Below are positions 1 to 64,000 of a stretch of 64,000 bases of DNA, piece after piece. The position numbers were made by a program, and so were the translations under genes. Numbering within the stretch: the first letter of the stretch is position 1; every line of letters begins with the position of its first letter. The notes beneath the pieces were generated by a model that made no database searches, was not told where the DNA came from, and saw nothing but the letters and a program-made list of their open reading frames with translations. Origin of the DNA: Aphrocallistes beatrix (Eukaryota > Porifera > Hexactinellida > Sceptrulophora > Aphrocallistidae); contig OY725492.1 in the NCBI GenBank assembly GCA_963281255.1, forward strand, positions 496,001 through 560,000. The letters run 5' to 3'.

Positions 1-890
1 TCTAATGGTAACATATCATAGAAGAATATTGAAATTTGTAGTCAGAACTTTGATCTTTGTGTGCTGACATTGTATAATAATGATAGGTTTCGCTAACTAA
101 CTAATTGTCTACATTAAATTAACGAATGATAAGTATATGGGAACATGAAATCTTACGAGTTCTAACCTTCTCAAGTTCCAATCTTGAATAGGGGGCACTG
201 CATTAGAATTTAAATGTTGGCATTAGTTCGAATTACATAGAATTCCTAAAATCGACATTGCATTTTAGAAGAGCTTTTGATAAGAAAGCAGGGAAAAGCA
301 GCATTTTCTGTTGAGAATATCTCAAAATGGAGGGATAAGCAACATTTTCTGACGAGAATATGAGTCAAATGAGCGTGAAAAAGGAATTTCTGAAACATTG
401 GTTGATTGGCATTTTAGAAGAGTTATTGATTATAAATTTCGCTGGTTAATATACATTAAGATATAATTCGGAGCATATCAGTTGGCATATACGTATCTAA
501 CTTTTGAACAAATGCATAACTAACTTTCAAACTAACGTCAACATCGGAATTAATTCGAATTAATACAACTACTTTCGAACTAACGCAGGCGCCTCCTTAA
601 ATAGTTCGCTCAATCACTGCGTTGTTAAGATACTTTATTAAAGGTAAAATGGAGAAAACATTTTGTGAGGTCTGATTCAAAAGTGTAGCATTATCTCAAC
701 ATTTCGAGTCTCCTACACATGAGCCGCAAAGGTTAATTATTCCATTCGATTACAATGCCTCTCTCACTAAGTCTGCTTAATTGAATGGTTACTACTTCAA
801 TTAAGAATTTTAATATAATTAGTTTGATCGGTTCATATCGTCCGACCACGCATCCTGTAAAAATAATGTTTAAATTAATAAATGAAACAG
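1..890. other. Non-coding flank, no gene seen
   Basis: AT-rich stretch without a convincing reading frame on either strand. Near 288-312 and 334-362 there is a short imperfect direct repeat (AGCAGCATTTTCTG and AGCAACATTTTCTG, each followed by GAGAATAT). It lies downstream of the Hv1 gene and, if the CFAP43-like gene runs on as its last donor site implies, would be part of an intron of that gene. Confidence 0.4.
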
Positions 891-911
891 TTTATTAAAT
901 TCAAGTTTATT
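891..911 (-). terminator. Candidate polyadenylation signals of the Hv1 gene
   Basis: Two AATAAA hexamers read on the minus strand (TTTATT at 891-896 and 906-911), 68-88 bp past the Hv1 stop codon. That spacing fits a short 3' UTR for this single-exon gene. Confidence 0.45.
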
Positions 912-978
912 GAGTAGGTAAATAAATGTAAAGAAATTACAAATCAAACACTAATTCAACACAAAAGCCTGCTACAAA

Positions 979-2085
979 TTAAGCAATGGATTCTCGTCCA
1001 GAACTGTCACGCCTCTCCAATAAGTTATAGGCGTCTGGGTGTATGTTCAGGTCTTCGATCTCCAAGAGAGTGATGTTATAACCGGGAGGGAAAGGGCTGC
1101 CTTTGAGGGCGATCACGAGTTGTCTAAGCCTAAGCACTTCGTTACAGGCGTATTCATACTCGCGATACAGTTCCTTGTAACGCTTCTTTTCATTCTGCAT
1201 CAATTTGCTTATCTCACTTTTATGACTTTGCGTCTTGGCAGTGTTGTAGCTAGCTAATGCGCCCGTTATAATACGTACAACTCGCCACAGACGGAATGCT
1301 ATCAGCAGGTCGAAGAATTGCAACTTAGCAATGGAGTCCTCATTATCGAGACCGGGATTTGTCAATTGTTGAATTGTGAAGACAATTTTTACAAACTCCA
1401 TTATAAATGAAGTGAAGACAATCACTGCGTCGAATACCTCGAAAAACTTCTTGAAGAATTTCAAACCAAACGCAATGATTTTCAAAGTAATTTCCAGTAT
1501 GAATACGAATAGAATGAAGAGGGAGACACCATTCAGAATGACAACGATAGGAACATTGCTAGCGTCAATTTCCACGCACTCACGTGTGAATCCAACAAAC
1601 TTACACACCATGTTAGTATTGTTAGCCATGTACCCATTCTTTTCCAAGCAATCGTATTTCTGAACACAGTCGTTACTGCAGATGGATGCATTGCATTGCG
1701 AATTATCTGTACAATGACCAACCAGCAGATTACCTGTGATGATTAGGTCGAGTAGGACGAGGAACACGTCAAGGAGAACGAGAATGGTGACCAGTGCATG
1801 GAACCTTAAACTCAGGAGATAGGTTTGTAGCTTGCCCCGCCAACCTTTGGGCGTTTCCCCCCTTATGTCCAGATCTGTGTCGCTATTAGGGTTGAGTGAG
1901 GGAAGTAACACATCTTTCTGGATGCTGCTGACATTTTCATGAAGTGGTTGGGTTTCTATCACTTTGAACTCAACCGCTGGGCGTAAGTCTGAAACAAGGA
2001 CACGACTCTCATCTACAGTTTCTAAACTGATTTCCTTCGAAGCAGGTTTATTGCGTGACCTCCACTTACCCTTACCGAGACTCAT
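979..2085 (-). CDS. HVCN1: Voltage-gated proton channel Hv1 (HVCN1-like), single exon
   Basis: A 368-aa voltage-sensor protein with four membrane segments (about 97-116, 178-199, 213-236, 256-277) followed by a charged helix of coiled-coil character (about 285-325), the Hv1 plan. Hv1 proteins form dimers and pass protons out of the cell or phagosome. Matching residues are visible: D106 in S1 (selectivity-filter Asp), E198 and K202 in S2, D219 in S3, and S4 arginines R265, R268 and R271 in RLWRVVRII. Departures from human Hv1: the Asn after the third S4 Arg is Thr (T274); the S3 Asp near the outer end is Glu (E230); neither zinc-binding His (S2 top, S3-S4 loop) is present. The S1-S2 loop is long, with seven cysteines (125-170) and sequons at N132 and N155, which suggests a disulfide-bonded glycosylated cap. 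The ATG at 2085 is about 50 bp downstream of a TATA-like sequence. Confidence 0.88.
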   Translation of the reverse strand: MSLGKGKWRSRNKPASKEISLETVDESRVLVSDLRPAVEFKVIETQPLHENVSSIQKDVLLPSLNPNSDTDLDIRGETPKGWRGKLQTYLLSLRFHALVTILVLLDVFLVLLDLIITGNLLVGHCTDNSQCNASICSNDCVQKYDCLEKNGYMANNTNMVCKFVGFTRECVEIDASNVPIVVILNGVSLFILFVFILEITLKIIAFGLKFFKKFFEVFDAVIVFTSFIMEFVKIVFTIQQLTNPGLDNEDSIAKLQFFDLLIAFRLWRVVRIITGALASYNTAKTQSHKSEISKLMQNEKKRYKELYREYEYACNEVLRLRQLVIALKGSPFPPGYNITLLEIEDLNIHPDAYNLLERRDSSGRESIA

Positions 2086-2134
2086 AATACGTAACGTTTA
2101 ATGGAAACAATTAAATTTTCCTGTGATTCCCTCA

Positions 2135-2142
2135 TATATATA
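2135..2142 (-). promoter_or_regulatory. TATA-like box before the Hv1 gene
   Basis: TATATATA on the minus strand, about 50 bp upstream of the Hv1 ATG. Its position suits a short 5' UTR and supports independent transcription of this gene. The motif is simple in AT-rich DNA, so the call rests on spacing and on similar motifs before the other single-exon genes. Confidence 0.35.
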
Positions 2143-2515
2143 GAAGTAGCATGCAGATACTCCATCCACCAGGAATGCTATCATGTGGCATAGATTGGTT
2201 GGAATATAATAATAATGAGTGGCTCTGGAGAGTGAATAGTGTCTCCACATGGCATCATTAATGCAGCACGAGTTTGTGAGTTATACATATGTATGTATAT
2301 ACCTATCAATTCTAATGCCTATATCCATCCTTATTATATTCAGTAGTGTATGTATGCAATAGATTGTAATGGCAGTTTACATGCAATGCAATGAACGGGG
2401 AGTAAGAGTAAAATGAATAATGACTCTGCAAGAGTTAGGAAAACAGAAAGGTCTCGCTATGGAAATACAAACTGAAATTTGCTTTAAATTAAGTTAATTC
2501 ATTAGAAACGCTCAC

Positions 2516-5500
2516 CTCCGAATCCATTACAAGTCTGCATAGTACCTCCATCTCACTACTGACCCTAGCATCCAGAATGAAGAGGTGCCTATCTCGACCA
2601 CACGATATCACCACCTGAGAGTAACTGTCAGTTGCTAGCTCTGTGATGCTCTCTCTGTGTAGCCTCTTGGTTAGGAGCAGTTTAGGCTGTGAGGGATCTC
2701 TCAGACTGAATACGAACATGTGTCCAGACGAAGTACCTGCAAATGGAATTATCATCACTCATCCATTTAGGTTAAATCCATAAATGTATGTGCATTCAGA
2801 AATAGAGAAGATTATAGAGTTCGAAGTTCAAAACTTAGAATGAGCAAATTCTATCATTTAATTAACAAAGAAGATGTTGCTAATATGTCAAAGATTTCTC
2901 ATCAACTTTTAAACGTTACAACATACTATGTATTAATTAATACCCGTTTACTTGCCTGTTAATAATAATGGAGCAGACTTCAACCCGACCAGTTTGGTAC
3001 AGGTCTGTCCTAGCTGTAGAGTGGATATCAGTTCTCCTGTTCCTTCCCATACCAGTATCTCTCCATCTGAACTCGCCGTCACTACCAGCTCTCTCTCATC
3101 AGTTAGAGGGATGAGGGAGATGCTGGACAGTGAGTCATTTCTAGAAAATAAAACTAATAGATATTTTGCATATGTAAAAACAGGATTTTTTGTTCTTGAG
3201 TTGCGAAGCCGGGGTGATTAGTAATTTTAGCCCCATTTGTTACCGGAAGAAAATTAATATTTCAAAGTTAGGAGAATTTTAGAAGGAAATAACCGCACGA
3301 ATGATTCAACAAAAATAGAAGGGAAGAATTCAACATTAATATTTATTCAAAGGGGCAACAAAAATAAAATAGTTTAGCACCCTCTTTGGGGGGGGAGGTA
3401 TTTTAGGGAGGCGATTATTCGAGGTAATACGGGTATTTCAATATCATGACACACACAAACACATATATGGTAACTATAATGAATTTGAATTCTGATATGC
3501 AATTCTATAAAACCATTCAAGACGGCCTTTTATTCAATGTTCAATAGAACTTACCTCTTAATAGTGCTGTGTGTACGCACATCTCCTTGAGCTGTTGTGA
3601 GGCGTATCGAGAACAGATTTCCCGATTCTCCTACAGCGGTGAGAGCAGAGAAGTCAGGGGGGAACAAGAAGAAATTTGGCGCCTCATTCAACTTAATCTC
3701 CTGTCTAACTGCGAACTGATTCGCACTCTCCAACACTCTAACACTCCCATCATCAAATCCTACCACGAACCCTGCACTCGTAATGGCTAAGCACAACGGA
3801 ATATTCGAGGGAGTTGATTCTGAGACTGTGAGTGTGTTTGTATCTGCTAGGAGGTGCTCTGGAAACGCTACACGCACTGTGGAATGCGAAGACTCATCTC
3901 TGTCTCGTTGTGAGGTGGAAGGGTGGGAAATGTGAGAATCTGCTAAGCGGTGTATAAGCACCAACCTACCACTCTCTCCTTCCACCAATAGGATAGCCTC
4001 TGTCGTCAGTAGGTAGAGCTGTTGGAAAGATTTAGAAATAAATCTGGGTTTTCAAGGGCATATTTAATGCAGTGTTTTATTTGTGATTGAAATTTTAAAG
4101 GAATTCATAACGATCTTTAGAGGTATATAATCCGAATATCATATTTTCAAGGATATAAGATATATATTTTGTTTGCTTTCGTTGACAATAGATACATAAA
4201 GTAAACAAATTCCAAAAATAGGCTAGAGACTAGCTTTCAATAGTTGATATAGAGGGAGTATAGAATCCGAACAGTATCATATTTGGGGACTGTAAGTAAA
4301 ATATCTCAAAAAAGATGTTAGAGACTAGCTTTATGTGTTAACCTGGGGTTTTTAGGGGTGTCGATTCCGAATCACAAATTCCCGAAAATATGTGATGAAT
4401 ATTTTATCTGCTTTAGTTAACAATAGATACATATATTAAGCAAATTCCTAAATGGATTGTGAAAGTAATCAATACTAAAAATTACCAAATGCATTAATAA
4501 AAAAAACAATTCAATTTGTAAGAATCAGGTCATACGCTTTGTCTGATGATTAAGACAAACACAACGATTCGCATACCAACTTGGAACCTTGGATCAAACT
4601 GATTTATATACTATGTTATACAGTTAAAACATCAAATCAGTTACTTGGAAAATATCAGTTATTATGTATAATACCTGGAAATTCCAGGCATTTCCATAAA
4701 TTATTATGCACAATTCCTGAAATTTTACATAATAACTAATTCGACGTTTTAACGGTAACATATACATTGTATAAACAATTGGAGTACGGATTCTACATCT
4801 AAATATCCACCTGACTATTGGCAGACCATTCCTGATCTACCACCCGACCCCTTCTGGCTGTGTCTAGGATGGAGGGGTCGATTCGGTAAGAATAGAACTC
4901 AGATTCAGACAGGAGATCGCTGTGCAGAGAGGAGCCTGTTTCCGGCTGTGCGAGTAAGCTGGTGATGGCTTCCTGCTGATACCCCACTGCACAGTCTGTC
5001 TTGGGTAAATCTACAATGATATTAGTATTACAAGCATGGTGATAATAATAAATCATAGTAAAATTATTATCTATTGATAAGTTTAATAATATAAATTTAT
5101 ACCCCGAATTAGAACTTGTTTTTTTCTATTTATAGTAAGTACCACATGTTTTATGGCTTCCCAGTTGAAAAGCCTTGACAGAAATGAGTTAGCAACATTT
5201 CTAGGATTAATCGGGTTTTATAGAGTGCCATAATACCATATATTCGATTCATATGGTTTACCACATTTGCGAAATTTGAAGTCGTGATCCTGTTCTGATT
5301 TAGCTACGATTAATTTAGGCAAATATTGTTAGAATGTATTCGTAAATCAATGAATTCAAAAAGATTATTTTCAGATTCCCTGATGGTATCCATGGTTAAG
5401 GTACAGAAAGTTCCATACTGACTTAATCAAATGATGACATCTGCAAAATTAACTTCAAACTGCAACACAGTAAAATATTAATTGAATTCATGATAGAAAC

Positions 5501-8470
5501 AATTGGCAGTAACAAAGTATAGATTAAACAATGAAATTATTCAGTGAGGAATATAAGGCGAAGATTGATCAAAGTCTTCAGGACGATATCTATAATGCAG
5601 ACGTTTCAACCTCGTATATACATATTTTCCAATAACATATACATTCAAAAGAAAGAGGTTGAAGAAGAATATCATATTAAATATCCTGATAATCGCGAAA
5701 CAGTACTGGCTAATCAATCTCATTCGAGAGGAGACTTCCGGTGAAAAGGTTGGTACATCGATTCCGTATGTACTCCTGAACCAACAAGGGTTGAGGCTAA
5801 TCGATTCAAGGATTGCGTAGCTATTGAACAAGATGAGATCTTTGATGACGTAGCATTCAAACGTAATGCTCAGGAATATAATTATAAATCTGTACTGCCA
5901 TTGTAGATTTTGGTGCTGCTTGATCGTGTTTGAGTTGACAATGTGTGAGGCTGATTTCAACTTGGAATGCATGTTATATAGGAACCGCTGACTGATAATG
6001 AACGCTGCAAGAAGAATGATTTGATTCAGAATGGATTGTACGAATATACCGAATAGATACGTCCATTTTAAAGAAACAAAGATGAGAGCTACCAAGGCAA
6101 TGCACACACCGAGTAGAACCAAGTATATCATCAGTTTAGGCCTGATCACTTCTTTCGCTGCGAAATTTAAATGTAAATTCAGTACAACGTAAAACCATAG
6201 CATCAAGATGAATGCGAATATCGATAATGAATCGAGAGAATAGTATACAATGACATTTACGCTTTGGTCATACACACGAGCTAGTACTGTATCAGGCTGT
6301 AGGGAACAGTTGGGATCGAGTATAAGAGGGCTAGGCTCGCTCTTTTGAAGGGAATTGAACAGGATTCTGTTACTGGTGTAGAGTGTGAAGAAGAAGAATT
6401 CGAATATTAGGAACAGCAGGAATAGGACATTTCGAACGATTACTTCGTTCAGTCGAAATATCCGATACACCTCATCGACCACTTCAACGTAGCTGTTTAG
6501 GAAAATGCGTTTGCGAGTTCGACTCGAATTGATTGAACGTAGAACATAGACTATCCAAATAATCAATAAAACAGATTGCAGAATTCCTACTATGAGAATA
6601 GGGTAGTTGAAACCGTCCGATATTCTTTTAAGAATAACATCAAAAGAGTTGTTAGTATTGCTGATATTTTGCATTTAGTCCTATCCTCTAAGTGCATGGT
6701 TGTATTTATACTTTTATTATGCATGGATTGATGGAATTGACACTATTTGAGGTCGTCTAGACTCTAGTGTATGTTCTTTCATTCTGCAATTTGTGATTTG
6801 TGGTTGAAAGGGATCGTAATTGAGGTTTCTCAATAAACCTTAGAATTATGGATAGACGAAAATAATGAATGTAAATAAATTAGTTGTCTATACAAGTTTC
6901 CGTTTGAGGATGTGAATGCGATGTCAAGTATGCAACAATTGAATTTTGATTTGACATCTCATTTAGGATCGGATGGAGTAATTATGAATTATTCTGCTTA
7001 ATTAATCATTTACTGAAATAAAATTCTCCGGATTTCGTAAATGTTAGACAGAAATTACAATTTAATTGCATATTCAGATCAATGGCATTATCAATTTTCT
7101 GATAGGATAACATTGCAGTTGGCGCGATGGAATTTAAGGCATCCTTGCAGCTTCATAGAAATAATATCTGGATTTACAGTAGATATTAGAGATTAATAGT
7201 AATTTTGGATACAGTGATAATTTGGCCAAGAATTCCCTGCTCTCGGAATTATCGCTATATTCAATATCTCCTGTATAATGTTACGTAATTATCACAAGAT
7301 CTCGTTAAAAAGTCTAAACGTATTCTGCAGACATGTTGTTTGGTCATCCATTGCTCAGGTAATTGATTACTGAACATGATCTCAACATATTTACACAGCT
7401 TGTTCTGTACATGGTTTGAGGCCATACGTATAACACACTGATTTGGCTACATACAGCTTACCAATTATAATTCTTGTGAACTTTGAGCATACTGAACCAC
7501 ACTTCTCAATCTTGTAAAGGAATAACTCTCCTTTATCAGTTATCAAGGATACAAGATTAGAGTTTTGAGGATCAAAGGCTGCTCCCTTTACTTTCATACC
7601 AGTACCTATCTCGGTAGAACAAACCAATTCATAAGTCTCTACATTCCATAAGAACATTGTGTAGTCAGGAATGCCAGATGTGCCCAAAAGATACCTAGGA
7701 GAGATAATATAATTTTGCTTTCTTCTGGTTTGAGTCAAGCCATAAGGTAGTGATAAAGCACATTCAATTATGTTGCATAAAACAGAACGCTGTACCGAAT
7801 ACTTGCCAACTGCCCCGTTTTTGGCGGGACGTTTTTTCCACTCTTCTATTGAGCTAATTTTCTTGAGTGCCCCGCTTTTACATGAAATATTTCCCCATTA
7901 TGTCCCGCTTTTTTGTATCATATGTATAGTATATTTCTATTGCGTCCCGTCATGTCCCGCGAAATTCAACGCCGCGTCTCGCTTTTATCATGGCTCAGGT
8001 TGGCATGTATGGTACCGTATTCTCATTAATTATCATTCAACTTTTTCCTCCCCCAACATATACAATGCAATATTGTTGCATCGTGTATTGCAGTCATAAG
8101 TTATTAAGTTTACTGTACAAATCCTCTCTTACTTTCCATCATCTGAAAAGATTAGAGAAGTATACTCTAGCTTAGCTCCAGCTGGAAATCTCCCCACAAC
8201 TCCACCCTTCTCATCCAACAGAGAGAGTTGAGGCTCCACTGACAGTTGTGCGAATGCAATCCATGGTTTATGCCGGTATACTGCCAGACACGATACTGGA
8301 CCGGTTTCTTTTCCGAACCGGTTTATCTTACCGGTGTCAAGATCCATCAAATTGATGCTAGCACCTGCGCTGTATATCAGAGTGTGTTCTGAGAGGAAGG
8401 AGATTTGGCTGGGATGTACGGGCAGGGAACCGGACTGCCAGCATAGCTGTAGTTTGCCGTAGCTATCCAT
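2516..8470 (-). CDS. CFAP43: CFAP43-like WD-repeat axonemal protein, first six coding exons
   Basis: Six exons chain with matching phases: 8470-8133, 7694-7462, 5010-4811, 4018-3555, 3140-2956, 2736-2516, giving 547 aa. The residues form WD40-type blades (examples IYSAGASINLMDLDT, TMFLWNVETYELV, GEILVWEGTGELI, GHMFVFSLRD). The block order follows the N-terminal propeller half of CFAP43/WDR96 from memory, which with CFAP44 helps tether inner dynein arms in motile cilia. Human CFAP43 is about 1665 aa with a coiled-coil second half. Here exon 6 ends at a good donor (GAG/GTGAGC, 2516), so the gene should continue, probably past the left edge. The intron between exons 5 and 6 has a GC donor (GCAAGT). 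The start is ATG 8470, the first Met before the first blade; an upstream 5' UTR exon is possible. Another WD-rich ciliary protein such as CFAP44 is the main alternative. Confidence 0.68.
4070..4450. repeat. Degenerate tandem repeat in CFAP43-like intron 3
   Basis: Two to three diverged units carry the blocks 'gactagcttt', 'gattccgaa' / 'atccgaa', 'tcatattttc' and 'caatagatacat'. The same blocks recur at about 44630-44850 inside an intron of the RNF213-like gene, so this is a dispersed family rather than a local duplication. Confidence 0.5.
4620..4770. repeat. One arm of a dispersed palindromic repeat
   Basis: Contains 'atcaaatcagtta', 'ataatacctggaaattccaggca' style palindromes and 'cgttttaacggtaacatata'. 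These match the arms of the large palindrome at 19925-20350. Confidence 0.55.
5541..6674 (-). CDS. Orphan seven-transmembrane protein, single exon, intronic
   Basis: I do not recognise the family. The 377-aa protein has about seven hydrophobic segments (near 24-45, 79-100, 138-164, 180-201, 203-226, 259-283, 322-352), no evident signal peptide, and a basic, Tyr-rich C-terminal tail (YVYTRLKRLHYRYRPEDF). Two N-terminal sequons (NIS, NNS) suggest an extracellular N-terminus, giving a GPCR-like topology, but I see no DRY or NPxxY-type motif. It lies wholly within the 2.45-kb intron between exons 2 and 3 of the CFAP43-like gene, on the same strand, without introns. TATAAATA sits about 30 bp before the ATG at 6674. 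It could be a diverged receptor or a lineage-specific membrane protein. Confidence 0.7.
   Translation of the reverse strand: MQNISNTNNSFDVILKRISDGFNYPILIVGILQSVLLIIWIVYVLRSINSSRTRKRIFLNSYVEVVDEVYRIFRLNEVIVRNVLFLLFLIFEFFFFTLYTSNRILFNSLQKSEPSPLILDPNCSLQPDTVLARVYDQSVNVIVYYSLDSLSIFAFILMLWFYVVLNLHLNFAAKEVIRPKLMIYLVLLGVCIALVALIFVSLKWTYLFGIFVQSILNQIILLAAFIISQRFLYNMHSKLKSASHIVNSNTIKQHQNLQWQYRFIIIFLSITFECYVIKDLILFNSYAILESISLNPCWFRSTYGIDVPTFSPEVSSRMRLISQYCFAIIRIFNMIFFFNLFLLNVYVIGKYVYTRLKRLHYRYRPEDFDQSSPYIPH
6703..6710 (-). promoter_or_regulatory. TATA box before the 7-TM gene
   Basis: TATAAATA on the minus strand, 29-36 bp upstream of the ATG at 6674. It is a near-consensus TATA box and supports a promoter inside the host intron. 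A very short 5' UTR would follow. Confidence 0.45.
7793..8012. mobile_element. Non-autonomous DNA element, 'GTCCCGC' family, copy 1
   Basis: About 220 bp, bounded by 'tgccaactg' on the left and 'ggttggcatg' on the right (short inverted ends) and rich in the phrases 'gtcccgc' and 'gcgaaattcaacgccgcgtc'. Further copies lie at 30047-30240 and, reversed, at 42533-42735. No coding capacity. Confidence 0.6.
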
Positions 8471-9105
8471 GCTCTTATATGGAAAATAAGTTAAGACAGT
8501 GCTTTCAACCATTTTCGGTCGTGGACCCTCGAGAGCATTTTTTAAACATTCTGTTGACCCCCTCCCCTCCAACTAAGAGTAATACGAAATCTCAGAGCCC
8601 GTGTACCCTCTGATATGTTCTGTGTGCCTAGGTTGGCTGGGATTAGATGAATGGAATGGAATGAAACGATTCGCATACATCACTACTTGAATTATATTAT
8701 CATCCAGACAGAGAAATACTGGAGTTATAGATTTTATCAAAGTAAACTATTCTTTGAATTGATCTTAGAAAATTTGATGTCTAAACTATACTTTAGATAA
8801 GTTCTCTCTAATCATCTCTTAGCTAAAATAAGTTATCCAGACCTGACCTCTAAACTAGATTAGTGTATGGATTGTCATTAATTCGGAGGGAGAGCAGAAT
8901 GATGGTTATTTGTTCTTCGTAAATTATTGTTCGATTAAAACATATATTTAATTAATTAAAATAGGATTAATTTTTAAATGAATTTTTCGATTTTAACATG
9001 ATAAATTTGGTATAGTCAAACAAAAAAACACACAGAGCAGTTTATATAATTCTGTTAGGAGAGGGTAATATTTGTTCCGGTCGCAAATAGGTTCCACCCG
9101 GAACA

Positions 9106-10003
9106 AATTTGTTATAAAATTAGCCAATTTACAAATTGTTCTGGATAAGTTTAGACTGTGAATTATTTCTATGGCTTTATTACAATAACAATCACATATT
9201 TGTTCCAGGTTATTTTTAAACTAGAGAATCATTTGTAAGGTTTCATGATACAATGCTGTATTTACTCTGGCTAATTCAGTGGGAAGGTGTGAATGCTGTC
9301 ATTGTTACACAGTACTTTGTTGATTAATTACTGGATAGCTTAATATGATTAAATAATGCCATATCCCTGTCTTATTTACTCTAATAAACAGAGTCGTGGG
9401 AGCAGGTGCGAGACATGTGTGACATAATCATAAAACAATGATTACAAATGTCTGGGTTAACTATGATACCCGAATAATGGGGCGGCATAGCACCCCCTGA
9501 AAATATTTTAGACCTCTTTTACCCCTCTGAGGTTCGGAAGTCTATCCAGCCCTATAGTAGCCACCCCTTCAGAGGGGGCTAGCACATCCCTGAAAATATT
9601 TTATACCTTCTTAGCCCCCCTTTGAGATCCAGGGATCGATCCAACCCTGGGCAGGCGCACCATCTATGCCACGCCTGTACAGTAGCTATACATACTTGTC
9701 TCGCACCTGCTCCTACGACTTTGTTTATTAGAGTAAATAAGACAGGGATATTGCATTATTTAATCATATTAAGCTATCCAGTAATTAATCAACAAAGTAC
9801 TGTGCGATAATGACTAGCATTCACACCTTCCCACTGAATTAGCTAGAGTAAATACAGCATTATATCAGGAAACCTTACAAATGAATTCAGTTTTAAAATA
9901 AACTGGAACAAATATGTGATTGTTATTGTAATAAAGCCATAGAAATAATTCAGTCTTAATTTATCCGGAACAATTTGTAAATTGGCTAATTTTATAACAA
10001 ATA
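9106..10003. mobile_element. Fold-back element with ~300-bp inverted arms
   Basis: The left arm (about 9106-9412) and right arm (about 9693-10003) are long, gapped inverted copies, sharing for example 'cagggatat' / 'atatccctg', 'gcttaatatgattaaata' and 'gaaggtgtgaatg'. The roughly 280-bp centre holds a diverged direct duplication ('cccctgaaaatatttta' style phrases near 9500 and 9580). It sits in the spacer between the CFAP43-like and NT-C2/PH genes. No transposase is seen; this looks like a fold-back or MITE-type element. Confidence 0.7.
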
Positions 10004-10236
10004 TTGCAAAACAGGTACAATGTTTCTTAATTAATTAAACTAAATATTGACAGAATGTTGTTTTGTATGAATATAAAAAATAACTACTAAATACAAATAA
10101 AACATAGTTGATTTCATTCCAAAATATATATAAATAGGCTAACGATTCTAAAATATCTGAAAAAGTACAATTCTGGGCTAACGAGAGAATATACAAATTG
10201 TGCAAATAAAACACCCAATCAAATATAATTCATTTT

Positions 10237-13200
10237 TCAGTTAGGCGCTTCGTTGTCACTAGCAGGAACTTCTGTAGTAGAAGTTTTTTTCGCAGCGAGT
10301 GTATTCACATCGACTTTATACTTACCACGGTACTCTACCAAAAACTTGACGGCATTTATCCACTGGTCACGCATTGCAACGTCCTGAGCTAGCAATTCGA
10401 ACACGCGCCCTTCCACCTCTATGTTAAACGACGCATTGGTCTTGTCCTGTTTATCTTCTGACTGCTTAACTACATTTTTTACCTAAAAAGAGTAATCTTG
10501 AGTAATATCCATTGTTTTGAGAAAGTAGGACATATTGTTTTGTTTTATTTTCTAGAATCATTGTGGTAGGAAAGAGAGGTTATTTCTTTTTTATAGCCAA
10601 AGTATATTTATTTTCATCTTCAAAATTTTGTCGTTGAGACAACAAGGACCAATCTCCCCCCAAATCACTTCACCTTACCGTAGTCACACTAGATTCTTCG
10701 TATTCAAAATTCAAAAGCTATTTTGAAAATAGAATTTTGAGTATGGAAGAATTTTTAGTTTCAAATTGTAGAATCGAATAGAAATAATAGTTGATAGTTG
10801 GTTTTAAATTTTAACAGTAATTGAATCATCACAAGTTATAAGCAGTATCAGGGTTCCATCCAGCTTTTCTACGATATGCGCCTAAAAAATCCCTCTGAAA
10901 ACCTAGCCTATGCATTTAATATTATGATACAAGAGTTTAGCCAAATTTTCGCGCTCTTAGATCAACATTGACTAGATGAAACCTTGAGCAGTATTATTGT
11001 TAAATTGAAGTTAAGCATCAAAGCGTGACATTTTAATAAGGTTGAGGTGCTAATTAAAAACGTTCCAGTGTTAATAAAATAACTCGCAACTGTCGCAAGA
11101 GGAACATAACTGTAAGAATTTGACTGAAGTGACAATATTTTATCTTAGATAGATACCATGTATCACATTACAATTGAAATTTATCGGAGACTGAGATTCA
11201 AAATCCGACAAATACAAACTCCTTTTATAACGTAACTGTCCATTATGCTTAATTCTCGATCTCAAGGTATGTACAGATTCACTAAAAATATAATTGCAAA
11301 TCACAGACCATTTTCAAGTCCGAATTACCCTGAAATCTGTAAAAATTGCTGTAATAAAATATTCTTATAAAAACAAACAATTTGTATGAAACAGGTGGAT
11401 TAAAAATCAAGGTTACCTTCTCTAGGTCGATGTATCCCTGAGGCAGCTGCATAGAAGAAGTTTTGTAGTAATACAACTTGAAGCCCTGCCCCATATGGAA
11501 GAACCTGCGTCTCCACTTCTTCCCAGTCATACCACGCACCCCTCTCTTGTAGAGCCAACCTTGTAGCTCTGTGGCAGCTAACAGTTCTTGACGTTCCTCG
11601 TCTTTAGCTTGCTTGTCTGTCTCATACTCGATCAGCTTTAGTTTGGATTGAGAGAGTTGTTGTCTATGAAAATAGGAAAAGTTTATGTATTCATTATGTA
11701 AGCTGTCGTAAGATTGTTTCAGCAGAATAATTATTGCTAGAATCTTGTTGCTATTCAGATTTGTAAACGTCATGAATTCTAACGAGTATTATCTAACAAT
11801 AGAAAATGATTGGAAATGCCACTCGACATAAAACCTAATTACGACAGGTTAAGTGGAAAGCCATAAGAAACGACCACGTCTCATGTTCCCAGCTGAGTGA
11901 ATATTACTAATGTTTTGAGTGAGTAGGATTATAATTCGAAAATGAGGATTGCCATTTCATATTTTGATGTGAGAAAAAAAATTATGTATTTAAGTGTATA
12001 CGAAACTGAGTCTTTTGATAACGCTCGAGATTGATGATCAAATATTCATTTGTGGCTGCTATTTCTAAATAAAGATTAAGCGGAGTTCATTCAGTCAAAA
12101 GGAAGCATTAAAATATATGCATCATGAAGTTCTTCATAAACTATAATCTATTTATTACCAAAAGATACTCTCCTATAGGCTATTAATTTGAATATTTTTG
12201 AAGATCTTTTTTGGAGCTTCTTATAAACTGTAAGTTTTAGTAAAGTACCTTCTGTACAATTAGTATAATTTGATTTATTTCTTCAAATGAGAGATAGAAT
12301 GAATTTAATTTTTTAGAATGAAATTAAGATCTTTAAAAATGATGCAATAGCATAGAAAATAACTGAGACAGCAAAACAAACAAGAAGAAGTAATTAATTT
12401 AACCATGGATGAGCTAACAACGCATCGAGCGACATTCTCTGATCAGGGTCGACTGTTAGAAGGCCTTTAACCACTTCCTGTCCCAATTTGGAGATGCTAT
12501 TCCATTCATCCATTTTGTGAATCATCAAATTTCCTCGCAAAATGGCATCACACAATTTCTTATTCATCTTAGGTGGCTTGCCAGTTTCAGGGTAGAATGG
12601 AGGATACCCCATCAACATGATGAAGACTATCACCCCGACCGACCAAAGATCGCATCGCTTATCATACGTATTATCTTCTGATTTTAGATTCGAAGCGTTT
12701 ATCAAATCAGGAGAAACGTAGTAAAGCGTATAAACTGGTGAAGTCAGCCCTTTTTCCTCCTCTTTTGCAAACCCAAAGTCTGTAATCTTGATTGTGTTCT
12801 GGTGGAGATCTTTTTTAAATGGCGCCTGGAATAATACATTCTCCGGTTTTATATCGCGATGTGCTATGCCCTTTTGGTGAATGTCTTTCAAGCCGATTGC
12901 GATCTGTTTTGTAATATAAGAAGCTTGTCTCTCATTCAGTTTATCGTTGTTTGAAATATGCTCGTAGAGGTCTCCACCACTCATTAACTCCATCACTACA
13001 CAGATGTAGACACCTGGCAATTTCTGCAAGTGGCATGGAGGTGCTACGTGGCATTGAAAGAGGTCTCGAATGGCGACAATATGAGGAGATTCGTGGCATT
13101 CCCAATGGAGGCTAAGTTCTAGATTACTTTTGTCGTTTTCATCCAGAAGTTTGAGTGCGAATTTCTCAGAAGTCAATTTGTCGATACAAATGACAACTGC

Positions 13201-16200
13201 TCCATTCACGCCTGTACCTAGCATCCTAGTCCATCGAATCTCGTACTTTTCAGTTATATCTGAATAAGAAATTTTGAGAGAACTCGAAAGTGATTCGTTC
13301 GTCGATTCCAAATTCAAGGAGAGATCCATTGAATTTTCCATTTGGTATATATATATATATATTGGTTATATATAGTACTTCAAAACCTCCTTTGGAACTC
13401 AATTCTATCCTTTTATACTAATTTGCAATCTACTCTTGTATGGATTTAGAGTCAGTTGTTCTAAATTTAGAATAGAATAATCAAAACTGTGTTGGTGTAA
13501 AACAAATATAAACTTCTGAAGCGAATTATTCTCAAAGGTGGAAATTGCACAACAATGTTCGGGTAAAACCAGACAAAATAGTCAACAGTTCGATGGCGTA
13601 TCAGTTTATTAAAAAGGACCATGAAAGTGGTTAACATATGAAACAGAAGAAGTGCTAGCTAATCAGCAAGAAACATATGTACATAGATTGCTTGCTCAGT
13701 ACAATCTTCGGCAGAGTGATTAGTGAGATCAATTGTATATCTTGAATATTAAAAAGGGAGACAAAAACATATTGATATGCTGTCTCTTCCACAATACGAG
13801 GAGTTTGAGTATAAGTTTGAGGTTCAGTATCCCCACTTCATGCATAAGGAGAAATAGTGATGCAAGTGCACAGATTTTATGTTACACAGCAGAAAATGTT
13901 TGTAATCCAACTTGCTCGAGAAAAAATGGGTCGTCATTATATTCCAGACAGGTCCGTAGAAAAAAAGATTAAAGAGCATAGTTCAATGCAGTAACAAGGT
14001 GGGGGCAACTAACCTCATCTCTACCCCACTAGTAATACATTCCGTCGGAAGCGCATAAAAAGTGGAAGGCTCATCCACCTTATCACCCATAGAACTAATA
14101 CAATTTATAATATGTGTTAAGGCCATGTAATATAATGTGTTGATTAAAAAGTTGAACGACTCAGCTGCTGCTAGGCCAGGACAAAATGTCTTCAACGATT
14201 ATTTTCCGAAAATGTAAAAATTATGATTTTAGAGGATTAGAAAATACAATATTTTAGAATTAAAAAGAATTAAAAGTATGAATAGTACTCCTACCAAACC
14301 ACAGTAAGTATTTGGCTTCATTTTTTTGAAAGCCAAAATGTCCAGTTGGAAAGATTCTATCCAACTGACAATAAACCCGCTTACTCGCAGAGAATATGAA
14401 ACATAATGGTTTGGCGCAAAATACAGTCTAATTGCTAATTAGATTTGGTTTATCCTGAATTCAATTCACTGGAATACTCTGGTTAATTAGAATGGCGTGA
14501 ACTGAGCAGCCAGAATAAGGTAGTAGGTGCTAAAAGCTTACTCTCATCAACTGCTGGCTGGACTTTAAGACTTACATAGGTTTGATTTTAATCCGAAATT
14601 TCATCAGTTATTTAACATTTCAAACAAGAGGAGAGTGGTAGTGGCAAATTGCATCAATCGGATATGTTAATAATTTTTATTACACGTACAAATACAAATA
14701 TCGTCATACTCTCCTACTAGAGATATTGCATTTAGAAACTAGCTCTTCTGCAATGACGATAATAGAGATATGCTCACTGATAATAAGTGAAGAGGCGCAT
14801 ATTGTACTTGATAGTGAAACAGTTACCGTATTGCTTCGAATAAGCGCCCGGGCGCTTATTTATTTCGTGCACCCTTTAGACCCGGCGCTTATTCAAACCG
14901 GCGCTTATTCAAGCCCCGGCGCTTATTTATTTCACTCACCCTTTAGACCGGCGCTTATTCAGGGAAATATGGTATACATTTATGGTTTGATATGATGTTC
15001 AGAGAACTAGAATGCCCCGGCGGTTATTCAAGCCCCGGCGCTTATTCGAGCCCCGGCGCTTATTCGAGCCCCGGCGCTTATTCAAGCCCCGGCGCTTATT
15101 TATTTCGCTCACCCTTTAGACCCGGCGCTTATTCAAACCGGCGCTTATTCAAGCCCCCGGCGCTTATTCAGGGAAATACGGTAAATCATTTAATACAGTA
15201 GCCAATTCTAATCTTGGAAGATAAAATTACAGTGAATTTCATTTTATTCTAAGGATTAATCAGCAAATTGACACTGACTTATGCCTAAATTTAGACTAAA
15301 TATTCTGGAAATGCTTTTAAGATCAAAATTGAAAGTTAGGAGAAGAGAGTGCCTGACGTTAGTTGAAACTATTATTTCATAGGAATTTCGGAAATTTCTG
15401 ATAACAATACTGTATTTTACTCATAATTTGAAGCGGAAATCGGTACAAAAAGCACCAAATCAGCGTTCTACTATTAGCTAAGCTTTATTAACAATTGTGC
15501 TGCCAATAATTCAGGGAAATTTAAAAAGTACTTTATGCATAAAGTAAATTTAAAAATCTAACCTGATGGACTCTAGCTCACTTCTAGCTCCATTCAAATC
15601 CTCCCTGAGTCCGAGTCTCTCCTCCTGCAAGGAATCCACTTGCTGACTCTTCTCTTGGTTCTCTCTCGCTAGGTTATCTCGATTCTCTGTCAGCTCGCGC
15701 ACCTGCTCTGTGAAATCTTCGATGTTGTGATTTAGCTCAATCATTTTCTCCTACACACGGAAATGGACCCGATTCATAACACATAGCAGAAACTTCACAG
15801 AATCAAGATTGTCAATGTCAATCAACAGGAAACAATGGAGACATAGGCGCCCAGCCCCCCCAGGTTTGGAGCCTGTGGGGGGCCGTGGTGCTGGGCAGTG
15901 GAGGAAACTGTGGTATGGTAGGACTCCACACGAACTTATAGGTTACAACTACTAGTAAACCCCAAAATTATGCTAATTGAGTCTAAATATATATCCCAAT
16001 TACATTTTTTTTCCACTGTAGTCCGAGATTTTCTTTTCCCTAAGTAACAACAATAGCTGTATATCGATATTTGAGCATCTAAGATTTAAAAAAATTTACC
16101 GTCGCTCGCTCTTGGCTCCCCCAGGTTTTATTATATTTTTCAAAACTTGGTGCCTATGAATGGAGGAGATACAGGAAATTTATTCGTTATTTTATTCGCT

Positions 16201-19200
16201 CATCACGTGAAGAAGAAGAGATCAGAACTAACCTGTAGGTCATCTTTCTCATTCTCTAGCTGAACCTTAGCTTGATACAATGTCTCATGCTTTTCATTCA
16301 TATTCTTATTGCTCTGCTCCAGATCTGCAATGCGAGATTTCGCCTCCTTCAACTGACTCTCCGTTCCTTTAGGCAGTTTAAATATACTTGAATCCTCCTT
16401 ATCCTTTTCTTTCTCTTTCTCCTTGACCTTTTCCTTTTCTTTCTTTTTACTAGAGGTCTCAATTTCTGGCTCTGTTTCTGGTTCGGCAATCTCGTGTCTC
16501 TTAGGGGTGGGGCTGTATCCGCCTGCAAGTTCGAAGAGAGTTGGTTTTCCTTTGGGGTCTATATCCAAAGTCTCGGATCTTAATTCGGAGAAAGGTTCGT
16601 TTTGTTCGAATTCTCCGTTTTCAGCTGTATTTTGCTCGAGAGTGTTTGTATCTGCATGAGGTGTGGTAGAAGATCTCTTGGCTCTCTTCTCCGATTTCTC
16701 TTTGTCTCGTTGTTTCTTTTTCTCTTCGCGTTCCATCTTCTTCTTCTCTTCTTTCTCCAACCTTTCTTTCCTACACACATTACAATAGCTAACGTTAGGC
16801 TCTCCATATCCCGTTTTTGTCATCAAGTCAACATAGTTTCATTGGCGTAACTGGATCTCCAGAGCGAGGAGGCGAGCAGGAGACAGCTGTCTCAACGGTT
16901 AGGTCTCTGCCTGGAGTCGACTGCCAGAAATAGCGAGGAGGCAACTTCCTCCTCTGTCTCAATGGTAGTTACGCCCCTGGGCTTCAGATGGAAGGGACAA
17001 ATAATCTGGCCCAATGAAATGAAGATAAATCGATTCAACCTTCCTTTCTTTCAAAGTGATTTGGCCGGGGATAATCGAATATTAAAAGTGTATGAATTAT
17101 TTGCACTCAATATTTAGAGCGATTATTTTAGTTCACAATTAAATTGAAATAAGATTTTCAATTAAAGAAATAATAATGTGTAATGTTGAAGAAAATTTTG
17201 ACAAGTAGAAAGATGTATCTTCCATGTTTATAGAATTTCAACCTATTTCGTATTTCCCCATTGAAAGCGATCGCACCATTTCAAAACAAAACAGCTACGA
17301 AGAATAATCACGTTTTCGCCAACGCAATACTATTCAGCAAATCAGACAAGATTAGTCTAACTCCCAAAAATTTTTGACTTTATAGCTATCCTTGATTTGC
17401 ATATTATTGCTGTCAGTAAGGTGAGCCATAAAATTTTTTGTAAACTTTTTTGTGTATTTTGGTAAACAACTTCCTAGTATGATTTTATCATAATTCCAAA
17501 TTTATACAGTAATGCTAGAAAAATATTTTTAGAAATTTCTAACATTATTATCGGTAGCAATAAAGGAAATTGCGTGGGTAGAATGATCATTGTACTCGTA
17601 CGGCTTGCTAATATCTGTCCATTTTGCATTTTGCTGAGTAATTTCTAATTAGCCAAAGCCTATGATGCAATTCTAAGAAAAGGATGTAAATATGCAAATT
17701 ATGCAGTTGCCATTTGGTCCAAAAATTTTTTTATTTAAAATGGTAAAAACATAATTAGGTTCTATTATAAAATTCTACATAATAAGTTTCAAAGTGGTTT
17801 GGATTTGCGTCACCAGTATTGGGCAATCTTAAATTTGGTTATGTTATTTCCTGGTTTGTTGTTCATATAGATTTCCAAAGACAAACAATTTATAAGTATG
17901 ATGATATCACTCACTTCCTCCTCTCTTCTTCCTCCTTCTTCTTCCGCTCCTTCTCCAACTTTTCCTGCCGTTTTTTCTCCTCTTTAGAGACAATCTTAGC
18001 TTTTTGATCCGTACTATCCTCACTCAACTGACCATGCATTTTAAGTTCTATCTCAGCTCTTAAAGGCGCTGCCCTACCAGCTATCCAATGGTCAACCACT
18101 TCGAAGCAATCTTCATTCCCGCCACAGCGTTCAATCTTAACTCTTCCGTCCTTATCCACAAGTTCCCCTGTTTGGGGGTTAATTATGATGACTTCTGGGA
18201 TGTTGGATATATCGAATTTATCTTTCAGCGATTCCGCTAGTATCGAAGTTGGTTTTATACCAGGATAACAGACACCTAGATATGATGGTGAGGGATGAAA
18301 TCAAGTAGGAACATTTCAAGTCGAATTTGTAATGAAATAGTTGAAATTTGAATATATGAGTTTCTACTACAGTACTATATTGTGAATTTGACAGCAAAGA
18401 GTTCGCAGATATATCTGGATAATCTGAGCTACATATAGTGTGGAATTCCTTCATGATCTGACATATCCATTCCCAGCTAACTATCAGATTGTATTACGTC
18501 ATTTTTCAACTAGACATTTTTTACACTCGGGGGTATCGGAATACATACAGTACCCGGACAAAAGAATTCGACCACCACAGAAACCTCCATACAAATAGTA
18601 TTAAAGTGGGTATATTCATAAAGGAATATATATTCAAACCGTTAGAAATACTCTGTTTTTCATTTCAAATTCGTAAACTACACTTTCTAATTACTCATAA
18701 TTGATAGCCTCAACTCAATTCCTAACTCCCAAGTTAATAAATATCAATATTTGATACTTGATGCTACTTGTCCCAAGTCACAGCCATCATATCTGATGGC
18801 GTTAATGACACAAAGTGGCAGAGGTTGATAATTTTCTACATAAGAATAAGTATTTGAGTTGAGACTCTGAATTACGAGTAATTAGAATGTGTAGATTACG
18901 AATTTGAAATAAAAATAGAGTATTTTCTACTGTTTGAGGACATGTTCCTTTTTTGAATAGTTCCAATTTAGTACTATTTGTATGGAAGTTTTCGTGGTGG
19001 TTGAATACTTTTGTCCGGGTAGTGTATATGGATTATTCTACTGTGCTATTTAAAAGAGATTTCACAACTAACCAGAGTCCTGCATGAAATCTAACATCTC
19101 CGCATCGTTATAATCACACGAGAAGAACAATATTTCAAAATCTCCTGGCCTGACTTCGTATAGAGAGTTGTAGAAGCTGTCTAGAGTGCTGAGGAAGAAT

Positions 19201-21317
19201 TTGCACTGAGGAGACGAATTCGCAGCGAAAAACAGTCCAATCGTCTTCACATTCTTTAGCTGTTCCAATGAGATAGTGGCGCCTTGGCTATCTATTGCTC
19301 CCTCAGGAACATTCCTCTGCATGAAATCGTGGTAGGTCTCAGAGGGTTTCAAGTCGAAGAAGGAGAGGCTTTCTTTCAGGTTACGAGACGCGCCCAAATT
19401 CTGATCTGTGTTGGATATTAGGGATTGATAGAATATCAATAATATTGAGAAAATGTGGCAATATCCATTGTTACATTTACATACGTAATGAATGGAAGTA
19501 ATATTATTCTGGCAATTAAATTGTGTTTTTTGGGGAAACGTATTTTGGCAACTGATGGAATTAATTAAATTTATTTCAAAAATAATGCCATTTCAGTTTT
19601 TTTGCCAAAATTATGGTACATCCTAACTAATAGTGCAAATGTACACTTCGAAACAGCTGCATTTAACCGTAGAATGCCCAAAGGGGACACATCCATGTCC
19701 CCGAAATCGCGGATGTCTCTCAGCCATTTTCTATGGCACTGAAGCCATAAAAGTGCGAAGCAATATAAATGCTGGGCATTCTACAGTTAAATCAAAGATT
19801 TGCTCGTCGCGTGAATAAACAGATCTCTCTCTCAACAGAGAATGGACTATGGATTTAGCTAACTCAATTCTGGTTAAGCCATTTTGGGTGGGGAAGCCTG
19901 GAAATATGCGATCATCACTTAGATATAATGAAAATCAATTATTATGCAAAATACCTGAAAATTCCAGGCATTTTTATCAGTTATTATGCATAATGCCTGA
20001 AATTTTCAGGTATTTTACATGATAATTGATTTGACGTTTTAACGGTAATATATACGTATAGTAATTGTATGTAACTGTGAATTGAGACAGCTGTATTAGC
20101 GAGTTAGTTTAATTAATAAAGTGCCTTGGGGTCCACTTTATTAATTAAACTAACATTTCAATTCACAGATTACATCCAATTATTAGACTTAGTAGATATT
20201 TGTATATGTTACCGTTAAAACGTCAAATCAGTTAATAAAAAATTTCAGGCATTGTGCATAATAACTGATAAAAATGCCTGGAATTTTCAGGTATTATACA
20301 TAATAACTGACGATTTCAAAGTATTTTACATAATAACTGATTTGACAATTAAATATGACGCATATAAACTCTCTCATTTCGGACAATTGACTATTCCTTA
20401 CCGGAGTTAGAGCTGTCTAATAAAGGCTGGGCCCCGGATGGACTTTCAGTGGAGGAGTCTAATGGCTCATCATCCACCTCACTGTCCACCATCCCACTCA
20501 TAGCACTCCACGTGGACATCATGTCGTCATCTCCCACCTTACCTGTCTTCAAGAAGTCCGACTTTATAGTCACATCAACCAGCGCCTCGCTGACCTGCAC
20601 GAAGAGATCATAATACAGGTGACTCCACTTATTCGGGGCACTTTGGTCTCGGATATTTTGTCCCGATTAAGCGGAGTTCCCAATTAACCGATGAAATTTA
20701 GTATTAACTTCTATGTATGGGAACCATTCCATTCCTGGAGACTTGTCCCGATTAAGCGGATTCGACTGTAGATTCAGGGACCAAAATCGTATCGAGGGTT
20801 ATTAATGGAGAATAATTAATATAAAAAATATATATGTAATTTCAAGTTAAACTTAAAGTAAGAGACAAACCTTCTTGACTAGGGATTTCATCTCCATAGT
20901 GACGTCATTCGAAGAGCCCCCTAGCATATTTGCAAACTGTCCTATATTGATGGAGAAGACACCGAGTGCCTTTCTACCCCCTACATCCCCTTCGTCCTCT
21001 AGCACGAATTTGTAATCTTTCTCCTCAAACGCTTCGCTCTTCTGTTCCTTATACAGCGTGACGAGCAGCTCAACTGTGCACGGAGGGTCGAACACGCCAT
21101 TGCCACAGAACTGTCCGTTGGCATTGGGCTGGCTGCCAGGTGTCCATATGGCTTTAGTGGACACGACTTGTCTGTGGCCGCGGGACCAGCGAATGACGAG
21201 AGCTGATGGGACATAGTCTTGATCGTGTGTCAGGGTTATCTCATGGTATGTTAGTTTGAAGCCGAATTTGTATGCAGTCTTTTTGTTACGTTTTAGCTTT
21301 CGGAGCAGTTGTGACAT
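10237..21317 (-). CDS. NT-C2 / thioredoxin-like / coiled-coil / PH protein, eight exons
   Basis: Exons 21317-20871, 20594-20402, 19405-19073, 18275-17915, 16770-16233, 15750-15563, 11663-11417 and 10482-10237 chain with matching phases to 850 aa. Domains: 1-172, an NT-C2 (EEIG1/EHBP1-type) membrane-binding domain ending in the family's FLKTGKVGDDDM stretch; 173-213, Ser/acid-rich linker; about 265-385, a thioredoxin-like fold of the nucleoredoxin/tryparedoxin type (VKTIGLFFAANSSPQC, cis-Pro P351, NPQTGELV); about 390-685, Lys/Glu-rich coiled coil; about 720-825, a PH domain (LQGWLYKRG ... DQWINAVKFL). In relatives the redox motif is WCPPC; here it is SSPQC, leaving one cysteine (C281), so classical disulfide exchange is unlikely. 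Two lipid-binding domains flanking a coil suggest a membrane-bridging scaffold (inference). Intron 6 contains the kinase gene at 13341-12394. I know no named protein with this order. Confidence 0.8.
12394..13341 (-). CDS. MAPKAPK (MK2/MK5)-like Ser/Thr kinase, kinase domain only
   Basis: A 315-aa single-exon protein kinase. Visible motifs: P-loop LGTGVNGAVV (41-50), Lys64 in FALKLL, alpha-C Glu75, HRDIKPEN (161-168), DFG (188-190), SPD in place of APE (210-212). The activation loop LTSPVYTLYYVSPD and YDKRCDLWSVGVI ... GYPPFYPETG match MAPKAP kinases, which p38/ERK-type MAP kinases switch on at the Thr corresponding here to S201 (S-P). The protein ends at HPWLN, immediately after the kinase fold. 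The C-terminal autoinhibitory helix, nuclear signals and MAPK docking site of MK2/3/5 (about 370-470 aa) are absent, so it may be less tightly regulated. It lies in intron 6 of the NT-C2/PH gene on the same strand, with TATA-like sequence about 25 bp before the ATG and an AATAAA about 115 bp past the stop (12274-12279). Confidence 0.88.
   Translation of the reverse strand: MENSMDLSLNLESTNESLSSSLKISYSDITEKYEIRWTRMLGTGVNGAVVICIDKLTSEKFALKLLDENDKSNLELSLHWECHESPHIVAIRDLFQCHVAPPCHLQKLPGVYICVVMELMSGGDLYEHISNNDKLNERQASYITKQIAIGLKDIHQKGIAHRDIKPENVLFQAPFKKDLHQNTIKITDFGFAKEEEKGLTSPVYTLYYVSPDLINASNLKSEDNTYDKRCDLWSVGVIVFIMLMGYPPFYPETGKPPKMNKKLCDAILRGNLMIHKMDEWNSISKLGQEVVKGLLTVDPDQRMSLDALLAHPWLN
13366..13374 (-). 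promoter_or_regulatory. TATA-like box before the MAPKAPK-like gene
   Basis: TATATATAA on the minus strand, 25-33 bp upstream of the ATG at 13341. It is followed by an alternating TA run (13346-13361) that almost reaches the start codon. Spacing is similar to the other intronic single-exon genes. Confidence 0.35.
13379..14830. other. Intronic stretch, no gene seen
   Basis: Part of intron 6 of the NT-C2/PH gene, upstream of the nested kinase. Short open frames exist (for example 14195-13983 on the minus strand) but carry no recognisable domain, and no exon of the host gene is needed here to keep its phase. Confidence 0.45.
14834..15180. repeat. GC-rich minisatellite with 'CCGGCGCTTATTC' units
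   Basis: About a dozen copies of a 13-18 bp unit (core 'ccggcgcttattcaag') arranged as two higher-order blocks, 14838-14980 and 15012-15180. Both blocks contain 'tttatttcgctcaccctttagac' variants and both end in 'attcagggaaatayggta'. It is strikingly GC-rich for this window and lies in intron 6 of the NT-C2/PH gene. Confidence 0.8.
15842..16158. mobile_element. hAT-like MITE, 317 bp
   Basis: Termini CATAGGCGCC and GGTGCCTATG form inverted ends and are flanked by an almost perfect 8-bp duplication (AATGGAGA / AATGGAGG), the target-site length of hAT elements. It lies in intron 5 of the NT-C2/PH gene and has no coding sequence. Confidence 0.55.
16840..16979. mobile_element. Short MITE with 'GGCGTAACT' ends
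   Basis: A 140-bp element whose ends read CATTGGCGTAACT and AGTTACGCCCCTG, with internal direct repeats 'gcgaggaggc'. The terminal type resembles hAT-derived MITEs, but I see no clean target-site duplication. Confidence 0.45.
18548..19024. mobile_element. Tc1/mariner-type MITE, 477 bp
   Basis: Inverted ends CAGTACCCGGACAAAAG and CTTTTGTCCGGGTAGTG continue inward for about 60 bp ('accaccacagaaac', 'catacaaatagta'), flanked by TA on both sides. The interior is also largely self-complementary. It lies in intron 3 of the NT-C2/PH gene. Confidence 0.75.
19667..19786. mobile_element. piggyBac-type MITE, 120 bp
   Basis: Ends CCGTAGAATGCCC and GGGCATTCTACAG flanked on both sides by TTAA (19663-19666, 19787-19790), the piggyBac target site. 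A relative sits at 51495-51599 and shares 'gggacac' and 'catccgcgat' type phrases. It lies in intron 2 of the NT-C2/PH gene. Confidence 0.75.
19925..20350. repeat. Large palindrome, ~425 bp
   Basis: Arms meet near 20130. The innermost pair is 'gttagtttaattaataaagtg' style sequence on each side of an 8-bp loop (ccttgggg). Outward follow 'gtaactgtgaattga' / 'tcaattcacag', 'cgttttaacggtaa' / 'ttaccgttaaaacg', and multiple 'cctgaaattttcagg'-like mini-palindromes. One arm recurs at 4620-4770. It lies in intron 2 of the NT-C2/PH gene and could extrude a long hairpin. Confidence 0.75.
20616..20768. mobile_element. pogo/Tigger-type MITE, diverged copy
   Basis: Flanked by TA. The ends CAGGTGACTCCACTTATTCGG and CCGATTAAGCGGATTCGACTG are relatives of the CAGTCGACTCCGCTTAAT family at 27458 and 34021. 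It shares the internal phrase 'ttttgtcccgattaagcgga' with the 27458 copy. It lies in intron 1 of the NT-C2/PH gene. Confidence 0.65.
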
Positions 21318-21777
21318 GCTACGTTAGTATAAATAAGATGAGTTTGTGAATTTAAATTGGAATACAACTTACTACAGATTGGAAATGTTGAAAAAATTGA
21401 AGCAAATTCATCAAATATTTTTGGCATAACACGTATTATGAATGTTAAATTATTTTTGTTTCCTAATTTGAGGTTCATTTTGCACCATCTCTGAAAATCT
21501 GTCCTCAAAAAACTATAATACATAAAAAGAATGAATTCAAACGAAAGACAAATATTTCAATCACTTCTAAGGCTAATATCTGCATGAATCAATCCTATAT
21601 TTAGCTCTTGATGGTAATCAAATACCTACACAAGTGAAACTAGAACGAGGATTATATTTCAGTAAATATTTGATTAATAAATATGATACAAAGAAACGTC
21701 TAAAAAGGTATAAACATAGTTAATAACTGTTCACAAAATATTTAAAAGTCGCCAAAGATTGCGAATAAAAAAGCACA
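21318..21777. other. Spacer between NT-C2/PH gene and Ig/FN3 receptor
   Basis: 460 bp of AT-rich sequence without a supported gene or repeat. It must hold the 3' end of the receptor transcript and the promoter of the NT-C2/PH gene; I see no clear TATA box or AATAAA in the right orientation. Confidence 0.4.
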
Positions 21778-24700
21778 TCACTTTTTGTAGGTGGGGTCAG
21801 GAACAGGGGGTGGGGGCGGGGTAAAATTGGGAACGTCTCTCAACTCTGAGTTCCCATGTGGAGTGGCATCCATTGCGGGTGGGGCAGGGAAATCCGGAGT
21901 GATCCGACGCCTGAAGCCTAAAACACCGACTTGCTCAACTGGTGACGATTTGGGCTTTTTGAAAGGCAGGTTGGACGAAAGGTTGGATGAAGGTTTAAAT
22001 GTGGAATTAGTTGGCTTAGAAGGCTGATCTGAATCGAAATCACTATCAAGTGCTTGGTTATGGAAGGCTAAAGGACCTCTATAAGCTTCATTTTTAGTGT
22101 ACTCCTCCTTCTTACGGAAAGTTTCACCGCTACCAACATGCATTCTAGAGTTTTTCGCTTGTGGGTGGTTCGATTCATTTGTAGTGAACTCGGTCGTAGC
22201 CATATTACTGAATCCCTCCAAACTTTGAACTCCTGAACTTTGAACTTTTGAACCTTGAACTCTTGAATGTTGAACTTTTGAACCTTGAACTCTTGAACCT
22301 TGAACTCCTGCCCTTTGAACTTTTGCATGTTTACGTCTTCGCTTGCAGATACATGCACAGACAATAATGATCAGAATTAATGTTATTATTATTGTCACTG
22401 TGAGAAAGACACATAATGCGATGAGCCAGTATACATTGACTGTCTCCTGTGCTGAAGCACCTGCAACAAATGGGTAGTTCGGAGAAACGGCCGCATCGCC
22501 GTATTCATTCACGAATTTCATGCGCCAAGCATACATCCCCGGAGTAAGGATAACCTCATTCAGGTTGAAAGGTGATGAAGTTATGCTGGCAACATTTTCT
22601 GAGATATTTTTATCGCCAAACTCTATGATATAATTCCCCTCGACAGATCCAGTGTTGGAGAGTTCCCAGTTCACGGTACCACCATTCGTTACAATTTCAA
22701 ACGTCCCAACAATATTGATAAAGAACTCTTTCCTATCTAAACCAACTCTGTTACTCACTTCACATATATACAACCCACTATTCTCATTGCTGAGTGACAT
22801 TAGATCCGACATTTCACCATTCAGGTACACGGTAACATCAGTAACTTCCATGCCTTCTCTTGTGAAGTTTACATACGGCTTAGGGAGTCCCTGTGTATAG
22901 GTGCATGTTATGTACATTCCTTGTCCTTCTAGACAGTTTAAACCGCCATTCCCGCCTAGACAGAACTCAGGAATGGAATACTGTATCAGCGCCATTGGTA
23001 ACTCAGCTACAGTAACATGGAACATGATGGTAGCTGATCCGAACAGATTCATACCGGTGCATTCGTAATAGTTAGTATACCTAGGCGAGGCTATCGGCAC
23101 ATAATACCGTGGAACGGTTTCCGGCAAACTGGCTAAACTCCCGGTGAAGTTACCTATCCATGAGAACCGTGGATCAGGAATTGCTCCGATAACGCACTCA
23201 AGAGTTAATGGATCTCCAACGAACACGATGACATCATCTGTGTGTGTGGTAATATTACTGAGATTGTCTGTGGTTTGAATGTAAGGTGGGTGAGCAGGCT
23301 GAACTGTAAGGACTTCCGAGTGCATACTTTCTCCAGCAGATGTGTTAGCAGTGATGGAAACCAGCAAAGGATAGCCAACAGTGAAATCGCTTGTAACAAT
23401 AGGCGGTTGTAGAGTAGTGTTAGAGCGCGTAGTTTCAGACATAGGCAGACTCTGATTGTAGTAGAGAGTGTATGAGGTGATGATCCCATTCGGGCTTGCA
23501 GGCGTATTCCAGTTGAAAGAAAATTCAGAGCTAGAGAGGTATGTGACCTGTAGGGACACAGGGGGAGACGGGGGTGCTTCATTTGTGCGGATCTGTGTTT
23601 GAGGGCCGAACGGACCGAGCATAGTGGTTTCCCCGGCAACCGACACTTGATGCTCAGTGTACGGTGTGAGACCAGGGATTGTGAAGTCACGTGTCTCGTG
23701 ACCAATACGTAATGTAGCATTAACGTTATCGGGTGTGATGTAGCTTATGGTGTAAGACTGAATAACTCCATTCCTATCTCGTAACGGAATCTCTCCCCAT
23801 TGAATTCGTATTGTGTCAGCTCTAGTTTCTACGTTGAGTATGCTAGGCCCGGCAGATGGAGTTGATTCTAGTGTCAGAGCATGGACAAATTCACTATACA
23901 CACCACAGCCCACCATGGTACAGGCCCTGATACGGAGAGTATAGTTCTGATAGAATTCCAGATCGTTTATAATGGTACCGAATTGGTTGTTTTCTTGCAT
24001 GGAGTCGAGTGGGGTAGTTAGAGTGCTTAGTACGGAGTCTACAACACTAACACCTTCCATTGGTGTAAGTACAAGTGTGTATTCTATTTCGAATTGAGTG
24101 ATGAGTCCATTCCATCTCTCTAAGATAGGAGGTACCCAGGTGACTCTTATCATGTTAGATGTTATCCCTGAGGGTGTGAAATTTCGCGGGGCAGCTTCAG
24201 GCTCAGCTTGGGCGGTCTCAACTTGTATGGGAGACGAGGGTGCACTTTCACCAATGACATTCCGCGCACGAACACGAAACATGTATTGAGTGAATGGAGT
24301 CAGGCCTGTGACGTTGTAACGGGTGTCTACACCTGTCACTGAAGCAGCCTGTACATAAGATCCACTCTCTTCCATTTCTATAATAAACTCTGTTATAGGA
24401 GAGTTACCATCAAAAGTAAGCGTCCAAGAGATGAGAACAGAACGAGCGAGAACAGATGTTGACACCTGTGAGGGTGCTGATGGCTCCTCTTGTACTAATA
24501 GGTACATCTGTGCAGTATCAGCACCGAATCTATTACTCACTGAGCACTGGTAGTAGCCTGTGAATTGCCGCGAGGATGAGGCGATAGAGAGGATAGACGC
24601 AGTTTCTAAGTGTTGGATTGTGAATTGAGAGTTTGAAGCTAAATCATTCGTTGGATCGGACAAGTTTTTCCATGTGAAATTTAGAGGTAGATTGCCTGTA

Positions 24701-25425
24701 ACATTGCAGATGATTGTCACAGGCGAGTTGAGAGTAACATTCCTATTCTCAAGACTAGTTACCATGGGGGGAGGGTAGATTTGAATGAGTGCAGGCGTGG
24801 AAGTGACAGTGATATTGAATTCAGAATCGTCATCTTGAAGCATATTGGACGCCTGACATGAATAGTTTCCAGATTGGTCTTGTAACGGAGATGGGAATTC
24901 GAGGCTTGAGTTTATAAACGGGATAGAAACCGAGGTAGATACACGTGATATTATGTCGGGAATCGCCAGGCCCTCCTTCAACCAAGTCACATTAGCAGTT
25001 GGAAAACCTTCTGCACGACACGAAATTGCGAAAGGCAACGCCTCAACGAACTCACCTCCTTCTGGATGAGTGAGAATAGCTGCCTCAACATAGACTGTCA
25101 GCACGGCAGTGTTCGTTATTGTTATTTGCATGCTTTGGCTGTCTGTCAACAAAACGCTACAAACGTACCATCCACGGTCTTCGTATTGAACTTGGACAAT
25201 TTGCAGAAAGAAAGTGTGAGTGATCATATTTTCTTCTAGATTTTTTGTCTCATTGAGTGGGGTCGTTATAGACGCAAGTGTGATGTTATATCCTACAGCG
25301 TCATTCACGATGCAAGTAAGCAATGCGTTATTGCCACTGACATATTCTACATCACTGAAAGTGAGGTATGGCTGTGAACAGGCCAGGACAGGAATAAGGG
25401 AAAGAATGGAAAGGAGGAACAGCAT
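21778..25425 (-). CDS. Ig/fibronectin-III single-pass cell-surface receptor, single exon
   Basis: A 1215-aa type I membrane protein. A signal peptide (about 1-18, MLFLLSILSLIPVLACS) precedes three Ig domains (about 20-110, 115-210, 215-312; Cys...Trp...YxC patterns such as NYSCQAS and YYQCSVS). Four FN3 domains follow (about 315-405, 408-522, 525-615, 618-712), then two Ig domains (about 715-810, 815-905), a less regular beta domain to about 990, a membrane helix (about 1000-1024) and a 190-residue cytoplasmic tail. The layout is of the DSCAM/sidekick/neogenin adhesion-receptor style, but I cannot assign an orthologue. Many N-x-S/T sequons mark the ectodomain. The tail starts with KRRRK, then a repeat of VQGS-like units (about 1033-1070), and ends in a proline-rich stretch (PPPPPVPDP) that could bind SH3 or EVH1 domains. 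A 3.6-kb intron-free receptor of this kind is unusual for animals. Confidence 0.9.
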   Translation of the reverse strand: MLFLLSILSLIPVLACSQPYLTFSDVEYVSGNNALLTCIVNDAVGYNITLASITTPLNETKNLEENMITHTFFLQIVQVQYEDRGWYVCSVLLTDSQSMQITITNTAVLTVYVEAAILTHPEGGEFVEALPFAISCRAEGFPTANVTWLKEGLAIPDIISRVSTSVSIPFINSSLEFPSPLQDQSGNYSCQASNMLQDDDSEFNITVTSTPALIQIYPPPMVTSLENRNVTLNSPVTIICNVTGNLPLNFTWKNLSDPTNDLASNSQFTIQHLETASILSIASSSRQFTGYYQCSVSNRFGADTAQMYLLVQEEPSAPSQVSTSVLARSVLISWTLTFDGNSPITEFIIEMEESGSYVQAASVTGVDTRYNVTGLTPFTQYMFRVRARNVIGESAPSSPIQVETAQAEPEAAPRNFTPSGITSNMIRVTWVPPILERWNGLITQFEIEYTLVLTPMEGVSVVDSVLSTLTTPLDSMQENNQFGTIINDLEFYQNYTLRIRACTMVGCGVYSEFVHALTLESTPSAGPSILNVETRADTIRIQWGEIPLRDRNGVIQSYTISYITPDNVNATLRIGHETRDFTIPGLTPYTEHQVSVAGETTMLGPFGPQTQIRTNEAPPSPPVSLQVTYLSSSEFSFNWNTPASPNGIITSYTLYYNQSLPMSETTRSNTTLQPPIVTSDFTVGYPLLVSITANTSAGESMHSEVLTVQPAHPPYIQTTDNLSNITTHTDDVIVFVGDPLTLECVIGAIPDPRFSWIGNFTGSLASLPETVPRYYVPIASPRYTNYYECTGMNLFGSATIMFHVTVAELPMALIQYSIPEFCLGGNGGLNCLEGQGMYITCTYTQGLPKPYVNFTREGMEVTDVTVYLNGEMSDLMSLSNENSGLYICEVSNRVGLDRKEFFINIVGTFEIVTNGGTVNWELSNTGSVEGNYIIEFGDKNISENVASITSSPFNLNEVILTPGMYAWRMKFVNEYGDAAVSPNYPFVAGASAQETVNVYWLIALCVFLTVTIIITLILIIIVCACICKRRRKHAKVQRAGVQGSRVQGSKVQHSRVQGSKVQSSGVQSLEGFSNMATTEFTTNESNHPQAKNSRMHVGSGETFRKKEEYTKNEAYRGPLAFHNQALDSDFDSDQPSKPTNSTFKPSSNLSSNLPFKKPKSSPVEQVGVLGFRRRITPDFPAPPAMDATPHGNSELRDVPNFTPPPPPVPDPTYKK
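22215..22330 (-). repeat. Minisatellite coding the VQGS repeat of the receptor tail
   Basis: About eight or nine copies of a 12-bp-based unit ('aaggttcaagagttc' variants on the minus strand), translated as VQGSRVQGSKVQHS-like repeats just inside the membrane. The unit length keeps the frame open, so copy number could vary without disrupting the protein. Confidence 0.7.
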
Positions 25426-25487
25426 TGTTATTTGCTATCTAATTTAAAACAGGAAAAGTTTTAGTCGTTATGCTACTTAGTAGAAAC

Positions 25488-25545
25488 AAGCGCGCTTCGC
25501 TTGCTTGCGCTGCGCGGCTGGCGGACACAAAGTGTCCGCCATATA
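25488..25545 (-). repeat. Solo 3' hairpin end of the Helitron-like repeat
   Basis: Reverse copy of the GC-rich end seen at 37385-37464 and elsewhere: 'aagcgcgcttcgcttgc', then the hairpin GGCGGACAC-aaa-GTGTCCGCC. The rest of the element is absent. Confidence 0.55.
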
Positions 25546-25703
25546 AATAAACAAATAAACATCAATCGACATTAATTAATAGTAAGGATAAACCCCTGAG
25601 AAAAATGGTTTGAATAATTATAAATGAATTTCTTTGTATATATGAAATCGCTATAAATTAATGATAGGACCAGAGTGTAAAAACTTCAAGAAAAAATTCA
25701 ATA

Positions 25704-25883
25704 CAGTCAGGGTCGCTTATTGTGAACCACTAAGGGACCAAAAATATGTTCATAATAGAGATACTTCATATTAAGCAAACTTGACTCAATACAAATCATA
25801 TCTAAAAAATGAAATTGGACCCAGGAGGTTAGTTCATAATAAACGAATGTTCATATTAGATTCATAATAAGCGACCCTGACTG
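25704..25883. mobile_element. TA-flanked MITE, 'CAGTCAGGGTCGCTTATT' family
   Basis: 180-bp element with inverted ends CAGTCAGGGTCGCTTATT and AATAAGCGACCCTGACTG, flanked by TA. An inverted copy at 31472-31656 is about 90% alike by eye, including 'tgaaattgggaccaggaggttagtt' style interior sequence. Confidence 0.75.
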
Positions 25884-26503
25884 TACTGCAAAATTTCCAT
25901 CCTACCTTAGTTATAAACGTAGTTTAGGAGGAAGGGTGATAAGAAGTTATGATAATGGTAATCAAATGTGATTGTTTGTCCGATCGTTAGATATCACAAA
26001 AACATGTGCAATAAATAACAAAACGATTTCGATTCTAGCTGAAATCATGATCGGTAATCTCGATCAAGAAGGTGATGAAAGAAAAAAAAAGTTTCCTAAA
26101 AATGATCGGAATATTTTTGACAAAAAAAGGATAGCAATCCTCCACCCGATCGATTGAAATTTGAAAACAAAAGATAGACGATCTTCAATCGATCGTTGAA
26201 ATAGAATTGCGGTCGTTATCTAACGCTTAATCCTACGATCCGAATGCCCCATCTATAACTAACCCAAATTCGCTATTGCGACAATATCCAACGAATTAGA
26301 AAACAAGATCTTTCTCTTAATCAAATTTAAAGAAAATATCATAGTAAGCTTTATTAAAATGCTAATTATTGGAATCATGCACATTTAGAATGCATATAGT
26401 ATGTATGTGGTAAATGTAAAATGTAAGAGGCTGGTACACTGAGTAGATAGCAAGTCAGCTTCTCAGGAATCACTTTCCAGATGTTTTTGAGGATTTAGGA
26501 GTT

Positions 26504-27063
26504 TTAACTGATCTTTTGGAGTTGGCTTAGCTTTGCTTTTGATGTCTTCAGCTTGCGACGTTGGTTTGCAAACCAATGTGAAACTTGTTTAGTTGTGAGT
26601 CCAGATTCTTCTGCTAAGCGATTCTTGTCTCCTTCGTTTGGGTAGGGAGCAGTGGGATGAGCTTCCAGCCATTCCATCAACACTTTTCTCTTTTGAGGAC
26701 GAAGATCTCTCCGCTTTTTATCGATCTCTAGACTGTGTAGATGAATTTCAAGCAAGGATTTGTAGACTTATTGGTATAAATTCAATCTCAATTTCTTCAT
26801 TTCAGAGCTTATCTGGATTTCTACCTGCGATTTCCGCTTTTTACTATCATATTTTTACTCTTCTTAATCAGTATCTGTTCATTCTCGATGATTTCCTTCA
26901 GTTTGGAGTCATAGTATTGCTTTAGCATACAGGTTCCTTGGATTTTCTGGGTTGCAGCGAGTCGCTCTATAATTGATTGGTACTCCTTCTCTTCAAGAGT
27001 GCATCTGTACTCACTTCTTGGTCTCCGGCAGTATTTGGCTCTTTGGAACTTTTTGGATTTGAT
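26504..27063 (-). CDS. TALE-class homeobox transcription factor, 5' end unresolved
   Basis: The last exon (26732-26504) carries a three-amino-acid-loop-extension homeodomain: RPQKRKVLMEWLEAHPTAPY (start), the PYP loop, KQVSHWFANQRRKLK in helix 3, with N51 and Ala at position 50. Ala50 is typical of Iroquois-type TALE proteins; most Meis/TGIF members have Ile. The preceding exon ends at 26825 (CGCAG/GTAGAA, phase 2), joined over a 92-bp intron to ACACAG/T, and encodes a Lys/Glu-rich helical segment (EYQSIIERLAATQKIQ ... IVKSGNR). That frame is open only to 27063, while a different frame is open upstream (27260-26967). A splice site I cannot place or a frameshift separates them, so the true start is unknown. 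The protein acts in the nucleus as a sequence-specific DNA-binding factor by family. Confidence 0.75.
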
Positions 27064-27457
27064 TTAGAGGATTTAGATTTCATTTTCAATTTATTTTCAA
27101 AACGCGATTCTCCGTTATATGGTGCTTCCAGTGCATATTGATCATTTTCTTTGAAGGTAAAATTTGATTGGGCGCAGAAACTCTCATATATCCACTGCTT
27201 TATAAATAAATAGATTTTAAAGATGCGTATTATAACCAATTTTTTTGTATAACCAAACAAACATTTTACCTCAATACACCCAAAATATTTGTAAATAACT
27301 CCTAATATAAATTCCGGATAAGATGCACAAATTTTGACTCCAAAAAATGTGTAAATATTAACCAGATTCTGATAGGATATGCATACAAGGATCTCAAAAT
27401 CAAATAAATTTGGCTTAATGAATCACCCTGGGCTTAATTTAAAAAGAATATATAATA

Positions 27458-27642
27458 CAGTCGACTCTGCTTAATAGGGTCACATCGGTGAGAGGACATT
27501 TTGTCCCGATTAAGCGGAACCCTATTAACCGAAAATATTTCGTATTAGCTTCTATGTGTGAGAGCTATTCCGGTCCTGCCAAAATGGCACGATTAAACGG
27601 TTGACCTGATTAAACAGTGACCCTATTAAGCGGAGTCGACTG
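27458..27642. mobile_element. pogo/Tigger-type MITE, 185 bp
   Basis: Ends CAGTCGACTCTGCTTAATAG and CTATTAAGCGGAGTCGACTG, flanked by TA (27456-27457, 27643-27644). The interior is matched, inverted, by 34021-34191, for example 'tagcttctatgtgtgagag' / 'ctctcacacatagaagcta'. Confidence 0.8.
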
Positions 27643-27976
27643 TATTTTCTATATAGTTTATGCGCCGAGATGTCATAAACAATTTATACTTTCGCTTCGG
27701 ATCCAAACTATGCCTCTTCCCCACCAACCAAATGTAAAACCAAATATTTAGATTTATCAATAGCAATTTTAGACAATATAATTGTAGCGTCAGTTACTTT
27801 AAAAATTGTAATCTAAGCGTAGGTATAAAATACAAGTAATCCATGTGTAATAATCAAGCATTGGATCACAAAAAGGAAATAAGTATCATAAAGAGCAAAA
27901 CGAAATATTTAAAAATTTGCGCTTGATCATTTGAGAAAATTGAAGGTGAGAGTGTAGATCTAGGATTAGTATGAAA

Positions 27977-29872
27977 TCAGGTATGGCATGCGTGGTTGTG
28001 AATTTTTACAAATTGCTGTAATTGCGTGGGTAGAGTGTTGATGTAAGGTGTGAGGTGGCAGGAAATGGCTCGAGCTGATAAACAACTCAGTTTTAAAGGG
28101 CAAAACGAATGTGTTACTATCGTGAGGAGCTGTGGAGAGGCACAGAGGACGAAAGCTGTCTTCCCATCCTTGTCAGACATATCGATATGAGCGCCTGACT
28201 GAATCAAGTTGAAGACCAATTGTATAATCCGCGCAGTTCCTTCTTTCTGTACGGCCATGTGCAGTGGGGAGAGACCATTCGCGTTTAGGGTATTCAGCAT
28301 ATCTGGTCCAATTAACTTGGATATATAGGGAATAACACAGGCTGTATTGGGTTTACTTTTCTCCTTTTCTGTATCTTCAAGAATAGAATACTTGGAGACG
28401 AGGATATGGAGTAGAGTATCACCTGTTTCCAACAGGCTGAACTCAGTACAAAACTTCCCAACCAATTCATCTCGCTCTTTCAACAATAATTGGTTCTCCT
28501 CCGTCGGTTCATCTGACAGATGATCCAACCAAATACTCACTAGGACTAACATGCTATTCAAAGCTTTATCAAACTCTTCCCTCTCTTCGACGATATCTCC
28601 CCTGGATACGATGCGACACAGCTGTGAGGAGAGGAGCTTGAAAAGGCTTGGGATATCAGGCGAGTAACCGTTCTTTAAGAAAGTTAAAATTCCTAGATTC
28701 AAATGACCTAGAAAGTCATCGAAATCTTCAACAGCATATCCCGTGTCATTGATCGGCGTGTTGGCAATCATCCATAACGAACGATGTAGAACTTTCTCTG
28801 CGGACGCAAACTGCTTATGAAAGAGCAAGTACCTTCCAGTGGCGAATGTATAGTAGGAGGTGAGATGGTAGAAAGGGCCTAGGATTCTCTCTCGCATCAT
28901 CAGAGATTGATAGACCACCCAGTCAGCGGTAGAAGACATAGCGCCTAGTGAGCGTACTTCCTGCCTATCACCGTAGGCGGGGATTGGCGGGAGAAAGTGA
29001 GTGCTGAGGTTTTCTTCTTGTCTCAGAGTGATGGCTTCTCTCCAGTAAGTCAGAGCTGAGTCGACTGTCCGTCGAATATTGAAGGAAGAAGCTCCTAACA
29101 GAAATAACGCGTCGACCACACAAGCAGAACTGCATTCAGAGAAACCTGACAGGTAACGGACAATGTCACCGTGTCCGTAGGCCGCTGCTTGGTAGATGGG
29201 ACAGGGAGTTGAGTAGGAGTACTGAAGATCTGGGGTAGGCGGAATGAATTCCAATCTCGCGCCGAGTGAGATGAGTAGTTTAGCTATTTCAATGAATCCC
29301 TTCACACAGACCGCGTGGAGTGGAGTGAGGCCTTTGGAAGAGCCGAGGTTTATATCCGCGCCTTTATTAGCTAGCAATTCCACTGATTCTGAATGGTTGC
29401 GTAGTGTAGCGATCATGAGTGGACTCTGTCCAGCTATGTTAGTCGCGTCTAGGTCAGCTCCGTTCGCAATCAGGTACTGCATCACTTCCAACCGATTGTG
29501 GAAGCTAGCTGCACGTAATGGAGTGGATTTCGTTTTTGTTCCGTGGTTCACATTCGCGCCACCCTCGATCAGGATTTTTACAACTTCAACGTGTCCCCCG
29601 AGGGAAGCAGCCCAGAGTGAAGTGGCCCCGGTTATCTGTTTCGTCGTAAACTCAGAGATTATATCACAAGACGCCTCTAAATCAATCTGAATTGGTTGGG
29701 AAAGAATATATTTTACACAGTCAATGGAGCCTTTTTGTGAGGCTAATATGAGTAGACGTGATGCTTCTTCTGAAGTGGGTAGTTCTGTTTGTGGTTTTGA
29801 GATAGCGGATTTTAGGGTTTTGACTTCATTATTGAGGGCTGCTTCTTCGAGTATTTCTATATCATATGACAT
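27977..29872 (-). CDS. FEM1: FEM1 homologue, CUL2 E3 ligase substrate receptor
   Basis: 631 aa in one exon, close to human FEM1B (627) and FEM1C (617). The N-terminal half holds about seven ankyrin repeats (roughly 40-240; GATSLWAASLGGHVEVVKIL, TPLRAASFHNRLEVMQYLIA, TPLHAVCVKGFIEIAKLLIS). The middle is the FEM1-specific helical region (DALFLLGASSFNIRRTVDSA, FATGRYLLFHKQFASAEKVL). Two further ankyrin repeats lie near 530-585 (LSPLHMAVQKEGTARI, HIDMSDKDGKTAFV). The C-terminus matches the FEM1 VHL/BC box, LKLSCLSARAISCHLTPYIN ... LPTQLQQFVKIH (about 593-625), which docks elongin B/C and CUL2. FEM1 proteins recognise C-terminal degrons in the ankyrin groove. Vertebrate FEM1B and FEM1C coding regions are nearly intronless as well, so one exon is not surprising. 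Confidence 0.95.
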   Translation of the reverse strand: MSYDIEILEEAALNNEVKTLKSAISKPQTELPTSEEASRLLILASQKGSIDCVKYILSQPIQIDLEASCDIISEFTTKQITGATSLWAASLGGHVEVVKILIEGGANVNHGTKTKSTPLRAASFHNRLEVMQYLIANGADLDATNIAGQSPLMIATLRNHSESVELLANKGADINLGSSKGLTPLHAVCVKGFIEIAKLLISLGARLEFIPPTPDLQYSYSTPCPIYQAAAYGHGDIVRYLSGFSECSSACVVDALFLLGASSFNIRRTVDSALTYWREAITLRQEENLSTHFLPPIPAYGDRQEVRSLGAMSSTADWVVYQSLMMRERILGPFYHLTSYYTFATGRYLLFHKQFASAEKVLHRSLWMIANTPINDTGYAVEDFDDFLGHLNLGILTFLKNGYSPDIPSLFKLLSSQLCRIVSRGDIVEEREEFDKALNSMLVLVSIWLDHLSDEPTEENQLLLKERDELVGKFCTEFSLLETGDTLLHILVSKYSILEDTEKEKSKPNTACVIPYISKLIGPDMLNTLNANGLSPLHMAVQKEGTARIIQLVFNLIQSGAHIDMSDKDGKTAFVLCASPQLLTIVTHSFCPLKLSCLSARAISCHLTPYINTLPTQLQQFVKIHNHACHT

Positions 29873-29904
29873 AGCTGATCAAGGGAAGCTAATCGTGTGA
29901 AAAA

Positions 29905-29935
29905 ACAACAACAACAACAACAACAAACAAACCAA
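29905..29935. repeat. Trinucleotide microsatellite (CAA)n
   Basis: A run of AAC/CAA triplets just upstream of the FEM1 start codon, within the presumed 5' UTR or promoter. Confidence 0.8.
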
Positions 29936-30046
29936 TAGGTACCGTATACCCTCATTATTTGACGGGGGCGATTATTTATTTTCAGTCCTATTTACCAGCT
30001 GATAAAATTAATACTTCAGATATAAGATAGTTTCCAATTAGTATAC

Positions 30047-30240
30047 ATACATACCAACCGTCCCGTTTTTTGTGGGACGTCCCGCTTTTTTCACTCTTCT
30101 ATTGAGCTAATTTTGACGAGTTATTACATGAAAAATATCCACTATGTCCAGTTTTTTAAATTCCATACTTTATACTTTTATATTGTGTCCCACCATGTCT
30201 CGCGAAATTCAACGCCGCGTCCCACTTGTATCATGATGGC
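30047..30240. mobile_element. Non-autonomous DNA element, 'GTCCCGC' family, copy 2
   Basis: Same order of phrases as 7793-8012 ('ccaaccgtcccgtttttt', 'cactcttctattgagctaattt', 'gcgaaattcaacgccgcgtc'). Upstream of FEM1. Confidence 0.6.
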
Positions 30241-30919
30241 ATTTATGCACACGAGTGATTGGATCAACAGTAAGAGGGAAGGATTCGCTGTCGAGCTTTA
30301 CACTAAGAGATAGCAAAAAATTAGGAGCGATTGTTCGAGGGCCGGTTACTATTCGAGGAGAGTACACGGTTTGACTAAAAACTTGTGTTTGTCTTCAAAA
30401 AGCAAGCAGACAACATTAACATAAAAATGCTATAATTCTAGAATCCTTCCTAATATACACAACGATTTCGCTAGCTTCTCAACAAATGCCAGGAATCTTA
30501 ACTAACATACGTAAGTAGGTTTCATTGTTTTGCGTTACACGCCAATTTTAAAATGCTTGTAGAGATCACAAAGCATCTTTTTCGCATTACACAATGGAGA
30601 CAATAAGATTGGCTAGCTACGTCAATTGTGTTATGAGAAAAACTACTACTACATCTGTTTTCAAAAGAAAAGAACAGAGCATTTTGACTAATTCATTATT
30701 GTCCCCGTAATTCCTGATCTAAGCGTTCTTTGAATAATTAATTAAATAATCTTGTAATAAGAATGGAGGTTAATAGCTATGGTGATATAATTGAACCATT
30801 ATATTTTCATAGATAATAGCCTGTGTCTACTCGTTCTAGTAATTGATTATCGCGAGGGACAATGACATGAAGGATTATCTAATAATCGCATAGAAACTCA
30901 GTTTTTAGGTTGCATGTTG

Positions 30920-30970
30920 CATGAGCCCGCTTCTCTCGCTTGCGCTTGCGCTCTGCGGGTGGCGAACATT
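30920..30970. repeat. Diverged fragment of the Helitron-like 3' end
   Basis: 'cccgcttctctcgcttgcgcttgcgctctgcgggtggcgaaca' is a degraded relative of the GC-rich hairpin end at 25488 and 37385. Nothing else of the element is nearby. Confidence 0.35.
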
Positions 30971-31421
30971 TCTTATCGCAATGAGGCGCCTAATATTGCC
31001 AACTTTGCCTAGACCATGGATGCTAGGCTTAGGCCATGCAAGGGCAGAACACGCACTCAAAAAGTGGTACGGCGGAATATTTGGCAGATATCTTCCAGTA
31101 AAGATTCAAAACTGGTCCGGTTACGCAGTCCCAAGTATTTAATTTCACCCTTTTAAGCGCTTTCATTGAGTAATTTTCCGTATAGAACCGGAATGTGAAT
31201 GGGTTGATATGACAAAATTGGATCTTTTTAATGGAATGTTGCTACATTCCAGCGTTGCCATGAAATTTTCGAGTTATTGGACAATTTACAAAATGTAACC
31301 AATGTAATTAATCGTCCATTAACTCGAAAACTATTGACATGGCCGGCGCCATGTTTTATCGGCAGTGGGTGTCCTAAGAGGGATTTCTCTGAAAGTGGGT
31401 GTCCATTTATGGAGGGATATA

Positions 31422-31943
31422 CACTGCCTGAACAAAAGTATTCGTACACCCCATAATTCCCCATACAAATACAGTCATGGTCGCTTATTATGAACTCGCT
31501 TAATATGAACATTCGTTTATTATGAACTAACCTCCTGGTCCCAATTTCATTTTTTAGATAGGATTTGTATTGAATCAAGTTCGCTTAATATGAAGTATCT
31601 CTATTATGAACAGATTTTTTGGTCCCCTGATGGTTCACAATAAGCGACCCTGACTGTAGTTATAATACTGATTTATTTAGCGAGTCAAGGTATTTAATTG
31701 GTAAGAGATACGCTTAATTTAACTTCAAATTCGAATTCTCCATATTCGAATTACTCACTTTTTCAACTTGAATGTAATTTAGTTGAAAACTTATAAAGTG
31801 GGTAATTTGAATGTGGAGAATTTGAATTTGAAGTTAAATTAAGCGTATCTCTTACCAATTAAATACCTTGACGCTAAATAAATCAGTATTATAACTATTT
31901 GTATGGGGAATTATAATAGGGTGTACGAATACGTTCAGGCATG
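31422..31943. mobile_element. Tc1/mariner-type MITE interrupted by a second MITE
   Basis: Ends CACTGCCTGAACAAAAGTAT and ATACGTTCAGGCATG, flanked by TA (31420-31421, 31944-31945). Apart from the insertion the element is a near-perfect palindrome ('ataatactgatttatttagcg', 'taagagatacgcttaattta' on both arms). Confidence 0.75.
31472..31656. mobile_element. TA-flanked MITE inserted in the Tc1-type MITE
   Basis: Ends CAGTCATGGTCGCTTATTATG and ATAAGCGACCCTGACTG with TA on each side. Removing it restores the palindrome of the host element, so it is the younger insertion. Inverted relative of 25704-25883. Confidence 0.8.
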
Positions 31944-32419
31944 TATATTGTACAATATGATAGAACAGGACGCAGTGGGTGTCTGGACACCCAGGACACC
32001 TCCGGGGGCGCCGGCCCTGATTGAGTTTAGAATTCCCAAGTATATTAACACCTAATAGGAAGTAGCCTATCGTATAAATTTGAAAGCCTAGTTGTTACAG
32101 TTTTCAAGATATGGCCCCAACTGACCAAAATACGTTTTCATTGCAAAGCTGGGATGTAGCAACATTCTATTAAAAAATCCAATGTTTTCGTATCAAAACA
32201 TTCACATTCCGGTTCTATGCGGAAAATTATTCAATAAAAGAGCTTAAAAGGGTGTTAATAGTTATCTCTTAAATGACGCTATTTTTTTGCTAACTCATTT
32301 CCGATTAAGTCATTTTAGGCGGGGAAACCTTAGAACTATGGGGTATTTGCTATAAATAGAAATGACTCCAGGTAATTTAAGGGTTCAAACTGGACTGAAA
32401 ATCATAAAATTCGTCACTA

Positions 32420-32620
32420 ATATGGCATATTGCATGATTATATGATGAGATATCAACTTTTTGACAGCTGAATTGTATACGTACTCTGATACGATGTTTG
32501 TGTATGGTAATAATACATTTCAAAGGTCTATCGTATACGGATTTTGATTCATCGGTCTGATTAAATTTTGACTGTGCTGAAACTGGCCTTCTATTTTTCA
32601 GGCCACAACGTATTAGTAGG
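32420..32620. repeat. Dispersed repeat shared with 51700-51885
   Basis: Both places carry 'gatatatcaactttt', 'taataatacatttcaaaggtct', 'cgtatac..attttgattyatcg' and 'ctggccttctatttttcaggcc' in the same order. No coding potential; family not recognised. Confidence 0.6.
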
Positions 32621-33130
32621 CCATGATCGATTCATTTTACAAAAGTCAACCATTCTTCATTCCTTCTTCGCGGTCACTGTCGTAAAATGTCACTCTTATT
32701 AGCCTTTTTCGCTTTTAACTTCCTAATATTCTAAACAGAAAATGCCCCATTTCCTCCTAGATAAATCTACTGAATATACAAAATGGGACAAATTGGTAAT
32801 TTTTTGTATGTCCCTGCAATCTCTGTTCAGCGTAACTCATATGCATACTGTGCTTGTAAGAACTATTGATATGAATAAAAGTTGTCACAAAACGCAAACA
32901 AACGAAGATTGATTGCAGAAAATTGATAAAAAATGGTGTGACATAATATAAAGTATCTCAGAATATCAAAGTTTATTCATTAAAACCAAAAAAACTATTT
33001 AAAACTACAAGATTTGCTTTACAGATAAACCATACTAGTAGAAAGTGTCAAAACTACACATAGGATGGGAAGCAAAAATAGGATATCTAAATATGTACAA
33101 ATTACAAAAATGGGTATTTGCTTTCTCATT

Positions 33131-33826
33131 TCAAGTTACACAATTCTTAATATGAAAATCTTCCAAGATTCGGATGGCTTCCACTCGATTTATTTGTTTT
33201 AAATTTTCAACTAACAAATTGAAAGTTACCCACGCATCTTTCTCTGTGTAGCCTTTCATCTCACTTTTGAGGAAAAAGTTCAAAAGAGTTTTGCAATCCT
33301 TTCTCGGCTTTTTTTCGAGTTCAAAATGCTCATGTAAGGTATCCAGTTCTTTCTGTTCATACTCACTATCGGGATAGAGCAGGACTTTAACGAGGATTAT
33401 ACGTAGTTCTAAATACCGTTGAGGAAGAGATGTGCATTTATCTCGGGGCCTGCTCAACTTTGATTTAGTAGACTCATAACTATCCTTAGTATGTTCTTTA
33501 TATTCCTCATCTTTGCTAACGATTCTATCAAGATTTTCAGAAAGTCCATCTTCTCCGCAAAGTTCCAAAAATTCGCCGAGTAGTTTGCAGTTTAGCAATA
33601 ATTGATTTTTCAGTGACTTTACAAGATTATGGAATTCTGTTGTATCTACTTCGTTGAAGAGGAATGCTATCGCAATTACAGCCTTATCTAGCAAATTATC
33701 GTGCAATGTAACGGTTAAAAACAAATTCAAATCTTTAGGAATATCCATTTTCTGAGATGAAATTGTGGAGCATGAATAATCTTCACGAGTTGCCGTGGAA
33801 GATTCATCATCACCCTTAGTTGCCAT
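33131..33826 (-). CDS. Probable tandem death-effector-domain adaptor, single exon
   Basis: A 231-aa soluble protein made of two all-helical halves. The N-terminal half (about 30-105: LNLFLTVTLHDNLL ... FLFNEVDTTEF ... LLGEFLELCGEDGLSENL) follows the spacing of a DED, resembling FADD. The C-terminal half (about 140-228: LELRIILVKVLL ... TLLNFFLKSEMKGYTEKD ... LVENLKQINRVEAIRIL) ends in a helix like the caspase-8 DED 'INRLDLL' turn, with RVEA where the RxDL motif is expected. A charged linker (105-138) joins them. Such proteins relay apoptosis or innate-immune signals by DED stacking. Similarity was judged by eye at low identity; a plain helical protein is the alternative. TATA-like sequence lies about 90 bp upstream, and an AATAAA (32972-32977) about 155 bp past the stop. 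Confidence 0.5.
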   Translation of the reverse strand: MATKGDDESSTATREDYSCSTISSQKMDIPKDLNLFLTVTLHDNLLDKAVIAIAFLFNEVDTTEFHNLVKSLKNQLLLNCKLLGEFLELCGEDGLSENLDRIVSKDEEYKEHTKDSYESTKSKLSRPRDKCTSLPQRYLELRIILVKVLLYPDSEYEQKELDTLHEHFELEKKPRKDCKTLLNFFLKSEMKGYTEKDAWVTFNLLVENLKQINRVEAIRILEDFHIKNCVT

Positions 33827-33913
33827 TATGGAAATTGGATAACTAAGAAATGAGAAATAAAGATAATTTCTATGAAAAATTCAAGAGCGTCGATCCTGGG
33901 ATCTCCTCCAACC

Positions 33914-33921
33914 TATATATA
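33914..33921 (-). promoter_or_regulatory. TATA-like sequence before the DED-like gene
   Basis: TATATATA on the minus strand, 88-95 bp upstream of the ATG at 33826. Weak evidence alone. Confidence 0.25.
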
Positions 33922-34020
33922 ATACAGTATATGGTCGAATTTGATACAATTTGGTCTAACAGAATTTCCAGGAGCGAGCAGACGGACGTACACGCCGATC
34001 ATAATGAGTAGAATCAAATA

Positions 34021-34191
34021 CAGTCGACTCCGCTTAATAGGGTCACTGTTTAATCGGGTCACTTTTGGCAGGACCGGAATAACTCTCACACATAGAAGCT
34101 AATACCAAATATTTTCGGTTAATAGGGTTCTTCGCTTAATCGGGGCAAAATGTCCTCTGACCGATGTGACCCTATTAAGTGGAGTCGACTG
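34021..34191. mobile_element. pogo/Tigger-type MITE, 171 bp
   Basis: Ends CAGTCGACTCCGCTTAATAG and CTATTAAGTGGAGTCGACTG, flanked by TA. Inverted relative of 27458-27642. It lies just upstream of the DED-like gene. Confidence 0.8.
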
Positions 34192-35419
34192 TATTAATAG
34201 AAATAATGAGACCATCCTTTTCCTCAAAAGAGGTTAAATGATATTACAATAGGATTACTCTGAAAGATAATATGGCAAGGATAGTACAAAGAGAGTGCAT
34301 AATTGTAGATATTATGTTTCAAGGAACTAATTTACAATTTTATACAGTGCTATGGTGGTGTATTCAATATGAACCATAGTATTGTTAGGATAACTTATAT
34401 TCTCAATCAAAAGTCTCAATCAAGGCTCCCAATAGTTGTTGGTATTCAGTGCATTCAGCGCTTTCGTTTCTTATTATATGATATGATCTTATTAAATGGT
34501 ACACACACTAGACTTAACTAATATGCTAAATTATAATTAGTTGCTTATCGGGGTTCAACACCAAAACATGTCCCTTCAGCAAAATTTCTAAAATATCATA
34601 GCAGGCGGAGTCAAACTATGAACTTGTATAAGAATATTCTCCTCAGCCCTAAATTAGCCCAAATCATACAACCGAAATTAAATTTATAGAATATACGGAT
34701 ATAACTTAGAATGTGTAGTATATATATTTAATCATCAAGACACTTATAAGTGTATCAATTAATACTGTTCGAATTGATATTAGCAAATTATTAATATGGT
34801 CTGTTTGATAATTACACAACTCAGGTGTTGCTATGAAATAATGATGAATAACAAACTTAAGATTTGTAATAATCAGAATATCGAATATACTTAGTAGTAT
34901 ATTAGTACTACAAAACAGATTCGGCAGAGAATGGTACAAGTCTAATCTACTTTAAGTTATTCCCAACAAATTGATACTTCATTTATACGATAGTACTTTA
35001 AGAATCACACACTAAAAGACCTCAATTATCGTTCATGCTTTGATTTTGTGACTGTATAACAAAATTTTAAAATATTACCCATGGCTTTTTTTTTTTGAAT
35101 AATTGAAGATTTAACCAACATACAAATCCCACGTGAAAAGGGGAAATTAACACTTCAAAAGAGATATCCGATAAAGGCAAGAATATTTTTGTCGATAATA
35201 GCAAAAATGGAATGAAAACTAAATATCTTGAATGTTTTTCATTGCATTGCCCTGTGGTGTGTATTAGAATTAAGTAGTACGTATGTGGAGATAGGTTGAG
35301 AAAATTAACTACACTATCAAGAGCACATAAAACTGTATGATACAAGTCAACAAAGTACAACAAACTCAAAGAAATAATCCATCCTAGCATATATAGAAAA
35401 TATAACACAAGTCTTCCAT

Positions 35420-38400
35420 CTATATCATGGATAGTATAGAAGTATTTTGTTTACACTCTGAAACTAAACTAGTCCAAATTTTAACAGCTTCTGATACAGT
35501 AAAGTTTGTTGAAATTTTTTCATAATCAAATTCTTTTCTGTATGCACTGAAGATCGTCACTTCTTTTGAAAATTTAATCAAAGACTCTCGCAAACTAAAT
35601 AAAGATTAAGATCATGAAAAAATAAAACAAAACATTTGATAAGATGAGGATTAATTGAGCACTTTTTGTAAACATTTCTAGCAAATTCTTAACCTTATTT
35701 TCTACATAGGTATATCTTTGGGATAGATTATTGGCATTTTAAAACACCCGCATACAAATACCGTATAACAATTTTTAAAGATAATTATATTCAGTAAATC
35801 CGGGATAATAGCAAGAATATTGTGGAAATAGGAACATATCGCTACAACCACTGGCATTGTGGATTTAATAGTACTGTTGCGTATGATTTTGAGACCAGTC
35901 ATTAACTAGCTAATACACTACTGACCAAGACAGTATCGCATGTGTGCAAATTTTGAGCTATAAGGAACAAACGAACTAACCAACAACAAGCTTGTTTTAA
36001 TAGTAAAAGTTTTCAAAATAATCATTCATTTCCACGATAAAAATTAAATTGCTCAACACCAATTGTTGTATCACTATAAATATCAACATATAATTATCGT
36101 TATCAATCACCAAGTCGAAAATTAATAGCTGGAATAGCAATGCCACATTGTATTGAACACAAAACAATTTAGCAAAGGCAAGTTACAACGATAGATTAAT
36201 ATATATATCCCCAAGATTCAAACAAAGACAATGATACAATGGATAACTAGTTAATGACTGGTCTCAAAATCACACGGGTCTCAAAATCATACGCAACAGT
36301 ACTATATCAGTTTTGATTTTCTTATTTTTCCCTATGGTTGCTGGTGGACACTTCGGCCTGCATTTATCAATGATTGCTCTCCCCAATTTGATCAATGAAA
36401 ACATCTTTTTAATGGAATGTTGCTACATTCCAGCGTTGCTATGAAAACGCATTTTGGTGAGTTGGGCCATATCTTTGAAACTGTAATAACTAGGCATTCA
36501 AATTTAATCGCATTTGATTGATAAAATATTACTCTTATTGGGTGATAATATAATTTTGGAATTCTAAACTCAATAGTTTTAGAGTTATTGGACATTTTCC
36601 AAATGTCACCAATGTAATTAATTGTCCAATAACCCAAAATGACTTAATCGGAAATGAGTTTGCCATATAATTTTAAAGTAACAAATGTGTGGTCTATATC
36701 TTATATATTAAAACTCCAGGATTTTTTGTTTTTGTTTTTGTTTGTTTGTTTGTCCGAATTGATTGAAGAATTGGCAAGTCGTAGAGATACGAAAATTGGC
36801 ATGTAGGTGTCAAATGGTGAATCTAGGATTAAGTTCGAAGATCTAAGCGAAATGTTCACACCTCGACGAGATAGGTGACAAAATGTGCTGACCAATCAAA
36901 TTCGATTATTTTATAATGCAAATACATTGGAATAAAATAGTAGTGACTTATGCATACAATCAAAATAACTATTTGTGATTGAAATTCATTGGTTTATGTG
37001 AACCAATCAATTATCAGCCTTTTATAATGCCATTCACACGATTCTATTTCATATAAATGATTGAATACTGCTATTTTGAGTATATAATTTGATTGTTAAC
37101 AACAATTAAAGTGTGTTATATGCTACGATCAATCAATTCGATCATAAAATAACTTTTAACGACATGGACTGGAATTTTATTTAAGTATAATAATATTTAG
37201 CAATGTGAACTTTGTGTATTCAAATTGAGCTTACATTCAGATTAGTTGACTTAATACGAAGTAAATTATATTTATCACGAAACAATTTCTGCTACAGTTC
37301 TGATTTCATTAATGTAACCGTACACAAGTGACAATCCAGCTTACTTAGTATAAAACAAGAAAGCGACGTATTGTTTCTCTAATATCCGCAAGCGCCCACT
37401 GGGTAAATCTGCAGACACGCAGTGTCTGCAAGCCGCGCAGCGCAAGCAAGCGAAGCGCGCTTGTTTTTTATAATATGTTTATCAGTATTTCGAGAAGGGG
37501 GCGCTGGAAAACTTTGGCTTAAGTGGGCGGTAAGTGAAAAAAGTTGAGAAACACTGGTCTAAAAATAAAGTTTATTAGTATATTAGTTAACCAACCTGCA
37601 AGTAAAATCTACTTCTTTGTGTGATAAAATCAAGTTGAACAGCACAAAATCGTGTAATGTAACTAAAAATCCATCTAATTCCGTTGGGGTAAGATCTCCC
37701 ATCAATTCTTTAATGCCAGACTTCGGATTCTTCAAGTAGTTAGAAGATAAAGACGGAAATGGAGACTAGAATAATATGTTCATGTAAATAGTGTAGCTTT
37801 TATGAGAAATTTAATTAATAGAGTATCTTTAACCAAATTTTAGTCTCTATGTTACATACACATAAGTATTTTAGCAATTGAAATTACTGTTATAATTTCG
37901 AATACACCTTATAAAGCACTATTAGGTTTGAAATAATGAGTCATTTATAAAAGTAAGATAGTATCAATTTCGCGCAAAAATACAGACACATCTCTACATT
38001 ATAAAGGGATTCTACACACCAAATTAATAGAAATCAGAGTTTAAATGTATTTCCCTATAGGAGCTACTTTAAACCATCTTTGACAGCTTTAAATTATCTT
38101 TGTAGAATGTTTATTGATACATACCTGGCCAATATTGACAAATATCTTAGATTTGTGAATATTTAATTTGTGCCAGAGTGATGATAGATGTTTAAGACAG
38201 CAAACTTCATTGGCCTACAAACATTGTTAATAAGTTAGTATACAATGTTTAATATCAGGTAATTTGAGAACATCAATCGATCATTTACAACGAATAACGG
38301 AAGATTTTTAGTCGTCAGAGTCTGGATAATCCAACAACTTCTTCTCAGATATTAAATATCCACTTGGATAATATTTCTTCATGTCCTAAGTTCCACGCTC

Positions 38401-41400
38401 AAAATTACAACTGGAAATGAGTTAGCAAAACCCTCAGTCCAGTGTGGAGTACATTATTGAAACTTTGAAAAATTTCTCTTATAAATCGTTTGCAATCTTC
38501 ATAACTTAAATACTAAATACTCACCTTTTTGCTAATGAGATTCTTAGTTTTTGGATATTTGAGATATTCTACTAAGTAAGCTGCAATGCGTTCGTCTGGG
38601 TTCAGTTCGTCCTTAAGAGTTAATTTTACAACCATTTCAATCAGTGAAATTATGTCAGAGATCTCAGCTGGTTTATCCAATTCCTCTTTTATTGCATTCC
38701 AATCCATGTCCAGCAATTTGATCTAAATAAACAAAGAAGTAAACTCATCCTTACTAAGTATTAAAACATGATTAATGTGTATATATATACGTATGTGTAT
38801 ATAAAGCTGATTTTTGGCATGTGGGAGCCTTCGGGAGTCTTTTGTCCTATTTTATTGACGGGAATCGACGCAGAATAGCCCCAGATTTCATCTTAGCCAC
38901 ACCGAGATACGAGGTATGAGGGACTTGTTTTTTTTAGCTGGAGTAAAAGAAGTTTAACAAGTTCCTTGTACATAACAGTGATTTTTTAAAATTTTCAAAA
39001 TCAACCAATTTTACTTTTTTGAGTATTTACTTAAAAAAAGTTAGTAAAAAATATAAAATATTTAAAGATATCTAAAATGGCGATTATGACCTATATTGGT
39101 AACACAGGACTATTAACAAATAACGATCACGTACCTGCTTGATTTTTAAATTGATTTGGTGAAAGTATTCAATAATGGGAACTTGATCAGGAAATTCAGT
39201 GTCGAAATCTCCGAGGGATAAAACAGGTTTGGAAAAGATAAATCGTTGTCCCAGTTCATTCTGTATACCATTGAAGTCATAGTGAATAAGTGTTCCTTCT
39301 CCCATTCGAAAGGAGTATGTCGCATTGGATAGTATGACGTTGTCTAGCTGATGCTTGTATTTGATTATGTGGGAAGGAGAAACAAGTGATAGTGACACTC
39401 TTCTCTCAGAACTAAAGAAAAAGATATATTTCAATAATTAAATCAAGAATGCAGTTCAAACAATGTTAGCCAGAAGTGTCAAAAGCATACCTACATATCC
39501 TTACTATTAAAACTCGATTAATATATACATATATATATATATATATACACTGCCGGTCAAAAAGAATTGCTCAAAATGGGTTTACCCAAAGTTCGATTGA
39601 TTTTCACAATGATAGCTCGCCCCTTGTACCTTCTCTGGACTGTTGAATTGGAAATTTTTAGCGATTATTCTGATAATACTTCGGTTCTTATCTGAGTAGC
39701 AGTCTTAAATCAATCCTTTTTGCTTTTTCTGACTAATAAGCTGTCCTACCTTTTGATTGTGACACGAGGCCTACCTGGAATAGTGAGGTCTCTTACCGAG
39801 CAAGTCAGTCCATGTCTCCTTAGGATCTCACCTACGCTTTTTTGGCTATACCTAACCATTTTAGCTACTTCCCTCTGATTATGGTCGTTTACCGATAACA
39901 ATATCAGGTTTGCCAGATTTTCAAAGGAAATTCGGGGTTTCGAAGGCATTGAAAATTCGATAAATACTGAGAAATTGTAATAAAAAGTAGAAAAGTGAAA
40001 AAGGAAAATTATCCAGGTATAATGAATGGAATATCTGTATCAGAGTGCTACTTATCAAAATAAACAAAGCTGTATATGAATTCGCAAGAAAGAAACTATC
40101 TAGTGAGTCGAAACTATTTGACGTCTACTATACTATATACATTGATTTTGAGCAATTCTTTTTGACCGGCACTGTATATATATATATATATAATAACGAA
40201 TTGATTGAAGAAACTGTCAGGCCCAGAAAACTGATTTTTGGCATGTGGGAGTCTTTTGGCTATGGCTCCAGGAACTTCTGAGCTCAGACGAAAATGTCGA
40301 CTCATCATGGAATGATGACGTCATTATCACCTTTTATATACTTAGAAATTTCAGTTTTTCAACCATAACTCGCCATTTTAAGTGATAGAACGCTGAAATT
40401 TTAACAGAATGTGTATATTAATATACCTCACATGTTATAACTATCACAACTATCATAAAAAAATGATGACTCATCACTCTGTTATGACGTCATCATGACG
40501 CATCAAAATTTAAAAACTTTAAAAATTTTTTGATTTTTCGTACGATATCGATTATAACAGTAGGACAGACGTATTTAGGGATGTTATTTCTGTAATAATT
40601 AATTAATGTGACCCCAGGCGCCCGAAGGTCGCATCCAGCGGACACAGTGTCCGCCAGCCGCAGCACAATCAAGCGAAGCGCGCTTGTCAGTCATTAAGAT
40701 GATATATACATATAGCATCGTATAAATAGAGATGGGTTCGGTTAATTAACAGTTAAGTAAATTCTGCATTGATTAACCGATATGAGTTATTTTCTTAATA
40801 TCAAATATATAAATATGTTTGTATATGCTTTAAATAGGTGAAACGAATAATAATTCTGAAAAATGTAATCGTATAATGTATTTATTTTCAGTACTGGGAT
40901 ATATTATCGCCGATACATATATATTCGGAATCACTGAATCGCAACTACCAATTCTATATAATTATTTATATGCAAAGTAGATTGTGAATATTTTACCTGG
41001 ATGGTGCATCATAGGCTTTGGTGTATTCGCGAATGAATGAGTTGTGTATTTTGCCAAGCACTTTAATTAGGGACATCAGCAGACCTTCATCACCTCGACA
41101 GGATGTTCCAATCAAATGTCTGTTTTTTGTTGTTTTGTAATCAATTTCATAATTGATATATCTCGGAGGAAGATAATATTCAGAGTCATAAATATCCCTT
41201 CTAAATTCCTTCCAATCGATCATTAAGCTGGTAAATAGATCCTTGAATTCATCGTATAAGTTGCCATCCTCTAAAAATTGATACAATTTTTCGAAAAGAA
41301 ATGTAGATTATCAACATGAAACTATATAATATGTGTATTGTTTCATTGTACCATAGACTCCTTTAAATAAGGACTGTAGACATTCAATATCGGGTCCAGT

Positions 41401-44400
41401 GGTGCCTACTGGGGACGTAGTATATTCACATGCGTTTACAAATTTAACTGGGTTATTAGTTTACCATTTCATATTTTACTTGCAGCTCACTGTACTTCTC
41501 GCAATAATTTTTGTAAATATTATAGCATACAAATCGAGAATTTGCAGCCTACTTTGGTACGTAGGGATAACCTTAACAAGTAGATTTTAGAGACAATACC
41601 GAAAAATTCTGTAGATGTAGGAATTTAGGTCTGCATGCGAACGAAACCAGAACACTGAACAATCTATAGCTAGCACCAGTGGTATCAAACGCCAACTAGA
41701 AAGTGTAGTAGAATCACTGAAGCGAGTAGTTCTTGTGAAAAATACTCAAAATGATACATATATAGGATTTCATTGACATCGGCAAATTGGATCTATAAAA
41801 TGTGAAAGAATTTGATGACCAGCTCAAGGAACAAATGCGAAAATTGAGCTATCGGTTTCATGGCAGGGAGCATTGCAATAATGTGGAAAAACGAGAAGGC
41901 GTATAGTCACATAATACGAGAAGGATGATCTCCATTCAGGGATATGCTACAGCTCTGAAAAAGATGGGTTGTATTGGGCTGTATGTGTTGTCTTCAACAC
42001 TAGTGACTTTGCATTCGTACGCAAACCGTTTAAGGATTGGAGCAATGCCAAAAAGGCAGTGGGTAAGCACACACGCTCCAAGTCTCATCTCATAATCAAA
42101 TAATACGATACTCGCTCCGCTGGCATCCACTGTTTACTAAATTTCCAATTGACCGAGTAAATAATATTTTTCTAATGGGCCCGGCCCAGGCAGTGGCGTA
42201 GCCAGACCTCAAATTTGGGGGAACACTATAAACACTGGTATTTAATATTAGTTTGTCAATTTACTAGAAAAATGGAATCAGTCATTAGACCAGATGTTTT
42301 AAAAGCAAGAGAAAAATTAATCTCCCAAAAATTTGGCCAACTCAGCCTGAATCCTGACACCTATGATTGAGGCGGTGTATCATTTAGTTAAAAAATGAAT
42401 CGAAAGTTAGCATCAAATTATTCGAATGATTCCCTTTTGCGATATTATCAATAATACAACATAATATATAGTGGAATCTCAGAATTACGACCACCTTGGG
42501 ACTAAAAAGTATTCTAGAAATTACAGTTATCATACATGCCAACTTGAGCCATGACAAAAGCGGGACGTAGTGTTGAATTTCGCGGGACATGGTGACGCAA
42601 TATAAAAGTATTATACATAGAATACAAAAAGATGGACATAACGGGGAAATTTCATGTAATAGTGGGACACTGAGAAATAGCTCAATAGAAGAGTGAAAAA
42701 ATCGGGACGTCCCGCCAAAAAGGGACAGTATGCAGCAATTTTCCCCCGTTTTTCCAAGCAGTTATTATCCAGAGTCCAGACATTAGTAATTTGGCCTAAA
42801 TTCTATAGTAGAAATATTATTTCGTTCTAAAATAATGATTGTAATTCTGTATAGCGGGTGGTCAAAATCCTGAAAATAAATAATGTAGGAAAAGACGAAT
42901 TAAGCTTAACAAAGTTGTTCTAATATCGGGATGGTTGCTATCCTTAGGTGGTCGTTAACTTGGGTTCCACTATAACTAGATTTCTGCATGCTAATCAGCA
43001 CTATTTTTAACCAAACAATATATTTGTTATTCGCTACCTTTCTCAATTAATTGCTGGAATTCTCCAATGGTTAATTCAGATATTTCAACTTTGCTAGAAT
43101 ACTCCAAACTCTTCTGTATCAACTCTGTTCTGAGACGAACATAATCAGGTAAATATCTTGTAGCTTTCAACAGGGATTCTTCTTTTAAAAACTTTCTCAA
43201 GAGAGGATATTTTTTGGAAGGATTTTCAGCTTGACAATTAAAACGTTGCAAAAGATGTTCATATCCTATAATGTGTCGATGTCTCCATAAAATGGATTGA
43301 AAATCTATTTTTTCTTCTTTTTCATACAAATCTCTAGATTTAATTGAATAAGTAAATGTAAATTTATAAATATGAAACAAGTCAATTCGTGTACAACAAG
43401 AAACTCACAGTAGTAAGCCACTATCGCAGTTGTTGGAATTTGAAATAATCACCATCATTTTCTTACGGAGCTCTACATCGATATACTTCTCAAGCTTTAC
43501 GATATAGAATTCTTGAAAGGAAACCTCCCAACTTTGCCTTTTTGAAACATTTGTTAGTTCGTTCGAAGAGTCAGCTATTAATAATAGAAACAATAACACA
43601 GTATACTTTAAGAGTAATTAGAGAATAAAATCAAACATCAATTCAATTTGCAAATATTTTATAAATTAGCCAAACCCGAAAATTTTTTCAAATTTACATA
43701 TAGAGTTGCTTTCCACAAATAAATTCAAGTCATTTTCTTTTAATCTTTTGCAAGGACAAAAATCACAGCAACACAAACACTCATATTAGTAGTGTTTCCG
43801 ATTCATACTTGTTGTTTTGAGTATGGATTATTCCTTAGTATTAAACCTTAAGTATTGGGATTACCTAGTTAGAACCTGACTTGACTGAGATTTAGTCATT
43901 GGTATCCAATACTTATTCATATGCTAATTTCGAATCTTCGATAGAACTTCGTCAAAACAACTTACATGTACACGGTGACGATTTTTCATTGACAATAGCA
44001 TCAAATAGGAAGTGTACGAGGAGAACAGCCTCTTCGAACGTCTTGTTACTGATCGTGGCTACATCAATGATATCCTGCACAAGATGAAGGTAGAAGTATT
44101 GCGAGTATGTATTATGATGAATAGGTTCAACCAATTGCCCAACAGTGCCAGGTGAGGTAAAATGCTTCGTGTGTAGAGTCCATATAAATATGCTATGCAT
44201 TAGCACTCGGATGAGAGCAACTGAAATCGCCGTCAAATCTCTAGAAAAAAGTTCGAGTGATATCGATTATAACAGTAAGTCAGACGTATTTAGGGATGTT
44301 ATCAACCTTATAATTTAATCAATGTGAACCTAGTGCCCAAAGGATGCCTCTGGCAGACACAAAGTGTACGCCAACCGCGCAAGCGAGCGCGCTTGTACTA

Positions 44401-47400
44401 TATTAAAACGCTAGGATTTTTAGTTTTTTGTTCATCCGAATTGATTAAAGAATTGGTCGTACTATAGATATGAAAATTGCCATGTCACACGATGTAATCA
44501 TTGTACTGCATTACAACAGACTCATTGTAATGAATACTTCAAAGCAATAATATAGGGATATTTTATCTTAATTTTTAAGTGTATAGCAAAAAAGGTCAAA
44601 TGTATGTTTTCACACCTTTAGACGATTTTTGAAAAATATGCTAGGGACTGACTTTTACGGTTAATGTGGGATTTTAAGGGTGTAGATTTATAATATCATA
44701 TTTTCGGATCTTTGTGATAAAGTATCTGTTTACTTTTGCTTACAATAGTTATAAGTGGACAGATTCAGATCAACAGTTGAAAGCTAGTTATAAACTAGCT
44801 TTTACAACTGTTGACCTGTGGTTTTCGGGGCGTAGATTCCTAATATTGCCTTTTCGAATATATCTATTCTGAATTTATTGATATCCCGTGAGACTCTGCG
44901 AACACCAAGTATTCGCTAGCCGCGTTATGCAAGTGCGCAAAGCACACTTGTGAATTTAAAACTGATGTCATGTTCTTCATACTCTGATTATCTGACACTG
45001 ACCTTATGCTACTTGGTATCCTAGGTCTACCAAATGGATCTCCAAGAACATGTGGCCTATGGGATACTATTCTACTTGTATGCAAGCTTTCACTGTCTTT
45101 TGATCTCGTCGAGCTGTATATGTTTGATCCAGATGAAGTAAAGTTAGAAATCTATAAAAAAGAATTGTATCAATCCAGATTGCTTCAATATTTTCATTTT
45201 TTGTGCAGCTCCTATGAGATGGCCTTATAGTGTGGACTGCTACTTTCGTACTTAGGTATGTATATGTAAGTTATATGAATATTTCTCTGTGTATATCCAA
45301 TTTTCGCACTTATACTTGATGGGTTACAAATATTTGCATATTTCCATATCTCTTTTAATTGCTGCACTATCAGTATGTCGGTCGACATTTTTCGACAATA
45401 TTTGAAGTCTTATAAGATTCTAGTTATTCTTGAAAATAGTAACCTATCAATGATTTCATCTGAAATAAAATAATATTCGCAATTAATAGTACGCATAATA
45501 GAATGTTTGTAAGATCCCAAAGTTATGAGATCTTAAATCTGTAGGATATTTACCTTACAAATATCCCCCAGTTTCGATTAATGAAATGAGTTAAAACGAT
45601 GTTATATTATTAATAGTGTATTTCATCTGAAAAATCTAAAAGTTCTTGTTTCATATTTGCAAAAACATTATTTGTGTATAGTATAAATTCTATCCGTCAA
45701 TTAGTTTCCAGAGTTATCGAATAAAAATTCCCATTTAAAGGTATTTCTGTATTAAAAAATGAAACGCGAAAATTGGATACTATTTCAACCATACATAATA
45801 TAGATTATTATATTCAAAATATCTCTACCATCTAAAAATAATACCTCTTCGATTGCAGGAAAAAAATTATTTTTAAGAGATGAAGGATTGTAATGAATTT
45901 GTGTGAGAGGTTGCAAAAAATTTGAATGCTCGGTGTACTGTAGAAGAATCCCAACATGACACAATACCCCCGCAATAAAGACAGTGTTCAGGTGTGTATC
46001 TTCAGATATTGACATCTCCTCCATATTGAATAGTTTATTATCCAGAATGTCAGCTGCCAAAGATTGCAAATTGATGGGTTCTTTAGGAAGACTATTAGTG
46101 AGTTGTGTTAGTTCTTTCTAAATGAGATAAACATTGTTATTTCAGATCAAATGAATTCCATTTTTAATAAAAAAATCCGGCATAGCAACCACTCCAGTAC
46201 TATGACAAAATATTGGCTGCTCATAGACTTTGATTATAAATATTCAGATATATGACTAATACGAAATTTTCACTATTTTTTAGCTCTCAAAATAGTCGGT
46301 AGGTTCCACAGATTTTAGCAAGTACAAAATTACATACCGTGCATATACAAATTTGAGATTTAAATAAGTAATGAATCAGATGTCTTGCTTTCTAACTAAC
46401 CTTTAATTCATCTGTTGTGTTCTTTTTATGCTTCTCTTTCTGTGTTAACCCATTTTTATTTCTGATTCGATTAGAATTACATTTGGTAAATATCGAAAAA
46501 ATAATATTTCTGGTCATTGCCTTTTCACCAATCTAAGTATGACACAATATTAAAGTTAATATAAGTATAACATTTATATCGTGATCGGATCGAAGATCCT
46601 TTTATAAGTTAGGATCGGAAACTGGATCTAGATCCTTTTTTTGAGGATCGACTAATGCCCTACTTTTATAGACCACCCCAAATGCACGTGTATGTTCAAA
46701 GGGATCTCGGTGATCTATTTCCTGGAAGTAGATCGACAAGTGAACAAAAAATACTTCTGAGCATGAGTTCGCTCAAAATGTCATGGGAATATCCAAATAT
46801 GCCAAAATCAGTTTTCTAATCTTCATAGTCAATTGGAAATATATATATATATATAAATTCCTATGTGATAAATATTAATGATCTTTCAAACGACTACTAA
46901 CTTATAGATAGTACATTACCTTCGACTTTTGATCTTTTTTACGAATTTGCAATGCTTTCAGATATGATGGATCGATTCCATAAAATAGATCAAGATAGGT
47001 ACCCTGTAGAAAAAACATTAATTCACTCCACTTATATATATTTTAGGAGCTTGAATGAATCCGAAATTCGAATAGGATTTGAAATTTATTTCTCATCAGT
47101 GGTTTCTAGATGATTTTAAAAAATAAACTTTTCATTTTTAAATGAAAAAAATCGGATAAAAATACCTTTGATCCATCTCCAGATGTAGTAGATACTTTCG
47201 GGTAAAAATACTCCATTTTTGGATCGTTCTGATAGTTCAACAATGCTCCATATCCAACATGAAAATATAGTGTTTTTAATAAAAATGTTTGAATTGTATT
47301 CAAAATGTTAGGAATTTTAGTCGTTTGTATAAGGCTCAAAAATTCATTGATTAATAAACTTAAATTCGAGACATTCACATATTTTTGATGATTTTCATTA

Positions 47401-50400
47401 CTCCTGAATGATAACCTTTGACTGTTGATGTACTTGTCGTACAAAAAGTAATCAACATTCCATTTAACAATCCAATATATTGCAAACTTGATTATTGCAA
47501 CAGATTTGATCAATTCATATGTTATATCCATAGATGAAAATGGTTTTAAAAGGTCAGTATTCTTCAGCTGTGATAAAACATAATTAATTCTGGTGTCGTT
47601 TTCTGATACTTTACACTGATAATGATGATAATCCTATAAAACATCATAGTAAAAGTATCATATTTCTTGATTTTGTCTAATTACAGTTAAGACAAACTAC
47701 TAAGTACAAAAATTCCAGGGTAGTTGGAAATAGAGCGACTTAATTTCCCACTTTTCATTAGCATAATGACAACAGCTGCTCCATATGAAATTTCAACGGC
47801 CGAAAATTCCAAAATTATAATACTATATATGACTAGAGGAAACTCAAATGGTTGAGAGGATAGAATCATTTAGCTATATGTATAAATACCTTATTAGTTC
47901 TATCATATAGTTGTACTATTGCCAATCATTTTATTCTAGATACACGACTGAATATCTACATTTAAGAATCAAACCTCCCAACTCTGTAGAACAATAAATA
48001 TAAGACTTTCTGCTTGGATTTCTTCTTTTAAATCGAGACATATTATTGCAATACGATTTTCAATCTGATTGTTTATGCTTTCACTCCTAAGAAAAGCGAA
48101 TAAAATATTGAAATGTTAATAAAATATTCAAGTACGATCCCCTCACAGGACCACACATTCCACAAGACAAGTTATTCTTATCCTTAAGGCTATCTTGTTA
48201 CGTTTATACTTTATTCCTCATATAAAAATAGTACCTATATATTGAAACATATTTTGAGTGATAATGGTAATTTTTGAAGTATTCTAAAGCAATTAAGAAA
48301 TATATAATTAAATTACCAGCTATGTCTGAGTAGATGTTGTAAGAGCATACAGCGAAGTGATGAAGAGGGTTCAATCTTGTTGAACAAATAAAGCTTATAC
48401 ATTGGCCCTTTCCTCATATTAAATGTTTGATCGTTGAATATAAATTCAATAAAGTAATGTAAAAGATCTTCATGAAGTTCGGTAGCAGATGTAAATGTAA
48501 TCTTCAATAAGATTTGAAGAAAAAACTGTACAGCTTGATTTTGAAATTCAAACTCAAATAAGCATCCAAGACAGCTGAATTTGTAAAGATTTAATGCAGT
48601 TTAAAAACGGTGTGGAGGTCCGAACTGAAAAATTTCTAAAAAATCCCACTTTCGAACGGGGTGAGAAAATTTGTAGTTTGCACCAAAACCCTTACCAACA
48701 CCCTCTGAAGGCTTTTGACCTAAATGCCTACTTTGGTTCAGTAAGTTTTAATTTAAATTTTTACTAAATTCACAACCTCGAATCATTGGCCTTGTTTGAG
48801 TTATGCTACACCAAAATTTGAATTCAGCCAAGTGGGAATTTTAGGTCACAAAATCCTCCAAAGGATGGATGCTTGGAGTGGTTTTTGGTTCCAAGTTACA
48901 AATTTCAATTTCATTCCCATCCGAAAGTGGGATTTTTTAATTTTTTTCTGACTTCTAACCCGAAGTCATCTGACTTCTAACCCGTGATTTAATTTTAAAT
49001 ATAAATTTATATATTATAAACCCTACTAGAAATCATTGGGTTCTAATCCCAGTACATATGTAAAGCTGTCTCCATTTTATAAAATACAAAATATGATGTA
49101 GTATACTAATTACCTGGAACCTTCTTTCGATGTTTCACATTTGTGATTTAATTCTTCCAATTTTAATGACCTAATAAAGTTACAATTCATTATTCGACTG
49201 AAATATGTGCATTTTATGATTTGGTGTGAATAGTTTGCTTGGTTGTTTGAATTGATCAATAATAATTTGAAAAGAACAAACAAATTAAAAACAGTTGAAA
49301 AGAACTAACAAATTCAAAACAAATTTAACGACTAAGTTTTAACGACAGAAAAATCGAGATTTAGAATTATGCAAGCGCGGCTAGCGAACACTTTGTGTCC
49401 ATAGAATCGACCTGCGGGCGATTAATATTGGCCACTTTCATCCATCCATGAATTTATAGGTTAAATTCAAAATAAAAGAAAGGTGATGACATCAACATCC
49501 ATGATGAGCAAGCATTGTCGACCAAATAGTAAAATAATAATTCAGAAAATGTTATTATGTATGTGTACGTCCATTTTTGTGATTGTAGCATTTATTTATG
49601 TTTACAGAATCCAAGCAAACAATCAACTTACAAAATTCCTTTGTACATGGAGTTGATGATAGCTAAGATGGACTTGATACTTTCAGAGGAATGAAAATTC
49701 ACATCTTGAGGAGAAATCTGTGAAACAAAAAATGTGACATACTAGTAAATTTGTATGCATATCATATTCAAATTATTAAAATGGATTTAGCAAACTCATT
49801 TCTGGTTAAGTCATTTTGGGCGGAGGAAGCATGAAAATACAGGGTCAATCTATAAATATAATCGACATGGCATTAAAAATACGTATAATTAAACCTGAAG
49901 TTTACCTGAAGTTATCTACCTATAATTTGGACCATATGACGAAACACAGAAACTGCAAGGTACAGAGAGCTGATTTTTGGCATGTTGGAATCTTTTGGCT
50001 ATGGCTCTACTAAGTTCTGACCTCAAACGAAAATGTCGAAATATTACAGAATTATGACGTCATTTTCACCTTTTTTATTTTGAGAAAGTTTTTCGACTTA
50101 TAAATCAACCATTTTAGGTGATAGAATGCTAAAATTTTAATAGAATAGTATATTCATATATTTCAAATAGATACAACCGTAATCAAAAAATTATTCACCA
50201 CTCGGTGATGACGTCATCATTACTCATCAAAAATTGATAAATTTAATGATTTTTGAGTGATATCGACTACAAGCGCGCTTCGCCTGCTTGCGTTACGCGG
50301 CGGGCGGACACTATATCCACCAGAGACGCACTTTGGTCGCCTGGGGTCACATTCAGGCTTTCATCCAGGCGTACTGGGCGCGCCTAGAGGCGCGTATTTG

Positions 50401-53400
50401 ATCCCATGGATCATAATTAGGCGTATGATTTAGGCGCGCGGCATACGCCTACTTAGGCGAATGGCATAAAACATATATAAAAATGCAGAGTCTAGGCGCG
50501 TAGAAAAATGGTGGCGCCCATTTAGGCGTATGACTTCGGAAAGCTGGATGAAACCCTGGTCACATTGATTAATTATAAGGGAGATAGCATCTCTAAATAC
50601 GTCTGTCCTACGATTATAATCGATATCGCACGAAAAATCACCAAATTTGTAAAATTTTTGAAGCGTAATGATGACGTCATAACAGAGTGATGAGTCATCA
50701 TTTTTTGATGATAGTTACATCATATGTAAGATATATTAATATACACATTCTATTAAAATTTCAACTTTCTATCACCTAAAATGACTGAGTAATGGTCGAA
50801 AAACTGAATTTTCTAATTATAAAAAGGTGACAATGACGTCATAATTCCGTGATGAGCCAGGATTTTCGTCTGAGCTCAGAACTTAGTGGAGCCATAGCCA
50901 AAAGACTCTCACATGCCAAAAATCAGCTTTCTGCGGCAGTTTCTTCAATCAATTCGTTACATATATATATATACAAATATTCATTTGTTGCCGATTAGCT
51001 GGTTGTTTATTCTCATTCCCTAGTTATCTTCCCTAGTTAGCGTTAGAATAGTACCTTTCTTAAAACGAATACATTTAAATCTACAGGATGTTAACATTCA
51101 ATGATGAGTAAATATTTGAAATCTTTTTCGAATAAATAGGAAGTTATTATACATCTCCTTCAACAACCTTTGATATATCATTGAAGGCTGTCTCAAAGAT
51201 AGATATTGACTTAATCTGGATATTAGTTTTCGAACTTATCTCTTTAAATGCGCTCTCAGTTAGAAAATGAGTTATAAATAGATGTACGCACTGAATGCGC
51301 TCCCATTTGTTCCTACATAGGGAGGAGTAAAATAAATAAATAAATAAATAATTATATATATATATTAGGTTTATTCCTTAGTCCTTACAATCTATACCTT
51401 TTGAGTTATGGCTCCAAAATTCCATTTGTTGTTTCCATAGCAACTGAGGAATGTATAGACATTCCAATTAAGATTTTCAGATTTTTTTTATTAAGAATGC
51501 CTAGCATTTATATGGCTTTTATGGCTTCAGTGCCATATAAAATGACTGGGAGACATCCGCGATATCGGGGACACTGTGTCCCCACTGGGCATTCTACGGT
51601 TAAGGCCTTCTTATTGTTGTCCTTTCAAAAAATCAAGCATTAGAAATGCAGATGACACTGTTTAAAATGAGCTAGAATAGCAGTATTTTCGCTCTAAAAA
51701 GTGCCTATTGTGCAATCACATGATGATATATCAACTTTTTAAATTTACGCACACTGTTATGATGTTATACATGATAATAATACATTTCAAAGGTCTGTCG
51801 TATACAATTTTGATTTATCGACCAAATTAAACTTTTAACTGTGTTAATACTGGCCTTCTATTTTTCAGGCCTTCTCGGCGAGATACACGGCTGTGTATTA
51901 AACTGACCATGGACTGCATAATTTTAATAGTCGAATATACGCACCTGAGAAGATCTATCTCTTTTGAAAAACTTTTGAATAAAGTCCAATTCTCTTCAAT
52001 CAAGCAGCTGTAGCGTGTAAATCTTTCTATAAACCATTTTGGATCATTCAGTTGCAATTTTGAAATGTCTTCCCAGCAAGTATCAACCAAATCCTTGAAA
52101 ATTTCGAAGTCGATGTTTTGCAACTTAGAATAATTGCTTGGTATCGATAGGCATTTATCAGACAGTATAGGGTGACCTTTAGGAAATTTAAATCCATTAT
52201 TAAAGGCCTCATTAATGAAGAAAACTCTCTCTTTCACGATAGAATATGCTATGTGGATACTGGGTATATTATAGTCTGGGAGCTTTTGAGAGAAATCTTC
52301 TGGAACAATCAGATCTTGGTTGTTTGTTCCTCTGTGCTTGGAAGCAGCAACGGACATGAGAATAAATAAGCACTATAAAATAGAAATGTAAAGTTTTTTG
52401 ATACAATTATGTTAAGAGTAAATCATTTTTTGGACATTTTTTATTCAGCAATAAAATAAACAAATTTAGTTATAAATTACTCGGTATTGCTGCATTTCTT
52501 CTTTACTCTCCATCATATGAAGTAATAGGAAGTCCCTAAGATAGTCAGCATTCAGGGAAAATGTCTTTTTACTTTCCTTCTGCACAAAAGACATCATCTT
52601 GCCGATTGGTGATTGATGGAAGTTATCCTCAAATATCTTACATGTCTCCTTTGTTCCTAAAATAAATTCAATGAATTTAGAATGAAATAAAGACAAAACT
52701 AGGTGTAGATAGTCATTTTAACTGCATTACAGATGGTATTTTACTATGTACATTCTATATTACACATCGCTCGAAAGTGCACGAGGATTTTCGATTGACT
52801 AGGAAGAAAGTCACCGCCCTTGAATGTGCCCTATCCTAAACCTCATAGAAAGTATGGAAAGCATTCCACAATATTGTTTTCAGTGGACATTTTAGGTGTA
52901 ATAAAAGACCTAAAAGGGGGCTGACAAGAAAAATTTAAAATCTACGTTTATCGTAGAAATTATCATGCCATAAATTATTAGGGGGGAAATCCTCTCACTG
53001 AAGGAATGGGAGTGTATTTCCACATTAAGTTGGTGTGACACAACATAAAGTATTGCAGTACCAGCAAAAATGTGGAAGCACACTCTAACCTCGTTTGTGA
53101 GGGATTTCCTCCAATTTGCGTTTAAATTCATATTTCATTGTCCTACACAGTACTAAATAATTTGCTCATTGGAAAAGAATTATAGTAGTACACGCTAGTT
53201 TAGTTAATTCGTAAGCTTATATTTTGATACTTACCAATGTTTGTATTCATCTCATTAAAAAGACGATCAACTTGTTGATATATTAATGTAAAGAATGGAA
53301 ATTGATTCTTTACTAGCAAACACTTTTTGGAATTATTTTGAAATTTTAGCGAAATGTTGTTAATTAAAGATTTCCAGTGTAATATATTTTCATCATGATA

Positions 53401-56400
53401 AATATGTTCCCAAGCAAGCTTAGTACACTGATGCTTCGGAAAAATCAGATTTAAATTATTATTTGAATCAATGATGGATAATATATCACTAAACAATGGC
53501 ACAATAAGATCATCGATATGTAAAGAGAGAGCCTTCGTGAAAGTAGTCGAGACTGTAGAATAATCGGATTCTAAAGCTGCAATACGAGACCACTCCTTGC
53601 TGTATCTTAAAGTAGAACTCCAGTTCAATAATAGGTTAGAAACGATCTTGCATGTTAAATCAGCAATTTCTAGAAAAAATATGTGTTGTGAAAATACTTT
53701 CAAGATGTGTACGTACCCCGGCAGGCATGAGACAAAAAAGCTTAAGCCCTTTTTAGGCTTAAAAGGATTTAAGTACTTTCGGACTTTAAGTCCTAACTTG
53801 GACTTTTTAAAAGTCCTTTAAGTCCTTTTAAGCCCTTTTAAGCCCAAACAAATCTGATAAAAGTTAAGAGAGAAAGTAGTGAATACCTGTAAACTGAGGG
53901 TTTGCCAAAAGATTAACAATATAATTTATTCTATCTGCATTTCTACCGTGCAATTCACAAACAGCCTTTTGTATACATCTGATCAATCTCCTCTTTTGAA
54001 ATCTATATTTGTCTGTACTACGTATTGATTCCACCTAGAAGAAATTTGGAATTATTTTTGACTCGAGTGATCATTTTAACTATAATACACCAAAATGTTT
54101 TAAACAAATCTCTCGCTGTTCGCGAAAGTTAAATGAAAACCGCGAATAGTCGAGGGAAGAGATTTCGAACGGTAGGGTTGCCTTGCGTAATTTCATATGC
54201 TGACTCAGTATTGTTATTCACCATTTAATACTTTTATTAAATTGATTATTATTCTAGGTTCAAATCAAGAGAAAATGTCATAATTCGTAAAAAATATTGT
54301 CGTCTGAGATGGGTGCTGATGATATGGTCGACCGTAATCACTCTACTAACCAAGGTTTGAAAGATAGTGACTGGATGAAACTTACCGTCTTAGAATGCTG
54401 ATAATTAAATACTTCAACAACAGAATTATTGGTAAGTTCATCGAATGGAGGTAACAAATTATGAGAAGAGTCTTGAAGTTCATCGATATAAACACTATCC
54501 CAATCTTCCCCACAGAAACTTGACTGCTTTGGAAGACCCTGATGAAATAACAATCGTGTGATGAAAACAAAATGATAATTCGAGTTTAGTTTCGCACTCA
54601 TTTCGTTAATTATTTCCATCACTTTGTATTTAGCACATGACACGATATCAAAGTTGGCTTGACCGTTTTCGCATTGAATAATGATAATTCCCTTTGATTC
54701 GTGATTAGCTATGATTTGAATGTCTTCTTTGATTGCTAAAATGAATTCCCGTTCTGATGTAAACTGAGATAAATTTCGGAAAGTAATCTTGACTTCACTA
54801 TATAATAATACATTTAGCTTAGTTCTCAATTTCTCAATATCAAATTCCGTCAAGAGAGTAGAATACGTTGTAATATAGGATAAATATGGAGTTGATTGGT
54901 TATGATACTCTCGAGTATTAGGCAATTCTTCCAAGTAGCTCGCAAGATCAAATAATTTGAGAGTACAGTAATCTTCGTAAATTTTATCAGCCTCTTCGGT
55001 TAACTGACTTTCGCGTATTCGAAGAATTGAATCTGGAGAAGCAATCTTCAATAACTCCGATTTGCAATAATCTAATATTTTCCCCATACTTTCCTTTTCC
55101 TTTCCCTTTAAGCCTAAAATTCTTATAGAAGAGTAAACCATAAATGGTAGAGTGTCATCCTGAGTCCCAATAAAACAATTTTCTCGCGTATATTTATATG
55201 GTGATTCATTACTGTGAATAGTAACGAAATTCTGAACCCATTTGGACAAAGTATCAATGATGTTCTTCACAATAATGTCCTCTTCAAGTATGGTAGAAAA
55301 TGTTAAGTTATGTTTCTCTAGTCTGTTTATCAAAGGAGGCGGAAATCTGTCAAAAACAGTGTTTTTATCTGCAATAATTATCAATCTGAAGTCAGGATGT
55401 ACTGGGCATTTAATCCGCTGCGAACCAATTCCGATATCCACCCAACTCTTGCCTAGAATATCAACATAGAAGAGATTGAGAAGTTCGTAAAGACTCTCAT
55501 AAACATTGGACAAATTAGTCAATACTACGACTTTTCCGGTTTCCATGAATACTTTGATACGATTAATTGTGTGGCAAATGCCGAAGTATTCTTGATCGAG
55601 AGGAAAACTACTCCCAAATATCACTTTATCATCGTTTTTTAAGATTTCTGAATGAAATAAAATATCTAAAGCAACGTAATTTTCTGTCAATAGAAGAAGA
55701 TACCTTGACCTCTCCATTCTCTGCTTCTCTCTCTCTTCTTTCGATTTGCCAAGTAAACTTGATCTAATTAGAGATAAAATATCTGAATGAGGACCAATTT
55801 CAGTACATTCTAGATCGAGTGGAAAATCCTCAAAGATATCGATAACATTGATCCCGGTAATTCCCCCAAAGTTCCTCAATATCGCATGATTAAAAATCCT
55901 AGAGTTAAAGGTTTCATATTCTTTACAGAGTTGGTTCAGCATTTTAATAAGGTGATACAAGTCTCGAAGTCCAAAGTAATCTTTTGACCCTTTTATTTGT
56001 TGCTTTTCAATCAATTTCAAATATCCTTTAGCTAGGTTTGGGATGTTAGGGATAAGTTTACGCAAAGAATTGATATCTTCTTTTTCACTAGACGTAATTA
56101 TTGATTGACCGGTATCCACAATATCTTCAAGTGTAGGATCTTCAAGCCGTAACATAATGCCCCGATTCATTTTAGCTGGATCAAGAGCCCAGTTGGACAA
56201 ACCTATGAAAGTAGTGTTTGGTCTTTGTCCATTTGTTTCGTTAATGCCATCTTCAAGGAGAGGATGAAGTATTTTGAGAGGTAAACTAGGAGAATCTTCA
56301 GCTAAACCGACTTCATCCAATACAACACAAGCAACACAGTCAGCGGCACTCTCCTCTTGAATGGTCTGACAGCTTTCGAATAAGTTTAGAATTTCTTTGG

Positions 56401-59400
56401 ATGTGGTCAATTGGCTGCATTGGTAAGATCGCATATAGACCTGTGTGTATTGTGCTATTTTATCTCCATCCAAGTTAAAGTCTCCATTCAGTGAGTGGCT
56501 AATGATATGTTTTGCTAACGATTTGGAAGTTCCTGGCTTACCAATAATGAATAATGGAATTTTCAACTGAATACAAACAAACATCATAAACAAATTCTCT
56601 TTCAATGCTTTATTTTTCGCAATGTGCTCTCCGATTGTCATTAAACTCACAAGAACGTCCTGGAATGCTTTTATCTCTTTGAAAATTAGGCTAGCATTTG
56701 TAATTTTATCCAGAGGATAATCGAATTTACTTGAAATATCTTTATCAAAATCCTTTCTATTGACAAGTTTAGCTCTATAACACACTGCTATGGAGAGTAT
56801 AAGACTTCGTGTATCCAAATTTAGTTCAGTATCAATGCTTGCCATAAACTTTAGTTTATTATCAATCTTAGGTAAAAGCTCTTGAAACCATAGCATAACT
56901 TTCAATGTTCGCTCAACATCTCTCAAACTAACGAAAGAACATTCATCATCTTTATCTCTCATGAACATTTGAGCAGATAATAGGACTGTCGCAATGGCCT
57001 TGTTCAAAAGACTTGAACTTTTATCGTGGGGTAAGTGAGTGTCAACAATTCTCAGAATATAAGAACGCTCACTTTCAGGATCCAGTGTTCCAAAGTCCCA
57101 AACTAATGGTAATAGACTATCTGGTAATGGAAGAACTCGGTACACAAGTTCTCGTAGTGGAATGCTTCCAAAATGTTCCCTAACCTTATCACTTGAATTG
57201 AACATTCCTAGACCAGCAGAGGTTAGCTTACTCAACATTGCTTCAGTGTGTTTTCTATAAGGATTGCATGCAGCTACGAACTGCAACCGTAAATCATTCG
57301 GAATTCTTTCTCCATCAATTCTTCTGTCGCAAAGAATCTCTTTAATCAAGCCGATCGAGTAGCTAGTGTTCACTTCATCAAAGAAAAGGATTGTATCAAT
57401 ATTTTTGCAAGCATTCTCTTTTGCTAATTTTAAGGCCTTTTGATAATAGTCCATTATATCAGTTTTGTAAATTTCACCATGGATTTTGAAAGTGATGACA
57501 TTCTTGACGTTACGACCTTTGTCCTGAAACTGACACATAAATTTGATTAACCTTGTTTTTCCGCAGCCTGTTTCACCCATTAAGATGACGGGAATGTTGC
57601 TACGAAAACGCATTTGGATGGCAAACATCTTTTTAAGATTGTCTATAGTAAGCACATAATGAGGATCAGGATCAATGGGAGATTGTATTCCTAGTACGTT
57701 AGCCAAAACTTCGATCATTTTCAATCGGTCCCATTTATTGCAATCTTCTCCTAGATCTACTCTGTTGTTTTCAAGAACATTGTAGAGTGGTTTGCTAATT
57801 ACATTTTTCGCTTTTTGTGGATTCGAATCAAATACGTTTAATTGGTTTAAGTTTTTATCAATAGATATTCCAAAAAATGTCATTGATTGCATATCTTCAT
57901 TGAAAAAGATGTAAGGATTTTTCTTTTGGTCCCATTTTCTTTCAGAATCGATGCTATAGCCTAAAAGTTCATTTGATGATATAGAAGACTGTAACGAAAT
58001 CCTGAGGGAAGGAGTAGTGAAATCTAACGTCATTAGTATCAAACAATCAATTACAAACTTTTTGAATCCACGCCAGCTGTTATCCAAATCAACTGATTGG
58101 CAATATATATTTTTCTCACAAGCTATTAATTGGTGATTCATGAAAGTGAGAAAGTGTTTAAGTTCACTCCAAGATGGAGTTTCAAGTTTTAAATATTCTA
58201 ATAGAAGTTTTAAATCAATTTTTTGACTATTTTTCGGATCAAATTTATATTTATCCATATTAGAGCCTGATTTTAACTTAGAGAGATATTCATGGGTTCT
58301 TCTGTAAATATCAGATTCAGATTCAAGCTGATCAAATTTTGTTTGGCACTCTAATAATATTGTTTTTTCCTCAACATTGATTGCTTCATTTGGTGATAAG
58401 CAATACCAGGTAGGAAATATATGTAGAAAATCAACCAATTCGGGTGACCGTGACTTTAAATTGATTTCGATCATGTAATAATTGTTTTTACTACAGCGCC
58501 AAATATTTCCTGAATAATCGCAGAGAGTTCTTGTGACGAGAAGCTTGAATAAAAAGGGTATTAGTAGCTTATCAGAATCCGAGATGAGGTCAAAATGATA
58601 TATTCTTCCATAATCACTCGCTGATAGCTGAGACTTGATGCAAGTTTGAACTACTTTATCTTCAAATCCCTCACCTTCGTGGATGGTAATGGTAGTATAT
58701 AATGAAGGAATCTCTGGAGATCGAAAAAATGATTTCAATTTTTCCACTTGCCTTAATACGGTAAGAGACTTCCCATTGCCAGATGATTTAGAAGTTACAA
58801 TTCTGATATAACAAGTATCTGGATCGACCTGCCAAGCTTGTTTTTTAGAGGTTGTTTCATCAGAAGATTGGGAAATTATCTTAAAAACTAGTTTTTTATC
58901 AATGTGTTTATCTGACGGACTGATTCTTGTATACCTTGCAAAAGCAGTTGCCATATATGAAGATGCTTTGCATTCATCAGAACATATAAAAACTAAACGA
59001 TAATTTGAGTTTTGACTCAATGTATATACATATTTTTTGAATAGTGATACGCTGTCAACAGCGACTTCATATCTCAATTTTTCAATGAAAGCAATGCAAA
59101 AAATATTTGAAAATCGATATTTCAAAGCTCGTCTCAAAAAGATTTCAACCTCTTCCAAAGCTGTCTCTTCAGAGCATAGCAATATCTCATGGGTTTGAGG
59201 CAATTCAAAATCTGAATTAGATAGTATGTAAATGGATAGTAGACACTTTAAAATATTTGAACTTGTGACAAATAGTAGGTTGGGTTCTGCTTCTTTAAAT
59301 GTGACTGGGAAATCTCTTCTTGCTTGATGCTTTGAATAACTCGATAATTTTTCGAAAATCTTCTCCAAAGTATCTAGAGAATTTAGATTCGCTTTTGTTT

Positions 59401-62400
59401 CCTTCTCATAATTTTTCCTTAAGTCTGATTTTGCACCTTCATCTGAGTCTAAAGATGTTATTTCTTCTTGAAAAGGGGCATCAAATGTATTAGTATCATT
59501 TTGCTCGAATTTTGAATTATCACCAAAGGGATTGTCAATGGGAGTCAGAATAGGATCTAGTAAATCCTCTTCAGGTATTTGACGTATTAAGGGCGATTCA
59601 AGAGAAATATTTGAGGAAATATTCATGAGTGAATTAGTGATAGAACGAGAACCTTCATTCAATCGTTTAATAACTGTTTTCACATCTTCAATAGTCAAAT
59701 TTTCTTTAATCAAAGATAGTAAATGGAAGAACTCTTGGTCTAAATCTATATTTTTGAAATATGAGTCTAAACTCATCTGTATTGCTATTATTTGAGAAGA
59801 AGTGAAATAATTCAGATAGTAATGTTTATCACGTGCTTTTTCAAGGTTATTTATCCAACTATCATACTCTTTTTCAAGAAAGGCAGTATCTCCTTCAATC
59901 ATTTGAGTTGAGTGGCAACCGTAGGACAAGTTTTCCTTTGTTTTTCTGAAGAAGACATTGCCTGATAGGTACAATTTCAATACTATTTCAGAAAATTCCA
60001 TTAAAACCCTTAAAATATTTTGAAATTGTGTCCCTATTTTGTCATCATGTCTCTCAGAAGTAATTAGTACAACTTCACTCTGCATCTCTTTGAGTTCGTG
60101 TAAGTAGTAGAATTTTGACTCACCAACCTGGATAGACATTACATCTTCAACATTCTTGAAATCTTCCTCCAAATTTACGATAAAGACTCCCTTAGATAAT
60201 ATCTCTTTAATCTTGGAAATTATATTACCACCAATTGAAGTGTGGTTAAGGAGCAACTGCTTCCAAAAGTCAAAATAAATCTCTTTCGCACAGTCTTCAC
60301 TCATCCCTAAAATGGTGCATTTATCTTGTTCGCTCGAATTAATATTGTTGTGCACGGCATTGAGCATTAGCAAAAAGCTCTCTTGGTCCGTTTCATTTCG
60401 ACGTTCAAAAATAAAAGGTGCGAATATCCTACAGACATCTTTGAAGCAAGTAATGCGATTAACTTCAAAAGTAGAATTGTTACTCTGATTCAGTGCTAAG
60501 TCAGTGAAATTATCCAATTGGCGTTGATTTTTCAGATTTTCGATTATCCAATGGAAGAGATTAATACACACTATCATTTGCCTCAGAATTTCAAAATACA
60601 ATTCGTCACAATGGGACAATTTAGTCCCAATTTTAACCATTTCTTCTGAAACATCTTTTAATATTTTCCCCTCTAAATTTAATTCATTTATAAACTTGAT
60701 TGTACTGAAATCGCCGTTCATACTATAAGCATCTTTTACCTCGAGAATATTCTCAGCAATGCTCCGTACTTGCACTAACTTAAAATAATGCTTGATTCTT
60801 GTTAAGATTTCAGATCTATCTTCCTCTTTATCATAATCATTCGAAGCCCCAGTATTTATTCCTCTTAGAAGGTTGCTGATTTCAGATCCCATTTTATCTG
60901 AATCTCTTCTGTAAATTCCAAAATGGTTATCAATGTCTGATAATAGAATATTCATAAAGAGAAGGTCGCGAATTATCTGAGACACAAATAGAGATGATTC
61001 GTACCAAACTTTGTCTAGAATAATTTTCAATTCAAAGAATTCGAATTGATTGTCCTTAAAATATTCTTGAAATGTATTTGAAAATGTAGTCATGAAAAAT
61101 TGAGATTGACGGAGATAAGGTAAAGATTCTAACATTAGGACAAATTCCTCATTATTAAGGAAATCTTTATGTTTTGAATGAGGTAAAATGACTGAATTAT
61201 GACATAGCGAAGAGATAGACATATCTTCAAATTCAATTGTTAGAACATCAGAGAGAATTTGAGAATTCATCTGTGTTTTGGTGTAATCTAACAATTTCTT
61301 TAAATCGTACATCAGTGCACGATAATGTAAAAAGTTATGCAAATTTTTGTCAATGCAAAAGAGGAATTCGTCAAAAGTTGCTAGGTCAGTGAATTCATGA
61401 TGACTTTTTGAGACCAATTGTAATAATGAAAAACAATTATCATTATGTTTAATAGCAAGTTTGAAATATTTTGTTTTGATAAATTGATCTTGCAACGATG
61501 TAGCAAGAGATTTAACAGTATGAATAACTGATTCAATGAGACTGGCTGCATCATGATGACAATATTTTTCGAAATGTTTTGGTTGGCAATAGTTGATGAG
61601 CTTAGGCCACCATGTAGTAGATAGAATGTGCTTTATTGGATCAGATTTTATCGGTTTTGAAATGCATTCCAAGAGCTTGGCAAACACTTCTACAATCATG
61701 TTAAAATGTTCAATTGGAACTTCAACTAAGCATCTGACACACAGTTCATACTCTTGTTCAGGATTTTGAGTTTGATCCAATATCGAAATCACTTCATTGC
61801 AGAGAGAATAATTCAAACTATCTGAATGACTGACTTGACTGTAAGTAATACTACATATGTCAACCAAAGTAGTTAGAATGCTTCTTAAGTCCTGTACTTC
61901 TAATTTTCTGATAAACAACTGATCAACAGCGAAGAGAAACTTGTATGGTTGAGGGAATTGTATTTTGTATAAGAAATCCCAAATATTTGACACCTCTTTC
62001 ACAAAATCAGATTTGTAATTTGAATCTAGTACATCCGGATTTAAGCATCCTCTAAGAATGTTAAGAAGAGCAGACTCAGATTTTAGGTGAAATATCTTCC
62101 CACAAGCCAAGTGAAAAGATTCCTCTGATAACAATTGTGGGCACTTTTCATCAAATAAACTCAATAATTTAGCTAAGATTCGCAGAATAAGTTTGGATTC
62201 TTCCAGGTGGATACAGTGTTGTGTTTGGTCCTCGTCATTAATCACAGCAAGCATTTTGAATATTACGTCACATGCTTGACAAATATCTTCCTCATTCATG
62301 CCCAGGTGTTCAATTTGTTCAGATTTATCTAAAAACGTTATAAATACAGATTCACGAAGTTTGTTATCTTGTTCTATGAAGCATGGCCATTTCTTAACAC

Positions 62401-63859
62401 GATACAGCAGTACACACATGAAAGACAAGAGATGTGTGGGAAATAACTCGAGAAGTTGTGGAAAAGAATCATCACTCATTGATAGAAGTATGATGGAATT
62501 GGCTAAGAGAGGATCAACAATACAAAAGTTTTCGATTGCATTTTGGATTATTGATATCTCTATCTTGTTATTGCACTGAAATTCTGTGTCTGAAGGTAAA
62601 CCCCAAAATTCATTATTTTCAAACTCATGTTTATTACATGCGACTTCATATTCCGTTTGAGAATCAAATATAATGTGATAAAGTGGAAGAAAATTGATTA
62701 ACAATTCAATCTCCTGTTCAGCAATGTACTTCATAGCATCGTGAAGTATCAGAGGTGATGAAGTCATATTAGATTGATATTCTAAAAATTCATTTTTCAA
62801 TCGGGATTGGTCTTGGAGAAGTGTTAAAAAATATTGAAGATCCATTATTTGTAGCAGAAGGTATAATAATTCATTAGAAAAGGACTGAACAAGTTCTTTT
62901 TCAAAAGTTACAAACAAGAGAAAGAATTTTGAATGGAAAGAAATGGAATAATTATTTATAACTTTCATCAACCAATTTCCTAGCAATTTTGAAGTTAATT
63001 CATGCATTTTTTCCATCGAGTCATAAAGCAAGAAATTTTTGTTTGCTTTGAAGAATCTTTTCGCACTATAATAACCATAACAGAGTGGGAATAAAACATC
63101 TTGAATTTTATATCCTATATCATGAAAAGATAAATGCACTGAGTCCTCCACTGAAGGAATGTAAAGGTTGAATAATAATTCTAAACGAGTAGCAGGATCT
63201 CGAAAATCACATTCCTTGTCTGTCCCGTCTGGTAGGATAATCATGTCGTATTTCATCACTACATTACTCTCAGAAAAATTAGAATTACCTATTATCAAAG
63301 TTCTGAAACAATCTCCTTGTGGTAAATATAGATTCTCTCCATCTTCACCCAAATAGTATTTATAAGGTATAAAGAGAGAATATTCAGATTTTTCAATACA
63401 AGACAGAATCTTCGAACCAATTTTGATGGTATTATCCAACAAAATATAGTCTTTTCCTTCATAACATTTATTTTCAAATGCAAATGAATTTAAGCACTCA
63501 AATTTGAAATCTCCATATTGAGAATGTGCAAATTTTAGAGAAATATTACCTTTAACTTTGTTATAATCGCTTTTCAAGATCGCTGTTAAGAACGTAATAA
63601 TTGCAACATCTGTTTTGACATTGGACTTTTGAGACTTAGATATAGGATTCCAAGGGTTTTTTGTACATTTTTCCTCTGATATCTTAGGACCTGATTGGTC
63701 TTTTATGTTATTGTTGCCTTCTGAATGTTCAGATGGTTTCTGAGAGACTAGTGGTTTAGTACAACTGTAACATTTATCAAAATAGTTAGGAACGCCATTT
63801 GAACTATTTTCATAAAATTTGCAACCTCGATTTGGACAAAATTTTTTATTTTGCTCCAT
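35420..63859 (-). CDS. RNF213: RNF213-like giant AAA protein lacking RING and RZ fingers, 23 exons
   Basis: Coding exons with consistent phases: 63859-54386, 54034-53887, 53669-53235, 52656-52481, 52372-51908, 49717-49632, 49170-49114, 48574-48317, 48086-47975, 47633-47166, 47003-46920, 46532-46401, 46117-45845, 45151-45003, 44240-43966, 43574-43409, 43333-43038, 41270-40997, 39411-39135, 38722-38525, 38214-38125, 37765-37596 and 35594-35420 (stop). Total about 4745 aa; human RNF213 is about 5200. RNF213 is a dynein-like AAA motor fused to an E3 module that ubiquitylates proteins and bacterial LPS. C-terminal exons track the human E3 shell and C-terminal domain (HVLGDPFGRPR; YPLLRKFLKEESLLKATRYL; YSFRMGEGTLIHYDF). 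Human has the RING between the parts matched by exons 5 and 6, and the RZ finger between NNFFPAIEE and HVLGDP; here both joins are in phase with no zinc-finger cysteines. Exon 5 has an alternative donor at 51945. Confidence 0.85.
36395..36670. repeat. Dispersed repeat, relative of the 31140-32275 flanks
   Basis: 'tttttaatggaatgttgctacattccagcg', 'gttgggccatatctttgaaactgtaa' and the end 'aaaatgacttaatcggaaatgag' recur at 31224, in reverse at 32100-32170, and (the last block, reversed) at 32285 and 49795. It lies in the last intron of the RNF213-like gene. Confidence 0.6.
36706..37464 (+). mobile_element. Helitron-like repeat, longest copy
   Basis: Starts 'tatattaaaactccaggatttttt', followed by 'gtccgaattgattgaagaattggc'. 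Ends in a GC-rich tail with one hairpin (CAGACACgcaGTGTCTG) and the palindrome AAGCGCGCTT. Start and tail are shared with copies at 40193, 44399 and 50560. No inverted ends and no clear target duplication, which suits a Helitron, but the canonical CTRR end is not clear. Confidence 0.5.
39548..40174 (-). mobile_element. Tc1-like DNA transposon, internally deleted
   Basis: 627 bp with inverted ends CACTGCCGGTCAAAAAGAAT and ATTCTTTTTGACCGGCACTG plus the inner 'tgctcaaaatg', flanked by TA. It retains the start of a transposase gene (39949-39746); the catalytic part is gone. Intron 18 of the RNF213-like gene. Confidence 0.85.
39746..39949 (-). pseudogene. Tc1 transposase fragment, helix-turn-helix part only
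   Basis: 67 codons matching the N-terminal paired-like DNA-binding region of Tc1/mariner transposases: HNQREVAKMVRYSQKSVGEI resembles the recognition helix region and is followed by the typical IPGRPR linker (GRPR motif). The DDE catalytic domain is missing, so the copy cannot transpose by itself. A retained DNA-binding fragment could in principle still bind its own ends if expressed. Confidence 0.8.
40193..40687 (+). mobile_element. Helitron-like repeat, copy 2
   Basis: Runs from 'cgaattgattgaagaaactg' through 'gatttttggcatgtgggag', 'atgacgtcat' and 'cagacgtatttagggatgtta' to the tail 'GCGGACACaGTGTCCGC ... aagcgaagcgcgcttg'. It begins immediately beside the TA-rich right flank of the Tc1-like element. 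Intron 18 of the RNF213-like gene. Confidence 0.55.
42533..42735. mobile_element. Non-autonomous DNA element, 'GTCCCGC' family, copy 3 (reversed)
   Basis: Reverse of 7793-8012: 'acatgccaacttgagccatga', 'ttgaatttcgcgggacatggtg', 'gctcaatagaagagtgaaaaa', 'gggacgtcccgccaaaa'. Intron 17 of the RNF213-like gene. Confidence 0.65.
44250..44398 (+). mobile_element. Truncated Helitron-like 3' end
   Basis: 'gatatcgattataacagtaagtcagacgtatttagggatgtta' and a decayed tail ending 'gcgagcgcgcttgta'. The next copy starts directly after it, so the two are head to tail. Confidence 0.5.
44399..44953 (+). mobile_element. Helitron-like repeat, copy 3
   Basis: Starts 'actatattaaaacgctaggattttt' with the 'tccgaattgattaaagaattgg' block and ends 'agtgcgcaaagcacacttg'. 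Its interior contains the 'gactagcttt' / 'gtagattcc' tandem repeat also found at 4070-4450. Intron 14 of the RNF213-like gene. Confidence 0.5.
48614..48960. repeat. Palindromic element, ~345 bp
   Basis: Arms share 'aaaaaatcccactttcg' with 'cgaaagtgggatttttt', and 'gtttgcaccaaaacc' with 'ggtttttggttccaagt', around a centre near 48790. Intron 7 of the RNF213-like gene. Probably a fold-back or MITE-type element. Confidence 0.6.
49782..50275 (+). mobile_element. Dispersed repeat joined to a truncated Helitron-like copy
   Basis: Begins with 'atggatttagcaaactcatttctggttaagtcattttgggcgg' (also near 19850 and 32285) and runs into the Helitron-like body ('gctgatttttggcatgttgg', 'aatgtcgaaatattacagaattatgacgtcat'). 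It stops abruptly at 'gatatcgactacaagcgcgc', where an inverted copy begins. It fills intron 5 of the RNF213-like gene, where the RING exon would be expected. Confidence 0.55.
50270..50970 (-). mobile_element. Helitron-like repeat, reversed copy with hAT insertion
   Basis: Reads in reverse from 'aattgattgaagaaactgc' near 50955 to the GC-rich tail at 50273-50340. It is interrupted at 50354-50558 by a hAT MITE. With the copy at 49782-50275 it makes a tail-to-tail inverted pair. Confidence 0.55.
50354..50558. mobile_element. hAT-type MITE, 205 bp
   Basis: Ends CAGGCTTTCATCCAG and CTGGATGAAACCCTG, with a perfect 8-bp duplication GTCACATT (50346-50353, 50559-50566). The interior is rich in 'taggcgcg' / 'taggcgta'. 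Inserted in, and so younger than, the Helitron-like copy. Confidence 0.85.
51495..51599. mobile_element. piggyBac-type MITE, decayed copy
   Basis: Flanked by TTAA (51491-51494, 51600-51603). The right end GGGCATTCTACGG is intact, the left end eroded. Shares 'atggcttcagtgccat' and 'acatccgcgat' with the 19667-19786 element in reverse. Intron 5 of the RNF213-like gene. Confidence 0.65.
51700..51885. repeat. Dispersed repeat shared with 32420-32620
   Basis: See the matching phrases listed for 32420-32620. It ends just before the donor of exon 5 (51907), so the exon border of the RNF213-like gene now abuts repeat DNA. Confidence 0.6.
53738..53848. repeat. Inverted, tandem 'AAGTCCTTTT' repeat
   Basis: Alternating units 'aagcccttttaag' and 'aagtccttttaag' with their complements make a 110-bp imperfect hairpin in intron 2 of the RNF213-like gene. 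Confidence 0.6.
54386..63859 (-). CDS. RNF213: Exon 1 of the RNF213-like gene: N-arm and AAA motor
   Basis: One uninterrupted 9474-bp exon, 3158 codons. ATG 63859 is preferred because it directly precedes a zinc-ribbon-like N-terminus (Cys 8, 13, 30, 33: FCPNRGC ... CYSC) and an acceptor-like TTAATTAG lies about 10 bp upstream, implying a 5' UTR exon. A long helical arm (about 80-2000) follows. The first AAA site has Walker A GETGCGKT (2095-2102) and Walker B TILFFDEV (Asp2161). The second has GKPGTSKS (2440-2447) and CVVLDEVGLAEDSPSLPLKI (Asp2515), the sequence typical of RNF213 AAA4, followed by GLSNWALDPAKMNRGI. Both sites look competent for ATP binding and hydrolysis. The region after about 2800 matches the later AAA units. 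The exon ends at ACG/GTAAGT. Such a long exon next to 22 short ones hints at past intron loss in the 5' part. Confidence 0.93.
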
Positions 63860-64000
63860 TTCACACCTAATTAATTGAAATATCTGCAAGGTTAAAGCTA
63901 AAGTTTATGAGAACAGTAAATTACATATTAATCTTTAATAGGAAAAAGATGACAGAATGGGTTGCGTATTAACTAAATCTACTCGTAATTTATATGTACG

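Follow-up and report, generated by a model that had tools for sequence, protein, structure and literature searches.

RNF213 paralogues of the glass sponge Aphrocallistes beatrix without RING and RZ fingers retain an AAA motor and an E3 shell

What is left for RNF213 to do once its zinc fingers are gone? The question is raised by an RNF213-like gene on the minus strand of the 64,000-nucleotide stretch analysed here (contig OY725492.1, positions 496,001 to 560,000; the window). The E3 of mammalian RNF213 is reported to be activated by ATP binding, with motor and RZ ligase coupled, and its activity to be abolished by deletion of the RZ finger or mutation of Cys4462 (PMC12075652); the RING is described as dispensable (PMC12075652, PMC11549300). 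If the RZ finger has been lost from a gene of this family, the known ligase chemistry should therefore be lost with it, and it becomes important to ask what the remaining protein might be kept for.

The gene consists of 23 GT-AG exons, all joined in phase (Table 1), whose open frame runs from an ATG at 63859 to a TAG at 35420-35422 and whose single stop is the terminal one. A sequence-only reading of this DNA had already arrived at 23 in-phase exons, but the spliced frame is 4,757 codons rather than the 4,745 it gave. That reading had also overlooked exon 6 and let exon 5 end at "QSM", where the nearby donor scores 15.2 versus 23.9 for the end adopted here. In our numbering exon 11 is followed by e13, with no e12. 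The motor matches RNF213 chains at an E value of about 4e-234, and because of this match and the existence of 14 sister loci we regard the observation as beyond chance. Both Walker pairs of the motor are intact, GETGCGKT / ILFFDEVN in AAA3 and GKPGTSKS / VVLDEVGLAEDSP in AAA4. The AAA4 Walker A and B motifs are conserved in all 14 sister loci, and 13 of these also retain the letters of the AAA3 Walker A; in L049 the AAA3 Walker A is intact but a frame shift lies between it and Walker B. The E3 shell is identified as that of RNF213 through the exons of RNF213 copies on contig C16, which themselves match RNF213; the E3 part of the window protein alone, in a single-sequence search of the PDB, gave no match at E up to 1. 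A C-terminal domain is probably present, judging from the last exons.

Table 1. Exons of the RNF213-like gene in the window
Feature	Position	Strand	Remarks
Exon 1	54351..63904	-	N-terminal C-x4-C-x14-C-x2-C motif and AAA core in a single open frame; upstream end provisional
Exon 2	53887..54017	-	GT-AG, in phase
Exon 3	53235..53669	-	GT-AG; 31% identity to C16 copies
Exon 4	52481..52698	-	GT-AG, in phase
Exon 5 (E3 part)	51945..52372	-	Ends EIDLL/R at 51945; matches in 14 sister loci
Exon 6 (NKWERIQCVHLFITHFL...)	51168..51312	-	GT-AG, in phase; match in 14/14 sister loci
Exon 6b (ISPQDVNFHSSESIKSIL...)	49632..49717	-	Precedes RING slot
Exon 7, 57 nt, SLKLEELNHKCETSKEGS	49114..49170	-	Sits in RING slot; alignment to RING start
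Exon 8 (post-RING exon)	48317..48574	-	Aligns to C16 post-RING exon
Exon 9	47975..48086	-	GT-AG, in phase
Exon 10 (E3 shell)	47166..47633	-	GT-AG, in phase
Exon 11	46920..47003	-	GT-AG, in phase
Exon e13 (E3 shell)	45845..46117	-	39% identity to C16 exon; ends FPAIEE before RZ half 1 site
Exon e14	45003..45151	-	Ser/Arg-rich linker at RZ half 2 site, then HVLGDPFGRP
Exon e15 (E3 shell)	43966..44240	-	GT-AG, in phase
Exon e16	43409..43574	-	GT-AG, in phase
Exon e17	43038..43333	-	GT-AG, in phase
Exon e18	40997..41270	-	GT-AG, in phase
Exon e19	39135..39411	-	48% identity to C16 exon, E 7e-18
Exon e20 (probable C-terminal domain start)	38525..38722	-	GT-AG, in phase
Exon e21 (probable C-terminal domain)	38125..38214	-	Weak match to a human C-terminal fragment, E 0.008
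Exon e22 (probable C-terminal domain)	37596..37765	-	Weak match to a human C-terminal fragment, E 0.001, in an alignment that crosses a stop upstream of the exon
Exon e23 (last, with TAG)	35420..35594	-	Match in 15/15 subfamily loci

The RZ finger has been lost at both edges of one intron. Exon e13 terminates ahead of the WYxCPNGH half, and in e14 the second half is replaced by the linker, so that the window gene has none of the six zinc-binding or catalytic RZ residues discussed in PMC11549300 and PMC12075652, all six of which are present in both C16 copies (L033 and L034). At the 10 of 15 subfamily loci with resolved RZ junctions, none of the six residues was found. A genome-wide search with the Pfam RZ profile, in which all 20 first-look candidates were scored, returned 16 places at E up to 0.001, none of them in the subfamily stretches (C6 0.5-1.2 Mb and C1 8.08-8.47 Mb). 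Profiles of the two RZ halves gave 17.7-60.6 bits in six RZ-bearing loci, including 17.7-44.0 bits in those left out of profile building (L034, L036 and L037); the highest value for the window and its 14 sister loci was 8.8 bits. A six-frame profile scan of the window yielded no candidate RING or RZ exon. The loss of RZ ligase chemistry in the window lineage is thus a well-supported prediction from the genome.

The former position of the RING had to be moved. The earlier placement in the 51908-49717 intron is wrong, as is the assignment of the exon that begins ISPQDVNFH (at 49717) to the segment after the RING; because the post-RING counterpart is the exon at 48574-48317, the RING slot is 49631-48575. 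The C16 version of this exon aligns to RNF213 downstream of its RING, and the same alignment rules out the repeat-bearing intron at 51.9-49.7 kb as the former RING site. Within the slot lies exon 7, whose neighbours and phase are identical to those of the RING exon of L033, and which looks like a RING exon with its interior shrunk.

A C3HC4 RING was found in the window gene neither by spliced junctions nor by pattern or profile, and the original impression that a Cys/His zinc pattern is absent for RING and RZ alike holds on all three counts. The C16 RNF213 RING scores under the cut-offs of the Pfam zf-C3HC4 profile and is missing from the genome-wide results of that profile, for which 150 of 163 first-look candidates were scored; to test for RING absence we therefore used the RING exon of the C16 copies and a profile built locally. 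The local profile gave 89.9 bits for L033, which is part of it, 77.6 bits for L034, which is not, and at most 9.0 and 8.9 bits for the window and its sister loci, respectively. Genome-wide, an RNF213-type RING exon was located only in the two C16 copies, with five weaker matches, all outside the subfamily; none was found in the subfamily stretches of C6 and C1, where some RING slots were left without resolved junctions. The loosest RING pattern has one match in the window, near 22468 and outside the gene, and loose Cys/His patterns also match L022, L026 and L032 outside their located exons; we take all of these as chance.

The finger-less subfamily comprises 15 loci in this genome, on C6 and C1. 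The second RING/RZ-bearing gene that the sequence-only reading had proposed to look for does exist, in the form of the two C16 copies, and the loss therefore belongs to a paralogous lineage. A tree of 18 of the 21 loci, built without L026 and L038 (no matches) and L025 (78 residues), separates 13 finger-less loci from five RZ-bearing ones with an ultrafast bootstrap of 100. All 15 subfamily loci and the two C16 copies were among the 91 matches to an exon 5 query; the other listed matches fall mainly on the stretch of the query that extends past the exon, apparently a repeat. Automatic exon joins were used for L023 (789 aa, no stops) and for the exon 7/8 joint of L027, leaving out L019-L022 and L024, where the joins lost the frame (as they did elsewhere in L027), and L031 and L032, each with one step that did not join; among the C16 copies the whole E3 part was joined in L033 only, the pre-RING exon of L034 not having been located.

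We consider it reasonably probable that these genes form an RNF213 pseudo-ligase lineage kept as giant ATP-driven scaffolds with an E3-shaped shell. In the simplest history, a single loss ahead of the subfamily's expansion took away the RZ finger together with the central part of the RING exon; thereafter the gene would have persisted as a giant AAA motor plus shell. Without RZ such a protein would have no catalytic cysteine and, following the work on mammalian RNF213, no known means of ubiquitin transfer. We infer that it may instead act through ATP-driven recruitment and self-assembly, much as RZ-dead RNF213 is reported still to coat Toxoplasma vacuoles (PMC11549300), and that its role would be that of a non-ubiquitylating scaffold or recognition layer beside complete RNF213. 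The coats on all three pathogens considered in that paper are said to require the ATPase activity of RNF213. Against this reading, the structural and biochemical work of PMC12075652 itself is described as showing no ATP-dependent oligomerisation. The conserved cysteine left at the RING slot, joined at 11 of 13 scored junctions by a C-x(1,2)-C pair, may also be a residual metal site or serve a new chemistry.

If the window protein were instead to co-assemble with the complete C16 RNF213, it could work as a dominant-negative decoy that tunes or dilutes ubiquitin output or baits pathogen inhibitors. The retention of shell and last exons around a lost active finger would suit this role, as would the existence of RING- and RZ-bearing copies in the same genome and the ATP-induced self-association of RNF213 in cells mentioned in PMC12075652. 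However, the window protein is 50% identical to both C16 copies in the motor and about 29% identical to C16 in the shell, which makes mixed assemblies less likely, and 15 loci exceed the need of a simple regulator. We regard a decoy as unlikely.

A decaying array, in which dying RNF213 duplicates retain open frames as recent leftovers, is improbable, even though signs of decay are present. Stops, frameshifts or short frames occur at C6:0.60, C6:1.17, C1:8.27 and C1:8.36 Mb, exon e13 of L030 contains a stop, and the copy closest to the window gene, at C6:0.60 Mb, looks decayed, with two stops in its motor match and GET changed to RET in the AAA3 Walker A. Since shell dN/dS between this copy and the window gene is 0.55, it is hard to tell how far the latest branch leading to the window gene has been constrained. 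On the other hand, shell dN/dS is 0.21-0.24 (477-662 codons) across the deeper C6 split that separates the window from L020-L022, the window gene itself joins across its full length, AAA4 motifs are intact throughout the sister loci, and at 10 of the 15 loci the motor frame is longer than 2,900 codons, with no stop interrupting the main match. For one of these ten, at C1:8.158 Mb, the short piece that follows does contain a stop. The values of 0.12-0.52 for six motor pairs (five of them within C1) and 0.31-0.65 for shells among C1 copies weigh against the scaffold reading. Motor pieces of the window give 0.13-0.17 against the four C6 loci, and across the subfamily dN/dS is below 1 for motor and shell after finger loss. 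Together with the Walker pairs, this bears out the original suggestion that motor and shell were retained in a finger-less gene.

A different ligase chemistry, in which the cysteine of exon 7 or another shell cysteine accepts ubiquitin from an E2 docked at the C-terminal domain, seems highly improbable. The exon 7 cysteine is present in all 14 loci in which the exon was located, and the last exon is retained throughout. Yet the background retention of cysteines between the window and L023 is 6/11, exon 7 cysteines counted in, and exon 7 varies from 18 to 31 residues among loci with both ends resolved. The E2-docking positions (mouse numbering) look altered in the window by eye, which says little because the finger-bearing C16 copy is altered too. 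As for an assembly gap or missed exon, with RING and RZ exons dropped or located elsewhere, we set aside this refutation named beforehand as scarcely credible: there is one assembly and five of the 15 RZ junctions lack resolution, but the 10 resolved loci share an identical loss with in-phase splice junctions, and the six-frame profiles offer no candidate.

Returning to the scaffold explanation, a bolder form of it can be offered only tentatively, namely that this animal-type lineage turned RNF213 into some fifteen diversified ligase-free ATP-driven recognition motors that self-assemble on targets beside RING- and RZ-bearing ligases. If true, this would be a natural separation of the motor and ligase functions of RNF213. 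Paralogues that shed the ligase while holding on to motor and shell would point to a motor function selected in its own right, and they would supply ready-made separation-of-function proteins with which the work of motor and ligase could be studied apart. Copy-number expansion of RNF213 is reported in salmon and symbiotic bivalves (PMC12234341, PMC9993606); among the titles and abstract openings listed in searches of open-access literature, with preprints and most subscription papers outside this scope, we found no description of RNF213 paralogues without both fingers.

Two further RNF213 copies in this genome, L036 and L037, resemble the window gene in having lost the RING and kept the shell. 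Unlike it, they join exon 6b straight to exon 8 and keep the RZ finger, in which the general-base His has become Tyr in either copy and L036 carries Asp in place of one zinc-ligand His. Around the RING and RZ slots, the exons of the C16 copy L033 agree in order and phase with those of the window gene; unlike the latter, both C16 copies have a RING exon and a complete RZ. In contrast to mammalian RNF213 (mysterin; PDB 6tax, 7oik, 8s24 and 9g08), the window gene is without the RING, the RZ zinc ligands, the Cys nucleophile and the general base, and encodes its AAA core in one long exon. What the two have in common is that core with its AAA3 and AAA4 motifs, the E3 shell exons, homologous by way of the C16 copies, and probably the exons of the C-terminal domain.

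The genome comprises 100.5 Mb in 28 contigs, and the window spans 496,001-560,000 of contig C6. An RNF213-type AAA core is encoded by a minus-strand frame at 54338-63904 (3,188 codons in translation), residues 1509-3166 of which score >1,000 bits against RNF213 (6tax), and a 1,111-residue piece of the same frame reaches an E-value of about 4e-234. Both nucleotide sites are intact, AAA3 with GETGCGKT and ILFFDEVN and AAA4 with GKPGTSKS and VVLDEVGLAEDSP. The N-terminus and AAA core share this single frame (window 54351-63904, about 3,185 codons), and similarly long frames occur in many sister copies and in both RNF213 copies on contig C16 (L033 and L034). The exons are predictions from genomic sequence, built around conserved cores whose GT-AG boundaries were picked, in phase, with a simple splice score. 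Joined, the 23 predicted exons form an open frame of 4,757 codons that begins at the first ATG (63859) and closes with a TAG at 35420-35422, its only stop. The sequence-only reading had rightly joined 23 exons in phase, but its 4,745 codons need revising; it had also ended exon 5 at QSM, where splice scoring places the end at 51945, missed an exon at 51312-51168, and taken the ISPQDVNFH exon for the post-RING segment, which is instead the exon at 48574-48317, the ISPQDVNFH equivalent preceding the RING in L033.

A search with exon 5 found 14 sister loci at 38-90% identity, four on the window's own contig (C6) and ten on C1, with the C16 copies next at 24%. The motor search returned the same 15 loci and C16 at 50%, plus RNF213-like loci that are further removed on C19, C4 and C6 and weak matches on C15. 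The last exon matched at the 15 subfamily loci only (15/15 candidates, E up to 5). In a tree of 18 loci, 13 finger-less loci split from five RZ-bearing copies with an ultrafast bootstrap of 100. The ten C1 copies form an array, all on the plus strand at a spacing of 25-55 kb (exon 5 positions C1:8096686-8454092).

At ten of the 15 loci the motor frame is longer than 2,900 codons and its main match is free of stops; in one of these ten the short piece that follows contains a stop. In the remaining five the frame carries stops, is broken or is shorter. All 14 sister loci retain intact AAA4 motifs, and 13 retain the AAA3 Walker A letters, the exception being C6:0.60 Mb; C6:1.17 Mb has a frame shift between AAA3 Walker A and B, and the Walker B acid is changed in two C1 copies. 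The C6:0.60 Mb locus (L046, C6:601980-602260, and C6:601830-605165), the copy most similar to the window gene at 90%, has GET changed to RET in AAA3 Walker A and a motor match broken by two stops, and it looks decayed.

Nei-Gojobori dN/dS on aligned codons (210-323 codons for the motor) was 0.21-0.24 for the E3 shell of the window gene against L020-L022 on C6 (477-662 codons), 0.28-0.36 among those three, 0.31-0.65 among C1 copies, and 0.55 between the window gene and its nearest copy, L019. Motor values were 0.13-0.17 between the window and four C6 copies, 0.12 for one C6 pair and 0.23-0.52 for five C1 pairs, synonymous sites being saturated between the window and C1 copies. Shell and motor were therefore both under constraint across deeper splits, less clearly so on the window's most recent branch.

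Loss of the RZ finger, proposed earlier, is borne out. In RZ-bearing copies the upstream exon finishes on WYxCxNGHxYxI or a variant of it, and the downstream exon opens with the catalytic Cys and then C-x2-C. In the window clade the exon before this place stops two residues past FPAI in C6 copies, or extends about 11-27 Cys-free residues past it in resolved C1 copies, and the following exon opens with a Ser/Arg/Lys-rich linker and then H-x-LGDPF or a close variant. The ten resolved junctions (window, L019-L024, L027, L031, L032) retain none of the six RZ residues; the count spans ten of 15 loci, as exons 13 and 14 were not located in the DNA examined at L025, L026, L028 and L029, and L030 has a stop in exon 13 and no located exon 14. 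A genome-wide Pfam RZ search gave no match in the subfamily stretches of C6 or C1. All six residues occur in four copies, L033 and L034 by computed junction and L035 and L038 from frames without one. Two RING-less copies keeping RZ, L036 (C4:1465000-1474999) and L037 (C6:3212000-3221999), carry Tyr in place of the general-base His, and L036 additionally has Asp in place of one zinc-ligand His. The linker is the fast-changing part, with exon 14 at 34% identity between window and L021 against 79% for exon 13 and 77% for exon 15. The genome's strongest RZ match (L001, C7:4962256-4962390) lies inside a 2,031-codon frame, perhaps a ZNFX1-type gene.

The two C16 copies answer the search for a second gene bearing RING and complete RZ. 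Both have a RING exon (CIKC...CLH..C..C...CPDC), which in L033 sits between the ISPQDVNFH-equivalent and post-RING exons, and in L034 was placed without its preceding exon, which was not located; the L033 E3 part matches RNF213 at E 2e-45 in two aligned stretches that include RING and RZ. In the window this slot is occupied by the 57-nt exon 7, SLKLEELNHKCETSKEGS, in the same phase as in L033. Exon 7 was located in all subfamily loci except L026, at 18-31 residues where both ends are resolved, with a cysteine in 14/14 and a His two residues upstream of it in 12. A C-x(1,2)-C pair lies at or just past the junction of exons 7 and 8 in 11 of the 13 loci scored there; it is missing from the top-scoring junctions of L027 and L031, L027 having the pair only with a longer exon core. 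Exon 7 could be skipped in phase, and L036 and L037 join exon 6b directly to exon 8. Spliced in or skipped, no RING arises, as had been claimed. We give the cysteine remnant at the RING slot modest weight because shell cysteine retention between window and L023 is already 6/11, these cysteines included.

Intronic stretches whose translations recur elsewhere are probably interspersed repeats.

Other features of the window
Feature	Position	Strand	Evidence
Intronic stretches	49900-51000, 40100-40700		translations match up to 11/20 loci examined
Ion channel piece	979-2097	minus	long frame
Protein kinase	12394-13365	minus	long frame
Immunoglobulin/fibronectin-III protein	21778-25434	minus	frame of 1,218 codons
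Ankyrin repeats	27977-29878	minus	long frame

From published RNF213 findings, which give the RING a partial effect on vacuole ubiquitylation, we infer that the window protein would act as an ATP-driven scaffold lacking RZ ligase activity; alternatively, it may co-assemble and serve as a decoy or, less probably, use a new cysteine chemistry. PMC12075652 defines E2-docking positions in mouse RNF213, and in a by-eye alignment these look changed both in the window (35423-35594) and in a C16 copy (L078). We found no description of finger-less RNF213 paralogues in the open-access literature, judged by titles and abstract openings. By its sequence, the window gene is a member of a new RNF213 pseudo-ligase subfamily: it is homologous to the RNF213 ligase yet fails two tested defining features, and we therefore do not class it as one.
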